Source of the DNA: Sulfuricurvum sp. PD_MW2
Lineage (GTDB): Bacteria; Campylobacterota; Campylobacteria; Campylobacterales; Sulfurimonadaceae
Length of the DNA: 64,000 nt
Assembly (NCBI RefSeq): GCF_002633015.1
Contig: NZ_NSIU01000005.1
Span: 1-64,000, forward strand
Reading direction: 5' to 3'
Shown: positions 1 through 64,000 of the stretch, piece by piece
How the letters are laid out: every line of letters begins with the position of its first letter
How positions within the stretch are numbered: position 1 is the stretch's first letter
Made by a program: the position numbers and the translations under genes
The notes under the pieces: generated by a model
The model's input: the letters and a program-made list of their open reading frames with translations, nothing else
What the model was told of the DNA's origin: nothing
The model's database searches: none

Positions 1-186
1 TTCATACAGGTCGCATAGAAGTCGCATAGAAACTCAAACATTGTGATAAAAATTAAATGCGACTTATATACGACTTTTATATAACATAATTATAAAAAGT
101 TATGAAAGTCAATCATAACCGCTTTATACATAACAGCTATCAGTACGAAATAAAGTGCTGGATGGAATACAGCAAAAGGAACCTAA

Positions 187-2574
187 ATGGATAAATGGCT
201 TCAACAAATGTCGGTCTCAAAAAAATTGAACTTTATTATTTTAATTGCTTCAATTATTCTGAGTTTTGGTACTGTATTTTTTATGGTAGCGGCATCTACA
301 GCAAATAATGAGTTTATTGCATTCGAAGAAAAAAGTTTTGAAGGTGTAAAAACGGTATTAGAAACAGAAAAAGAACTCAATTATTTCTCACGCGTCACTC
401 GAGAGATTATGCTGGGGGGAGATTTAAATGAAAATCTTGCAAAACTAGATCAATCTTATAGCAAGATTGAAAAACTACTCAATACACTTGAAAAAAATTC
501 AAATGATCAACATCAACGAAATTTATTAAAACAAGCTAAACATGATGCAATATCGTTTTTAAATTCATCCCGAAGCTTAATGAAATCAATTAAACCAAAT
601 CAAACAAATTTACATGACATGTATCTTTATTATCATCAAAACTTTTCTCCTTTAGCCAAAGCATCTCGCGACTCGATGCAAAAACTGGTAGGAGTTAAAA
701 TGGATGAATCGGAGGAAATGAAAAAGAATTTCAAAGAAGAAATTTTTACCTTTAAAATCATCGCTGTAATCGGCAGTATATTGGCATTGATGGGTATGTG
801 GATTATAACATCATTGATTGCTGCACAGATAAAAAATGCCCTTACTAAAACACAGACTTCTCTTCTTTCATTTTTCCGATTTCTAAATCATGAAACTACA
901 CAAATAGAAATAATTGACTTTAAATCTAAAGATGAATTTGGACAAATGATAGCCCTTATGAATAAAAATATGCTTGCATTATCTCGAACCTTTACGAATG
1001 ATCAACAAGCTATCAAAATGATTGAAGAGGTAACGGAACAAACAGCACTAGGTTTTGTATCCGTTCGACTTCATACCGAAACTGGAAGTTCCGAGGTAAA
1101 AAAGGCAGTGGATGCGATTAATAGAATGCTTGAATCCCTTGAAGAGGCTTTAAATACTTCATCCGCTATTTTGGCATCCTATGCACGTGCAAACTATACT
1201 GCGAATGTCGAGATCGGACGTTACAGCGGTGAAATCGGCGGTATGCTAATGGCGCTTAAAGCGTTAGGGGAAAGCAGTGGAGATTTTATGGCTTTAGTAG
1301 GCAGAAATGGAAATGCTCTGAACGGCGGTGCAGAAACGCTCTCGATGGCCAGCGAAAATCTCTCTACAGCAGCGAATCAACAAGCATCCAGCCTCGAAGA
1401 AACGGCTGCTGCAATCGAAGAGTTGACCAGTAATATCTCAGCGAACAGTCAAAAAGCCTCTGAAATGGCTACTCTCGCCCGCGAAACCGAAAATGCAGCC
1501 AATAGCGGCAAAACTCTCGCCGATAGTACGGTAGTTTCAATGAACGAGATTAGTAAAGCAACCCAAGCGATCAACGAAGCGGTCAACATTATCGAGAATA
1601 TTGCATTCCAAACCAATATCCTCTCACTCAATGCAGCCGTTGAAGCGGCAACTGCCGGAGAAGCAGGAAAAGGGTTCGCCGTTGTTGCCCAAGAGGTACG
1701 TAACCTAGCCAACCGTTCAGCTGATGCCGCGTCACAAATCAAAGAACTTGCAGAACTTGCAAATTCTAAATCTCAAGACGGGTTACGTGTTAGCGAAGAG
1801 ATGATGAAAGGGTTTGATGTCATTAACCAAAAGATCACACAGACTACCCAATTAGTCCAAGATGTTGCCAATGGAAGCCGTGAGCAAATGGCAGGGATCA
1901 ATCAAATCAATACGGCTGTGACACAACTTGATCAAATGACTCAACAAAATGCCCAAAGTGCAAATGAAGTCAACTCCTTGTCAAGCAATATTCTGCACAT
2001 GGCAAAATCGCTTCAAGACACTGCATCCAAAACCACCTATTATCCCGAAAGTGAAAATAGAATTTGCAGAGTTGATATGATGTTCGATACAACCAAACTC
2101 AAACTCGACCATGTTCTATTCAAAAATAACAATTTTGCCAAACTCAAAGAGCAGCGAGTCACCGCGTGGACAGTGACCAATGAAACGCAATGCGACTTAG
2201 GAAAATGGATACAAGTACATAGCCATGAGAACTATGCTCAAGGCAGTGCATGGAATGAGCTTCTTTCCCATCATGCACACGTTCATCAAAAAGTACAAGA
2301 GTTTGTAACGATAAAAGCATCAGGAAAAATGAGTAATGATGTTAGAAAGCGCTTGTCCTTGGAAATCGAACAAGATACTGCCAAAGTTTTTGATGCCTTG
2401 AATAAGGTTAGAGCTGAGGCTTGTCGACATGAACCGGTAAAAGAGGTGGCAAAGAAGCCCAAAAAAGTCCCTATGCAATCCCAACATACCAATAGTATTG
2501 CATCAGCGGCAAAAAAACCGACCGTTCCGACTTCAACTTCAAAACACGATGATAACGTTTGGGAAAGCTTCTAA
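187..2574 (+). CDS. Methyl-accepting chemotaxis protein with C-terminal CZB zinc-binding domain
   Basis: N-terminal TM segment, MCP signalling hairpin ([42 protein letters not shown]), C-terminal CZB-like LDHVLFK...CDLGKW...HAHVH. Confidence 0.95.
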
Positions 2575-2599
2575 AGATTTTTCACTTCCCAAAAACTTA

Positions 2600-2630
2600 T
2601 TTTGCTGCTCAACCAGTTTGAGCAGCAAAA
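2600..2630 (+). terminator. Rho-independent-like terminator hairpin after MCP gene
   Basis: TTTTGCTGCTCAA-CCAGT-TTGAGCAGCAAAA, 13-bp perfect stem. Confidence 0.7.
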
Positions 2631-2708
2631 ACGAATTCATACTCAAATCTATAGTGGTAGATTTAAGTATAAATTAGTGCTCATACCTATTCTTAAAAAG
2701 GGATACCT

Positions 2709-3383
2709 ATGCGAATACTGCTTTTGGAAAATACCTACAGTCTTGCCCTCTCCATTAGTAACTTTCTGACAACACTCGGGCACGATGTCAATCACTTTGA
2801 CGGTAAGGTTGATTTTTTAGATATGGTTCGTTCAGGTCCCTATGATTTATTTTTGCTTGATTTAAATGCATCGCATGAAATATCTGTTGATTGCATTAAA
2901 GGTATTGTAAAAATTTTCCCTCAATCTCCCATCATCCTTTTGAGCGGAAACCATGATTTAACCGTTATTGAAAAAGCATTGGAATTAGGGTGCAGTGACT
3001 ATATACGCAGACCCTTTGAATTTAAGGAACTTGAATTAAAAATCAGGCAATTCAACACAAACATTTTTCCTATCAAAAGCTCATTAATTCACTTAAGTCA
3101 GCATTACACTTATGACACCGACTCGTCTTTATTATATTACAAAGGCGAAAAACAATCTTTTACAAAAAAAGAAAAGGCTCTTCTCGCCTTATTTATGCTC
3201 AATCGGGATAAATTCATAACTGAAGAACAAATCTCGTTAGCATTATGGAACACTCCATATGGAGATTCGACAACCGTTCGCTCCAACATTTACCGTTTAC
3301 GCAAAAAACTCAAAGAAGACTTTATTCAAACCTATCGGCAAGAAGGGTATATATGGGAAAGCGGTAATCAACATGACCCTTAA
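2709..3383 (+). CDS. OmpR-family response regulator (atypical receiver plus winged helix)
   Basis: Receiver-like N-terminus with LLDLN phosphoacceptor region; C-terminal trans_reg_C (TVRSNIYRLRKKL...GYIWES). Confidence 0.85.
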   Translation: MRILLLENTYSLALSISNFLTTLGHDVNHFDGKVDFLDMVRSGPYDLFLLDLNASHEISVDCIKGIVKIFPQSPIILLSGNHDLTVIEKALELGCSDYIRRPFEFKELELKIRQFNTNIFPIKSSLIHLSQHYTYDTDSSLLYYKGEKQSFTKKEKALLALFMLNRDKFITEEQISLALWNTPYGDSTTVRSNIYRLRKKLKEDFIQTYRQEGYIWESGNQHDP

Positions 3384-3431
3384 ATTTTATTTATTTTCAA
3401 TATTTAGATTAATAAAAGAAAGGGATTAAAA

Positions 3432-4547
3432 ATGTTTTTTAGAGCTAATAAAACAAACGAAAATCTTGAACCGCTATATTCGAAAATAGCAAGTTTAGAA
3501 CAAGAACTCACTACTCTACAATCTGAAAATAAGCACCTTCATCAAGAGAATAGTCAATATAAAAAGAATGCGTTGATGTTTGATCTCATACATCATTTAA
3601 CTGCCAATTTGACCAATGCATGCCAAATCGATTTATCACTTTTACAAAAAGATCTTTCTAACAATGTTAGCCATTTAGAGGAAATTGAAACGCTCAACAA
3701 AAACAATCGCAAAAATGCAATGGAAATTAACGAAGAAATCAGCGAAATCCTAGATATCCAACAGAAATTAGTCAATAATATCACTGACAATTATGGCTCT
3801 GTCGGACAACTCAATGACGGGGTAGGTGCAATCGGACAAGTGATTGATCTCATCAAAGATATTTCTGATCAAACTAATCTTCTCGCTCTTAACGCAGCTA
3901 TTGAAGCTGCACGTGCAGGCGAACATGGTAGAGGTTTCGCAGTTGTCGCGGATGAAGTACGCAAACTTGCCGAACGTACCCAAAAAGCGACAGCTGAAGT
4001 CGCTATGAGTGTTCAAAGCTTAAAACAAAATGCTACTGAAATCTATGAACGATCCAGTACAATGGAGTCTATCTCATCGATTTCGAGTCATAAACTCGAA
4101 GAATTCCGTTCAACTTTGCGAAAGCTTGGAGAGCGCACAAAAGAAATTGAAAATGACTCTACTAATGTCCTATACTCTGTTTTTATGGTATTGGTAAAAC
4201 TGGATCATTTACTTTTTAAAGCAAAAGGGTATAAAAGCGTCTTTACTTTAAAAGTAGAAGAAGAGTTTGTTGACCATCACCATTGTCGTTTAGGCAAATG
4301 GGCAAAGGATGGTAAAGGTGCACAAATTTTTGGCCACACTCCAAGCTTTAATAAATTGGAAGCTCCTCATAAAATGGTTCATGACAATATACTCTCAGCC
4401 GTTCAGTGTGTTACATCTGGAACATGTGGGCAAGAATCTAAAAATGTCATGACCTATTTTAGCAATGCCGAGAATGCGAGCCGTGAAGTTATAAATACTT
4501 TAGATGCTATGCTAAATGAAGAACGGCAAAAAAGAAAAGAACAATAA
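3432..4547 (+). CDS. Soluble methyl-accepting chemotaxis-like protein with CZB domain
   Basis: MCP hairpin [38 protein letters not shown] and CZB motif LDHLLFK...CRLGKW...PHKMVH; no TM segment. Confidence 0.92.
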
Positions 4548-4577
4548 TTTAAACATTTCCCCTCACCTCTCCATGAA

Positions 4578-4617
4578 AAACTACTGCCATTTCAAAACTT
4601 TGAAGTGGCAGTAGTTT
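4578..4617. terminator. Bidirectional terminator hairpin between convergent genes
   Basis: AAACTACTGCCATTTCAAA / TTTGAAGTGGCAGTAGTTT long inverted repeat between convergent ORFs. Confidence 0.7.
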
Positions 4618-4630
4618 AGTTAGATGATTG

Positions 4631-6064
4631 TTACATAAGCCCGTTTAGCATCAAATAGCGATACATCGGTTGAAGCATATATAGGTCAAACATCCACCAT
4701 GCCCATCTCGGTTGAGCGGGGTCCAGCGGGAACGACGGAGCCAAACCATCATAGTTGAACTCCGCCATAATGATTTTTCCATAAGAAACTTTGAGCGGAC
4801 ACACAGTATAACCGTCAAATTTGAGCGGAAGTTCCTCTTTTTTCTCCATCAGGGCAATCAGATTTCCAACAACAATTGGACCTTGATGCCGTGCACTTCC
4901 CCCTGTTTTTCCAATCGGAATACCGCACACATCCCCGATTCCAAAGACGTTTTTATAACGACGGTGCTGTAACGTCTCACGATCAACTTCCAACCACCCT
5001 TTGGCTGTCCCTTTTTGCCATCCGAGCATCGAGTTGGCAACGGCATCTACCGCTGCGGTCGGAGGAGTGACATGGATAAAGTCATACGCCATCTCCACTT
5101 CCTCTTCTTTATCGATCATATCGTATTCGTTTAGATCTTTATCAAATTCCCCTTGGACTTGATATGTATGATGAAACGTCGCAATTTTTTTCTCTGCGTC
5201 GATACGAATCAGCTCATGCCCAAATTTATTGGTAATGTTTCCGTACCCTTTTTGCACTTTTTGAATGGATGCTTCGATCTCCGGAATGCTAAAAAGTTTT
5301 TCACTGGCCGTTGCAAAGATGAAATCGGCACTCAATTTATCACGTTTGAGGAAATCATCACTCAAATAAAGAATTTTTTGAGGTCCACCGCCGCATTTGA
5401 GTGGAGTGGAAGGTTGTGTGATGATAACACGAGGCTTGGATGTTTTTGCCGCTTCATGCACTGCTTTGAACCAATCTCGGGTAATCGTTGCCCCCTCAGC
5501 CGTACCGGCGGCAAGATCGCTTTGATAGACACTCGCGATTCCGTTTTTGCCGAGCATATCAGCGCTCAATCCCTCAATTTGTTCATAATGGTATTGGACA
5601 CCCGTTGCTACAACAAGATAGTCATACGATACAGCTGTCCCGTTTTTTGTCGTCAACTTATTATTATCAGGATCAAATGTCTCAACTTCATCTTTGATCC
5701 AGGTAACATCTTCACCGATATACCCGGTGTTGTCGAAAATAATATCTTCAGGTTCATACTCTCCCGCTGCAACAAAGATCTGACCCGGCTGGTAAACATG
5801 TTTCTCATTGGGAGCAATAATCGTAATATCAGGATTAGCAAGAGCGCGACGAAGACGTGCAAGAACCATCAATGCACCAGAACCCCCTCCTACAATGACA
5901 ATTTTACCTGTTGCGTTTGAAGCGGCCGCTTCTAATGGAGTGGGAGCAGCCGTACCTGCCAAGACTGATGCGGCTACCGGAGAAAGAGCCATCAATTTCA
6001 AGGCATCACGACGGGATAATCCTTCATGGGTATTGACTCTGGTTTTGAGTTCTTCGAGATTCAT
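4631..6064 (-). CDS. Sulfide:quinone oxidoreductase-family flavoprotein with Tat-like signal
   Basis: SRRDALKLMALSPVAASVLAG Tat-like N-terminus; GGGSGALMVLARLRRAL FAD motif; PSTPLKCGGGPQKILYL and YTVCPLKVSYGK SQR motifs. Confidence 0.85.
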   Translation of the reverse strand: MNLEELKTRVNTHEGLSRRDALKLMALSPVAASVLAGTAAPTPLEAAASNATGKIVIVGGGSGALMVLARLRRALANPDITIIAPNEKHVYQPGQIFVAAGEYEPEDIIFDNTGYIGEDVTWIKDEVETFDPDNNKLTTKNGTAVSYDYLVVATGVQYHYEQIEGLSADMLGKNGIASVYQSDLAAGTAEGATITRDWFKAVHEAAKTSKPRVIITQPSTPLKCGGGPQKILYLSDDFLKRDKLSADFIFATASEKLFSIPEIEASIQKVQKGYGNITNKFGHELIRIDAEKKIATFHHTYQVQGEFDKDLNEYDMIDKEEEVEMAYDFIHVTPPTAAVDAVANSMLGWQKGTAKGWLEVDRETLQHRRYKNVFGIGDVCGIPIGKTGGSARHQGPIVVGNLIALMEKKEELPLKFDGYTVCPLKVSYGKIIMAEFNYDGLAPSFPLDPAQPRWAWWMFDLYMLQPMYRYLMLNGLM

Positions 6065-6167
6065 TTATCTACTCCTTTTGATATTAATGTGAGACATTAT
6101 TATCTCATTATCGCCGTGAATAGATTAAACTTTCTTAAAAGTGAATTAGTTTTCAGTATTTTTTTGA

Positions 6168-6917
6168 TTAATTTTTGACTACACTGGTTTCCCAACCATC
6201 ATATGCACCACTGTGCTGTACACTCAAATCGATCAAATGCAATGTCAATGTATCGATATCATAATAGAACGGTTTATCCTGTCGATAAAAGCTGACACCC
6301 ACCATTGTCGTATTTTCATTAGGCTCAATCAAATTTTTGACCTTAAACCCTTCGGACTCTATCTCTGCAATAAACGTATTTCGCTGTTCATCGGTTTCGA
6401 AATAAGATTTATGTTCAATCGCTCGTGCGATATGGAGTGAATCTCCCTGCTCTTTCAAATGATCGCATACTTTGTGATTTTGAATAATTTGCCACTCTAC
6501 CGGTGTAGGAAAGAGAAGTTTATGATAAATTTCCCACTCACTATCCATTTTGGAACCAAACGTATATTCATAATCAGGGAATGCACTCATCGCTGAATTG
6601 ACGGCACTCGGCCACTCAAAATCAAGTTTGAGGTAATAAATAAACGTTATCTCGTTATTGGATACGATTTTTCCGACATAATTTCCGACACGGTAACGCA
6701 AAGATTCCATTTCTATTTTGTCTTCGATAAATGAAAGCTGTGTTTCCTCTTCCTCTGAAATCAAACCCCGCTCATTCGGTGCTTTCATTTTTAGTTTAAT
6801 AAATCCGACAGTAAACTTATCTTCACTCGGTAACTCTACCGAAATTCCCACATTAACCAAAACTGAGGCGATATTGCCATCAATTTGTTTCATATACAAT
6901 TCCCAATATTCTTGCAT
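6168..6917 (-). CDS. DUF695 / RraB-like domain protein
   Basis: N-terminal WELYM... DUF695-like region and C-terminal RraB-like region (HKSYFETDEQRNTFIAEIESEGFKV); end of hyp operon. Confidence 0.6.
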   Translation of the reverse strand: MQEYWELYMKQIDGNIASVLVNVGISVELPSEDKFTVGFIKLKMKAPNERGLISEEEETQLSFIEDKIEMESLRYRVGNYVGKIVSNNEITFIYYLKLDFEWPSAVNSAMSAFPDYEYTFGSKMDSEWEIYHKLLFPTPVEWQIIQNHKVCDHLKEQGDSLHIARAIEHKSYFETDEQRNTFIAEIESEGFKVKNLIEPNENTTMVGVSFYRQDKPFYYDIDTLTLHLIDLSVQHSGAYDGWETSVVKN

Positions 6918-6920
6918 CTT

Positions 6921-7262
6921 TTACTCCATTTCCAAGGTCATTAAATACATCTCTTCACCATCGATTACTTTGACATCCAAACTCTCACATGCAGGGCATT
7001 TGTAATAGATCTCCTCCAAAGTAGTTTGCACCCCACACTCTTTACACTCGATCACCAGCGGCTGGACATTCATCACAAAATCTGCTCCGTCACACACCGT
7101 TTTTTCTTTGAACGTATTAAATGCAATTTCAAGCAAATGGGGCTCAACACCGGACATTTTTCCGATTTTAACCACTATTTTTTTCACCGATTCGGCTTCA
7201 TTTTGCACTGCGATATCTTCGCATTGCGTTAATAACGCTTGAACAATTGAATACTCATGCAT
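6921..7262 (-). CDS. hypA: Hydrogenase nickel incorporation protein HypA
   Basis: MHEYSIVQALL N-terminus, zinc CxxC pairs (CKEC...CPAC). Confidence 0.95.
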   Translation of the reverse strand: MHEYSIVQALLTQCEDIAVQNEAESVKKIVVKIGKMSGVEPHLLEIAFNTFKEKTVCDGADFVMNVQPLVIECKECGVQTTLEEIYYKCPACESLDVKVIDGEEMYLMTLEME

Positions 7263-8943
7263 AACTATCTCCTTTTAAATAACTAGGGGTTTGAATGGGA
7301 CACAATTTATAAACGAAACTCTTTCGTAAACGGTTAAACTCACTCTGCGGATCATAAAAACTCGGATACATTGCTTCCAATTCGGCTTCACGATGATGCT
7401 GTAAATCTTCTGGATACGATGTACGGTTGATTTTGTGCCGTTTAGCGTCCAAAAGTTCATAATAGAGCTCTTCATCTTGATACAATGACGTACAATACTC
7501 ATGCAGTTCATCGGTATATTTACTTCTCTCTTCGGACAAAACAGCATCAATCAAACCGATCTGTTTTGCATGTACGGCACTGATAGGCAAACATTCACTG
7601 ACCAATGCTTGTGCCGTTTCTTCGCCCACACGGGGCGGTAACGTATAGGTCCAATATTCACTTCCGTGTAATCCTAACGTTTGATAATGAGGATTTAATA
7701 CCACTCCCTCATGTGCAACAACACGATCTGATGCCAACGCCAAAAAGACTCCGCCGGCACCCGCATTGCACTTCAACGCACTTACCGTAAGAATCTCTTC
7801 ACATAACAATATTGATTTGACCACCTCATTCATCGAATGGATATTCGACCAGCCGTCTTCGTCTGCTTTTTTCGAATCTTCCATGATGTTCAGATGGATT
7901 CCGTTGGAGAAAAACTCCTCTCCCCCCATCAAAACCAGCACTTTGATGTCGTTTTGTTTGAGATGATCAAACGCATATTTCAGACGAATGCACTGATGCG
8001 ACGCCATAGCTCCATTGTGAAAATCAAATCCGAGATACCCCACCTCATCACGCTGAACGTAAGTAATCTCTTTAAACGTCTCCATCAACGGATCGACAAA
8101 GAGTGGCAACCGATCTTCACGAACCCCTTTAAGCCGATCTTTGAGGACATAAGTAGCCGGGAGTTTGATACTGGGCTGATGCCGTTCTTTGAGATGAGAA
8201 ATCCATATCGCACCGTCTTTGGTTCCCAGACAAATTGCACCCTCACGTTTGGCTAAAATCTCTTTTATCCCTCCGCGCAATCTCCCTTCGGGATGTGCAC
8301 CGTAAAGTGTACATTCCACCCCTAAAAGTGAATCCAAAACACCTGGATGGCTATCGGCGGATCGTATTTTGACGAGGATCTCTCCTGTAGTGTCATTCTC
8401 CCAATCAATCCGACGATCACTCTGCGTCATTGCCCTATGCGCTGAACCTTTGAGTGTATGCTGCTGTTGAGACATCGGTTCAAATGCGGGATTATTTACT
8501 GCTTCCAACAACGCATCAATCAGCTCTACCGCTAACGTTGTGGTTTCCTGACGATAGATCGAAGCTTTGCTTCTGCGGGGCATTGAAAATGTCCCGTGGG
8601 CATAAATATCTCCAGCATCGTATTCGCCATCTGCACGCAACAGTGTCACTCCCCATTCAGAAGATCCGTTTAACACCGCCCAATCAAGCGCATGAGCACC
8701 GCGGTCTCCCGCAATCCCTGGATGGACGATAAATGTCGGAACCGTACTCCAAATCGATTCGGGAATCTTTTTTTTCAAGAATGGTGCAATAATAATATCA
8801 GGAACAAAGTTGTTTGTCTCTTCTTGCAGCTGATCATCGGTAATCGCAAACGCCACACCTACCGTTTCGCCTCGATCTCTTAGATGACAAAATACCCTCT
8901 GTGAAAGGGAATTAAACGCACTGACCACCAATAAAATACGCAA
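7255..8943 (-). CDS. hypX: HypX/HoxX hydrogenase maturation protein (formyl-transferase plus enoyl-CoA hydratase-like)
   Basis: N-terminal formyltransferase-like half (FIVHPGIAGDRGAHALDWAVLNGSSEWGVTLL) and C-terminal crotonase-like half; in hyp operon. Confidence 0.9.
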   Translation of the reverse strand: MRILLVVSAFNSLSQRVFCHLRDRGETVGVAFAITDDQLQEETNNFVPDIIIAPFLKKKIPESIWSTVPTFIVHPGIAGDRGAHALDWAVLNGSSEWGVTLLRADGEYDAGDIYAHGTFSMPRRSKASIYRQETTTLAVELIDALLEAVNNPAFEPMSQQQHTLKGSAHRAMTQSDRRIDWENDTTGEILVKIRSADSHPGVLDSLLGVECTLYGAHPEGRLRGGIKEILAKREGAICLGTKDGAIWISHLKERHQPSIKLPATYVLKDRLKGVREDRLPLFVDPLMETFKEITYVQRDEVGYLGFDFHNGAMASHQCIRLKYAFDHLKQNDIKVLVLMGGEEFFSNGIHLNIMEDSKKADEDGWSNIHSMNEVVKSILLCEEILTVSALKCNAGAGGVFLALASDRVVAHEGVVLNPHYQTLGLHGSEYWTYTLPPRVGEETAQALVSECLPISAVHAKQIGLIDAVLSEERSKYTDELHEYCTSLYQDEELYYELLDAKRHKINRTSYPEDLQHHREAELEAMYPSFYDPQSEFNRLRKSFVYKLCPIQTPSYLKGDSYA

Positions 8944-8954
8944 AGGATTCTCTT

Positions 8955-9953
8955 TTAGCAGATACGAGGCAACAATTCACCGGTCGGTAAATCCATAAAA
9001 CGTCGCGATCCCCACGGGCTGAGCAACAAAACACGTCCGTCATGCTGATGAGTGACTGAAGCGATTACATTCGCTTTGCTACCCTCTTCAAATGTCCGCA
9101 ATACCTGAACCGCACGCTCGGCATCTGAGCGTTTGATTGCTAGGACAAACGTCCCCTCGTTTGCAAGATTATACGCTTCAAATCCGAGGATTTCGCAAAT
9201 ACCCCGAACATCATCGCTGATTGGCAAAGCATCTTCATTCACTTCAATGCATACTTTGGATTGTTTTGCCCATTCATTTAAGACTGCCGCAACTCCTCCG
9301 CGGGTCGCATCACGCATCGCTGTGATCTCAATCCCCTCTGCGAGAAGTTTTTCAACCATCGGCCATAATGATGTACAATCGCTTTGAAGGTTGCTCTCAA
9401 AGTTCATCCCTTCTCGATTGGCAAAAATCGTCGCACCGTGCTTGCCGATCTCATTGGAGACGATGATCACATCCTCTTCACTTACACTGTTTGAAGAGAT
9501 ACCGCTTTTTTGGACAACTCCCACACCGGTTGTATTGATAAAGATTTTATCGACGCTTCCGCGAGGGACAACTTTGGTATCACCACACACGATTAGGGCA
9601 TCGTTTTTTTCCAACTCTTTTTTCATTGAACGGACGATTTTTTCCAAATCTTCAACTGGAAACCCCTCTTCGACAATCACGGCACACGTCATATAAGACG
9701 GTTTTGCACCCATCATCGCCAAATCGTTACACGTACCGCAAATGCTCAGTTTTCCGATATCTCCGCCATCAAAAAAGATAGGGCTGACGGTAAAACTATC
9801 GGTTGTAAATGCGAGCCGTCCGCCATCGATGATTGCGGCATCTTCGCTCTTTTCTAAAATCTCATTTTTAAAATGTTTATAAAATATTTTTGAGATCAGT
9901 TCGGCATTTTCTTCTCCGCCGTTACCTTGTGCCAGTACAATATTTTTTGTCAT
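8955..9953 (-). CDS. hypE: Hydrogenase maturation protein HypE
   Basis: AQGNGGEENAELI, AIRS-like folds, C-terminal PRIC cysteine motif. Confidence 0.97.
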   Translation of the reverse strand: MTKNIVLAQGNGGEENAELISKIFYKHFKNEILEKSEDAAIIDGGRLAFTTDSFTVSPIFFDGGDIGKLSICGTCNDLAMMGAKPSYMTCAVIVEEGFPVEDLEKIVRSMKKELEKNDALIVCGDTKVVPRGSVDKIFINTTGVGVVQKSGISSNSVSEEDVIIVSNEIGKHGATIFANREGMNFESNLQSDCTSLWPMVEKLLAEGIEITAMRDATRGGVAAVLNEWAKQSKVCIEVNEDALPISDDVRGICEILGFEAYNLANEGTFVLAIKRSDAERAVQVLRTFEEGSKANVIASVTHQHDGRVLLLSPWGSRRFMDLPTGELLPRIC

Positions 9954-11095
9954 AATAGATTCCCGTATTTATAATAGGCGGCGCATGCCCCCTCGGAGCT
10001 TACCATACAGCTCCCCAGAGGAGAACTCGGTTTACACGCGGTTCCAAAAACACTGCACTCTTGCGGTTTTGCAAATCCGCGCAAAATATCCCCGCAAATA
10101 CACAGCTTATGATCATCGATTTCATCGTAAGGCAAAATCAATTTATAGAGTACTTCCGCATCATAAGCGGCATACTCATCTCGAAGTTTTAATGCGCTGT
10201 TAGGGACGTTCCCCATCCCCCGCCATTTGAATAGATCCACTTTTTCAAAATATTTTTCGATCAATGCTTGTGCTTTGAGGTTACCCTCATGGGTAACGAG
10301 CCGTTTATACTGGATCTCCAGATCACTGCGCCCTTCATTGAATTGCTTGACCATCATGTAGATCGCTTCCATCACATCCACCGGCTCGAATCCGGCAACC
10401 ACGACAGGGATTTTATAGTGGGTCGGAAATACTTCATAAATTTTCGATCCGCTAATAACACTCACATGGGATGGTCCAATAAACGCATCGATTCGATGAT
10501 CGTAACTGTTGACATGCTCGTCTCGGCTATCTATCAGCTCTTTCATCACTTCAGGCACCGTGACATGGTTAATATGAAAAAAGATATTTTTGATATTTTG
10601 TTTGATCACGACATCAAGGAGTGCCGCTGTCATAGGTGTTGTCGTCTCAAAACCGATCGCAAAGAAAATGATCTTTTTATCCGGGTTCTCTTGAGCTACT
10701 TTGATTGCATCCATCGGAGAGTAGACATAACGGACATCCGCGCCTTTGGCACGTGCATCTTGCAAAGAGCCGTGACTCCCGGGAACTTTGATCATATCTC
10801 CTAGAGTAAGCAGTATCACATCTTCTTGCTGTGCCAGCGTATAGGCATGATCAATCCGCTCTTTTGGCATGATACATACGGGGCATCCCGGACCGTGAAT
10901 AAAATTGATGTTATGAGGTAAAAGCTGTGTCAAACCGTATTTCATGATGGTGTGCGTATGACCACCGCATACTTCCATGATATTGACAGTACGATCAAGT
11001 CTTTCAGCCTCTTTGGCAATGAGTTTTTGAAAACTCTTTATCACTTCAGGATCGCGAAATCCGTCATAGAGATCTTTGAGTTCGAGAGAGCTCAT
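9950..11095 (-). CDS. hypD: Hydrogenase maturation protein HypD
   Basis: MEVCGGHTHTIMKYG, HGPGCPVCIMP, C-terminal FeS cysteines. Confidence 0.97.
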   Translation of the reverse strand: MSSLELKDLYDGFRDPEVIKSFQKLIAKEAERLDRTVNIMEVCGGHTHTIMKYGLTQLLPHNINFIHGPGCPVCIMPKERIDHAYTLAQQEDVILLTLGDMIKVPGSHGSLQDARAKGADVRYVYSPMDAIKVAQENPDKKIIFFAIGFETTTPMTAALLDVVIKQNIKNIFFHINHVTVPEVMKELIDSRDEHVNSYDHRIDAFIGPSHVSVISGSKIYEVFPTHYKIPVVVAGFEPVDVMEAIYMMVKQFNEGRSDLEIQYKRLVTHEGNLKAQALIEKYFEKVDLFKWRGMGNVPNSALKLRDEYAAYDAEVLYKLILPYDEIDDHKLCICGDILRGFAKPQECSVFGTACKPSSPLGSCMVSSEGACAAYYKYGNLL

Positions 11096-11385
11096 GGCAA
11101 TTCTCTATTCGGACAATTATCATCTTCGAGGACAAGAGCACGCCGGTCCTCTTCATCGAGCTTATCCAAAATCTCCTGATAGACTTTGAGCGATTCAAGC
11201 GCGTCTTCCTCATCGATTTTATTCATAATAAATCCGATATGAAGCAAGACGTAATCGCCCACTTTTACCGAACCTTCTTCCATCAAATCCAAACCTGCAG
11301 TACGCTGTACGCCCATCGTATCGACCATCGCGATATTGCTTTCCGTATCGATACTAACTACTTTTGAGGGAATCGACAAACACAT
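11092..11385 (-). CDS. hypC: Hydrogenase maturation chaperone HypC
   Basis: MCLSIPSKV N-terminus, VGDYVLLHIGFIMNKIDEEDA. Confidence 0.96.
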   Translation of the reverse strand: MCLSIPSKVVSIDTESNIAMVDTMGVQRTAGLDLMEEGSVKVGDYVLLHIGFIMNKIDEEDALESLKVYQEILDKLDEEDRRALVLEDDNCPNRELP

Positions 11386-11387
11386 AA

Positions 11388-12260
11388 TTAACTTCTCATC
11401 TTTCGTTTAAATTCAATCCAATCGATCACTTTTTTGACCGATTCGTCATCATTCATATTCACTTCCAAAATATCGACACCCGGTTTGATTTTACGCGCTT
11501 CCGCTTTTTCTCGCTCGATATCGTATTTAAAATACGGCAATAGATCCGTTTTTGTGATCAAAATCAAATCAGCTGAACGGAACATCACCGGATATTTTGC
11601 AATCTTATCTTCACCCTCTGGAACCGATACGAGAACAATGTTCAAATGGGATCCGACATCATAGCTCGCCGGACAAACCAAGTTTCCGACATTCTCAATA
11701 AAACAAACATCGAGAGGAGCCAACCGCAAATCATGGAGCCCTTTGTGGACCATAAATGCGTCCAGATGACATGCGCTTCCGGTCTGAATTTGAACCGCTT
11801 CGACTCCAACCGCAATGAGGCGATCGGCATCTCGACTGGTTTCCAAATCCCCTTCGATAACCCCGTATTTGAACGGTGCGAGGGGTGCCATCTTCTCGAG
11901 CAACGTCGTTTTCCCGCTCCCCGGAGAACTCATGAGATTGATGGCCAAGACGCCATGTTCATTGAAATGTTCTCGGTTATGATACGCTTCTTGATCGTTT
12001 TTATCCAAAATCTTTTTAATCACCGCAATTGTTTTGGTGTCATTGAGCTGCGGATTGTGGTGCAACGTCTCATGCGCCGCTTGATGGGCATGAGAATGTT
12101 CACCGTGATCATGATGATGATGTCCTCCATCGTGTGCGTGCTCTCCCGCATCGTGTTCATGGTCGTGCACATGCGTATACTCCCGACCGAATTCATCGAC
12201 ATGAGTATGCTCGTGCTGGTGGTTGTGTCCTGTAAATGAACATCCGCAATCTTTACACAT
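11388..12260 (-). CDS. hypB: Hydrogenase nickel GTPase HypB with His-rich N-terminus
   Basis: MCKDCGCS, long His-rich segment, SSPGSGKTTLLE P-loop, ITKTDLLPY. Confidence 0.97.
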   Translation of the reverse strand: MCKDCGCSFTGHNHQHEHTHVDEFGREYTHVHDHEHDAGEHAHDGGHHHHDHGEHSHAHQAAHETLHHNPQLNDTKTIAVIKKILDKNDQEAYHNREHFNEHGVLAINLMSSPGSGKTTLLEKMAPLAPFKYGVIEGDLETSRDADRLIAVGVEAVQIQTGSACHLDAFMVHKGLHDLRLAPLDVCFIENVGNLVCPASYDVGSHLNIVLVSVPEGEDKIAKYPVMFRSADLILITKTDLLPYFKYDIEREKAEARKIKPGVDILEVNMNDDESVKKVIDWIEFKRKMRS

Positions 12261-12280
12261 TCTATATTCCTTTTGTTAGT

Positions 12281-12991
12281 TTAAATTATCAATCCGGCTT
12301 TTGTCAGCAACTCTATTTCAAAGGCATTTTCACTGCTTCCGTCGTATAGAATTTTCCCCTTTTCACCCAAAATGATCACCCGCTCACCAAGACGCGGTGC
12401 AATTGCCAAATTATGCGTTGCCGTAATCGTGGTTATCGGCTGCGCCGCGATAATCTCCATAAATTTTGCCGTACTTGCAGGATCGAGAGCACTGGTCGGT
12501 TCGTCCATCAATAAGACTTTTGGTGATAACGACATAACACATGCCAAAGCCAATTTCTGCTTTTGTCCGCCGCTGAGTTTGAAAGGGACGTGGTTCAAAT
12601 ACGGTGTCAAGCCAAAGAGTTCGGCATAATTTCTCACCCTTGCATCAACATCATCAAATTCGAGCTGTCTCGCACCAAATGCGATTTCATCGTACACTGT
12701 CGGATTAAAGAGCATCGCATCGATATTTTGAAACACCAATCCGACATTGCGACGAAAATCTTCATTCACCTGCTTGTGTTTCAAAGCACTTTTTGTCAAT
12801 GCTTTTCCCTCATACAGCATCTCACCGCTATCGGGAAATTCCAAAGCATTCATAAGCTTTAAAAGTGTGCTTTTACCGCTTCCGTTGATGCCGAGCAACA
12901 CAATTTTTTCACCCGCTTTTATCGTGAGATTCAAATTCTCAAATACGATATGATCCTCTCGCTTAAGCGTAACGTTTTGGATACTAAACAT
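12281..12991 (-). CDS. Cobalt/nickel ECF-type transporter ATPase (CbiO/NikO)
   Basis: GINGSGKSTLL Walker A, LSGGQKQKLALA signature, LLMDEPTSALDP Walker B. Confidence 0.93.
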   Translation of the reverse strand: MFSIQNVTLKREDHIVFENLNLTIKAGEKIVLLGINGSGKSTLLKLMNALEFPDSGEMLYEGKALTKSALKHKQVNEDFRRNVGLVFQNIDAMLFNPTVYDEIAFGARQLEFDDVDARVRNYAELFGLTPYLNHVPFKLSGGQKQKLALACVMSLSPKVLLMDEPTSALDPASTAKFMEIIAAQPITTITATHNLAIAPRLGERVIILGEKGKILYDGSSENAFEIELLTKAGLII

Positions 12992-13532
12992 GGAAACCTC
13001 TCGACTTCATCGCTTCGAAGTTTTCCTTGCTTTCTCGAATATTTTTATCCAAAAATCCGGCGATAGCAGAACCGAGGTATTCATAAATTTCGCTTCGTGT
13101 CGGTTTTTTGAGTGTACGTGATTTTAATGCGTCCGTATAATCACGATACGCTCTTTGCATAATCATAATTTTTGAAACACTCAACACAAGTAAAAAAGTC
13201 AAATCTTTCGAAAAAGAAACCGCTTCATAAATATTGACTCTCGTGATAAACAGTAATGTCAAAAAGATCATATCCAACGAACGCAGATTCACCGTCAAAA
13301 AATAGTGCCAAAACGGTTGATTCTGAAAATACAACACTACCGAATAGCTCAACGTAATGAAAAGGGAAAAGAGCGCTACGAGAACAACCGCACGGCGTAA
13401 AATCGATACAAACGATTTTCCCGAGATCAACCCCAAAATAGCCAACACAACCAAGAGGGGCTCGTAACTCTTCAGCGAAGAAACCGCGATCAATGCAACA
13501 ACGTAAAAGAGAAAATAGAATTTAGCTTGCAC
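12984..13532 (-). CDS. Cobalt/nickel transporter transmembrane protein (CbiQ/NikQ)
   Basis: Polytopic; MQRAYRDYTDALKSRTLKKP CbiQ-type motif; operon context. Confidence 0.85.
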   Translation of the reverse strand: MQAKFYFLFYVVALIAVSSLKSYEPLLVVLAILGLISGKSFVSILRRAVVLVALFSLFITLSYSVVLYFQNQPFWHYFLTVNLRSLDMIFLTLLFITRVNIYEAVSFSKDLTFLLVLSVSKIMIMQRAYRDYTDALKSRTLKKPTRSEIYEYLGSAIAGFLDKNIRESKENFEAMKSRGFHV

Positions 13533-13824
13533 GTTTCACCGACTTTTTGATACCTATCATTACGACGAAAACCAATCCGACACCAATGATTGCACTCACC
13601 CATGTTGATGCCAAAGCGCCCAACCCGCCGATCTCATAATCGGGTATCAAGGTTGCGATCAACGGTTTGGTTGTTGCAATCGACTCGGGAACATATCCAA
13701 GCATTGCTTTGATCTCTTCTGGGCTCCATTCTCCCCATGCCGGCCCTTGCGCCATAAGACCCAGAGGGGTTAAAACTACTACCGAGAGGATAAAAATAAC
13801 CAAATATTTTCCATTGCGGCTCAT
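13522..13824 (-). CDS. PDGLE/NikN-like transporter component
   Basis: Two TM segments, between cbiM- and cbiQ-like genes. Confidence 0.7.
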   Translation of the reverse strand: MSRNGKYLVIFILSVVVLTPLGLMAQGPAWGEWSPEEIKAMLGYVPESIATTKPLIATLIPDYEIGGLGALASTWVSAIIGVGLVFVVMIGIKKSVKRAS

Positions 13825-14489
13825 AGTGCAACCTCTTTTGTACTATTCGTGTTTTTAATTTTTTCAATAAACCGGAGAACCAACATCGTCGCTATCCCCT
13901 CAGCTACCCCGAAAAAGAGGATATGAGACCCTACAATCGCCGGTATCGTAACATTCAGACCAAACGGAAAATAGATCGGATGCCCTGCCGCATCGATACC
14001 CAATAGGGGTTGCATACCCAGTACTACCGCAATGACAGCCGATGCGGCAACAATACCGCTCCATCCCGCAACAAACGAAACAACACTTTTTTTGATTCGG
14101 CCATCGAGTAATTTATGAAGATAAAATGCCACAAACGAAGCAACGAATCCCATGGCCAAAGAATTCAAGGCAAATACACTAAGTCCCCCGTCTCCGAAAA
14201 CGAGTGCTTGGATAAAAAGAGTAAGCGAAATACAAAATGCACCAACCCAAGGACCAAACAAAATCGCCAAAATAGCGGCTCCGATGGCGTGTCCGCTAGT
14301 ACCGCCCGGAATCGGTATATTAAACATCATAATGACAAACGAAAATGCGGTAAGCGAAGAGAGAAATGCAAACGATTCATCAGTAATCGCCTCTTTTGTT
14401 TTTTTCCAAGCAATCACCAATAACGGTATAACGGCTATTGTTGCCGGAATATACGTTACAGGAGATAAGAAACCGTCTGGTATATGCAT
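13821..14489 (-). CDS. Cobalt/nickel transporter substrate-binding protein (CbiM/NikM)
   Basis: MHIPDGFLSP N-terminus, polytopic, GGTSGHAIGAAI. Confidence 0.95.
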   Translation of the reverse strand: MHIPDGFLSPVTYIPATIAVIPLLVIAWKKTKEAITDESFAFLSSLTAFSFVIMMFNIPIPGGTSGHAIGAAILAILFGPWVGAFCISLTLFIQALVFGDGGLSVFALNSLAMGFVASFVAFYLHKLLDGRIKKSVVSFVAGWSGIVAASAVIAVVLGMQPLLGIDAAGHPIYFPFGLNVTIPAIVGSHILFFGVAEGIATMLVLRFIEKIKNTNSTKEVAL

Positions 14490-14627
14490 TTCAACGCCTA
14501 ATAATGAATTCCTATTCAGTTGTTTGATTATAAGATATTATGGTAAAAGGAACCTAAATTTTAAAGTTTCTTATTTATTTTCAGGACTTGCGTTTCTTTT
14601 TTGACATAATAGTTACTAATATTCGCA

Positions 14628-15962
14628 CTACAGTTTTCGAGCGACACTCCCTGTAGGGTGCTTATACCATCCCGGATCAGAATAATCATCTTTGGGCTGA
14701 TCTTTGCGCACTTTCACCAACGTAAACATACCGCCCATTTCGATAGGGCCGAAAGGCCCTTTTCCTGTCATCATTGGCAGTGTATTTTCCGGAAGTTTCA
14801 TCCCCATCTCCGCCATATCCTGCATCTCTGCCATCCCATTTTTCCCCATCGGCATATACATGTAATTCGGCATCAAATCGCTGATTTTTTCGGTGAGATC
14901 GTCTTGTTTGACTCCGAGCATATTCGGAACACTGTGCCCCATCGGTCCCATCGTATGGTGTGATTTATGGCAATGAAAAGACCAATCCCCCTCATGTGTT
15001 GCAATAAATTCTATCGCTCTTACCGCTCCGACAGGGATATCAGCGGTCACTTCAGGCCAACGGGCACTTTTAGGAATCCATCCCCCATCCGTACACGTCA
15101 CTTCAAACGGATGCCCGTGCATATGGATAGGATGGTTTGTCATCGTCAGATTCCCGACACGGATACGGACACGATCGCCTACACGGACATTCATGGAATC
15201 AATCCCAGGGAAAACACGACTGTTAAAACTCCACAAATTAAACTCTGTCATAGTAGATGGATTCGGCGTATAGGTTCCCGGTGCCACATCGTAGCTGGAG
15301 AGGAGAAAACAAAAATCGCGATCGACACGATGCTCTTGCGGTTTTTTCGGATGAATGATAATCATCCCCATCATCCCCATTGCCATTTGCACCATCTCAT
15401 CGGCATGCGGATGATACATAAATGTCCCGCTTTGTCGAAGAGTAAATTCATAGACATAGGTTTCTCCAGGAGAAATAGCACTCTGCGTCAAACCGCCTAC
15501 CCCATCCATCCCATTAGGAAGGATCAACCCGTGCCAGTGGATCGTCGTGTGTTCTGGAAGCTTGTTGGTAACGATAAGCCGTACCCGATCCCCCTCCACT
15601 GCTTCAATCGTAGGGCCAGGTGATGTGCCGTTGTATCCCCAGCAGTTCACAACCATACCGGGAGCGAATTCGCGCACTACCGGTTCAGCCACAATCCGAA
15701 ACTCTTTTACCCCCTCTTTCATCTCATAAGGGAGACTCCACCCGTTTAGCGTAACAACCGGATTATAATTTTTCCCCTCTTTTGGGGTAATGATCGTAGC
15801 CGGTGACAATACCCTTTTTGGATTCTTGACCAGAGTGAGCTGCCGTTTGTTATTGTCATGTCCGCCGTGTTCATGATCGGAGGCTTTGAGATTCGGGCTC
15901 AATGCGGCTGATGCTATCAATGCCGCACCCAACCCTAAAAAATCACGTCTATCGTGTCCCAT
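14628..15962 (-). CDS. Multicopper oxidase with Tat-like signal
   Basis: HWHG, HPHADEM, NHPIHMHGHPF, HCHKSHHTMGPMGH copper motifs; RRDFLGLGAALIASAAL. Confidence 0.92.
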   Translation of the reverse strand: MGHDRRDFLGLGAALIASAALSPNLKASDHEHGGHDNNKRQLTLVKNPKRVLSPATIITPKEGKNYNPVVTLNGWSLPYEMKEGVKEFRIVAEPVVREFAPGMVVNCWGYNGTSPGPTIEAVEGDRVRLIVTNKLPEHTTIHWHGLILPNGMDGVGGLTQSAISPGETYVYEFTLRQSGTFMYHPHADEMVQMAMGMMGMIIIHPKKPQEHRVDRDFCFLLSSYDVAPGTYTPNPSTMTEFNLWSFNSRVFPGIDSMNVRVGDRVRIRVGNLTMTNHPIHMHGHPFEVTCTDGGWIPKSARWPEVTADIPVGAVRAIEFIATHEGDWSFHCHKSHHTMGPMGHSVPNMLGVKQDDLTEKISDLMPNYMYMPMGKNGMAEMQDMAEMGMKLPENTLPMMTGKGPFGPIEMGGMFTLVKVRKDQPKDDYSDPGWYKHPTGSVARKL

Positions 15963-17305
15963 TACAGTTTTCCTCCAATCGTATATTCCAAATCAGCTTG
16001 TGCTTTTTGATAGTTACCCAATGCATCGAGTGCTTCCATTTTTGCTTCCCCTGCACGTCGTTGATCTTCAAGCAGTTCATAAATTCCATCCAACATACCA
16101 TTATAAAAAAGCTGCGTCTCTTCTAAAATTTGCTGATTGGTTTTTACGATCACCTCATCGTAAGAACGGGCTATATCGTAACTGTATCGTAGCTGCGCAT
16201 ATCCTTCACGCACTTCGGAGCGGATATTGACAGCGGTTTCATCGAGACGATGAACGCTTTGATTGTATAGTGCTTGCGATTTACTGACCCGAGCTTGCCC
16301 AAAATCAAAAATTGGGACAGGAAGTTTTATCCCATAGCTATTCAGACGCGATTCACCGGTTACTTTTTCGCTCTCAAGCGAGAGTTCCGCTTCATCCAAA
16401 AGACGTGTATTCTCTGTGTACCCTGCCTGTTTGGCAGAATAATCGACCGATTTCATCGCACTGCGCATATCGAGCCGATCGGCTATCGCACGTTTCTCTA
16501 ATCCAGATTCGCTCATTGTAGGTTCCATACGTTTCAACGGTTCTGTACTCAATGTGTAATACGTTTGTGCTCCGTACACACCAAGAAGTTTATTGAGTGC
16601 TTCCCGTGCGGCAGCATTTTCACGTTCTAGTTTGATTGATTCAATACGTGCACGTTCATAACTGTCTTGAACTTTTAACATACTTCGTTTGGAGAGATTC
16701 CCTGCTGTATATTGACGAATAGCTAATTGGAAAGAGGCCTCATTGGATTTTAGGATCGATCGGTAAAGACGTACTTTTTCTTCGGCTACACGTGCATCAA
16801 TATAGCTCTTTTTTGTATCTCTCGCACTGCGGAGAACACTATCTCCAACGCTGAGAATGCTCTCCTCAAGTGCCAATCCTCCAAGCTCACGCCGTAGAGG
16901 AATCCAAAGAAGATCCAAAAAGGCAACTTCTACGCTGAGTGTCGATTTCGTCACACCGTTACTGTGTCCGATACTGTAGCCCAACAGAGGATTACGCATC
17001 AATCCCGCTTCCACCAACTCACTTTGTGCAATACCGATATTTTCATACGTTTGCTGTAACGCACGGTTATTGATCAGCATAACCCGAAGCGCATTCTCTT
17101 GCGTCAAAGGTTTTGACAAAAGCGTACGTACCGTTTCATCAAGATTTGCAGCTTCTTGGGGTGTTTTTATCCATTGAAGCTTTTTTTCGCCCTGAGCCGT
17201 TGCGAGTTGATTGAGAGAATCAAATGCTTCATTTTGCGAAATCGTTGCGCATCCTGAGAGAAGTAACAATGCCCCTAACGATGCACTGAGCGTTTTAATT
17301 ACCAT
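15962..17305 (-). CDS. TolC-family outer membrane efflux lipoprotein
   Basis: MVIKTLSASLGALLLLSGCA lipobox; TolC-like coiled repeats. Start placed at internal Met (ORF track begins at 17353). Confidence 0.88.
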   Translation of the reverse strand: MVIKTLSASLGALLLLSGCATISQNEAFDSLNQLATAQGEKKLQWIKTPQEAANLDETVRTLLSKPLTQENALRVMLINNRALQQTYENIGIAQSELVEAGLMRNPLLGYSIGHSNGVTKSTLSVEVAFLDLLWIPLRRELGGLALEESILSVGDSVLRSARDTKKSYIDARVAEEKVRLYRSILKSNEASFQLAIRQYTAGNLSKRSMLKVQDSYERARIESIKLERENAAAREALNKLLGVYGAQTYYTLSTEPLKRMEPTMSESGLEKRAIADRLDMRSAMKSVDYSAKQAGYTENTRLLDEAELSLESEKVTGESRLNSYGIKLPVPIFDFGQARVSKSQALYNQSVHRLDETAVNIRSEVREGYAQLRYSYDIARSYDEVIVKTNQQILEETQLFYNGMLDGIYELLEDQRRAGEAKMEALDALGNYQKAQADLEYTIGGKL

Positions 17306-17499
17306 TTTGCCGCTCCGTGCCCCGTTACGTTTTGATCCTCTTTTTGAACGCACCCCTCATCAGCAACTTCTACCGGCTTTGGAGGAGGGGTATACACACT
17401 CTTTCCGCTCAAGGCATCCGTTGAGGCGGGACTTGAAACGCTCGCCTGGGCAGCATACCCGACAACTCCGACTACGATAAAAAGAAATATACGCTTCAT
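17299..17499 (-). CDS. Small hypothetical exported protein
   Basis: Signal-peptide-like MKRIFLFIVVGVVGYAAQA; in operon between cusF-like and tolC-like genes. Confidence 0.55.
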   Translation of the reverse strand: MKRIFLFIVVGVVGYAAQASVSSPASTDALSGKSVYTPPPKPVEVADEGCVQKEDQNVTGHGAAKW

Positions 17500-17840
17500 T
17501 GTTTCTTCATCCGAACGATAATATTTTTACCATCCTTTTGGATAAATTCAAACTCGACTCTATCGCCAACCGAAAGCGGATGGGTCAATTCGTGATCCAT
17601 CACGTCAAAAGGCATCAACATCGACGACCAGCGTAATTCAGGAATAGGATTATGGAAGATTCGGACACTCTCATGATTCTCTGCTATCGCTTTGATCGTC
17701 CCCGTAGCATGAACCGTATTTTCCGATACAACGGTGCTTTTAGGATGAACATGATTTTCTCCGCTCATCTCCATTCCCGACACCATCGGAGTCACAGCCA
17801 ACAGCCCCATACACATCGTACTTAAAATTTTAGATTTCAT
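17496..17840 (-). CDS. CusF-like periplasmic copper-binding protein
   Basis: Signal peptide; HATGTIKAIAENHESVRIFHNPIPELRWSSMLMPFDV with Met/Trp copper-site arrangement. Confidence 0.82.
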   Translation of the reverse strand: MKSKILSTMCMGLLAVTPMVSGMEMSGENHVHPKSTVVSENTVHATGTIKAIAENHESVRIFHNPIPELRWSSMLMPFDVMDHELTHPLSVGDRVEFEFIQKDGKNIIVRMKKQ

Positions 17841-17994
17841 AATAGCCCCCTACTCTTTTTGAGACAGTATAGCATTCAACACACGAATATCATTAAACGT
17901 AATAATAACAATGTTAATGAACACCTCATTGAGCTTCAAAAAAGGCTCAATCGCTATAATTTCAATCCTATACTTTCATTTATAAAGGTCTCGA

Positions 17995-18744
17995 TTGCGT
18001 TTACTACTCTTACTGATCCTCTCCACATCCTTATTTGCTCTGGTTACCATAGCCCCCGTCGATATTGGATCGAAACCCGGTTTAAGCGGAAATATTTCCG
18101 GTTCATTGAGCTCCAAAAGCGGCAATACCGAAAAAGAAGATTATTCTTTAGGCTTGCGCATGCAGTACGACCAAGGAAGCGACTACCTGACATGGGGAAC
18201 GTTTACCTACGATTACGGCAAATCAAAAGGGACGAAAAATGAAGATAAAATCTATGCTCATGTACGCTATATCCACGCAATCGATGATCGCAAAGAGTGG
18301 ACAAGCGAAATTTTTCTCCAAACCGAACAAGATAAATTTAAAGCGATCAATGAGCGCTCATTAGCAGGTGCGGGGGGGCGCTGGCGTTTTCTCAATTCGG
18401 ACGATTGGGGAAAAGGCTACATCGGCGCGGGGGCTCTGTTTGAAAAAATTGACTACACACACCCTCAAACCAATCCCAATGAAAACAACACCCGGCTTAA
18501 TAGCTATCTTGCTTGGACACAGACATTTGCCAATGTATCGAAACTCAGTTATTTGGGCTACTTTCAACCGAAATTTAGTGACTCATCGGATTATGTCTCT
18601 TTGCAGACATTAGAGCTGATTGTCCCGATATATGGAAAGCTGAATCTCTCATTGACCGCAAAATACGGCTATGACAGTTGCCCGCCGATCAATGTTAAAA
18701 AATCGGATAGTTCTTATATAACTAGCTTGCTTTGGGCATTTTAA
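17995..18744 (+). CDS. DUF481-like outer membrane protein
   Basis: Signal-like N-terminus; GNTEKEDYSLGLRMQYDQGSDYLTWGTFTYDYGKSKG beta-barrel pattern. First in-frame start may be a TTG/ATG choice. Confidence 0.7.
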   Translation: MRLLLLLILSTSLFALVTIAPVDIGSKPGLSGNISGSLSSKSGNTEKEDYSLGLRMQYDQGSDYLTWGTFTYDYGKSKGTKNEDKIYAHVRYIHAIDDRKEWTSEIFLQTEQDKFKAINERSLAGAGGRWRFLNSDDWGKGYIGAGALFEKIDYTHPQTNPNENNTRLNSYLAWTQTFANVSKLSYLGYFQPKFSDSSDYVSLQTLELIVPIYGKLNLSLTAKYGYDSCPPINVKKSDSSYITSLLWAF

Positions 18745-18781
18745 CCGATTTTTTCCTTTTTCCTTTGCTACAATATTCGTT

Positions 18782-19474
18782 ATGAATGATGACGCTCTTT
18801 GTATCTACTGTCAACATACCCTTTATCATCTCAGTGATGGGATGGTGAAATGCTCTGTTTGTAAAAAAAAGTACAGTCCCTCACGCATCCATCAGATTAA
18901 AAATATCATCCATATGTTTTGTTCTGATGAAAATGCACTCTCTGCGTCCAAATCGCTTGATCTGAGCTATATTACGGTAGCAAACTACTACCAAAAACTT
19001 CGGGCGCTGTGTGCAGAGTATTGTGAAGCACAGTATCAGCTCAACCGAACGTCAGACGTCCAATATGAAGAGTATCTCTACATCGAAAAATCGAAACGGC
19101 ATAACAAAACAGCTATCTTCGATTCCCATAATTTTCTCACGTTTGCCTACGGTCATAAAGTTTATACGTTGCTCATGCCTTCATTGGGAATTTTCAAACA
19201 GCAGTTTTTGGCAGATAATCTCGAAGAGGTGTATTATAAAGAGTTTTCAAAATTTATGCGAACGAGCAAAATTATCAAGATATCGGAATACGACAACGTT
19301 ATCGTACAGTTTTGGCATTATTTTGAACAGTTTATTACTACCTTTAAAGGTGTCAGTTCAGAACATTTCCCCTATTATCTCAAAGAGGCCGAATTCAAAT
19401 TCAATACCCCTATTGAGAAGCGCTCAACGATTTTGGAAACGCTCTATTTTCGTCCTAGCGACTCGGGTATTTAA
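18782..19474 (+). CDS. IS1595-like transposase-derived zinc-ribbon protein, probably domesticated
   Basis: CIYC...CSVC zinc ribbon; HTH-like LSYITVANYYQKLRALC; FWHYFEQFITTFKGVSSEHFPYYLKEAEFKFN matches IS1595 C-terminal pattern; catalytic positions look altered. Confidence 0.65.
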   Translation: MNDDALCIYCQHTLYHLSDGMVKCSVCKKKYSPSRIHQIKNIIHMFCSDENALSASKSLDLSYITVANYYQKLRALCAEYCEAQYQLNRTSDVQYEEYLYIEKSKRHNKTAIFDSHNFLTFAYGHKVYTLLMPSLGIFKQQFLADNLEEVYYKEFSKFMRTSKIIKISEYDNVIVQFWHYFEQFITTFKGVSSEHFPYYLKEAEFKFNTPIEKRSTILETLYFRPSDSGI

Positions 19475-19985
19475 ACTCTTCAATAATGTCATATAAACTT
19501 TTTTGGAATTCGTTTTGTTTAGAACTGATATTTATAGTTTTTAAGTAGTTAATAACTGTATTTATATAAGCATTAAAATGGTCGTGAAGGGTTTCACTCA
19601 ACCCCATATGAAATGTAATGCTTTTAGGGATTATACCGATAACGTTGGATTCCGGCAGAGGATGTCCCATGAGTTCGATCATATCCAAACACTGCATCAC
19701 CCCAACCTCATGCGCGCCCCCGCTGTTCAATCCATAGCCGCTTAGTTCATATGATGGGATGTTATAGATGCTCCCCGCATCATCGTCGAGATTGATCGTA
19801 TCGAGAATGACGATCCGATCATTTTCTAAAAACAGATTGAGAAGGTTGATCCCCTCCACCCCTCCGTTGATAATCTGAATTTCAGGACTAAACGTATAAT
19901 TGGCATTTAGATACGCACAGGCGTAAATTCCGATCCCGTCATCCTCTTCGAGTACATTTCCTACGCCCAAAACAACAATCGACAT
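19455..19985 (-). CDS. hydD: Hydrogenase maturation protease (HyaD/HybD/HydD family)
   Basis: LGVGNVLEEDDGIG, IVILDT, GGAHEVGVMQ: all three metal-ligand regions present. Confidence 0.88.
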   Translation of the reverse strand: MSIVVLGVGNVLEEDDGIGIYACAYLNANYTFSPEIQIINGGVEGINLLNLFLENDRIVILDTINLDDDAGSIYNIPSYELSGYGLNSGGAHEVGVMQCLDMIELMGHPLPESNVIGIIPKSITFHMGLSETLHDHFNAYINTVINYLKTINISSKQNEFQKSLYDIIEEFKYPSR

Positions 19986-20542
19986 TAAAACCCTTTAGCG
20001 TGTTCGATACTTGGATTCGCAAATTGTTCGATAATCTCATCCAAACTCATGATCTCAGCTTTTTGCTTTGCAGCCACACCGCATTTTTCAAGCTCTTCTG
20101 CAATGATCACTATGTATCTTTCCCAATGTGAACGCAATGCAGGGGTCACGTCGACACAAACGCTTATGATATCTTCGGGAACAATGCTGATCATCGTCGT
20201 TTGCGCGCAATGTGATGCCATCGAACAGATTTGAAGCATCTCGGTAATCTCTACTTCATTCGCTGTTTTTTTGATACCTTGATTTGCTATCAATTCATCT
20301 CCGCTCATCACTTGTATGGTTCCGATCGCTAATGAATCATCCGAACTCGTATTGACAATGATAACGTGTTCATACTCTTGCAAGAGCGGCATCAGCAAAA
20401 ATCCCAGCGTTCCCCCATCGACAATATCCAATGCAGGTTCATACGTAAAATTTTCTTTGAAGTATTTGCCGGCATACAATCCGATCCCCTCATCCATAAA
20501 AAATGCATTTCCTGAACCGATCAATGCTACTTTTGCGTTCAT
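19985..20542 (-). CDS. Hydrogenase maturation protease-like protein with altered metal-ligand positions
   Basis: IGSGNAFFMDEGIGLYAGKY N-terminal motif; VNTSS and ANEVEI at positions normally Asp and His. Confidence 0.8.
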   Translation of the reverse strand: MNAKVALIGSGNAFFMDEGIGLYAGKYFKENFTYEPALDIVDGGTLGFLLMPLLQEYEHVIIVNTSSDDSLAIGTIQVMSGDELIANQGIKKTANEVEITEMLQICSMASHCAQTTMISIVPEDIISVCVDVTPALRSHWERYIVIIAEELEKCGVAAKQKAEIMSLDEIIEQFANPSIEHAKGF

Positions 20543-22764
20543 TCTTTTCCTTTTGTATTGTTTTGAGCATAATATAGTTGCCCCAGTGCAATCGAGCCGT
20601 CATTGATCGGTGTTTGCTGCTGGGCATAAAATCGTTTTTCTCCAAAACGACGATAAAGTCGTGCCATCAAAGCCCGATTTTGAAAAACCCCGCCTCCGAG
20701 GACTATCGGCAATTCAGGATAGGTGTTCGCATAATACTCAATCATCGCTTCGATGGTCGCTAAAAAGCGGCTTGCAATAACCTTTTTTTCCAATTCCAGT
20801 GCAACGATTTGTTGAATCATCGGAGAAATATCGATCTGGGAATCATGTATATGAAAAGAAAACGGTTCTATGATCGAATCATCCACAAACGACTCCATGA
20901 TCATTCCCCCCTGCCCCTCGTAATCGAGCGTGTGGATAAAACCTCCCAATGAAGCGACCGCATCAAACAACCGCCCCATAGAACTGCTGCGCGGAGCATT
21001 GATACCTTTACTCCACATATGATGCAGCGTCCGTATTTCATGCGGTAAAAAAGCTTCAACGCTCGGTGATTTGAGATTCAATACCTCATCGAGACTGAAT
21101 GATTCAAACAAAAGGGATAGAGCAATTCTTCGCGGTTCCTTGATCGCTTTGTCTCCACCCAAAAGAGCAAATGCTCTTACATGCCCTATCCGTTGATACC
21201 CATGAGTATCGGCGATCATCACCTCTCCGCCCCAAAGCTGTCCATCCTCCCCATACCCCGTTCCATCAAACGCAAACCCAAGAACGGATTCATCCAAAGC
21301 GTATTCTGCCATACAGGCGAGAATATGGGCATAGTGGTGTTGAATACCGTAGTGCTCTTTTTTTTGTTCCGCAGCATATTGGGTAGAGGCATATTGCGGA
21401 TGGAGGTCGTGTACCAACAATGAGGGCTCAGCATCATAAAAGCGTTTAAACGTCTGAAGCGTTCTTTCAAAATAACCATCCGCTTCGATACTTCCCAAAT
21501 CACCGATATGAGGGCTAAGCACCATATTCTCTTTGACCCCTAATGCTATCGCACTTTTTTGATGCGCACCGAGTGCCAAAATTGCTCTATCGTGCTCATC
21601 GTTTAAAAAAGTATGCGGTGCATACCCTCTTCCCATACGCAGCATCACGACCCGACCCTCAGCGATTTGGACCACTGCATCATCGAGTGCATTGACTATC
21701 ACCCGATCGTGATCCAAAATTCCATCCACAACATGAGATAGTCGACTTACAATCTCAGAGGAACGGACCATAATCGGTTCATCACTGATATTGGCACTTG
21801 TCGCGATCAAAGGAAAATCGATTCGCTCAAACAATAACCGATGCAGTGGAGTATAAGGCAAGAATACGCCGATTCGCCCAATCGATGGAGCAATCAGCGA
21901 AGACAAATTAGTACCCCTCAGGGCATCGACGATTACGATCGGTTTGATCATCCCGGTGATGAGCTTTTTTTCTGCTTCAGAGATTTTTGCATAACGTTCG
22001 AGTTGCTCAAGTGAGTTGAACATCACGGCTAACGGCTTAGATTTACGATGTTTTCGTAATCGTAACTCGGCTACTGCTTTATCACTGGTAGCATCACACA
22101 TCAGATGAAATCCACCTAATCCTTTGAGTGCAATGATTTTTCCCGATCTCAGCATATCTACGGCAAGCGAAATCGGATCACCGATGATCTCCTCTCCGCG
22201 GTTATCCAGAAAACTCAATTTTGGACCACACTCAGGACAGCTGATAGGCTCGGCATGATAACGTCTGGACAATGGATCATGATACTCCGCATTGCATTCA
22301 GGACACATTGCAAAATGCTTCATCGACGTGCGGACACGATCATAAGGGGGCGTTTGAATAATTGTATACCGGGGACCGCAATCCGTGCAGTTAATAAAAG
22401 GATAGTGATAACGGCGATTGGTCGGGTCATCCATTTCCATCTGGCATGTTAGACAAAGAGCAGTATCGAGCGGAATAGCAACACTGCTCTGCCCCAAAGC
22501 ACTCTGGCGAATTTCAAAATCGTTATAATCGACGTATTCACATCTCTCGAGTGTTAAAGAATCGATACGAGAACGTTCAGGTAGATCGGTACGCAAAGCT
22601 TCTATAAACGGTTCACATTGTTCGCCATGGGCTTCTATCAGTACACCATCAGGCGTATTGCAGACATAGCCACAGATACCGTAACGTATAGCTTCTCGGT
22701 ATACAAAGGGGCGGAAGCCCACCCCTTGAACAATCCCTTTGATCGTGATTTTATAGCTGATCAT
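20539..22764 (-). CDS. hypF: Carbamoyltransferase HypF
   Basis: Acylphosphatase-like N-terminus (GIVQGVGFRPFVYREA), zinc fingers, HHYAHILACMAEY. Confidence 0.97.
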   Translation of the reverse strand: MISYKITIKGIVQGVGFRPFVYREAIRYGICGYVCNTPDGVLIEAHGEQCEPFIEALRTDLPERSRIDSLTLERCEYVDYNDFEIRQSALGQSSVAIPLDTALCLTCQMEMDDPTNRRYHYPFINCTDCGPRYTIIQTPPYDRVRTSMKHFAMCPECNAEYHDPLSRRYHAEPISCPECGPKLSFLDNRGEEIIGDPISLAVDMLRSGKIIALKGLGGFHLMCDATSDKAVAELRLRKHRKSKPLAVMFNSLEQLERYAKISEAEKKLITGMIKPIVIVDALRGTNLSSLIAPSIGRIGVFLPYTPLHRLLFERIDFPLIATSANISDEPIMVRSSEIVSRLSHVVDGILDHDRVIVNALDDAVVQIAEGRVVMLRMGRGYAPHTFLNDEHDRAILALGAHQKSAIALGVKENMVLSPHIGDLGSIEADGYFERTLQTFKRFYDAEPSLLVHDLHPQYASTQYAAEQKKEHYGIQHHYAHILACMAEYALDESVLGFAFDGTGYGEDGQLWGGEVMIADTHGYQRIGHVRAFALLGGDKAIKEPRRIALSLLFESFSLDEVLNLKSPSVEAFLPHEIRTLHHMWSKGINAPRSSSMGRLFDAVASLGGFIHTLDYEGQGGMIMESFVDDSIIEPFSFHIHDSQIDISPMIQQIVALELEKKVIASRFLATIEAMIEYYANTYPELPIVLGGGVFQNRALMARLYRRFGEKRFYAQQQTPINDGSIALGQLYYAQNNTKGKE

Positions 22765-22838
22765 ACAAAGTCTCTCTTCCTTATCCGAAAGAGATCGGTA
22801 GTTTTAGAGGCTTTACCTGTGAAGCGTAAAACGTTCGT

Positions 22839-24761
22839 TTATAGAAATACTCCACCGACAACGCAATTTTCCTTCCCGATCGGATAGCTAACATTCATCA
22901 ATACCGGAGTATTTTTCAGATTTCTTTGTAAACGGCTAAAGAGAGATTGTCCGGCAAAATAAGATCCGCACAAAACAATATCCGTCGCAGTTGTCTTCCC
23001 TTTGATTTCGCTCAACAATTCACTGAAATAGTCTCCGAATGATTCGAAGATAGAATAGCTTAAATAGACTGAACCTACATCGGCAAGACGATAACTGATG
23101 ATACTTGCCAAGAACGCAACATGATTAAAGCGGTTGTCTTCTACTTTCGTATCGATTTGAAGTCCACCTTTTCCGATAAACTTCAACGCTTCTTTCATCA
23201 CACCCTCAAAACTCTCTTCTTCGAGTTCCAAAAGCATTGCGGTAGCTTCAAACAATGAAACATTCCCCTGTTCAATACGCAACAATGTTTCATAGATTCG
23301 CGGATGATTTTTTTCTATATTATCGATGAGACGATCCGATCCCTCTCGCAAGGTACGCATTGCTTCTATGATCCCCTCGCCGCTGAAATGTTTCGGAGGA
23401 ACAACCCGAATTACTTTTTTCCCGTCATAATAAAGAAATGACGGTTCACCTTGAAAGTAAGCACCGACTACTTTTGTACCAAATTTATTATGTTCAGCAA
23501 TAACGGACATAAACGATGCTTCATCGAGGCTTACCGTATGAAAATTATTCGACTCGACAGCAGGCTCTTCAGTTTCAATCTGATTGACTTTGAGAGTTGA
23601 AGCAGAACTAAAACGCTCCATCTGATCAAAGAGCACGCCCCGATCATCTTTTATCCCGACCAACCCATGGGCAATACTAAGCGTATCGGTTCCGTACGGA
23701 AGACGTGATGGAAATGAAACTCTCTCACCTGAAGCAATGAATTTGATATCTTTGTTGATAAACAAACGCATATCCGATTGATGCTGAATCTCCAAATCAA
23801 AATCCATAACAAAGTCTGCTTCTATCGGTTTTTCTAAAGCTTCATAGACAATATAATCCAGCCCTAATAGGGTAAGCTCTTTTGCAAGAAGTATCGAAAA
23901 ACCTTCATCCGGATATTTTACATCCACCGATGTTCCGAACGTTTCTCGCATCGACTCATCTTTCAGAGCGACATGCAAGATTGGACGTTCAATGCTTAAC
24001 AATGCATTGAATTCATCGTTTATCAATGAACAATAATCCGTTATTTTCATCGCGTTTGTGAGCATCAAAACGCTCATTGGTTTCACTTTTTCAGCACGAT
24101 AAAAACAACGATATCCCATCGTCGTTTTCATCAACAAGGTTTTACCATCACGAAGCGCTTTTGCAGCAACTTCGAACATGGTTCGAAAACTTCCGGCATC
24201 ATTTGCGTATCGTTCTTTATCTTTATGAAGAAGTTTTACAGGGATACCGCACGTATGGCATGAATTAAGTACCTGTTTTTCACGGCGACCAAAGCTTTTC
24301 GCTTCCTCTTCACATGTCGGACACGGTTTGACATACGAAAACGTAGTATTTTCTCTCGTATAAGGGTACTTTTCGAAGAATGCATATTGACCACCACAAT
24401 GGGTACATTGCGTAAAAGGGTAATAATAACGCTTCGATGAAGGATCAAACATCTCTTTTTGACACGACGGGCATAACCCTAATGCAACAGGATATTCGAC
24501 TTCAAAATCCGGAACAGACTCCGGTTCCCCATCCATCTCGTAATGTTCAGACTTACTCAAAAAACACGATGCAGGAAGGGTAGCAGCAATCTCTTCTAAA
24601 CATGCTTGAAGATTTTCATCATGGCTGTCAAACGCACAAATGATTTTATTCTTTTGTTGATGGATAACGGCTTTGATACCAAAGCGGCGAACAATAGAAA
24701 TCAGATAATTTTTTATAGTGGGTTGGGAAAACGGAGTCATTAACTCCAATGCGAATGCCAT
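22839..24761 (-). CDS. hydE: Degenerate HypF paralogue, HydE-like hydrogenase accessory protein
   Basis: HypF-type zinc fingers (CPSCQKEMFDPSSKRYYYPFTQCTHCG) but no HHYAH motif; adjacent to hydABC. Symbol is by analogy with epsilonproteobacterial hyd operons. Confidence 0.65.
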   Translation of the reverse strand: MAFALELMTPFSQPTIKNYLISIVRRFGIKAVIHQQKNKIICAFDSHDENLQACLEEIAATLPASCFLSKSEHYEMDGEPESVPDFEVEYPVALGLCPSCQKEMFDPSSKRYYYPFTQCTHCGGQYAFFEKYPYTRENTTFSYVKPCPTCEEEAKSFGRREKQVLNSCHTCGIPVKLLHKDKERYANDAGSFRTMFEVAAKALRDGKTLLMKTTMGYRCFYRAEKVKPMSVLMLTNAMKITDYCSLINDEFNALLSIERPILHVALKDESMRETFGTSVDVKYPDEGFSILLAKELTLLGLDYIVYEALEKPIEADFVMDFDLEIQHQSDMRLFINKDIKFIASGERVSFPSRLPYGTDTLSIAHGLVGIKDDRGVLFDQMERFSSASTLKVNQIETEEPAVESNNFHTVSLDEASFMSVIAEHNKFGTKVVGAYFQGEPSFLYYDGKKVIRVVPPKHFSGEGIIEAMRTLREGSDRLIDNIEKNHPRIYETLLRIEQGNVSLFEATAMLLELEEESFEGVMKEALKFIGKGGLQIDTKVEDNRFNHVAFLASIISYRLADVGSVYLSYSIFESFGDYFSELLSEIKGKTTATDIVLCGSYFAGQSLFSRLQRNLKNTPVLMNVSYPIGKENCVVGGVFL

Positions 24762-24832
24762 AATACAAATCCTTCGTCATAATCTAGACTATCTCTCATC
24801 GCTCACCCGAAGGAAATCTATGAAAAACAGCC

Positions 24833-24854
24833 TCTCATGGGCGAACCCATGAGA
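24833..24854 (-). terminator. Hairpin terminator after hydC
   Basis: TCTCATGGG-CGAA-CCCATGAGA, 9-bp perfect stem with stable tetraloop. Confidence 0.6.
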
Positions 24855-24863
24855 ATCATAATA

Positions 24864-25574
24864 TTAGTTTGCTGAATCGTCTTTGACGAATTTAGAACCA
24901 CCGATAACAATCGCAATATCTGCTTCTTTCCAGAAAATAGTTCTCCAAACTTGGTAGTAAATATGAAATACTACCCAGCACAAGATAAACCACATTGTCA
25001 TATGGTGAGCGATACGAACATCCATCAATGTCCCGCCACATACCGGAATCGTCCAATCTGTCACCAGATGAAGCATCCACGGCCACCAAGTACCGATTGA
25101 GCTCATCCCTGATTCCAATCCATGTACATACATTTGCAATCCGGTCAACAACATCCATGCAAGAAGCAAATGGAAAATCGTGAAATAAACCGTGTTAAAG
25201 CTATCAGCATGCGATGAATCAAACTCTTTTTTACGGTTTAACGTCAAAAGATTAACGACAACCGCTTTGAATTCTGCAATATTTTTTCCATTTGGAATAA
25301 CTTTTTTATACGGTTTTTCAAAACGGCTGAAAAAATAAAGATACGCAATAATTACCGACGTTACATCGAATAAAATTGCAATGATAAAGTGCCCGTAACG
25401 GTTCCACGCCATTACATATTTATCGACTGCACCATCAGCAATAAAGCTCTGATAGTACGGATGTCCGATATAAAGTCCCGTTATCACCGCGCCTACCATA
25501 CAAATTGCGTTCACCCAGTGGATGATACGCATTGCGGGTGTCATACGTTTGACTTGTTTGTACCCCTGTTTCAT
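24864..25574 (-). CDS. hydC: Ni/Fe-hydrogenase b-type cytochrome subunit
   Basis: Four TM segments, MRIIHWVNAICM and HHMTMWFILCWVVFHIYY heme-ligand regions. Confidence 0.95.
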   Translation of the reverse strand: MKQGYKQVKRMTPAMRIIHWVNAICMVGAVITGLYIGHPYYQSFIADGAVDKYVMAWNRYGHFIIAILFDVTSVIIAYLYFFSRFEKPYKKVIPNGKNIAEFKAVVVNLLTLNRKKEFDSSHADSFNTVYFTIFHLLLAWMLLTGLQMYVHGLESGMSSIGTWWPWMLHLVTDWTIPVCGGTLMDVRIAHHMTMWFILCWVVFHIYYQVWRTIFWKEADIAIVIGGSKFVKDDSAN

Positions 25575-25584
25575 ATTTAGCTCC

Positions 25585-27360
25585 TTAGATACTGCAAGAA
25601 GTATCTACTTTGTAAACAGCAAGCTCTTTACCTTTTGTATCGACAACGTGAACCGCACACGCGATACATGGGTCAAAACTATGAATAGTACGGATAATTT
25701 CCAACGGTTGTTCAGGGTTTGCAACTTTAGTCCCGATCAAACTTGCTTCATACGCACCAAGACGATTTTTATGATCGCGAGGAGCCGCATTCCATGTGGA
25801 AGGAACGATTGCTTGATAGTTTGCTACTTTTCCTTCTTCGATACGTACCCAGTGACCAAGTGCTCCGCGTGGAGCTTCTGCCATACCACGACCTTTTGCA
25901 CTCACACTGACTTTATCAAAATCAAACTCAGTCCATGTTGATTTATCACCTGCAAGAACGTTTGCAGTCAACTCATCAATCCACTCAACCATGACATCTG
26001 CCATCAAGTTTGTTTCAATAGCACGCGCTGCTGTACGTCCAACGGTACTGAAAAGAACAGCGACTGGCAATTTACCGCGCTCCAAGAATTCCGTAACGTA
26101 TTTAGTAATACGTTTGTCTTTTGCTGCAACACCGATAACCATACGTGCCAACGGCCCGACTTCAACACGGGTGTCATTGTACAACGGTGATTTAATCCAG
26201 CTGTATTTCTCTTTTGTTTTAAGGTATGCATTACCGTCTTCACGGCGATCAAGCCCTGTATATTCAGGAATCGTTTGACCTTCATACGGATGAAGAGGTT
26301 TGTCACCTTTGTACCATGAGTGAGTAACGTCTTCTGCGATTTTCTCTTGATCCAACGGAACAACTTTAGAGATATCTCCGCCAAGGACAACCCCGCTTGG
26401 GAAAAGAAGCGCTGATTTATAGAATCCGGTATCATCAAGACGGAAATCACCGTAACTCATGAAGTTAAGCAATCCGCCGCCAGTTCCACCGACACCTTTG
26501 CCACCCATCAATTCAGTGAATGTCGCTTTTGAATCGGTTGCTTCACCGGCATACATTGTTCCAGCCATGTAAACGTCCGGAAGATACGCTTCTTTAACAA
26601 ATTTGCGGCCTGCAAGCAAGAGAGATTTGAACAATGCCAAACGGGCAGGATTTTGGATGTCTTGAACACACGTTACACCACCAACAACGATTGATTGTGG
26701 ATGTGGGTTTTTACCACCGAAAATTGCTTGCATTTTTGCCATATCACGTTGAATATCCAACGCTTGCAAATAGTGTGCAACACCGATAAGGTTTTGTTCC
26801 GGTGTCAATTTGTAATGCGGGTTACCCCAGTATCCGTTTCCGAAAATACCAAGACGACCTTGTTTAACGAATTTCGCTACGCGATCTTGAATCGCTTTAA
26901 ATTCGCTTTCACCGTCAATATACGGGTTTTCTCCAGCAACACTTGCCCATTTGCGCGCTTCTGCCGCTGTTTTAGCCGGATCTGCAGAAAGTGCTGAAAC
27001 AACATCAACGAAATCAAGTGCATGCAAGTGATAAAAGTGAACCACGTGGTCATGCATGTACAACGCACCTTGGATAAGGTTACGAACGATACGTGCATTT
27101 TTTGGAATCGTGATATCAAATGCATCTTCAACCGCTTCGATTGAACGTTGATAGTGAGTACCGGTACATACACCACAAATACGCATTGCTAACAATCCGC
27201 AGTCACGTGGATCACGCCCTTGTAAAATGGTTTCAATCCCACGGAACATCGTCGAAGCACTGTATGCGTCTACAATCGTATTGTTCTCATCAATAACCGC
27301 TTCAATACGTAAATGCCCTTCAATACGGGTAATTGGGTCAACTACAATGTGTTTACTCAT
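25585..27360 (-). CDS. hydB: [NiFe] hydrogenase large subunit
   Basis: RICGVCTGTHYQ and DPCIACAVH plus 20-residue C-terminal tail. Confidence 0.98.
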   Translation of the reverse strand: MSKHIVVDPITRIEGHLRIEAVIDENNTIVDAYSASTMFRGIETILQGRDPRDCGLLAMRICGVCTGTHYQRSIEAVEDAFDITIPKNARIVRNLIQGALYMHDHVVHFYHLHALDFVDVVSALSADPAKTAAEARKWASVAGENPYIDGESEFKAIQDRVAKFVKQGRLGIFGNGYWGNPHYKLTPEQNLIGVAHYLQALDIQRDMAKMQAIFGGKNPHPQSIVVGGVTCVQDIQNPARLALFKSLLLAGRKFVKEAYLPDVYMAGTMYAGEATDSKATFTELMGGKGVGGTGGGLLNFMSYGDFRLDDTGFYKSALLFPSGVVLGGDISKVVPLDQEKIAEDVTHSWYKGDKPLHPYEGQTIPEYTGLDRREDGNAYLKTKEKYSWIKSPLYNDTRVEVGPLARMVIGVAAKDKRITKYVTEFLERGKLPVAVLFSTVGRTAARAIETNLMADVMVEWIDELTANVLAGDKSTWTEFDFDKVSVSAKGRGMAEAPRGALGHWVRIEEGKVANYQAIVPSTWNAAPRDHKNRLGAYEASLIGTKVANPEQPLEIIRTIHSFDPCIACAVHVVDTKGKELAVYKVDTSCSI

Positions 27361-28591
27361 GGCTCTCTCCTGAATTTTCTCGTTTACCTGCTACTGTGCT
27401 GGCTGCTGCATGAATGGCGATACCGATGCCGGCTGCTGTCAACATACCCAAACCGAATTCATCAACAGTTTTTTCAACTCCGCCTGTCGGCGCTTTGATT
27501 TTCGCATCAGCCATTGGGCGCTCATATGCATATTTATCCCAGAAATCTGGTTCTGAACAACCGATACAACCACGACCGACTCCGATTGGCCAGTTCACTG
27601 CTTCGTTATAACGAACGATTGAACAGTTATTGAATGTCATAGGACCTTTACATCCCATTTTGTAGAGACAGAAGTTATTTTGTGCTCCTACATCTCCCCA
27701 CTCTTCTACGTACTCACCTGCATCGAAGTGTGCACGACGCTCACAGTTATCATGGATACGATAACCGAACGCGAATTTAGGGCGAAGAAGTGAATCAAGC
27801 TCAGGAACTTGACCTGTCAATACGTAATGCAAGATTACACCAACCATATTTGCCGGGTTAGCCGGACATGCTGGGATATTGATAAGTGGTTTGTTTTTAA
27901 TAACATCCATTACACCGACCGCACCGGTTGGGTTCGGAGCTGCAGCTGGGATACCACCGAACGTAGCACATGCTCCAACAGCAACAACAGCAGCAGCATT
28001 TTCTGCACAGCGTACGAGATGGTCATGGAAAGTTTCACCTTTCGCACCGATTGTTCCGTATTGTCCGTCCATACCCATTGGGATAGAACCTTCAACGAAA
28101 AGAAGATATTTGCCTTTGAAGTGCTCCATAGCTTCATCAAGTTGTTTTTCTGCTTGATGTCCTGATGCCGCTTGAAGTGTCTCATGGTATTCAAGAGAGA
28201 TAATGTCAAGAACGATTTCATCGATTTTTGGTCCATCAGCACGTAGAAGCGCTTCAGAGTTACCGGCACAATCTTGAAGTTCTAGCCAAACAACTGGAGC
28301 ACGATTCATCATCACCGCAGCGTCCGCAACTAGCGGTGTAAACATAGGAGGTAACATCAACATTGCTGTTGTAGCACTCGCCCATTTCATAAACTCACGT
28401 CGATCAATTCCGTTCTCTTCTAAAAGATCGGTAAAGTCTAGCTTGTTAGCTGGCGTAAGAGAACGCATCTCATTTAAACGCGCCTCACATTTTTCGAAAA
28501 GCTCTTGATAGTATGTGTCGCCCTTGTTCGTTTCGACACGAGAACTCTTCGAAGTGAACAGTTTTTTAACCGTTTCAATTCTATCGGACAT
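27353..28591 (-). CDS. hydA: [NiFe] hydrogenase small subunit, Tat-exported
   Basis: RREFMKWASATTAMLMLPP Tat signal; DCAGNSE, GACATFGG, PACPANP, distal/medial cluster motifs. Confidence 0.97.
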   Translation of the reverse strand: MSDRIETVKKLFTSKSSRVETNKGDTYYQELFEKCEARLNEMRSLTPANKLDFTDLLEENGIDRREFMKWASATTAMLMLPPMFTPLVADAAVMMNRAPVVWLELQDCAGNSEALLRADGPKIDEIVLDIISLEYHETLQAASGHQAEKQLDEAMEHFKGKYLLFVEGSIPMGMDGQYGTIGAKGETFHDHLVRCAENAAAVVAVGACATFGGIPAAAPNPTGAVGVMDVIKNKPLINIPACPANPANMVGVILHYVLTGQVPELDSLLRPKFAFGYRIHDNCERRAHFDAGEYVEEWGDVGAQNNFCLYKMGCKGPMTFNNCSIVRYNEAVNWPIGVGRGCIGCSEPDFWDKYAYERPMADAKIKAPTGGVEKTVDEFGLGMLTAAGIGIAIHAAASTVAGKRENSGESHE

Positions 28592-28687
28592 AATCCCCTC
28601 CTCAATTATTTAATGAACAATCATTCAGTATTCTACGACTGGATAACTTAAACGAATATTTAAAAGATAAAATTTATTTAAAAAGAT

Positions 28688-28701
28688 TGAATACTTATTC
28701 A
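28688..28701. promoter_or_regulatory. Candidate TetR-type operator upstream of hydA
   Basis: Perfect palindrome TGAATA-CT-TATTCA; core GAATAnnTATTC also found upstream of the tetR gene. Confidence 0.4.
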
Positions 28702-28830
28702 GTTTTGGAACAAAAATGTTTGCTTTTGTAAAGAATTGTGCAATAAAAAAATATTATTTTTCTTTTTTTCGATTAAAAAAAGTTAGTTTTAAAAAAGTTA
28801 TTTTGTAACACATTAAAATAATTAGTAATT

Positions 28831-30126
28831 TTAATGTGTCGTACACACCGAGCAAACATCGAAAGTTCGAAATATCAAAGAGGCTTTTTCTATGGACTCT
28901 GCACCTATCATTGCTTTTTGAGCCACCCCTAGATTTGAGTATTGTCCGTTCCCCAAGTTCCATTGTGTGGGTGTGATCATCGAATAGGTTACTATTTTAC
29001 CCTTTTCGACTTTTGCAGTATGAATCAGTGAGCCACGAGGGGCTTCAACAATTCCGATCCCTGTACCGCTGATATTCTCAATAGACAGAGGAGCTACAAA
29101 TGAAGGTTCCGAAAGATCCAAAGTATTCAGAAGATTGCGTATTTTTCGGACACAATATACAATCTCATCCATACGTGCATTTAATCGGATCAGAGAACTG
29201 TCTCCGTGTTTTCGATACAAAGTTGTCATTCCCGAACGTTGTGTGAGAATAGCTCGCGCCAATGGTCCTGTTTCGTAAAATAAATTATTATACAGGGCAT
29301 TTTTCGCGTATGTTTTTCCACCTTTTTCAAATGTGTTTGAGCTGTCTTCGCTAATGAAAAAAAGATCGGCAATCGACATTTCATTCTCACTCATCGCTAA
29401 ACGTTCATCTCCCAGCATCAAAAAACGTTGATGGCTTTTTCCCGTCTCTAGCAGATTGAATCGTTCGAAATATCGTAACAGTTTTCCGAAATCACCCGAT
29501 AGCTGTAATGATGTATCGTCGTGAAAAGTAGATTCAAAGTTCTCAAATGAGCACCCCAATATCTCATCCGTAACAAATTTTTCCACATCGCTCACAATTT
29601 TTAGACCCTGCATCACCTCGATGTAGGTCGGATCGCATGTCACTCCACCCGGCAAAGCATAAGAGCTATGAGGCCATTGACCGCTAAAAAGGGCACATAG
29701 TTGATTGATCTGTGTCGTGATATAGAGTGCCTTCAAAGCAACCGGCGGCTCTTCATTAGCCAATTTTCCAGCTTCGTGCAACATCACCAAATAGAGCCAT
29801 TTGATATGGTTCTGAAGCAATTCGCACAAACGTGTAATCTCGCGAATGCCCTTGGCTTTTGAAGAAAGGGTTATTTTTGCCCCGGTATTGATATAGATGT
29901 TCTCCAACATCCGAACAGCTGCAATCAAATGGGAGTGTCCGCAAATACCGCAAACCCGTGGAGCAATAACTAATGCATCGAGGGCATTGCGTCCTTCTAA
30001 AATTGCTTCCATCCCTCGAAAATGCAAAAAACGGATATCGGCTTCTTGTACGGTACCGTCTGTATCGGTATTAAATTCTAAAACGGCTTCTCCCTCGATC
30101 CGCTCGATCAGTTCATGCGTTATCAT
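28831..30126 (-). CDS. [NiFe] hydrogenase large subunit, HupV/regulatory-like, no C-terminal tail
   Basis: RVCGICGHSH and C-terminus ...FRTFDVCSVCTTH ending at the final ligand-motif His. Confidence 0.9.
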   Translation of the reverse strand: MITHELIERIEGEAVLEFNTDTDGTVQEADIRFLHFRGMEAILEGRNALDALVIAPRVCGICGHSHLIAAVRMLENIYINTGAKITLSSKAKGIREITRLCELLQNHIKWLYLVMLHEAGKLANEEPPVALKALYITTQINQLCALFSGQWPHSSYALPGGVTCDPTYIEVMQGLKIVSDVEKFVTDEILGCSFENFESTFHDDTSLQLSGDFGKLLRYFERFNLLETGKSHQRFLMLGDERLAMSENEMSIADLFFISEDSSNTFEKGGKTYAKNALYNNLFYETGPLARAILTQRSGMTTLYRKHGDSSLIRLNARMDEIVYCVRKIRNLLNTLDLSEPSFVAPLSIENISGTGIGIVEAPRGSLIHTAKVEKGKIVTYSMITPTQWNLGNGQYSNLGVAQKAMIGAESIEKASLIFRTFDVCSVCTTH

Positions 30127-31009
30127 CGATCAGTTTCCCTTCCAGCCGTTTGATATGAAACGATTTTGCAGCACCCGCGAGAGCCAAGTAACTCCGTTTC
30201 GGAACACCTAATGGCATCTCTGCCGGAATCGACATATAGGTTTTTGTGCTAAAAAGATCTTTCTTAGGAAATGAGGGTTCCGTACACCCGACGCACGGCA
30301 TTCCGATACGTGTTTTCGAACTCACATCGTTCCACAGGATTTTATTGCAGCTACCGTGAGTAAAAGGACCTTGACACCCTTGGGCATAAAACAAACACCC
30401 CTCTTTCGTTCCAAAATGCTCACTGTCCACCTTCCACTCAAAATACTCATTTCGAAGACATCCGTTATGAACAAGATAGCCATAAAGTTCTTTTGGACGA
30501 CGATATTCATCAAGAACAATATTTTTTCCCTGAACGATCATATCGATAACAAAGCTAAGCCATTTTGGATGAGTAGGACAGCCGCTTAATGTTATAACTT
30601 TTTCTCGATAATCTTTTAAGAGTCCGTGTTCCTCTTCTTTATCAAAAAGTATTCCTCGAATATTTTGAGGATCATTTTCTTTAAAAATTCCACCGAAACT
30701 CGCACAGCTTCCTAATGCGATAATATGTTTTGTTTTATAGGCAAGTGTAAGCAGCAATAACTCCATAGGCATCCCCGCACGCTCAAAATCGGCTTTATAC
30801 GCCCCCTCAAAAATCAAAATATCCGATTGCGGAAGTTTTTTGACCAATTCTTTGAGCGTTTTTTTACACGGCAAGAGGGGATGGTGGATAAATTCTATAG
30901 TCTCAAGAAGATTTCCAAGCGAAGAATCATTTAAAAAGGAGTGATTATTACCGTTGCAGGTGATCCCCTGCAGCCAGATCACACGAAGTTTAGCGGGCTT
31001 TGAGGGCAT
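30113..31009 (-). CDS. [NiFe] hydrogenase small subunit, HupU-like, no signal peptide
   Basis: VIWLQGITCNGNNH, GSCASFGG, GCPTHP, C-terminal MPLGVPKRSYLALAGAAKSF. Start placed at MPSKPAKLR (ORF track begins at 31039). Confidence 0.9.
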   Translation of the reverse strand: MPSKPAKLRVIWLQGITCNGNNHSFLNDSSLGNLLETIEFIHHPLLPCKKTLKELVKKLPQSDILIFEGAYKADFERAGMPMELLLLTLAYKTKHIIALGSCASFGGIFKENDPQNIRGILFDKEEEHGLLKDYREKVITLSGCPTHPKWLSFVIDMIVQGKNIVLDEYRRPKELYGYLVHNGCLRNEYFEWKVDSEHFGTKEGCLFYAQGCQGPFTHGSCNKILWNDVSSKTRIGMPCVGCTEPSFPKKDLFSTKTYMSIPAEMPLGVPKRSYLALAGAAKSFHIKRLEGKLIDDNA

Positions 31010-31583
31010 TGTAGATATTTTCGGCGATCGTATGTTCATACGTTTCTAACGATTTTGGAAGAATCTGTTCACCATTTAAAAAGACCATTCCGCCCAAATA
31101 TCCCATAAAAAGGCCAAATGCACTAAAAAAGTCTTGATCTTTCAGTTCACCGGATCTTACCCCTTCTTCAAAAAAGATCATCAACTCCGTTACAAAAGCT
31201 GATACACAAATCATACCGGTACAACAGTTTTGAAAAACTTCACGGTTAGAGAGATAGACCCGTAAAAAATACTCGATTGTTTCAGGACGCTCTTTTGCAA
31301 TTCGAAAATACATATGGACGATTGCTTCAATCTTCTCTTGGGTACTGATAGGACTTTCATTGATCTTGCGGATCTCTTCTCCTAAAATATTAGCAATGTA
31401 GAGAATGAGATCTTTGGCCAATATTTCTTTAGATTTAAAATAATTGTATAAATTGCCGACACTCATACCGATTTTTTCAGCAATGGTGGGCATCGTGGTT
31501 TGATAAAATCCCTCTTTGGAAAACAATTCCAATGCTTTTGTCATAATAGAAATTTTTCGTTCTTCTTTTGTCGGACGTGCCAA
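30990..31583 (-). CDS. TetR/AcrR-family transcriptional regulator
   Basis: TKALELFSKEGFYQTTMPTIAEKIGMSVGNLYNYFKSKEIL HTH. Confidence 0.95.
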   Translation of the reverse strand: MARPTKEERKISIMTKALELFSKEGFYQTTMPTIAEKIGMSVGNLYNYFKSKEILAKDLILYIANILGEEIRKINESPISTQEKIEAIVHMYFRIAKERPETIEYFLRVYLSNREVFQNCCTGMICVSAFVTELMIFFEEGVRSGELKDQDFFSAFGLFMGYLGGMVFLNGEQILPKSLETYEHTIAENIYNALKAR

Positions 31584-31616
31584 TGTTTTACCTAATTATA
31601 AAATTCGCTTTTATAA

Positions 31617-33308
31617 TTATAGCGAATATGTATTCATTATTTTATAATGTGATAACTCTTTTTTAGTGGCATCAATGACATGAACGGCACAGGCAAGACA
31701 CGGATCAAACGAATGTACGATCCGTAATACCTCTAAAGGGGCTGATGGATCACTGAGTTGAAGGCCGATCAGCGCCTCTTCGTAAGCACCTCTATCTTGG
31801 TTGATCCCTTTGGGAGATGCATTCCATGTGGTGGGTACAACCGCCTGATAATTAGCAATTTTTGATTCTTCGATACGGACGAAATGGCCTAATACACCGC
31901 GAGGAACTTCAAAGATACCCGCACCTCTCGCTTCGGACGGCAACTCTTCAAATACATATTTGGTCCATGTGGTCTCATCGTAATATTTTATATTCTCGAT
32001 CAGATCGCTCATAGTGTCAAACAAATAATCGCAACAGATTTGTGCTTCAACCGCACGCGCCGCATTTCGTCCCAATCCGGTAGAAAAGTCCAACAGCTCC
32101 ATGTCCGAACGCTTCATAAACCGTTCCATGTATGGACGGATAATCGCAGAGTGTTTGACATATCCCATTATCATCCGCGCCAACGGGCCTACTTCCATCA
32201 CATCACCATCATAGCGCGGTGCTTTTACCCATGTGTATTTACCCTCGGTTTTGAGTGAACCATCATCATTGAGATCGGTATAAAACGGTGTTGTATCTCC
32301 CTCATACGGAGAAAGAGGCGTATCATTTTCATACCATGAACGGGAAGCCTCCTCTGTAATCTTGGTCGGATCGAAAGGCTCGACATGCTCAAAATTATGC
32401 CCCCGAATCACACCGTTTTCAAAAAGCTGCCGGTTTTTCCCAAATCGGTATCCTCCGCAGCACATGAAGTTTCCGACGGTGCGTCCCTCTCCGGCTTTGA
32501 TGGAGTCACGATAGGCATTGATGAGCATCACCATATCCGGAATATAGGCACGTTCGATAAAATCACGGACCTCTTTGATAATGAACAAAAAGTCGTTTAG
32601 CCGCTGAGGATTAAGCATATCCGCAACACTCGTAACACCGCCAACGACCAAGTTCTGAGGGTGGGGAGTTTTGCCTGCAAAAATAGCTACCGCTTTAGAA
32701 AGCTCACGCTGTATCCGAAGCGCTTCAAGATAGTGATTCATATGGATGAGATTTTCTTCAGGACTGAAACGGTATGTACTGTGCCCCCAATAGCCATTTG
32801 TAAACAGACCAAGCCGCCCCGCTTTGACAAACCCTTCAAGTTTCTCTTTGACCGATTCCAGATGCCCTTGTGAATTACGGTAGGGGTGTTGCGACCACGA
32901 TTCTGCATCATGCGAGGCTTTCGCACAATCTGCATTTAAAGCACTTGTGATATCGACAAAATCAAGCGAATGAAGATGATAGTAGTGGACAATGTGATCT
33001 TGAACAAATAAAGAGAGGGTCACAAGATTTCGGATGATTTCGGCATTATCCGGAATTTCAATCCCGTATGCCGCTTCCACAGCACTAATCGACGCACGAT
33101 AATGGACATTTGTACATACTCCGCAAATGCGTTGCGCTATCAATCCCGAATCACGAGGATCACGCCCTTTTAAGATGGTCTCGATTCCTCGAAACAATTG
33201 ACCGGAAGCCCACGCTTCTGTGATAATGTTGTTTTCATCGACTTCCACTTCAAGGCGCAAATGACCCTCGATACGGGTAATCGGATCGATGATGATTTTT
33301 TTAGTCAT
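31617..33308 (-). CDS. [NiFe] hydrogenase large subunit (partner of FAD-fused small subunit)
   Basis: RICGVCTNVHYR and DPCLACAVH plus 20-residue C-terminal tail; 8-bp overlap with upstream fusion gene. Confidence 0.97.
   Translation of the reverse strand: MTKKIIIDPITRIEGHLRLEVEVDENNIITEAWASGQLFRGIETILKGRDPRDSGLIAQRICGVCTNVHYRASISAVEAAYGIEIPDNAEIIRNLVTLSLFVQDHIVHYYHLHSLDFVDITSALNADCAKASHDAESWSQHPYRNSQGHLESVKEKLEGFVKAGRLGLFTNGYWGHSTYRFSPEENLIHMNHYLEALRIQRELSKAVAIFAGKTPHPQNLVVGGVTSVADMLNPQRLNDFLFIIKEVRDFIERAYIPDMVMLINAYRDSIKAGEGRTVGNFMCCGGYRFGKNRQLFENGVIRGHNFEHVEPFDPTKITEEASRSWYENDTPLSPYEGDTTPFYTDLNDDGSLKTEGKYTWVKAPRYDGDVMEVGPLARMIMGYVKHSAIIRPYMERFMKRSDMELLDFSTGLGRNAARAVEAQICCDYLFDTMSDLIENIKYYDETTWTKYVFEELPSEARGAGIFEVPRGVLGHFVRIEESKIANYQAVVPTTWNASPKGINQDRGAYEEALIGLQLSDPSAPLEVLRIVHSFDPCLACAVHVIDATKKELSHYKIMNTYSL
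31623..31636. promoter_or_regulatory. Candidate TetR operator upstream of tetR-hupUV-like operon
   Basis: GAATA-TG-TATTC palindrome about 40 bp upstream of the tetR start, same core as at 28688. Confidence 0.4.
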
Positions 33309-35730
33309 TAGCTTTTTCCTCTAGTTTACGATTATTGGCATAACGGTCAAATGCAATTTTCCCCTGTCCGCACCCGAAACATCCGTGCCCTGCTTGCACC
33401 GGCCAACTCGTCCCCTCATTGAATTTCACCAACGAACAGTTAAGATCGGCATAGGGTCCTTTACAGCCCATCTCAAAAAGGCACCATCCCTTCTTCGCCC
33501 CCTCATCACCCCATTCACGGACAAATTCTTCCGCATCATAGTGACCGCGGCGTTCACAGTTGTCATGCACACGAAAACCATATGCCCATTCAGGACGATT
33601 ATGCGCATCGAGTTTTGGAAATTCATCGAACATGATGTAATGAAGTAAAGTACCCACGATATTAATCGGATTGGTCGGACATCCCGGAAGATTGATAATA
33701 TCCTCTCTACCCAAGGCTTCCGATACACCTACCGCACCTGTCGGATTAGGCTCAGCCGCAACCACACCTCCATCATAGGCACACGAACCTACGGCAATAA
33801 TTGCTGCAGCTTTTTTAGAAACTCGGCGTAACAGTTCCACTCCGGTCTCCCCTTTGGGGCCAATTCGTAAAAATTTGCCATCCATCCCCAGCGGTACGGC
33901 TCCCTCAACGATCAAAAGAAACTTTTCGCTGTCATTATGGAGGATGCTTTCCAATGCCGATTCCGATTGATCTCCCGATGCCGCCATCAAAAGCTCATGA
34001 TAATCTAATGAGATGTACTTGAGGATTAGATCGTCTACTTTTGGATGAGAGGTTTTGATAAATGCTTCCGAATTACCCGTACAATCGGAAAGCTCAAGCC
34101 AAATAATCGGTATTTTATTGAGCTGTACAACACTCTCCCCCACAACCTCTTCAAACTGCGGGTGTAGATGCATTGATGCAGTTATCATCGAAACCCATCG
34201 ATTAAACTCACGGCTCATCTCATATGATTCCAACGCTTCATGAAAATTTTCACTGCTCAACTGATTTTTAGGATGGAGACGATTGTACTTTTCGATACGC
34301 GCGCGTACTTTTTCGAGTTCGGCCGCTTGGGCCATAGCTACTTTTTCCGCACGCAATCGCGCTGCTTCAGTCGGATCGACCGGAGTGCTTGAAATAATCG
34401 TACAGATGTCCTGCTTGCACCGTCCGCAGACACGTCCCGCTTTTGTATGCTCTTTGAGTTCACCAAACGAGGTGATCGCATTTTCTTTGATGATGTCGAT
34501 CAATTCTTGTTCATGCACCCCTTCACAACTGCATACCAATCGCCCCGATTCAGACATCAACCGGTTGGAATACAAATAAGCCGCATCGATCACAGAATCA
34601 TGTTCCATCAGTTGCTTGATAGCGAGAAGATCGATATTCGTATTTATCCCGATAAATCGCTTTAGTCGATCGTTCTTAACGATATACTGATCAATCCGAT
34701 CTTTATGTGCGATCAGAATCGTTTCATTATCACTATCTTTTGGATTAAAATCGGTCGCACTCACATCTGCGAACAAAAACGATCCTACTTTGAGCCCGTC
34801 AATCGCTACCTCTTTTCTAAATACCCTATCTTGATCTCCCAAAAGATTCGCAATCGCAATATCCGCTTGCAACGTACACTCTTTCACCCTTCCGGCGATA
34901 AACCCTCCATGTCGCACTTCTGCCGCTTCACCGACACAATAAATATCCGGATCAGAAGTTTGCATCCGATCATCCACTAAAATGCCCTTCGCACATTCAA
35001 GTGTATGGCGTGCAAAATCGATATTGGGATCAATCCCAACTCCGAAAATAAGAAACGGATTTTTAATTTCCCGTTGTTTGGTAATCACTTTCGTGATACG
35101 GCCATCTACAATCTCTTTATCTATGATTTCGTCATTAAATTGTATTTGTACCCGTTTATCGACTTCAAAAATACCTCTGATCAACTCTAATGCTTCACGG
35201 CTGATCACTTCCGAATAGAGATAATTTTTACGTACCAATAACGTAATACTTTTGGGGGATGAACTACGCATTAGGGTATCAAGCAACTCCAGTGCGATAG
35301 GACCAGCACCGACGATCACAACATTTTTATCGTTAATCCCTTGAGCAATCCGTTCACAATCTCTTTGACTTCTAAAAGTTGCTGCATTACTCAGTTCTGA
35401 AATATCAAACAGCGTTTTTGGAATCGATCCTGTTGCGATAATCAATTTATCGTAATGGAATGCGGCATGTTGGCTAAAAATCCGTTTTTCTTCGGGGGCA
35501 ATAGATACGATTTTTTGATTGAGTTCCAGTTTTACTTTTGGATGAAGTTCCAATTCTATCGAATCGGTACACGTGCAATCTTCTACCAGCTTGCATAAAT
35601 GGATACGGTCATAAGGGGGATGTTTCTCATCTGAAACAATCAGTACTTCTAGCTGAGGGGATTTTTGGATAAGCGTATTAGCAATATAGACAGCGGCGAT
35701 CCCACCTCCTACGATTACAATACGCATCAT
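33301..35730 (-). CDS. Fusion: FAD/NAD-dependent oxidoreductase, BFD-like [2Fe-2S] domain, [NiFe] hydrogenase small subunit
   Basis: IVGGGIAAVYIAN and IVGAGPIALELLD dinucleotide motifs; CSC...CGRC BFD motif; PIIWLELSDCTGNSE, GSCAYDGG, GCPTNP, CFGC hydrogenase small-subunit motifs. Start at one of two internal Mets. Confidence 0.95.
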   Translation of the reverse strand: MMRIVIVGGGIAAVYIANTLIQKSPQLEVLIVSDEKHPPYDRIHLCKLVEDCTCTDSIELELHPKVKLELNQKIVSIAPEEKRIFSQHAAFHYDKLIIATGSIPKTLFDISELSNAATFRSQRDCERIAQGINDKNVVIVGAGPIALELLDTLMRSSSPKSITLLVRKNYLYSEVISREALELIRGIFEVDKRVQIQFNDEIIDKEIVDGRITKVITKQREIKNPFLIFGVGIDPNIDFARHTLECAKGILVDDRMQTSDPDIYCVGEAAEVRHGGFIAGRVKECTLQADIAIANLLGDQDRVFRKEVAIDGLKVGSFLFADVSATDFNPKDSDNETILIAHKDRIDQYIVKNDRLKRFIGINTNIDLLAIKQLMEHDSVIDAAYLYSNRLMSESGRLVCSCEGVHEQELIDIIKENAITSFGELKEHTKAGRVCGRCKQDICTIISSTPVDPTEAARLRAEKVAMAQAAELEKVRARIEKYNRLHPKNQLSSENFHEALESYEMSREFNRWVSMITASMHLHPQFEEVVGESVVQLNKIPIIWLELSDCTGNSEAFIKTSHPKVDDLILKYISLDYHELLMAASGDQSESALESILHNDSEKFLLIVEGAVPLGMDGKFLRIGPKGETGVELLRRVSKKAAAIIAVGSCAYDGGVVAAEPNPTGAVGVSEALGREDIINLPGCPTNPINIVGTLLHYIMFDEFPKLDAHNRPEWAYGFRVHDNCERRGHYDAEEFVREWGDEGAKKGWCLFEMGCKGPYADLNCSLVKFNEGTSWPVQAGHGCFGCGQGKIAFDRYANNRKLEEKAND

Positions 35731-35820
35731 CTTACTCCTCATTCTTGTTTATGGATTTTACCCGATTTTTTGATTGAATGAGGAGGATACAAGAGAAGTT
35801 ATTGCGTCGTAAGCAATCCC

Positions 35821-37989
35821 CTATTCTAATATTTGCGGCTTACCGGTGAAATACCCTTGAGAGTAGTTGATTCCGATTTTTTTGACAATTGTATACGTTT
35901 CTTCATCGCTGACAAATTCAGCAATCGTTTTCGTCCCGATTTTATGCGCAAAATCTGTGATCGTCTCGACAATCACATGGTGCCTTGGATTGGAATGAAT
36001 CCCGCGGATCAAGGAACCGTCAATTTTTATATAATCAACATTCAACTTCAAAATATTTTCAAAATTAGAATACCCTGTTCCAAAATCATCAATAGCTATT
36101 TTTGATCCCAAAGCTTTTACTTCAGAGATAAATTTTGCGACCTCATCATAGTTCTCAATCCCTTCGGATTCTAAAATTTCAAATACAATTTGAGACGCAG
36201 TACCGGTATGGATAATCGTATCTATGATTTTTTGCTTTGTCTTTTCATTCACAATATCACTCACCGATAAATTGATCGAAAATTCTTCTTTGCGTTTTTC
36301 AAACAGTGTACATGCTTGATCGATCACTTCCGCGGTGATTTGAGGATATAGCTTCGTTTTTTTAGCAATAGGCAAAAATTCCATAGGCGAAATCGTATTT
36401 CCATGTTCGTCCAACATCCGTACCAATGTTTCATACTTATGAACTTTTCCAGTTTCGATATTAATAATTGGTTGATAGTGACAAAAGATACGTTTTTCAT
36501 TTAATGCTTTTCGAATGGCATCTTCCATCGCCATATTGTTACGATAGGTCTCTTCTATATTTTCATTTTCAATATAGCGTGCGATATGAATATTTTGCTC
36601 TCTTGCTTTGTTGAGTGCGATATCGGCTTGTGTGAGCAGCTTCGTTGTTCCTCCGATAGATGCCCCTGCCGTCAATCGGACATTAAAACTTCGATGATTA
36701 ACATAAAAAATACTTTTTTTGACAGCTGATAGTATCTTTTCAATTTTATGCCGAAGTTCATCCCATCTAATTTCTTCATATTCTAAAATAGCGAATTCAT
36801 CCCCACCGAGACGGTATGGAAAATAATTCATCGTATTAAACCACTGCCCGAGCTGATGCAATATCGCATCTCCGGTATCAATTCCATAAAAATCGTTAAT
36901 CTCTTTAAAATCGTCAATATTGAAAATAACACATACTTTCGGTTTTTTCTCTTCAATATCCAAGATCATCTTCTGCCGATTCGGAAGGCCTGTGAGTTGA
37001 TCGTAATATGCCAATTTCAGAGCATTCTCTTGACTTTCACGCAATGGACTTAGATCACTGAAAACAGCCAAATAATTCTCTATCTCTCCAGTACTGTTTA
37101 AAACTGCACTAATACTGATCCATTCTGGATATACCTCTCCATTGGCGCGTTTGTTCCATATTTCACCACTCCAATGTTTTTTTTCTAATAATGTTGCCCA
37201 CATTGCACTATAAAAATTTTGATCATGGTGCCCTGATGCAAAAATCTTCGGATTTTTTCCTATGACCTCTTCGGCACTATATCCGAGTGTTTCAATAAAT
37301 GCGTTATTCACTTTTACGATATTATTGTTTTTATCAGTAATCATCATGCCATCTGTTGCGTATTTAACAGCAGTACCCAATAGTTCCAGCTCACGCTGAT
37401 TATTATCGATCTGCGCTTCATATTCTGAACGTTTCAAGACGACATTGACGATAAACGCACATATTTCCAGCAAACGTTTGTGGAAATCAGAAGGCGCACG
37501 ATGTTCGAATGAAGAGAGGGCAAAACTTCCTACAGCACTTTTCATACTATTGCGGATAGGCATTGACCAACATGAACACAAATTAAAATCATAGGCGATA
37601 TGACGTATATCGGACCATCGCTCATCGGTTTTTGTATCTGCTACAAACTGAGGTTCATTCCTAAATACAGCATTTCCGCATGAACCACCACCACTGCCTG
37701 GTTTGAGTCCTGCCAAAGCCTTATGCCCTACTTCAGGGATTGAAGGAGCTGATATTACATTCATAAGCCCCGTTTTAGAATCCAATAGCATGATTGAGGC
37801 TACCGAATTTGGAAGCATTTTTTCTGCCAATTGACACAATCGTTCTAAAACAATTTTTTCATTATTCCCTACCGCAAGCAATTCAAAAATATTTTGCTGA
37901 ATATCCAGTATCTTGCTGTATTCTAGAGGTGTCAAAATGACTTCTTGCTCTAATGCATCAAATGCAATACAGCTATTCGATTCATTCAT
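35821..37989 (-). CDS. GAF-PAS-GGDEF-EAL signalling protein
   Basis: GAF N-terminus, PAS (VNNAFIETLGYSAEEVIGKN), GGDEF (RLGGDEFAI), EAL-like (YETLVRML, DDFGTGYS). Confidence 0.93.
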   Translation of the reverse strand: MNESNSCIAFDALEQEVILTPLEYSKILDIQQNIFELLAVGNNEKIVLERLCQLAEKMLPNSVASIMLLDSKTGLMNVISAPSIPEVGHKALAGLKPGSGGGSCGNAVFRNEPQFVADTKTDERWSDIRHIAYDFNLCSCWSMPIRNSMKSAVGSFALSSFEHRAPSDFHKRLLEICAFIVNVVLKRSEYEAQIDNNQRELELLGTAVKYATDGMMITDKNNNIVKVNNAFIETLGYSAEEVIGKNPKIFASGHHDQNFYSAMWATLLEKKHWSGEIWNKRANGEVYPEWISISAVLNSTGEIENYLAVFSDLSPLRESQENALKLAYYDQLTGLPNRQKMILDIEEKKPKVCVIFNIDDFKEINDFYGIDTGDAILHQLGQWFNTMNYFPYRLGGDEFAILEYEEIRWDELRHKIEKILSAVKKSIFYVNHRSFNVRLTAGASIGGTTKLLTQADIALNKAREQNIHIARYIENENIEETYRNNMAMEDAIRKALNEKRIFCHYQPIINIETGKVHKYETLVRMLDEHGNTISPMEFLPIAKKTKLYPQITAEVIDQACTLFEKRKEEFSINLSVSDIVNEKTKQKIIDTIIHTGTASQIVFEILESEGIENYDEVAKFISEVKALGSKIAIDDFGTGYSNFENILKLNVDYIKIDGSLIRGIHSNPRHHVIVETITDFAHKIGTKTIAEFVSDEETYTIVKKIGINYSQGYFTGKPQILE

Positions 37990-38112
37990 CCAATATCCCT
38001 TATTATTTCTATAATAATATATATTATATAGGATAATACTAACACCGTAAATCTAAATATCTCTTTAGAAAACCGATGTTTTACATACACAAAAATGGAT
38101 GGATTGAAATAG

Positions 38113-38130
38113 TAGATGGTGGCGGTGGGG
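38113..38130. repeat. tRNA-Met 3'-end-like direct repeat (candidate att remnant)
   Basis: TAGATGGTGGCGGTGGGG versus TAGATGGTGGCGGGGGGG at the tRNA-Met 3' end (41838). Confidence 0.5.
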
Positions 38131-38427
38131 AAAATAGCCCAAATAACTTTCTGAGAAACCTTAAAAACAGTGAACCTCCTGTTTGCGAACTTTGAAACTC
38201 ATAAACAATCATGACCTTAGGTATAACAAATAACATCAAATATTTTTGCGTTTTGCAAACATATGTATATTCCAAAAATAGAATGATCAATTCCATTTTT
38301 TTTGTTCCAAAAATCCTAAAAGTTTATTGCATTTTTCATTTTGACATTTTTGAACACTTTGTGAAACGCTGAAAGCTGTTACCTGTAACCTGCATTCATA
38401 AAACTAGGGATTTAGTTACAAAACACG

Positions 38428-38901
38428 CTATACATTTGGTTGACTTTCGGCTATAGATTGATCATCAAGATACAATTGAATTTGGTCCGCACAGGCTTTG
38501 ACATCTTGTAGTATTTGCTTCTCCCAAAAGCGTAATACCTTCCAGCCTTCATCTTTCAGAACCTGATTTACTTTTCTATCACGTTCAATATTACGTTTCA
38601 TCTTTTCTTCCCAAAAAGATGCATTCGTTTTGAACGTTTTTCCTTCATTCAGGTACTCATACCCATGCCAAAATTCACTGTCACAAAAAACTGCAATTTT
38701 TTTACCTTTGAAGACAATGTCTGGTTTTCCATATACGGTCTTATCATTTTTCCTGTATCTTATTCCACGTGCCCAAAGTTCTTTACGCAGTGTAATTTCA
38801 ATTTTTGTATCTTGCCCCCGAATCCTCGACATATTTTCTGATCTTGACATAGATTTATTTTTTTTCATAGTGATACTGTACTTTTTTATGGCATTTTGCA
38901 A
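38428..38901 (-). CDS. vsr: Very short patch repair endonuclease (Vsr)
   Basis: SRSENMSRIRGQDTKIEITLRKELWARGIRYRKN, KPDIVFKGKKIAVFCDSEFWHG. Confidence 0.95.
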   Translation of the reverse strand: MQNAIKKYSITMKKNKSMSRSENMSRIRGQDTKIEITLRKELWARGIRYRKNDKTVYGKPDIVFKGKKIAVFCDSEFWHGYEYLNEGKTFKTNASFWEEKMKRNIERDRKVNQVLKDEGWKVLRFWEKQILQDVKACADQIQLYLDDQSIAESQPNV

Positions 38902-38970
38902 TAGTATAAATAAACCAAAGTGATAAGAGGGTAAAATACATAATTATTCTTTAGAAAAAAGGTCAACTGG

Positions 38971-39939
38971 ATGTTTACGTTCATAGATTTATTTGCAGGT
39001 ATCGGAGGGATCCGTTTAGCATGTGAACGAAATGGTGGACAATGTGTATTCAGTAGTGAATGGGATCCACACTCTCAAAAGACGTATCACGCTAATTTTG
39101 GTGAAACACCGCATGGGGATATCACTAAAATTGAGGCGAAAGACATACCATCGCATGACTTTCTTAATGCAGGGTTTCCTTGCCAACCCTTTAGCACTAT
39201 TGGAAAAAGGGAAGGATTTGAGCACAAAACACAAGGGACCCTTTTCTTTGATGTGGCCCGTATTTTGAAACACCATAAAACTAAAATGATCTTATTGGAA
39301 AATGTTCCTGGACTTGTTACTCATGAAAACGGTAATACTTTCTCGGTTATCCGAGATGTCCTTGAAAATGAATTGGGTTATGTGACATTTCATCAGGTCA
39401 TCAATGCAGCAGAGTATGGGGTACCACAGGAGCGTAAACGGATATACATTGTTGGTTTTCTAAAAGAAGCCTATGGGGAAGATATCAAGTTTGAATGGCC
39501 TGAACCCGATACAGAGGATGTATTTATAAGTGACTTTCTCGAAAAACATCCAACTGGATACGGGATAAGTAAACATCTTCAGGATACATATCTTTTCAAA
39601 AAAGAGGATGGAAGACCACAGCTGATTGATAAGTCCAGTAAGATAAAAGTCAAAACACTGGTTGCTTCGTACCACAAAATCCAGCGTTTGACAGGCACAT
39701 TTGTCAAAGATGGGGAAACAGGTGTGAGGCTTTTGAGCGAAAATGAGTGCAAAGCTATTATGGGCTTTCCAAGAGATTACAAGATTCCAGTTAGTAGGAC
39801 ACAGATGTATCGTCAGTTTGGTAACTCAGTTGCAGTTCCTGTGGTTGAAAAAATTATTAAACAGATCTTGAAAGCTGCTGATTTTCCTTTTCAAGCCCCC
39901 ATGAACGAGACGAAGCAATCATCCCTTTTCGATATTTGA
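38971..39939 (+). CDS. DNA (cytosine-5) methyltransferase
   Basis: FIDLFAGIGGIRLA, GFPCQPFS, ENVPGL, QFGNSVAVPV motifs. Confidence 0.97.
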   Translation: MFTFIDLFAGIGGIRLACERNGGQCVFSSEWDPHSQKTYHANFGETPHGDITKIEAKDIPSHDFLNAGFPCQPFSTIGKREGFEHKTQGTLFFDVARILKHHKTKMILLENVPGLVTHENGNTFSVIRDVLENELGYVTFHQVINAAEYGVPQERKRIYIVGFLKEAYGEDIKFEWPEPDTEDVFISDFLEKHPTGYGISKHLQDTYLFKKEDGRPQLIDKSSKIKVKTLVASYHKIQRLTGTFVKDGETGVRLLSENECKAIMGFPRDYKIPVSRTQMYRQFGNSVAVPVVEKIIKQILKAADFPFQAPMNETKQSSLFDI

Positions 39940-39953
39940 TTTTTGCCCCGTAC

Positions 39954-41195
39954 TTACAGGATTATAGGCATTTTGAATTGAATTCTTAGCCCTCTTTGTT
40001 TTGAAGGGTAAGTCCAGCTGAATGGTATCCCGTAATTCAGTTTCGCTTGTTCACTAATCTTCTTGATATATGAAGGATAGTCCACACATACTTCTGTTGT
40101 ATCGGTCACTATTAAAAGATAATTTGAAACCTGTTTGGCAGGTTCTATAAGATTTCCGATGTCATGTTTTCCAGTCAAAGCCCATTCTGTCAACTTCACT
40201 TTGTATGGATTCAGAAGTTCCTCGAATTCAGACTTGCTATAACCCGCTGGTAAATTTGCTTCAAATGCCTCGTATGAAGGATAAGCCTGAAATAATTTGA
40301 AATAATCTGCGAGCTTGGTGTTTTCAATGTCCAACACACGGATATAATCGCTTACCTTGTAGTCATGGCAAGATACTACGGTTTTATTTGTACATTTTAC
40401 CGAAATAGTTTCTGTACAAGTTCCTTCTGTGGTTACTATTGCGATTATAATATCAGTTTTTGCATTCCCACCGCTCAAAAGCTTAGGTATTGTATCTGTA
40501 GCTTGAATAGCAATTATATTTTCTTTATCAACATTGCCTGCACAAATCTGATTGATGATTTTGTTGAATAATGGTTCTGCGCTCGTATTACTTTTGTAAG
40601 ACTTTAAATTTGTTGTATTGTTTAAAATCTTGACAATTTCTTTTTCAAGTTTATTTCCCCGTTTTCCAAAATAGCTTCCATCTTTCTCTACTATATCTGT
40701 TTCGGTATCCACTGTTTCATCGGTTTCAATTGATGCACTATGGTTTTCCAGAAAGCTATAAAGCTCACTGACAGTTAGAAGATATGTGGTAGGTGAATAT
40801 GTAATACCATCCTTTACCCTTTGACGGAAGTTGATGAAGGTTTGGTTGTCTTCTAACTCTGAATCTGGATAAAGGGCTATTGCTGCAATAACATCGGATG
40901 AAATATATGAATGCTTTAAAACTCCTTCAATGTCATACGCCTGACCTTTGAAACGGTCATTTCTGAAGGAAGTGCTACTATTGATAATGATGTATTTATT
41001 ATCTAGGGTTTCAAGAAGAAAATTTACCAGATATTGTCTCGGATAGGAATATCCTTTATGATTGTAATTTACATTTTTCTGGAAATTTAGAATAATGCTC
41101 TTATCCACCATCTCTTTGAATGTGTTTTCAAGAAAAACTTGTAATGCATCACCTGATAGATTTTTAAGCCTATTACTTTCTGATTGGATATCCAC
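39954..41195 (-). CDS. Putative type II restriction endonuclease (possibly MspI-like)
   Basis: Convergent neighbour of the C5-MTase; TETISVKCTNKTVVSCHDY and FSWTYPSKQRGLRIQFKMPI resemble MspI-family restriction enzymes; not verified by search. Confidence 0.6.
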   Translation of the reverse strand: MDIQSESNRLKNLSGDALQVFLENTFKEMVDKSIILNFQKNVNYNHKGYSYPRQYLVNFLLETLDNKYIIINSSTSFRNDRFKGQAYDIEGVLKHSYISSDVIAAIALYPDSELEDNQTFINFRQRVKDGITYSPTTYLLTVSELYSFLENHSASIETDETVDTETDIVEKDGSYFGKRGNKLEKEIVKILNNTTNLKSYKSNTSAEPLFNKIINQICAGNVDKENIIAIQATDTIPKLLSGGNAKTDIIIAIVTTEGTCTETISVKCTNKTVVSCHDYKVSDYIRVLDIENTKLADYFKLFQAYPSYEAFEANLPAGYSKSEFEELLNPYKVKLTEWALTGKHDIGNLIEPAKQVSNYLLIVTDTTEVCVDYPSYIKKISEQAKLNYGIPFSWTYPSKQRGLRIQFKMPIIL

Positions 41196-41544
41196 AAAAC
41201 CGCCTTATGAGTCTGAATGCATATCTCAAACAATATTCATTCCAATAAATGAAGAGGTTGCGGAAATTATCAGTAAAAAGAACGAACAAAAGAAAATATA
41301 CGTGTGCTAAGTTTTGAACTAAGTACAAAAGATATAAAATGTTTGTTATGACACTAAATACAAAAACGAGGTAATTTCTTTGACTACAGGGATTCGGTAA
41401 TGATGAAACAGCTCGTTGAAATGGGACTTTATATATTAACAAAAACATTGATAACTTCCAGAAACTGTACAATTTGGAACAGACAAACTTTTAAAATTAA
41501 TCATCCAGTTTTGGAATAGTGATCATCTTATTTGGAATAATATA

Positions 41545-41570
41545 ATGGTGGCGGGGAAAGGCGTTGAACC
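41545..41570 (-). repeat. Degenerate tRNA 3'-end fragment
   Basis: ATGGTGGCGGGGAAAGGCGTTGAACCC resembles the acceptor/T-arm end of the adjacent tRNA-Met. Confidence 0.45.
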
Positions 41571-41841
41571 CATTTACCTTTTAAACCATCATTTTCATCC
41601 AAAACTTACGTGATTTTTGGAATTTTTCATTCAAATACAAATCATGTTTTTTATATAGAATAATTTATATGACAAAATAATTTTAGAATCTTTTAAGTGG
41701 TTAGAGTAGCGATAAATAGGCATTTTTTGACTATGAAAAGTATAACAAGAGGTATGACAAAAGTATAAAAAAGCATTAAAAACGATGTAAAACTGAAACT
41801 TAAAGCCTTGGAAGCTTGTTAAATAGGGAGTTGTAATTAGA

Positions 41842-41918
41842 TGGTGGCGGGGGGGGGACTCGAACCCCCGACCTCCGGCTTATGAGACCAGCGCTCTAAC
41901 CAGCTGAGCTACCCAGCC
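41842..41918 (-). tRNA. tRNA-Met (CAT)
   Basis: GGCTGGGTAGCTCAGCTGGTTAGAGCGCTGGTCTCATAAGCCGGAGGTCGGGGGTTCGAGTC...GCCACCA, 77 nt. Confidence 0.93.
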
Positions 41919-42062
41919 ATCTATATTTTGAAAGATCGAAATTATAGTCAACGGTTGCTTATTAAAAGCTAAAAGTAATAAGCAGGAAATATATTTTGTT
42001 TGAAAAAACCACATATATAGTATTTAAACTCACAACTATTGAGTCAATGTGGCTAAAGGGTA

Positions 42063-42091
42063 TTGACAATTAAAGCAAACTCATGTAGAAT
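42063..42091 (+). promoter_or_regulatory. Sigma-70 promoter of groESL
   Basis: TTGACA-17 nt-TAGAAT upstream of groES. Confidence 0.7.
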
Positions 42092-42127
42092 CCCATCCAT
42101 AAAAATCTCAACATAAAAGGAAATGCT

Positions 42128-42388
42128 ATGAACTTTCAACCGCTTGGAAAACGTGTCTTGGTACAACGTCTCGAAGAGGCGACCAAAACTGCATCGGGTA
42201 TCATTATCCCGGACAACGCAAAAGAAAAACCTTCACAAGGTAGTGTCGTTGCCGTAAGCACTGAAGTAGAAAACGTTTCTACAGGAGATACCGTCGTATT
42301 CGGTAAATACGCAGGAAACGAACTTACTTTGGATGGCAAAAGCTATTTGGTCATTGAGACCGATGATTTACTCGGAATTATTAAATAA
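42128..42388 (+). CDS. groES: Co-chaperonin GroES
   Basis: [38 protein letters not shown]. Confidence 0.98.
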
Positions 42389-42412
42389 TTTAAAGACTAT
42401 AAGGAATCAACA

Positions 42413-44044
42413 ATGGCAAAAGAAATTCATTTTTCAGACGAAGCACGCAATAAATTAGCTGCAGGAGTACAAAAGCTCACGGATGCAGTCAAAGTGACTA
42501 TGGGACCACGCGGACGCAATGTCCTCATCCAACGCAGTTACGGATCACCGCTCATCACAAAAGACGGTGTTTCTGTTGCAAAAGAGATCGAACTTAAAGA
42601 TACTCTTGAAAACATGGGAGCACAACTTGTTAAACAAGTAGCATCCAATACTGCTGATGAAGCGGGTGACGGTACGACAACTGCTACGGTGCTTGCAAAC
42701 GCAATTTACCAAGAAGGTCTTCGTAATATCACAGCAGGTGCAAACCCTGTTGAAGTAAAACGCGGTATGGACAAAGCACTTGAAGCGATCTTGGAAAACC
42801 TAAAAGCTTCAAGCCGTGTTATCAACGATAAAAAAGAGATCGCACAAGTTGCAACCATCTCGGCAAACTCGGACGAGCGTATCGGTGCCATGATCGCCGA
42901 AGCAATGGAAAAAGTAGGACGTGACGGTGTTATCACTGTTGAAGAGGCAAAAGGGATCAATGATGAACTCGATGTTGTTGAAGGTATGCAGTTCGACCGC
43001 GGTTACCTTAGTCCATATTTCATCAACAACTCTGAAAAAATGACCGTTGAATTGGATCATCCGTTCATCTTGTTATTCGATCAAAAAATCTCGAATCTCA
43101 AAGATTTGCTTCCGGTGTTAGAGCAAGTCCAAAAAAGTTCACGTCCGCTTCTCATCATTGCTGAAGATGTCGAGGGTGAAGCGTTGGCAACTTTGGTCGT
43201 TAACAAACTACGCGGTGTTCTCAACATTACAGCAGTTAAAGCTCCGGGATTCGGTGATCGCCGCAAAGCGATGCTCCAAGACATCGCAGTTCTTACTGGT
43301 GCACAAGTGATCAGCGAAGAGATCGGCCGCACACTCGACAGTGCTACCATCGCAGATTTAGGTAACGCATCACGCGTTGTTATCAACAAAGACAATACTA
43401 CAATCGTTGATGGTGCAGGCGACAAAGCAATGGTAGAAACACGTATCAAAGAGATCCGTACTCAAATCGAATCAACCACCAGTGAATACGACAAAGAGAA
43501 ACTTCAAGAACGCTTGGCAAAACTTGCCGGCGGTGTAGCAGTTATCAAAGTCGGAGCGGCTACCGAAACTGAAATGAAAGAGAAAAAAGACCGTGTAGAT
43601 GATGCACTCTCTGCAACCAAAGCAGCGGTAGAAGAAGGGATCGTTATCGGAGGTGGTGCGGCATTAATCCGTGCAGCAGCAAAAGTAAGCCTCGATCTCA
43701 GCGGCGATCAAAAAATCGGATGCGAAATTATCCTCCGTGCGATCAAAGCACCGGTTAAACAAATCGCAGATAATGCCGGATACGATGCGGGTGTCGTTGT
43801 GAATACCATCGCTACAGCTACGGATGAAAACACCGGATTCAATGCGGCAACCGGCGAATATGTTGATATGTTCGAAGCAGGAATCATCGATCCTCTCAAA
43901 GTTGAGCGTGTCGCCTTGACCAATGCGGTATCGGTATCAAGTATGCTTCTCACAACAGAAGCAACGATCCATGAGATCAAAGAAGACAAACCTGCGATGC
44001 CGGATATGGGCGGCATGGGTGGCGGAATGCCAGGTATGATGTAA
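42413..44044 (+). CDS. groEL: Chaperonin GroEL
   Basis: Full-length GroEL with C-terminal [11 protein letters not shown]. Confidence 0.99.
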
Positions 44045-44046
44045 GC

Positions 44047-44085
44047 TCAGCAATAAAATAACACGCTTGCGTGTTATTTTGCTGA
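44047..44085 (+). terminator. groESL terminator
   Basis: TCAGC...AAAATAACACGC-TT-GCGTGTTATTTT-GCTGA. Confidence 0.8.
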
Positions 44086-44157
44086 ACAAACTTTTTCTCC
44101 CTTTTATCTCTTCTTTGATACACTGCCTCGAACAATCCAATACAGTGAAATACTTTT

Positions 44158-44406
44158 ATGCCAACATTTTTGCCTGATCTCATCGGAATTTTTGGAGTTA
44201 TTGTTATTATCCTCGCATATGTACTTTTGCAGCTTGAAAAAATCGATGCTAAAGATCTGATCTTTTCAATTTTGAATACACTCGGTGCATTTTTGATTAT
44301 CGTATCGCTTTTGTACGATTGGAATCTTGCTTCATTTATTATGGAATTAACGTGGATGATAGTGAGTTTGTATGGGATATGGAAATATTATAAACATACC
44401 GCCTAA
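44158..44406 (+). CDS. Small three-TM membrane protein (CBU_0592-like)
   Basis: Three hydrophobic helices in an 82-aa ORF between terminators. Confidence 0.65.
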   Translation: MPTFLPDLIGIFGVIVIILAYVLLQLEKIDAKDLIFSILNTLGAFLIIVSLLYDWNLASFIMELTWMIVSLYGIWKYYKHTA

Positions 44407-44425
44407 AGAGGCGGCAGAAAGAAAC

Positions 44426-45406
44426 TTAGTGTTCTAAATTCGCTTGGCGGTTTTCCCAAAGAGAGTGTGCGAATGCAGCTGCAATGAGAGCAATCCCGAT
44501 CGTTCCTGTAACCATTTCACTAATCTCGGTAGTAATTTTCATCAACATGATAACCGCCAAAATTCCGATCGCATAGTGTGCCCCATGTTCAAGATAACGA
44601 AAATGAGAAAGCACTTTATGTTCAACAAAATAGAGGGTAATACTTCGAACAAACATCGCCCCTACCCCTAAACCGATCATAATGATGAAAATATTGCTGG
44701 TCAAGGCAAATGCTCCAATGACTCCGTCGAAACTGAAACTCGCATCTAATATTTCCAAATAAATGAATCCGGCCACACCGCTTTTGACCGTATCGGAAGA
44801 GAGAAAATGATCCAGCATACCAAGTAATGAGTGCAATAATACACCGTACATAAATGCCAAGACAATCCCGAAATCTTGCGTGATGTGCCCCAATGTAATC
44901 CCTACCATAATAGCCGTGATCAATTCGATATTCGCGACTCCGGAAAATTTTTCCATTACCTTGGAACCCTCTACGAAGGTGACCCATTTGATATCTCTTT
45001 CTTCAAAGAAAAAGTCCAAAAAGACCATAAGCAAAAATGCCCCACCAAATGCAAAAATTGTCGTCTCGGTCGTTTTCAGTACCGCTTCATAGCGTTCGGG
45101 ATCATCGATTGCCACTTGCAACGTTTCAAATAATCCCATTCCTGTCACAAGCGATACAATTGCCAAAGGAAATACTAGTCGCATACCAAAAACAGCCAAA
45201 GGGAGACCAAATAAAATAAACCGTTTTTGCCAAATCGGATCCATCGTCTCTAACACCTTGGCATTTACCACCGCATTATCAAAAGAGAGAGAAATTTCAA
45301 GAACAATCAAAAGAAAGGTGATGTAAATAGCGGCAACTCCGCCTAAAAAATATCCCGCAATCAGACCAAGAGCCATGATTAAAAACGAGCTGTAGAAATA
45401 ACGCAT
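44426..45406 (-). CDS. DUF475 / TerC-like integral membrane protein
   Basis: LEISLSFDNAVVNAKVL and LDASFSFDGVIGAFALT repeated TerC-like motifs. Confidence 0.88.
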   Translation of the reverse strand: MRYFYSSFLIMALGLIAGYFLGGVAAIYITFLLIVLEISLSFDNAVVNAKVLETMDPIWQKRFILFGLPLAVFGMRLVFPLAIVSLVTGMGLFETLQVAIDDPERYEAVLKTTETTIFAFGGAFLLMVFLDFFFEERDIKWVTFVEGSKVMEKFSGVANIELITAIMVGITLGHITQDFGIVLAFMYGVLLHSLLGMLDHFLSSDTVKSGVAGFIYLEILDASFSFDGVIGAFALTSNIFIIMIGLGVGAMFVRSITLYFVEHKVLSHFRYLEHGAHYAIGILAVIMLMKITTEISEMVTGTIGIALIAAAFAHSLWENRQANLEH

Positions 45407-45442
45407 AGTTTTGCCCTTGCAAAAAAGATGCGAAATTATACC

Positions 45443-46138
45443 CTACATCAGAGCATCATGCCATTGAACCAGTGAAAGTCGAAATCCCTCTTTGACCGGA
45501 AGCACTTCATGGGCAAAATAGGGATTACTCAAAAAAACGACCATATCCCCCGCTTCAGGACGAAGTGTTATCGTGTTTCCGGCTTCATCGCATAGATAGT
45601 TAAAAAGCAGCTCTCCCCCACTAAAATGGTCACTGTCTGTGGGATTAGGTGTATAGGATGTAGTAAAAAGAACGGTGGTAAGTTTACGCTCCGGTGCAAC
45701 GGTACGGTAACCAACAACGTTGCCATCACTATCACGAAGCTCACTCGCATCATCTGAGTGTTTGACATAAAACGATCCACTTTCGTATCCAAGCACCTGC
45801 ACATCAGTCGCCTTGGACAATGAAATTGCAAAAAATGTTTCTATCTCTGAACGCACCGCTTCAAAACGGCGGTCATAAAGTGCACGATGCTCGGTACTCA
45901 ACGTGTGTAGATCGGTTTTACGGATTGCAGTATCGAGTGATTTACCTCGAAGCTCTGCTTGCATGGCATCTTTATCCGCTAATGCATGTGCAGTGATAGC
46001 GCGACATTCTGAGGGGCTGAGAACCCCCTCCAAAACCATATAGGGAAAATCATGATAAGGGTTGGGTAAGCGTTTTGTCGGAATATCCCAGGATAAAAGC
46101 TCGTCACTGGCATAGACATAATTACTGATTTGATGCAC
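45443..46138 (-). CDS. 2OG-Fe(II) oxygenase (prolyl-4-hydroxylase-like)
   Basis: FYVKHSDDASEL, HFSGGELLFNY, AHEVLPVKEGFRLSLVQW. Confidence 0.8.
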   Translation of the reverse strand: MHQISNYVYASDELLSWDIPTKRLPNPYHDFPYMVLEGVLSPSECRAITAHALADKDAMQAELRGKSLDTAIRKTDLHTLSTEHRALYDRRFEAVRSEIETFFAISLSKATDVQVLGYESGSFYVKHSDDASELRDSDGNVVGYRTVAPERKLTTVLFTTSYTPNPTDSDHFSGGELLFNYLCDEAGNTITLRPEAGDMVVFLSNPYFAHEVLPVKEGFRLSLVQWHDALM

Positions 46139-46143
46139 AGCGA

Positions 46144-46563
46144 TTACTTCTTATCCGTTACAATATAGAGTTGCTCATGTCCGAGGCGTTTAAGGACATC
46201 CATCACTCCCACAAAATTTTGAAATGCCGCTTCTTTGTCACTGTAAAGGACTACGGTCATCTCTTTGCCCCCTTCGACAACGTTTTGCTCGAATTGTTCC
46301 AACGAAATCGGGGTTTTCTCATCCCCTAACATCAAAGTTCCGTCTTTTTGGATGGTGAGTTTTAGCTCCGATGGCTTATGCTCTGCCGCCGTTCCCTTGG
46401 CATTTGGAAGATCGACCGGTATAAGTCCTGTTTTGATAAACGTTGCAGTCGTAAGAACCATCACCAACAGTACCAGCATAATATCGATAAACGGGATAAC
46501 GTTGATCGTATCAATCCGTTTCATTCTCATACTATTATCCTCTGTTTTTATGGGCATTAACAT
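46144..46563 (-). CDS. exbD: Biopolymer transporter ExbD
   Basis: INVIPFIDIMLVLLVMVLTTATF. Confidence 0.93.
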   Translation of the reverse strand: MLMPIKTEDNSMRMKRIDTINVIPFIDIMLVLLVMVLTTATFIKTGLIPVDLPNAKGTAAEHKPSELKLTIQKDGTLMLGDEKTPISLEQFEQNVVEGGKEMTVVLYSDKEAAFQNFVGVMDVLKRLGHEQLYIVTDKK

Positions 46564-46984
46564 CCCATAATGTCAAAATTCGCTCCATTTTACGCAATAA
46601 AATGTTGTAAAACACGATAGAAGGAATTGCAACGACCAATCCCATCGCGGTTGCTTTGAGTGCCAATGCAAGACCTGTCATGATTTTTTTAGGATCAACT
46701 GCACCCACATCTCCAAGGCTATAAAACGTAATCATAATCCCCAATACGGTACCGAGCAATCCGACATACGGAGCATTAGAACCTATGGTTGCGATAGTAG
46801 AGACATTGTCCCCCAAATCAAGTTCTAGTTCTTCTTTGGTTCCATAATCCTCTAAACGAACTGCTTTATATGCCATTAAGCGTTCAATAAAAAGCCACAA
46901 AGAGACGATACTCATCATCACCAATACACCGATGATTCCGTAATCTACAGCATTATGCGCCATTCCCAGCCAACTATTTTCCAT
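46535..46984 (-). CDS. exbB: MotA/TolQ/ExbB proton channel family protein
   Basis: GSNAPYVGLLGTVLGIMITFYSLG; start placed at MENSWLGM. Confidence 0.93.
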   Translation of the reverse strand: MENSWLGMAHNAVDYGIIGVLVMMSIVSLWLFIERLMAYKAVRLEDYGTKEELELDLGDNVSTIATIGSNAPYVGLLGTVLGIMITFYSLGDVGAVDPKKIMTGLALALKATAMGLVVAIPSIVFYNILLRKMERILTLWDVNAHKNRG

Positions 46985-47819
46985 TATTATCCTTTTGTTT
47001 AAATTCGAGAGTGACACACGTCCCCTCATTCATCCGCGATGCAATATGCAATCCTATGCCATAGCGGTCGCAATAACGTTTGACCAAACTAAGCCCGATC
47101 CCATAACCTGCCATCGTCGAATCATTTTGATAATAGCGATCGTAAATACGAATCAAGGTGATTTCATCCATCCCGATCCCCTGATCGCAAATACTCAACG
47201 TCTTGTGTTGAAGTGTGATTGAGATTATAGGATTTTTAGGTGAATATTTCACCCCGTTCTCGATCAAATTATCAATCACTTTGCCTAATCCAATCCGATC
47301 TCCATACACTTCACACGCTTCAATCTCCACCTGCCATTCTGCAGAGGGGTACAACGAGCGTAAAAAAAGGAGTCGATCTTCAATCACATCACGTAAATCA
47401 AAATGTTCAATTTTTTCTCTTTCACTCTGTTTTTTTATCATATAATCAAGCTCGTTGTAACGCTCTTTTAACATTTTTGAGGCTATTTCAATCCGTTCAA
47501 GACGTTTGAGACTTTTTTCATCGCTGTGAGCTTTTCTGAGCATCTCAACGTTTGCGGTAATAGTATTGATCGGAAGATTCAACTCATGCAGCGTCTCTTT
47601 GGAAAACCGTTCCAAATGATCAAAATGTTCACGCAAAGGGGTGATAGCAATCCGTGCCATAATGCCTCCGACAACAAGAGTCAGTATCAGCGATACAAAA
47701 GCAATTATTCCCCACTGTTGAACACCGATGACATCGTGTACATAATAGATACCGGCAATCAATACAGCCGTTGTGGTCACATACAAAGATGCTAATGCAA
47801 TCTCAACATTACGAAACAA
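46974..47819 (-). CDS. Sensor histidine kinase
   Basis: SKETLHELNLPINTI H-box, DNLIENGVKYSPKNP N-box, GYGIGLSLVKRYCDRYG G-box. Confidence 0.95.
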   Translation of the reverse strand: MFRNVEIALASLYVTTTAVLIAGIYYVHDVIGVQQWGIIAFVSLILTLVVGGIMARIAITPLREHFDHLERFSKETLHELNLPINTITANVEMLRKAHSDEKSLKRLERIEIASKMLKERYNELDYMIKKQSEREKIEHFDLRDVIEDRLLFLRSLYPSAEWQVEIEACEVYGDRIGLGKVIDNLIENGVKYSPKNPIISITLQHKTLSICDQGIGMDEITLIRIYDRYYQNDSTMAGYGIGLSLVKRYCDRYGIGLHIASRMNEGTCVTLEFKQKDNNGK

Positions 47820-48465
47820 GACGATACCCTACTCCACGTATGTTGACAATCATATCGCTTCCGATCTCTTGTTTAAGGCGGTTGATATAAACCCTTATGG
47901 CTCCATCACTGATCATTTCAGAAGGGCTCCATAATGTATCCATAATCATCTCTTTGGTAACGATTTCCCCTGCATTTCGAATCAATAACCCCATCAGCTG
48001 ATACTCTTTGAGAGATAACTCAAGCTCTTTATCCCCCATTAAAATACACTTATGAAGTTCGTCAATGCAAAGTGTCCCGACACAATCACGGGATTTCCCC
48101 TTGGTTCGGCGTAAAAGAGCATGAATACGGACGATAAGTTCATCGATATTGAACGGTTTTTTGAGATAATCATCCGCACCGATCTCAAATGCTTGGGAAA
48201 GTTTTTCAATCTCATTGTGAGAAGTTAAATAAATAGTCGGAGTAAGATCGTTTGCGCGACGCAGCTCTTTTAAAAGAGAGAGCCCATCTATCAGAGGGAC
48301 ATTGATATCCAGAAGATAAAGATCAAATTGATTTTTATACGTCTCATCCAACGCCGACTGTCCGTTACGGCACAGCACAACGCCAAATCCTTCCTCTTCC
48401 AGGACATCAACGATCGATTCACCAAATAGCAAATCGTCCTCTAACAGTAAGATTTTATTCGACAC
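47809..48465 (-). CDS. OmpR-family response regulator
   Basis: ILLLEDDLLFGE, YLLDINVPLIDG, DYLKKPF, C-terminal winged helix. Confidence 0.96.
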   Translation of the reverse strand: MSNKILLLEDDLLFGESIVDVLEEEGFGVVLCRNGQSALDETYKNQFDLYLLDINVPLIDGLSLLKELRRANDLTPTIYLTSHNEIEKLSQAFEIGADDYLKKPFNIDELIVRIHALLRRTKGKSRDCVGTLCIDELHKCILMGDKELELSLKEYQLMGLLIRNAGEIVTKEMIMDTLWSPSEMISDGAIRVYINRLKQEIGSDMIVNIRGVGYRLVS

Positions 48466-49462
48466 GCTCTATCGACCATTGGAGAGTTTCCCCAGCTCTC
48501 ATCGGAACAACCGTTCCATAGATGTCGGGAACCACAAAATTGTGTTTGACCAATGTTACCTCTTTGTATTCTGCACAGATACCGTAAATTTGTTGTGCAT
48601 TATCGCTCACAAACGCTTGAAGGTTATCCAATTTATCGTGTGCTTCAAATACTTCGCAAAGTAACTGCAATGCAATCGGTGCAGTAAATACCCCTGCCCC
48701 GCAGCCGCACGATTCTTTCGTATGTTTCGGATGGGGGGCCGAATCAGAGCCGAACATTACTTTCGGATGCGCTTCGAGAGCTACTTTCAAAAGGGCAGAA
48801 CGATCTTCAGGACGTTTAGCTATCGGCTTGCAGAACAGATGAGGGCGCAACATGCCACCGGCTACATCATCCAAAGTAATAATGAGATGATGCACCGTAA
48901 TGGTTGCATACAAATTTTCATATTTATCCAGCATAGCTACCGCAGCAGCTGTTGTAATATGTTCCATCACTATTTTAAGTTTCGGGAAATTGCTTGCGAG
49001 CATCTCATAGACACTCATAAACTCCGCTTCGCGATCCATCACAAATCCGTTCGTCTCGCCATGCACGGAGAGGATGATTCCCAAATCACTCATCGCATTG
49101 AGTGTTTCGCGCATCGCTTCGATATCAAATGAAGCGACACCCCCTTCCGAATTTGTTGTTACACCGCTCGGATAAAGTTTGATGGCAGTGACGTCATCTT
49201 GAACACTTTCCAAAAATTCACGGCTGTAGTTTTGATAAAAAAGCGTCATATACGGTTCGAAATCGTCCCGTCCGATAGCGTGTTTGATCCGTTTTTTATA
49301 CTCTTTGACTGCGTCCAAGGTTGTAACCGGAGGAACAAGATTGGGCATTACCAGCGCTCCGCTAAAGCTGTATGATGTCAATGGTGCAACGGTTTCGAGC
49401 ATATCACCATCACGAAGATGCAAATGCATATCCAGAGGCATCGTTAATGTAATATTGTTCAT
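48455..49462 (-). CDS. pyrC: Dihydroorotase
   Basis: MPLDMHLHLRDGDML, VHGETN, GSDSAPHP. Confidence 0.96.
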   Translation of the reverse strand: MNNITLTMPLDMHLHLRDGDMLETVAPLTSYSFSGALVMPNLVPPVTTLDAVKEYKKRIKHAIGRDDFEPYMTLFYQNYSREFLESVQDDVTAIKLYPSGVTTNSEGGVASFDIEAMRETLNAMSDLGIILSVHGETNGFVMDREAEFMSVYEMLASNFPKLKIVMEHITTAAAVAMLDKYENLYATITVHHLIITLDDVAGGMLRPHLFCKPIAKRPEDRSALLKVALEAHPKVMFGSDSAPHPKHTKESCGCGAGVFTAPIALQLLCEVFEAHDKLDNLQAFVSDNAQQIYGICAEYKEVTLVKHNFVVPDIYGTVVPMRAGETLQWSIERVE

Positions 49463-49465
49463 CTC

Positions 49466-50851
49466 TCAGACCTTCAATTGATTTTGTGCTTCTTGAATCA
49501 ACGCGTTTAGCGCCTCTTCGTATCGCAGAGCTTCCGATTGTTCGGTCGATTCAAAACGGGTTACCAGTACCGGAGTCGTATTACTTGCACGAACCAATCC
49601 CCACCCTTTTTCAAATATGACCCGCACTCCGTCCACATCGATGATCTCTTTGATGGAAGGAAAAGATGCCGGAGGGGTTTGAAGAAGCTCTTTGAGTTTC
49701 GCCATTAAAGGAAATTTCTCTTTTTCAGTCGTTTTTACTTTGATCTCTTCGGTGGAAAAAACTTTTGGGAGTTTTGCAATCTCATCGTCCAAATCAACCC
49801 CTTCCTGTACCAATTCCAACATACGCAACGTCGCATAAATCGCATCGTCGTATCCAAAATAGCGATCGGCAAAAAAGACGTGTCCGCTCACTTCACACGC
49901 CAAATCGGCATGCAGCTCTTTCATTTTTACTTTGAGATTGGAGTGTCCGGTTTTGTACATCACTGCCGTTGCTCCACGTTGACGGAGAGTATCGTACATC
50001 ACTTGGGAACATTTGACCTCACCGATAACGGTCGGATTTTTCATCTTCATGGCGTACAAAAGGGCCATCATATCGCCCTTGATGTTGTTACGAGGGGTCA
50101 ATACGGCGATACGATCAGCATCTCCGTCATACGCAAATGCAATATCTCCATCGGAAGCCAGAAGCTTTTTAATATCCTCAAGATTATGCTCTTCACTCGG
50201 ATCAGGATGATGATTCGGGAATGTTCCGTCGGGATCGACATAAATCCCTTTCGCATTGAACCCTAGTTCCTTGAAAATCTCCTCAATCACCAGCCCTGCT
50301 ACACCATTGCCGCAATCGTAGACAATTTTGGTGTCCAGCGCGCGAAGGTGTCCAAACGACTCTATCATAAACCGTTTGTAGCGGCTTAAGGCATCGATCT
50401 CTATAACCTGACGCTCGACTTTTGATGGCATACCCATTGCATCGATTTTGCGCCCCAATGCATAAATTTGTTCTCCGAAAAACGGCGCTTTATTGATTGT
50501 AATTTTAAATCCGTTGTATTCGCTCGGATTGTGTGAACCGGTAATCATCACAGAAGCACACGGAGTTATCCCATCAAATTCTTGGTAATTACAAAAATAG
50601 TTGACGGGAGTCGGCACCATTCCCATCCCAAGAACGTTCATTCCTCCGGCATTCAATCCTGCAGCCAAATATTCAAAAAGGATCGGAGAGTGTGAACGGG
50701 CATCATAGCCGACGGCAACATATTCGCCAAATTCTCGCATCTCTTCTGCCAAAGCATACCCCAAACGGGTAATGCTCTCTTCATTTAACTCTTTTTCAAA
50801 AATTCCGCGAATATCGTACTCACGATAAATAGACATACTTTCCCTTTTCAA
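49466..50851 (-). CDS. Phosphomannomutase/phosphoglucomutase
   Basis: YDIRGIF, MITGSHNPSEYNG, FAYDGDADRIAV. Confidence 0.96.
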   Translation of the reverse strand: MKRESMSIYREYDIRGIFEKELNEESITRLGYALAEEMREFGEYVAVGYDARSHSPILFEYLAAGLNAGGMNVLGMGMVPTPVNYFCNYQEFDGITPCASVMITGSHNPSEYNGFKITINKAPFFGEQIYALGRKIDAMGMPSKVERQVIEIDALSRYKRFMIESFGHLRALDTKIVYDCGNGVAGLVIEEIFKELGFNAKGIYVDPDGTFPNHHPDPSEEHNLEDIKKLLASDGDIAFAYDGDADRIAVLTPRNNIKGDMMALLYAMKMKNPTVIGEVKCSQVMYDTLRQRGATAVMYKTGHSNLKVKMKELHADLACEVSGHVFFADRYFGYDDAIYATLRMLELVQEGVDLDDEIAKLPKVFSTEEIKVKTTEKEKFPLMAKLKELLQTPPASFPSIKEIIDVDGVRVIFEKGWGLVRASNTTPVLVTRFESTEQSEALRYEEALNALIQEAQNQLKV

Positions 50852-50898
50852 GCAACATTTACAAATTATACAACGAGGTAGTTAAAAGAGTCTTGTAC

Positions 50899-50913
50899 GG
50901 GGCTGCAAGCCCC
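50899..50913 (-). terminator. Short hairpin downstream of amt
   Basis: GGGGCT-GCA-AGCCCC. Confidence 0.4.
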
Positions 50914-50956
50914 AAAGAAGAATAGTATAGAAGTGTTACAATAGTGTTAAGTAGAT

Positions 50957-52135
50957 TTAGATGGCGCGTTTAAATTCCGGATACGCTTCAAGTCCGCATT
51001 CGCTGACATCAAGCCCTTGAACTTGATCTTCATCGGAAGCGCGGAAAGGGATGAATTTATTGATGATATAAATGACTGTAAATGAAATACTAAAGACGAA
51101 AACTGCAATCTCCACAACTCCTTTGAGCTGATTTGCAAACGTGATACCATGCGCTGGATCTGATGCAAAAAGTCCTACAGCCAATGTTCCCCAAATGCCG
51201 TTGATCAAATGGACAGAGAGTGCTCCAACCGGATCATCGATACGCAAACGGTCAAACAATGGGACGGCTACTACAACCAAAATTCCCCCTACGGTTCCAA
51301 TCGTAATCGCATCTACTGTCGTATACAAATGTGGCCCTGCCGTAATCGCAACCAATCCTCCCAATGCACCGTTGAGAATCATGGTAATATCAAAAAGTTT
51401 GTAGCGAACATAAATAAGAACACCGGTAGCAATCGCTCCGGCAAGTCCTGCAGTATTGGTATTAAATATGGTCAATGCGACACTGTCAGCGGCTTCTTTG
51501 GTTGCGATAGAACCGACCGAACCGCCGTTAAATCCAAACCATCCGATCCATAGCAACATTGCACCCAACACTACCAAAGGGATATTAGATGCAGGGATAA
51601 CACGGATTTGTTCTCCCACATAACGCCCTTTACGCGCACCGATGATTAAAATCGCCGCCAGCAATGCCCAACCGCCCGTTGAATGGATAACGGTAGAACC
51701 AGCCAAATCGACAAAATTTAAATCAAAAATCGTATTTTTGATCCAATCACTTCCCCAGCTAATATTCACTGCTGTAGGATAAATCAACGCTCCCATAATA
51801 AGGGTAAACAGTGACAACGGCAAAATACGGGCACGTTCACCGACCCCACCGCTCATAATATTAATCGCTTTTCCCACAAACGCCATTTGGAACATGAAAA
51901 ATGCCCACTGGCTCATCGTAAAAGAGTGAAAATCACCAAATGCCAAGTGAAATCCGATCAAGATAAACGCCATCGATGCAACGGCATAAATCATGACGTT
52001 AACGGTCAAAACACTTGAAACGTTTTTAGTTCGAACCAAACCGGCTTCGAGCATTGCAAATCCGGGAACCATCAAAATAATCAGGGTAATCGAAAAAAGG
52101 GCAAAGAGAGTATCAATAACGTACGCAGTATCCAT
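50957..52135 (-). CDS. amt: Ammonium transporter
   Basis: VPGFAMLEAGLVRTKN, GSTVIHSTGGWALLA, HLINGIWGTLAVGLFA. Confidence 0.97.
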   Translation of the reverse strand: MDTAYVIDTLFALFSITLIILMVPGFAMLEAGLVRTKNVSSVLTVNVMIYAVASMAFILIGFHLAFGDFHSFTMSQWAFFMFQMAFVGKAINIMSGGVGERARILPLSLFTLIMGALIYPTAVNISWGSDWIKNTIFDLNFVDLAGSTVIHSTGGWALLAAILIIGARKGRYVGEQIRVIPASNIPLVVLGAMLLWIGWFGFNGGSVGSIATKEAADSVALTIFNTNTAGLAGAIATGVLIYVRYKLFDITMILNGALGGLVAITAGPHLYTTVDAITIGTVGGILVVVAVPLFDRLRIDDPVGALSVHLINGIWGTLAVGLFASDPAHGITFANQLKGVVEIAVFVFSISFTVIYIINKFIPFRASDEDQVQGLDVSECGLEAYPEFKRAI

Positions 52136-52217
52136 GCAGCACCTTTAGTTTAGAATAAAGGTGTGCATTATATAGTCAAATTATGGAATTGAAGAAGAAG
52201 GATTGATTAATTTTTAA

Positions 52218-52559
<342 letters not shown>

Positions 52560-52566
52560 TTACTCC

Positions 52567-53952
52567 TTATAGGTTAAAGCCACGTTCACCGTGTACAGAT
52601 TCATCCAAACCTTGGCTCTCTTGTTCTTCGTTAACACGTGAACCGCCTGTCAATGCCATTGCGATATAGTAAACCACGATCGTTCCAACCAAAGTGAATA
52701 ATCCAACTAAAACTGCTGATTCAGCTTGTACCATGATTTGTCCCATACGATCCCCAGAATCTTTCAACGGTCCTGCCCAAAGAAGAGCGTTATCGCTATC
52801 AGGAGTATACAGAGCAAAGATACCGGTAGAAATTGCACCCCATAGACCTGCAAGGAAGTGAACTCCAAATGCATCCAATGAATCATCGTAACCCAGTTTT
52901 TTCTTGAGTGCCGTTACTCCGAAGAATGCGACTACCGCACCCACCATACCGATAATCAACGCACCGCCGACACTAACAAATCCTGCTGCCGGAGTAATCG
53001 CTACAAGCCCTGCTACCGCACCGGATGCTGCACCAAGAAGCGTCGGTTTTTTGAATACCGCATACTCAACCACAATCCATGTCACCGTAGCAACTGAAGC
53101 TGCAATCGTTGTTGTCAAGAAAGCGACACCGGCGATAGCATTAGCACCGAAAGCTGAACCGGCATTAAATCCGTACCAACCAAACCAGAGCAACCCAGCA
53201 CCTAAAGCTGTCAAGATAACGCTTGCCGGTTTCATAGCCACTTTCGGGTATCCCGCACGTTTACCGATCAACACTGCCAAAACAAGACCGGCCAAACCAC
53301 CGTTCATGTGAACTACTGTACCACCCGCAAAGTCAAGAGCACCTTCGTTGAACAAATATCCACCGCCCCATACCATATGCGCAATCGGTGCATAAACTAC
53401 GATTGTCCAGATGAAAGCAAAAACCATCCATGTCGAAAACTTCATACGCTCAATCACTGAACCCGCGACTATCGCTACCGTAATAGCAGCAAAGGTCCCT
53501 TGGAACGCAACAAAAACGAATTTCGGATAGAGTTGTCCCAATTCAACGCTGGCAAAATCGGTCCAGCTGATACCTTCAAGCATTACGTTCGAAAATCCAC
53601 CGATAACTTGGTTCATTGCACCTTCTGCCGTACCGAATGCGATAGAAAATCCAGCAATTACCCATGCAATCATGGCAACAGCAAACGCACCGAAAATCAT
53701 TGCGTAAGTATTAAGAACGTTTTTAGAACGGGTCATACCGCCGTAAAACAATGCCAAACCGATCGGGGTCATCAACATGACCAACGCGGTTGAAATCATC
53801 ATCCATGCAGTATCTCCCGTATTAAGCACAGGGGCTACCGCTGCTGCAGCCGTTGTAACAGCCGATGTGTTCGCGTCAACTGCGGTTGCGTTTGCATCAT
53901 CAGCAAAAGCAGACACGCCTAGTAACGATAAAGCTAAAAGCCACTTTTTCAT
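52567..53952 (-). CDS. amt: Ammonium transporter (second, divergent)
   Basis: Signal peptide; GLALFYGGMTRSKNVLNTY, GGTVVHMNGGLAGL, HFLAGLWGAISTGIFA. Confidence 0.97.
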   Translation of the reverse strand: MKKWLLALSLLGVSAFADDANATAVDANTSAVTTAAAAVAPVLNTGDTAWMMISTALVMLMTPIGLALFYGGMTRSKNVLNTYAMIFGAFAVAMIAWVIAGFSIAFGTAEGAMNQVIGGFSNVMLEGISWTDFASVELGQLYPKFVFVAFQGTFAAITVAIVAGSVIERMKFSTWMVFAFIWTIVVYAPIAHMVWGGGYLFNEGALDFAGGTVVHMNGGLAGLVLAVLIGKRAGYPKVAMKPASVILTALGAGLLWFGWYGFNAGSAFGANAIAGVAFLTTTIAASVATVTWIVVEYAVFKKPTLLGAASGAVAGLVAITPAAGFVSVGGALIIGMVGAVVAFFGVTALKKKLGYDDSLDAFGVHFLAGLWGAISTGIFALYTPDSDNALLWAGPLKDSGDRMGQIMVQAESAVLVGLFTLVGTIVVYYIAMALTGGSRVNEEQESQGLDESVHGERGFNL

Positions 53953-54107
53953 TTTCTCTCCTTGTAACTTGAATGTCGAGTACCATTGTACAAAGTATTC
54001 AAACGCACAGAGTGCAATAAACTGATTAATTTTTAATCAATAAGCAGTATCAAAGAATAACACGTAAAAAATTTCGATTTTTGTCTAGGTTTAGTGAAAC
54101 ATGAAGT

Positions 54108-54129
54108 ATTCAAAGCCGAAGCTTTGAAT
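54108..54129 (-). terminator. Hairpin downstream of glnK copy 2
   Basis: ATTCAAAGC-CGAA-GCTTTGAAT. Confidence 0.5.
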
Positions 54130-54151
54130 GATTAGTAAAGTTTTGAAAGAG

Positions 54152-54493
<342 letters not shown>

Positions 54494-54628
54494 TTATAGA
54501 CTCCACTTCTATCGATATTTTAGATAATTGTAACCTTATTTGACTAATTTATCAAATTAGAGAGATTTTTAGACTTTAAGGCTCATTGGGATATAATCAG
54601 CAACTTTATCTTCACTTTTGGGGACTGC

Positions 54629-57109
54629 ATGAACGATTTGCTTGACAACAGCGAAATTAATGACATTAATATAGAAGACACTCTCAAGAGCAGTTATCTT
54701 GATTACTCCATGAGCGTCATCATCGGACGGGCATTGCCTGATGTCCGTGATGGTCTCAAACCTGTTCACCGACGTATTCTCTATGCGATGGACAAACTTA
54801 ATCTCTCTGCCGGTGCAAAATACAAAAAATCAGCACGTATCGTCGGGGACGTAATCGGACAATACCACCCTCACGGTGATACTTCGGTTTACGATGCATT
54901 GGTTCGTATGGCTCAACCTTTTGCAATGCGTTCCCCACTCGTTGATGGACAAGGAAACTTTGGTTCAGTCGATGGAGACAACGCTGCAGCGATGCGTTAT
55001 ACCGAAGCACGTATGACCCGCTATGCCGGTGAACTTCTCAAAGATTTGGATAAAGACACTGTCGATATGGTTGATAACTACGATGGAACTACCCAAGAAC
55101 CTGAAGTCCTCCCTACCCGTGTTCCGAATCTTCTGATCAACGGTTCAAGCGGTATTGCCGTTGGTATGGCCACCAATATCCCACCTCACAATCCTACTGA
55201 AATACTCAGTGCCCTTGTCTATCTAATCGACAATCCGAATGCCTCTTTGATCGACATCATGCAGTTTATCAAAGCTCCTGATTTTCCAACAGGTGGAACC
55301 ATCTATGGGAAAAAAGGGATTTTAGATGCGTATGAAACCGGACGCGGACGTATCCGTATCCGTGCAAAAACACATATCGAGAAAAAATCAAACAAAGACG
55401 TTATCGTCATCGACGAACTCCCTTATCAAGTCAATAAAGCACGTTTGATCGAAAATATCGCGGAATTGGTAAAAGACAAATTCATCGAGGGGATCAGCGA
55501 AATTCGTGATGAATCAGACCGTGAAGGGATTCGTGTCGTCATCGAACTAAAACGCGATGCGATGAGCGAAATCGTCCTCAACAACCTCTACAAATCAACC
55601 AATATGGAAACAACTTTCGGGATTATCATGCTTTCGGTTTTCAACCAAGAACCGCGCATTTTCACCCTACTAGAGATGTTGGGGCACTTCATCAATCACC
55701 GTAAAACGGTTATCATCCGCCGTACGATTTTCGATCTTGAAAAAGCAAAAGCACGCGCTCATATCTTGGAAGGTTTGAAAAAAGCTCTCGATCATATCGA
55801 AGCGATCATCAAACTTATCCGTGCAAGTGCGGATGGCGAAACAGCAAGAAACGGTTTGATTTCCGAATTCGGTTTCTCACCGATTCAAGCCCAAGCGATT
55901 TTGGATATGCGTCTCCAACGCCTTACCGGTTTGGAACGTGATAAGATCGAAAATGAACTCAAAGAGATTTTGGCGCATATCGAATATCTCGAATCGATTC
56001 TTCGCAGTGAAGAGGTCCTCAAAGGGATTATCAAAGAAGAGTTTACCGAGTTGGTTGAGCAATTCAATACTCCGCGTGCTACCGATATCGAAGACAATTA
56101 TGATGATATCAATATCGAAGATTTGATCCCGAATGAGCCAATGGTTGTTACCATCAGCCATCGCGGATACATTAAACGTGTCCCTCTTGCAGCATATGAA
56201 AAACAACGTCGTGGCGGAAAAGGAAAAGTTGCCGTCACTACCTATGATGATGATTTCATCGAAAAATTCTATACCTGCAATACCCATGATACTTTGATGT
56301 TTGTGACAGATCGCGGACAGCTCCACTGGCTCAAAGTATACAAAATTCCGGAAGGATCGCGCACAGCCAAAGGGAAAGCGGTTGTCAATCTTATCAACCT
56401 TGAAGCCGATGAGAAAATCCGCTCGATCATTCCGACGAGCGATTTTGATGAGAATAAATCGCTGGTTTTCTTCACCCAAAACGGTATTGTCAAACGTACA
56501 GCTCTTAACGAATTCTCCAATGTCCGAAGCAACGGTGTTCGTGCAATCGTTCTGGATGATGATGATACTCTCATTACGGCGCATATCGCGACCGAAGAGA
56601 CCAAATACCTCTTCATCGTGACCAAATACGCACAATGTATCAAATTCGAAATTGAAAAAACACGTGATCAGGGACGCAGTACCCGTGGGGTTCGCGGTAT
56701 CAAGTTCAAAATCGAAGGTGACGTCGTCGTCGATGCCAATATCATCAAATCGGACGAAGAAGAGATTTTGATGGTCAGTGAAAAAGGGATCGGAAAACGT
56801 ACAACCGCTGAAGAATATCGCCTCACAAACCGCGCAGGGTCAGGAGTTATCGCCATGAAACTCAACGCAAAAACCGGAAGCACCGTCGTGGGATGTCTGA
56901 TGGTCGATGAGACTATGGATATGATGGCGCTCACGAAAGCGGGTAAAATGATCCGTGTCGATATGCAAACGATCGCAAAATCAGGACGTAATACCAGCGG
57001 TGTTTACATCATCAAAGGGGATGATGTCGCCAGCATTTCACGTTGTCCGAAAAATGATGACAACGATGACGAAACCGAAGAAGGGGATAGCACCTTAGAG
57101 TTGGAATAA
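54629..57109 (+). CDS. gyrA: DNA gyrase subunit A
   Basis: [42 protein letters not shown]-terminal beta-pinwheel. Confidence 0.99.
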
Positions 57110-57159
57110 TATTTGCTTAAATCGGTTAATTATTCCAATATTTACCCGAAGGAACCCTA

Positions 57160-57618
57160 ATGCGAATCTCTGCTCTTCTTGCACTGTTTCTCACATTTCC
57201 CGCTCTTCATGCGGGACTCTTTTCAGTCGATGATTCTTCCGATACCAAAGTAAAATGTGTGTATAGCGGTACAGACGGCCACTGTGTCGAGCCTATTTTA
57301 AAATCTCAAAACGAACTTGTCATTACCGTCACAGGACAAGGCGTAGCCCCATCCGTCACCGCATCCCCTGCACAAGCATACGCATTGGCAAAACGGGCGG
57401 CAATGGCAGATGGCTACCGTCAAATTGCCGAGAGGGTAAAAGGGGTGCAAGTCGAAGGGCAAGACACCATTAAAAATATGATGTTGCAGCAATCCAGCAC
57501 CAAAACATCGGTAGAAGCACTCGTTCGCGGAGCCAATATCACCAACACTTCATTTAAAGAGGGTCTGTGCGAAGTCGAAATGGAAATAGCCCTTTCATAT
57601 TCACGCATCTTGCATTAA
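57160..57618 (+). CDS. LPP20-like exported protein
   Basis: Signal peptide; AYALAKRAAMADGYRQIAERVKGVQVEG pattern. Confidence 0.65.
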   Translation: MRISALLALFLTFPALHAGLFSVDDSSDTKVKCVYSGTDGHCVEPILKSQNELVITVTGQGVAPSVTASPAQAYALAKRAAMADGYRQIAERVKGVQVEGQDTIKNMMLQQSSTKTSVEALVRGANITNTSFKEGLCEVEMEIALSYSRILH

Positions 57619-57974
57619 TCGCGACACTCAGCTTTGGAGCTGATAACTATTACATAGGGTATCGCTTCACGGCAAAAAACACACAAGCTATCAATGAAAA
57701 ACTCTCCATCTCCAAAGCGATGCAACCCTGTTCTAAAAAAACAGAGTTGCCCGCTCTTGTCCTACAACGTCATTCCAATGAATCGTTTGAATCGGTATTG
57801 GGACGTGAAGAGAACCAATTTTTAGAATTTGCAGCGGCCCAAGAACTTCGGGTCAAAAGCAATGAATCCTTTACTGCCCAACACATGGATATCCAAAACT
57901 CCCTTATCCTACCGACACGCTGCTATGCAGTCGAGTTTAATAATGAGTCTGTTACAATAACCGCAACTAAATAG
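57567..57974 (+). CDS. Hypothetical exported protein
   Basis: Overlaps the 3' end of the upstream gene; signal-like hydrophobic N-terminus; long uninterrupted frame ahead of 57987. Confidence 0.6.
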   Translation: MRSRNGNSPFIFTHLALIATLSFGADNYYIGYRFTAKNTQAINEKLSISKAMQPCSKKTELPALVLQRHSNESFESVLGREENQFLEFAAAQELRVKSNESFTAQHMDIQNSLILPTRCYAVEFNNESVTITATK

Positions 57975-57986
57975 GGCGGAGTATTT

Positions 57987-59141
57987 ATGAAAATTGCAAT
58001 TGTTGAAGATGATATCAATATGCGCAAATCGCTAGAAATAGCAATGGGCGACTATGACAAATATGAGATTCATACCTTCAAAAATGCTCGCGATGCCCTC
58101 AAAAAACTCGATGATAGTTTTGAAATGGTCATTAGTGACATAAATATGCCGGGAATGGACGGAATAGAGTTTGTCAAAACCCTGAACGGAAGATTTGAGG
58201 TTATTATCATTACCGGGAATGCGACACTAACACGGGCTATAGAATCGATACAGCTAGGTGTTAAAGATTTTCTCCTTAAACCCTTTGAGATAGAGACATT
58301 AGTCACTGCGATAGAGCGTACAGCAACTATTGCGAAAAAATCACCTAAAATGTTCCCGCAAGAGTGCCCTAAAAATGATAGTTTTTCAGGTTCTTCTCCG
58401 GCACTTGAGCAACTCTTAAATCGTGTTTCCAAAGCAGCTGTAACAGATGCAAGTATGATGCTATTGGGAGAAAGCGGGGTAGGAAAAGAGGTTTTTGCGC
58501 GCTACATACACGAAAGTTCACCTCGTATGTCCAAACCTTTTGTTGCCATTAACATGGCAGCCATTCCTGATAATTTGATCGAAAGTGAATTGTTCGGCTT
58601 TGAAAAAGGCTCTTTTACCGATGCAACAGAGGCTAAAATAGGACAATTTGAATTAGCGGAGGGGGGAACCCTCTTCCTCGATGAAATCGCCGAAATGCCT
58701 TATCCACTGCAAGCTAAATTACTACGCGTTTTGCAAGAACGTGAAATACGCCGTCTAGGTTCCTCTAAAAATACAAAAATCGATGTACGTATCATCACTG
58801 CTACCAATGCCAATCTCCATGAAAAAATACAAGATGGGAAATTTCGCGAAGACCTTTACTATCGTCTCAACACAATACCCATCCACATCCCGCCTCTTCG
58901 AGAACGTCGTGAAGAGATCCTCTCTATCGCCGAATCGGCGCTCGAGCGATATTGCGTTCAATACGGTTTTGAGAAAAAATGCTTCACTGCATCGGCACGC
59001 AATGCGCTTGAAAACTACAACTGGCCGGGGAATATTCGGGAGCTTATTTCCGTCGTCGAACGTTCAGCCATTTTAAGCACTTCTGAAAATATTGATACCG
59101 AAGATCTTTTTTTAGAAGCACGGGGATTAGGGAGAATTTAA
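57987..59141 (+). CDS. Sigma-54-dependent response regulator (NtrC/FlgR-like)
   Basis: Receiver plus AAA+ (GESGVGKEVFARYIH, ESELFGFEKGSFTDA GAFTGA-like loop, GTLFLDEIAEM). Confidence 0.94.
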   Translation: MKIAIVEDDINMRKSLEIAMGDYDKYEIHTFKNARDALKKLDDSFEMVISDINMPGMDGIEFVKTLNGRFEVIIITGNATLTRAIESIQLGVKDFLLKPFEIETLVTAIERTATIAKKSPKMFPQECPKNDSFSGSSPALEQLLNRVSKAAVTDASMMLLGESGVGKEVFARYIHESSPRMSKPFVAINMAAIPDNLIESELFGFEKGSFTDATEAKIGQFELAEGGTLFLDEIAEMPYPLQAKLLRVLQEREIRRLGSSKNTKIDVRIITATNANLHEKIQDGKFREDLYYRLNTIPIHIPPLRERREEILSIAESALERYCVQYGFEKKCFTASARNALENYNWPGNIRELISVVERSAILSTSENIDTEDLFLEARGLGRI

Positions 59142-59228
59142 CTTTTAATCCACTAAAAGCCATCATTGGATATAATCGCGTAAAAATATTTACGGGTGAA
59201 TCCATTCATCCCCAAGGAAAGCTCCCCA

Positions 59229-60257
59229 ATGAAACGTTATAACGTTGCTATCGTCGGTGCCAGCGGTGCAGTCGGCGAAGAAATTTTACGCATTTTCGAA
59301 GAGATCGACTTCCCTCTAAACAAACTTGTCCCTTTGGCAAGTGCACGCAGTGCAGGTACAACGGTCACTTTTAACGATACTGATTTGATCATCAAAGAGC
59401 TCACTCCTACCGTATTTGATGAAGAAGAGATTGATATCGCACTTTTCAGCGCAGGCGGAAGCGTATCAGCTGAATTTGCCCCCTATGCAGCCAAAGCAGG
59501 AGCTGTGGTTATTGATAATACCAGCCATTTTAGAATGTTTCCCGACGTTCCGCTTGTCGTTCCGGAAGTGAACCCTGAAGATATTGCACAGTGGAAAAAT
59601 ACAGGAATCATCGCCAATCCGAACTGTTCTACTATCCAAATGGTACAAGCGCTCAAACCGCTGGATGAAGCGTACGATCTTCAACGTATCGATGTCAGTA
59701 CCTATCAGGCAACATCGGGTGCGGGAAAAACCGCTATGGAAGAGTTGGTTGAACAAATGCAAGCTTTCTTTTCATTCACACTTGATGATGCAGAACCGAA
59801 GAAATTTCCACACCGTATCGCTCTCAACGCTATCCCGCAAATCGACTCTTTCACTGATAGCGGCTACACCAAAGAAGAGCTCAAAATGGTGAATGAAACC
59901 AAAAAAATCATGCACAAAGATATCGAAGTAAGTGCAACCTGTGTCCGTATCCCGACACTACGCGGTCATGCTGAAACACTGACACTTACATTTGACGGTG
60001 CGGTTGATGCGGATGAAGCACGCGAACTATTGCGCAAAGCACCGAATATCATCGTATTGGACGAACCAAAAGAGAGTATCTATCCGATGCCTTCATTATG
60101 TGTTGATCAAAATGAAACGTTTGTCGGGCGTATCCGCCGCGATCTTTATCGTGAAAATGTCTTACATCTTTGGGTTGTTGCCGACAACCTCCGTGTCGGT
60201 GCTGCAACCAATGCGGTACGTATCGCCCAAAAATGGGTAGAGATGCAAGGAGCATAA
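59229..60257 (+). CDS. asd: Aspartate-semialdehyde dehydrogenase
   Basis: VAIVGASGAVGEEILRI, ANPNCSTIQMV; start placed at MKRYN (ORF track begins at 59196). Confidence 0.97.
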   Translation: MKRYNVAIVGASGAVGEEILRIFEEIDFPLNKLVPLASARSAGTTVTFNDTDLIIKELTPTVFDEEEIDIALFSAGGSVSAEFAPYAAKAGAVVIDNTSHFRMFPDVPLVVPEVNPEDIAQWKNTGIIANPNCSTIQMVQALKPLDEAYDLQRIDVSTYQATSGAGKTAMEELVEQMQAFFSFTLDDAEPKKFPHRIALNAIPQIDSFTDSGYTKEELKMVNETKKIMHKDIEVSATCVRIPTLRGHAETLTLTFDGAVDADEARELLRKAPNIIVLDEPKESIYPMPSLCVDQNETFVGRIRRDLYRENVLHLWVVADNLRVGAATNAVRIAQKWVEMQGA

Positions 60258-60259
60258 CC

Positions 60260-60787
60260 ATGAACTTCCTCGAAAAATTGTTCGAAAAAGTGTTGTGGAA
60301 TTCTCGCTTTATGATCGTTCTAGCCGTTTTTTTCGGTTTGATAGGAGCGATTTTGCTGTTCGCCATTGCCAGTTTTGATGTATACAATACGGCTGCTTAC
60401 GTTATCACTACCTACGCAACACACGCCCATCCTGAACATTTTCATGAAGAGGTTATCAGCGGGATTATCGGTGCTATCGATTTCTATCTAATCGGTGTCA
60501 TCATGATTATCTTCTCATTCGGTGTCTATGAACTTTTTATCTCCGATATCGATCCAGCAAAAGATGAAAACGGCAAAGAAAACCAACTTTTGGCCGTCCA
60601 CTCTCTTGATCAGTTGAAAGATAAAATATCAAAAGTTATTGTAATGGTTCTGGTCGTCGGTTTTTTCCAAAAAGTCGGACACACTCCATTCAACGGTGCG
60701 TTAGAACTCTTTTATCTCGCCCTCTCTATCACGGCGGTTGCCGTAGGACTTTACTTCTTGAGTAAAGTCGGACACCATGAGCACTAA
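60260..60787 (+). CDS. YqhA-family (UPF0114) membrane protein
   Basis: Polytopic; [20 protein letters not shown]; start placed at MNFLEKL. Confidence 0.85.
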
Positions 60788-60795
60788 GGAATACC

Positions 60796-61839
60796 ATGTC
60801 TAAAATTTTCGTTGATGCCTGCTTTGGCAAAGAAACCCCTTATACTCCAGTATGGATGATGCGCCAAGCCGGACGCTATCTTCCTGAATACATGGAAGTA
60901 CGCAAACGCGCCGGCAATTTTCTCAACCTCTGTCATGCACCCGATATGGCGGCAGAAGTAACGATTCAGCCCCTTGATCTTGTCGGTGTCGATGCAGCAA
61001 TCTTGTTCAGCGATATTTTAGTCGTTCCTAATGAAATGGGGATGAAACTCGATTTCATAAAAGGTGAAGGACCCGTTTTCGAAAAACCGATCACTTCCGA
61101 AGAAGATCTCAATGAACTCATCGGCGATGAAGAAGCGGCATCAAAACTCACCTATGTTTATGAAACTATCCGTGTTTTGCGCCAACAGCTCGATGGTCGT
61201 GATGATAATAAAGCCCTTATCGGTTTCACAGGGGCACCATGGACGCTTGCGACCTATATGATCGAAGGACAAGGGACAAAAACCTATAACATCTGTAAGA
61301 AGATGATGTACTCCAACCCCGACTTGCTTCATAAAATCTTACGCAAAGTGACAGATGTCGTCAAACTCTATATGGAACACCAGATTGAGGCCGGCGTCGA
61401 TGTTGTCCAAATTTTTGATAGCTGGGCAGCTGCTATTGAACCAAGTCGTTATGATGAGTTCTCTTGGAGCTATATGGTCGAAATTGCAGAATATCTCAAA
61501 GGCAAATACCCACATATTCCTGTCATAATGTTCCCAAAAGGAATTCCCGCATTTTTGGACAAAGTGTATGGAAACTTCGACGTATTCGGCGTCGATTGGA
61601 GCACTCCGATGGAATTGGCCAAAGAGAAGCTCGGAGATCGCTACGTGCTTCAAGGGAACATGGAGCCATGCCGACTGTATTCCAAAGAACAAACAACCGC
61701 ATGTGTCGAAGCAATCCAAGAGATCATGGGTGGAAAACGCCACATTTTTAATCTCGGACACGGAATTCTCCCAGATGTTCCGGTTGAACATGCACGTCAT
61801 TTCGTTCGTGAATGTCAACGTGTGAGCAAAAAAGCATAA
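60796..61839 (+). CDS. hemE: Uroporphyrinogen decarboxylase
   Basis: [29 protein letters not shown]. Confidence 0.98.
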
Positions 61840-61841
61840 TC

Positions 61842-62780
61842 ATGTCTACCATCTTCGGTCCGGTTCAATCACGCCGTTTCGGCGTATCGCTCGGGATCGA
61901 TCTCTCCGCATCTACCAAACAATGTAACTTTGACTGTCTTTATTGTGAGTTAGCCCCCAAACGTGCCATGATGCACCAAGAGAGTATAACTCCCGTCGAA
62001 ACCATTATTTCTGATTTAAAAGATGCTCTCTCCCATCACCCGACAATCGATGTAATCACCATCACCGCAAACGGCGAGCCGACGATGTATCCTCATCTGC
62101 ACGAATTGATTCAACAAATCAATACGATCAAAGGAAATATCGAGACACTGATCCTCTCTAACAGTGCTTGTCTAAATGATCCTGCCGTTTTTGAAACCCT
62201 TTTAAAACTCGATCAGGTCAAATTATCGCTCGATGCCGCAACACCCGAAACATTCAAAAAAATCGACCGACCTGCTGAGGGGATCACAATCCAAACGATT
62301 ATCGAAAGTATTGCTCAATTTTCACATGCGTTCAGTGGCAAACTTTTTTTAGAGATCCTCTTTGTCAAAGGGATCAATGATACACCAAACGAAGTCGACG
62401 CACTCAATCATGCGTTAAAGGGGATAAAGTGCGATCGTATTGATATCGGCAGCGTAGATCGTCCGCCCGCTTATCCGGTACAAGGTCTTAGTTTTGAAGA
62501 ACTTTACAGTATCTCAAATCGTTTTGATCCCGTATTGCCTATCCATATCGTTTCTCGCAACCACGCATCAGCCACACCGAGTTCCTATACCGATGATGAG
62601 ATTCTCACAACTCTCGATAAGCGACCTCTTACCATTGAAGACATTAACGTACTGTTCGATCCACCTTCCCAAGAGCGTTTCCATCGTCTTGTTGATGAGA
62701 AGAAAATTGCCCAAATTGAACGCTCAAACATCATTTTTTTCGTTCCAATTGAAAATTTTGATCGAAAACGATCAAAATGA
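61842..62780 (+). CDS. Radical SAM protein
   Basis: MSTIFGPVQSRRFGVSLGIDLS, CNFDCLYCEL cluster motif. Confidence 0.93.
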   Translation: MSTIFGPVQSRRFGVSLGIDLSASTKQCNFDCLYCELAPKRAMMHQESITPVETIISDLKDALSHHPTIDVITITANGEPTMYPHLHELIQQINTIKGNIETLILSNSACLNDPAVFETLLKLDQVKLSLDAATPETFKKIDRPAEGITIQTIIESIAQFSHAFSGKLFLEILFVKGINDTPNEVDALNHALKGIKCDRIDIGSVDRPPAYPVQGLSFEELYSISNRFDPVLPIHIVSRNHASATPSSYTDDEILTTLDKRPLTIEDINVLFDPPSQERFHRLVDEKKIAQIERSNIIFFVPIENFDRKRSK

Positions 62781-62791
62781 CTCTATTTTTA

Positions 62792-62820
62792 TTGACATTC
62801 GCACCTTCATAACGTATAAT
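62792..62820 (+). promoter_or_regulatory. Consensus sigma-70 promoter of tRNA-Asn array
   Basis: TTGACA-17 nt-TATAAT, 17 bp before the first tRNA. Confidence 0.85.
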
Positions 62821-62837
62821 TACGCCCTCATAAACAT

Positions 62838-62912
<75 letters not shown>

Positions 62913-62939
62913 CTTATGATACTTTTTTACTTTTTACGT

Positions 62940-63014
<75 letters not shown>

Positions 63015-63041
63015 CTTATGATACTTTTTTACTTTTTACGT

Positions 63042-63116
<75 letters not shown>

Positions 63117-63143
63117 CTTATGATACTTTTTTACTTTTTACGT

Positions 63144-63218
<75 letters not shown>

Positions 63219-63223
63219 CTTCT

Positions 63224-63628
63224 TTAATTTTTTATTTTATTCGTCTCATTATCATAATGATCACATCGATAGTTTCTAAATCCTTCAACCATTCGAATAA
63301 TATTTTTTATCGGTGTTGGATTGAAAAGCCGTCTAATTGAGTAATTATTGACACAATCTTCACATCGGTTTATGACACAATGTATCGCATCGCTCACCAC
63401 TAAAACTGCCTGATTAGGATCTATTTGCAAAATATGTTCAATACATTGCTGACCGTTTTCAATCCCGTGATCGATAATCACAACATCAAATTTTTCTTTT
63501 TGAAACGCAATGAATACCTCACCTAACGTCAATGCGGTATCGACAATGCATTTGTCGATAGCCTCTTCGATTAATATCTTCCGTGTTTGGAGTTGAAACC
63601 CCGTTTGATCAATCATTAGTATTCTCAT
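63224..63628 (-). CDS. Receiver-like single-domain protein, atypical
   Basis: VVIIDHGIENG phosphoacceptor-like strand; conserved Lys region replaced (LFNPTPIKN); Cys-rich CVINRCEDC. Confidence 0.65.
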   Translation of the reverse strand: MRILMIDQTGFQLQTRKILIEEAIDKCIVDTALTLGEVFIAFQKEKFDVVIIDHGIENGQQCIEHILQIDPNQAVLVVSDAIHCVINRCEDCVNNYSIRRLFNPTPIKNIIRMVEGFRNYRCDHYDNETNKIKN

Positions 63629-63729
63629 ACGGTATTATCCTAAAAAATAGCATGATTATTAATTAAAACGACCTCTTATGTTTTTTTACTATAATATCAA
63701 TAATAAATTTCTTGAAAGAGCGGGGTTGT

Positions 63730-64000
63730 ATGAAAGGGATTATTTTAGCCGGTGGAAGCGGTACACGCCTTTACCCTATTACCAAAGGTGTTAGTAAACA
63801 ACTTGTTCCTATCTACGACAAACCGATGATCTACTATCCCCTCTCTGTTCTGATGCTTGCCGGTATCCGTGAAGTTCTCATCATCTCTACACCGACCGAT
63901 TTGCCGCGGTTTGAAGAGTTGTTGGGCGATGGAAATGACATCGGAATGTCTTTTTCCTATTGTGTCCAGCCCTCACCTGACGGGCTTGCGCAAGCGTTTA
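63730..64000 (+). CDS. rmlA: Glucose-1-phosphate thymidylyltransferase, N-terminal part (runs off window)
   Basis: [46 protein letters not shown]. Confidence 0.95.

Follow-up and report, generated by a model that had tools for sequence, protein, structure and literature searches.

What does a [NiFe] hydrogenase small subunit do when it is encoded in one reading frame with a flavin-dependent pyridine nucleotide reductase? The question is raised by a gene in a 64,000-nt stretch of contig 22 (the window) from a sulfur-oxidising Sulfuricurvum whose genome of 2.26 Mb is 99.99% complete. The initial annotation of this DNA proposed a soluble cytoplasmic H2:NAD(P) or H2:ferredoxin oxidoreductase that would provide an autotroph using the rTCA cycle with reductant.

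A single reading frame joins a reductase, a BFD domain and a hydrogenase small subunit

The fused gene is an uninterrupted ORF of 813 codons on the minus strand (33301..35742), the strand also of its large-subunit gene and of the maturation proteases given below. Its likely real start is 35730 or 35727. Since AGGAG, read from the sequence as a ribosome-binding site (35735..35739), lies 4 nt ahead of the ATG at 35730 and homologues start at the second ATG (35727), ATG 35730, where the initial annotation had the gene begin, was preferred over the first ATG. A Pfam search matched Pyr_redox_2 (PF07992) at aa 6-274 (3.9e-39); this match, the fold match and conservation delimit an FAD and NAD(P) double Rossmann domain of NirB/BphA4 type (aa 6-300, 34843..35727). 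It is followed by the rest of the reductase C-terminal domain (aa 301-395, 34558..34842), where the model reaches a pLDDT of mostly 77-93 and which is covered by Foldseek alignments of about 400 residues to BphA4/PdR, and by a BFD-type [2Fe-2S] domain (aa 402-450, 34393..34539; Fer2_BFD, PF04324, 3.0e-11) with the motif CxC-x32-CxxC (C404, C406, C439, and C442), invariant in 47 of 47 fused proteins. The C-terminal part (aa 542-813, 33304..34119) is the complete small subunit of a group 1 [NiFe] hydrogenase, matched by Oxidored_q6 (aa 554-701, 3.3e-28), NiFe_hyd_SSU_C (aa 721-795, 5.5e-26) and TIGR00391 hydA (369 bits, cutoff 179.5). Pfam and TIGR00391 agree with the order of NirB-type reductase, BFD and complete small subunit that had been read by eye in an ORF of ~810 aa, all of these domains being found as claimed. 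The frameshift or assembly join of two genes that had been named as a possible refutation is ruled out, because the fusion is conserved in 46 other full-length proteins that align end to end. By its sequence the 813-aa ORF is thus a true fusion, joining a NirB-type FAD/NAD(P) reductase to a BFD domain and a group 1 small subunit.

The same order, an FAD/NAD domain and then a BFD feeding a catalytic module, is found in the assimilatory nitrite reductase NirB (TIGR02374, 1.8e-39), but the TIGR02374 score of the fused protein (135.8) lies far below the NirB cutoff of 578. No Pfam match to a siroheme sulfite/nitrite reductase domain was found in the fused protein, which has the hydrogenase small subunit in its stead.

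The partner [NiFe] large subunit (31617..33308; 563 aa) carries the motifs RICGVCTNVH and DPCLACAVH and a 20-residue C-terminal extension, and gave a full-length NiFeSe_Hases match (2.2e-200). Its gene shares 8 bp with the fused gene at 33301-33308 (ATGACTAA), the overlap that had been noted at the outset. The genes downstream of the pair are a TetR gene, a diverged pair of group-2-like type and those of another, exported hydrogenase (1b) that has a cytochrome b of its own. In the gene content of the window no cytochrome b gene follows the fused/large pair in its operon, as the initial annotation had stated, and the cytochrome b at 24864-25574 is part of the separate 1b operon. Two putative HyaD-type maturation proteases (19455..20542, comprising 19985-20542 and 19455-19985) were assigned by sequence and neighbourhood. 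A cleavable tail is present in two of the window's three large subunits, and these three are the only [NiFe] large subunits found in the genome.

The cluster ligands of the fused protein are conserved

In an earlier study of a fused protein of this type the cluster sites were judged not conserved, no activity was found and decay was considered as one possibility (Hansen and Perner, 2016; PMC4744846). Here, the ligands were read by alignment to E. coli-type Hyd-2 and across the 47 fused proteins. The proximal-cluster positions are C554, N557, C654, and C688, the medial ligands C769, C788, and C791, and the distal ligands H726, C729, C754, and C760. Eleven of the 12 usual small-subunit ligands are invariant in 47/47. 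The twelfth, the second proximal Cys, is replaced by Asn (N557), and the resulting DCAGN motif is common to the window's ordinary 1b paralogue, which has the same Cys-to-Asn change, and its relatives. Because of this shared Asn and the 11 invariant ligands, the view that the clusters are not bound lacks support; the proximal, medial and distal sites are predicted to be intact. From the membrane-bound group 1 hydrogenase activity of Sulfurimonas (PMC4584964) we infer that Asn-bearing 1b paralogues are probably active.

The fused enzyme derives from an exported hydrogenase

An N-terminal export signal was not found in the fused protein, as had been claimed; a decayed Tat leader sits inside the linker instead (aa 473-541, 34120..34326), its RR position being occupied by S510-R511 (34210-34215). 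When a profile was built from the linker only (aa 470-540), it matched 32 of the 33 Tat leaders found on 1b small subunits (best 3.6e-8), none of 782 unrelated ORFs and none of 660 leaders that had been shuffled. The sequence SREFNRWVSMITASMHLHP in the fused linker occupies the place of RREFMKWASATTAMLMLPP in the window's 1b paralogue. This paralogue, a group 1b membrane-bound hydrogenase (24864-28591), has a small subunit 48% identical over aa 473-807, leader included, but it possesses a Tat RR, a C-terminal membrane anchor and a cytochrome b, whereas the fused enzyme lacks all three. The Tat RR is retained in 0/47 fused proteins. The h-region after the RR position has a mean hydropathy of 0.13 in fused proteins vs 1.09 in Tat paralogues, with ranges that do not overlap, and contains 3.7 charged or His residues vs 0.1 in Tat leaders. 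Moreover, the tail beyond the medial cluster measures 17-32 aa in fused proteins vs 59-69 aa in Tat paralogues, so that the C-terminal membrane anchor is gone. The decayed leader, the missing RR and the shortened tail indicate that a respiratory subunit was captured whole and then stripped of its targeting. The fused enzyme is, on this evidence, a relocated respiratory hydrogenase, predicted to be non-exported though derived from an exported group 1 member. The absent RR, the charged h-region and the missing anchor support the soluble cytoplasmic location proposed at the outset.

The fusion arose once and is under purifying selection

Peptides derived from the query hit 54 loci in GTDB genomes, 46 of them with a full-length fused protein (56-84% identical); given the specificity of these patterns, the count may miss distant relatives in other phyla. 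The architecture searched for was thus recovered in 46 other copies. All belong to Campylobacterota except four from gammaproteobacteria of the Thiomicrospira lineage, and the closest homologues lie in Sulfuricurvum. The fused gene was found in 33 of 299 sampled Campylobacterales genomes (one copy, in G291, being interrupted), 177 of which had any comparable match, and in 40 of 397 genomes of the phylum sample. In a tree of 58 sequences, all 25 fused small subunits that had been sampled fell into a single clade (support 100/100), with the gammaproteobacterial ones nested inside it (99/100), implying transfer out of Campylobacterota; the sister group of the clade may be either the tatC or the tatN paralogues (90/65). 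The pN/pS ratio of ~0.06-0.26 over every module, with dS near saturation, indicates purifying selection. By this evidence the fusion is old and of single origin.

The nucleotide-binding site suggests NADP(H)

The GxGPIxxEL nucleotide site is intact, with G145, G147, and E152 invariant in 47/47. V170-R171-K172 aligns with E175-T176-Q177 of BphA4, and the model sets residues 170-171 just past the strand ending at 169. BphA4 Glu175 and its equivalents have been linked to NADH preference (PMC7397466, PMC5031999). Position 170 of the 47 fused proteins is V, S, A, G, or L, and never Glu. Arg171 (codon 35230-35232) is present in 44/47, where NADH-specific relatives have Thr or Ala beside Glu. PDB titles name the BphA4 mutants E175A/T176R/Q177G and E175C/T176R/Q177G, which were reportedly made to favour NADPH. 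The absence of the NADH-selecting Glu and the presence of Arg171 suggest that the fused enzyme would prefer NADP(H) over NAD. The case is weaker for the three proteins missing Arg171 (L036, L052, and L029), so the preference is not universal; within the Thiomicrospira lineage Arg171 is present in Hydrogenovibrio (L047) and absent in Thiomicrospira (L052) and Thiomicrorhabdus (L036). Of the NAD(P) acceptor first proposed, the pyridine nucleotide is supported and the sequence leans to NADP, away from NAD.

The best Foldseek matches of the flavin domain are ferredoxin reductases (putidaredoxin reductase/BphA4). Two cysteines beside the flavin or close to it, Cys50 and Cys289, are invariant in 47/47, Cys50 standing in place of Ser in the flavin-contacting PYxRPPLSK motif. 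The hydrogenase half of the single-chain AlphaFold model, built without the large subunit, was poor (pLDDT below 50).

Some fused genes lie next to ech operons

Ech was present in 22 of 48 fused-gene genomes vs 33 of 266 genomes without the fused gene (Fisher 4e-7, and 0.003 on the first sample alone), these genomes being related, partly picked in a second batch from fused-gene holders, and not independent. Close same-strand placement is the stronger point: echABCDEF lies within ~6.5 kb of the fused gene in 16 of the 22 ech-bearing genomes, that is, in 16 of 48 fused-gene genomes, with ~0.06 expected. Three arrangements were observed: the fused gene directly after a complete ech operon, its subunits confirmed by Pfam (Sulfuricurvum, including G474), fused-large-ech (L059, L060, L103, and L104) and ech-gene-fused (L035/L061). 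The Thiomicrospira-lineage loci have no ech nearby and hyp genes there instead, and most Campylobacterales have neither fused gene nor ech. In the window's genome ech is absent, the best match being NuoD-like at 29%, so ech is not required for the fused gene. The two genes upstream at L014 (424 and 346), judged by eye, look like housekeeping genes of threonine dehydratase-like and Ppx-like type and not like part of a system.

A proposed NADP+-reducing hydrogenase

We lean, by a small measure, towards a soluble cytoplasmic [NiFe] hydrogenase that couples H2 oxidation to the reduction of a pyridine nucleotide, most likely NADP+, for biosynthesis. The sequences show the fused architecture, the cluster ligands, the lost export features, the single origin and the linkage to ech; acceptor, direction and physiological role are what we infer. 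Electrons would leave the NiFe site of the large subunit by way of the proximal, medial and distal clusters, in that order, and reach NADP+ via the BFD [2Fe-2S] and FAD, as in the electron-input arm of NirB run in reverse, with the hydrogenase in place of the siroheme module. The fusion arose once, when a reductase-BFD module captured a Tat-exported group 1b small subunit that lost its twin arginines and membrane anchor, and the enzyme would supply biosynthetic reductant. In genomes with nearby ech, Ech would give reduced ferredoxin from H2 and the fused enzyme NADPH. The wider proposal, a group 1 hydrogenase internalised and rewired to NADP+ that forms with adjacent Ech an assimilatory H2 module providing both rTCA reductants in bacteria whose complex I has no NADH module, is tentative.

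The proposed reaction and soluble location are those of group 3b/3d NAD(P)-linked hydrogenases (Hox, sulfhydrogenase), but the latter have separate diaphorase subunits. Complex1_51K (PF01512; NuoF/HoxF type) is absent from the window's 99.99%-complete genome, in which no group 3 or 4 hydrogenase was found either. Since no further [NiFe] large subunits were found, the fused enzyme is the only evident direct route from H2 to NAD(P) here. ATP-citrate lyase is present in this genome, which is compatible with the rTCA link first suggested. The link is not general, since the fused-gene holders of the Thiomicrospira lineage are Calvin-cycle organisms. Most Campylobacterota do without the fused enzyme, which makes it an option and not a necessity. 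As the source of NAD(P)H in rTCA Campylobacterota without NuoE/F, the Nautilia genome paper put forward a partial complex I working by reverse electron flow (PMC2628731), and one Arcobacter was said to be alone in having a Hox hydrogenase that reduces NAD+ (PMC4584990). If our reading is true, a direct H2:NADP+ enzyme would be an NAD(P)H source for those rTCA Campylobacterota without NuoE/F that carry the gene. Such an enzyme would also account for a hydrogenase cluster suspected of being broken, show how burial of the signal peptide can turn an exported protein cytosolic, and provide a hydrogenase of two genes for NADPH regeneration.

The fused architecture is already known. According to the account in PMC4744846, Scott et al. 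(2006) described for Hydrogenovibrio/Thiomicrospira crunogena XCL-2 an 813-aa small subunit with a pyridine nucleotide-disulfide oxidoreductase domain and neither Tat signal nor cytochrome b, and suggested that the enzyme is cytoplasmic and acts on its redox partner directly. The same feature was reported for S. kujiense, Sulfurovum AR, S. autotrophica, and A. nitrofigilis (Hansen and Perner, 2016; PMC4744846). HynS of XCL-2 and SP-41 (813 aa) is of the same length class as the window's protein and likewise joins an oxidoreductase to a group 1b small subunit, with no Tat signal and no cytochrome b partner. The BFD domain is not mentioned in PMC4744846. The descriptions of HynS (PMC4744846, PMC6501319) are without the fossil leader and the ech linkage and call unconserved the cluster sites that are conserved here. 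New here are the conserved ligands, the decayed Tat leader, the NADP features, the ech linkage and the absence of NuoF/HoxF and of group 3 or 4 hydrogenases from the window's genome. Of the objection that the literature might already describe the enzyme and its acceptor, the first half holds, but no established acceptor is given in PMC4744846. Observations in two strains speak against the NADP+-reducing hydrogenase: XCL-2, whose only known hydrogenase is of the fused type, showed no H2 consumption in any fraction and no soluble activity (PMC4744846), and SP-41, which holds and expresses the same cluster, has membrane-only hydrogenase activity (PMC6501319).

Alternative functions

An unlikely alternative is the reverse direction, in which H2 production would be driven by NAD(P)H and serve either as an electron valve or, where Ech is present, as a pmf-driven, H2-mediated shuttle from NADPH to ferredoxin. 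NirB front ends normally run from NAD(P)H through FAD and BFD to the catalyst, ech genes adjoin the fused gene in 16 genomes, and H2 formation from NADPH is thermodynamically downhill at low H2. However, the parent enzyme family is of the uptake type, many fused-gene holders, including the window's genome, have no ech, and in SP-41 transcripts of the fused-gene cluster peak with H2 as the sole electron donor (PMC6501319).

Somewhat less probable is an H2-driven sulfur or disulfide reductase, in which the flavin would pass electrons via Cys50 to a thiol, disulfide or sulfane sulfur and not to NAD(P). The substitution of Ser by Cys50, the invariance of both cysteines and the sulfur-bacterial nature of the holders would fit this function, as would the resemblance of the flavin-domain fold to NADH peroxidase and CoA-disulfide reductase (CoADR), enzymes with a catalytic Cys next to the flavin. 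However, the best fold matches are ferredoxin reductases and not CoADR, Cys50 was placed via ferredoxin-reductase templates and not directly against CoADR Cys43, and the NAD-site motif is invariant.

Direct reduction of ferredoxin or flavodoxin, for which the carrier protein would dock on the reductase module, appears improbable. It recalls the fold relatives, which hand electrons to small iron-sulfur proteins, and the rTCA cycle requires reduced ferredoxin, but unless bifurcation or ion coupling helps, the reaction is uphill (PMC2628731), and the protein has one flavin only, no second acceptor module and an intact NAD(P) site. Ferredoxin as direct acceptor, as first suggested, is not supported: neither a ferredoxin site nor a bifurcation module was found, and in relatives it is the adjacent Ech enzyme that would carry out the ferredoxin step.

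Least probable of all is an inactive relic, an operon that would have lost its Tat signal, its cytochrome b and its functional cluster sites and would no longer yield active enzyme (one possibility in Hansen and Perner, 2016), which would agree with the lack of H2 consumption in any XCL-2 fraction (PMC4744846), with the inserted genes that break the fused gene in L097 and with its separation from its large subunit in L035/L061, but which is opposed by ligands invariant in 47 proteins, by a sole non-Cys position identical to that of the ordinary 1b paralogue, by strong purifying selection and by the spread of the gene to gammaproteobacteria.

Genomic surroundings of the fused gene

Positions 35821-41195 of the window hold a GGDEF/EAL-type signalling gene followed by a cluster of Vsr/DNA-methyltransferase and putative restriction genes. 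Because these genes occupy the place that the hydrogenase operon echABCDEF (ech) takes in relatives, local gene replacement is suggested for this region. Insertions were found at fused loci of other genomes. At L035/L061 several inserted genes separate the fused gene from its large subunit, and ech lies on the other side of the fused gene from that subunit. At L097 (G291:C1), in a complete genome, two inserted genes split the fused gene near aa 227-265.

Within the flavin domain of the fused protein, Cys50 (35593-35595) and Cys289 (34876-34878) were invariant in all full-length fused proteins compared (47/47). Cys50 occupies the Ser position of the flavin-contacting PYxRPPLSK motif.

The group-2-like large subunit (28831-30126) ends in DVCSVCTTH, without a cleavable tail, and the Pro of the usual DPCxxC motif is replaced by Val. 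A TetR-family regulator gene (30990-31583), kept at several Sulfuricurvum loci, shares 50 bp with the beginning of the gene for the group-2-like small subunit.

Hydrogenase maturation genes

A second, diverged HypF-like protein (640 aa, 22839-24761) adjoins the full HypF; a diverged HypF-like protein likewise adjoins the hydrogenase genes at four loci of other genomes (L029, L042, L070, and L103). The hyp cluster includes a putative HypX/HoxX-like gene (7255-8943), recognized by sequence inspection only, and a DUF695 and RraB domain protein (6168-6917) adjoins hypA in the hydrogenase maturation cluster.
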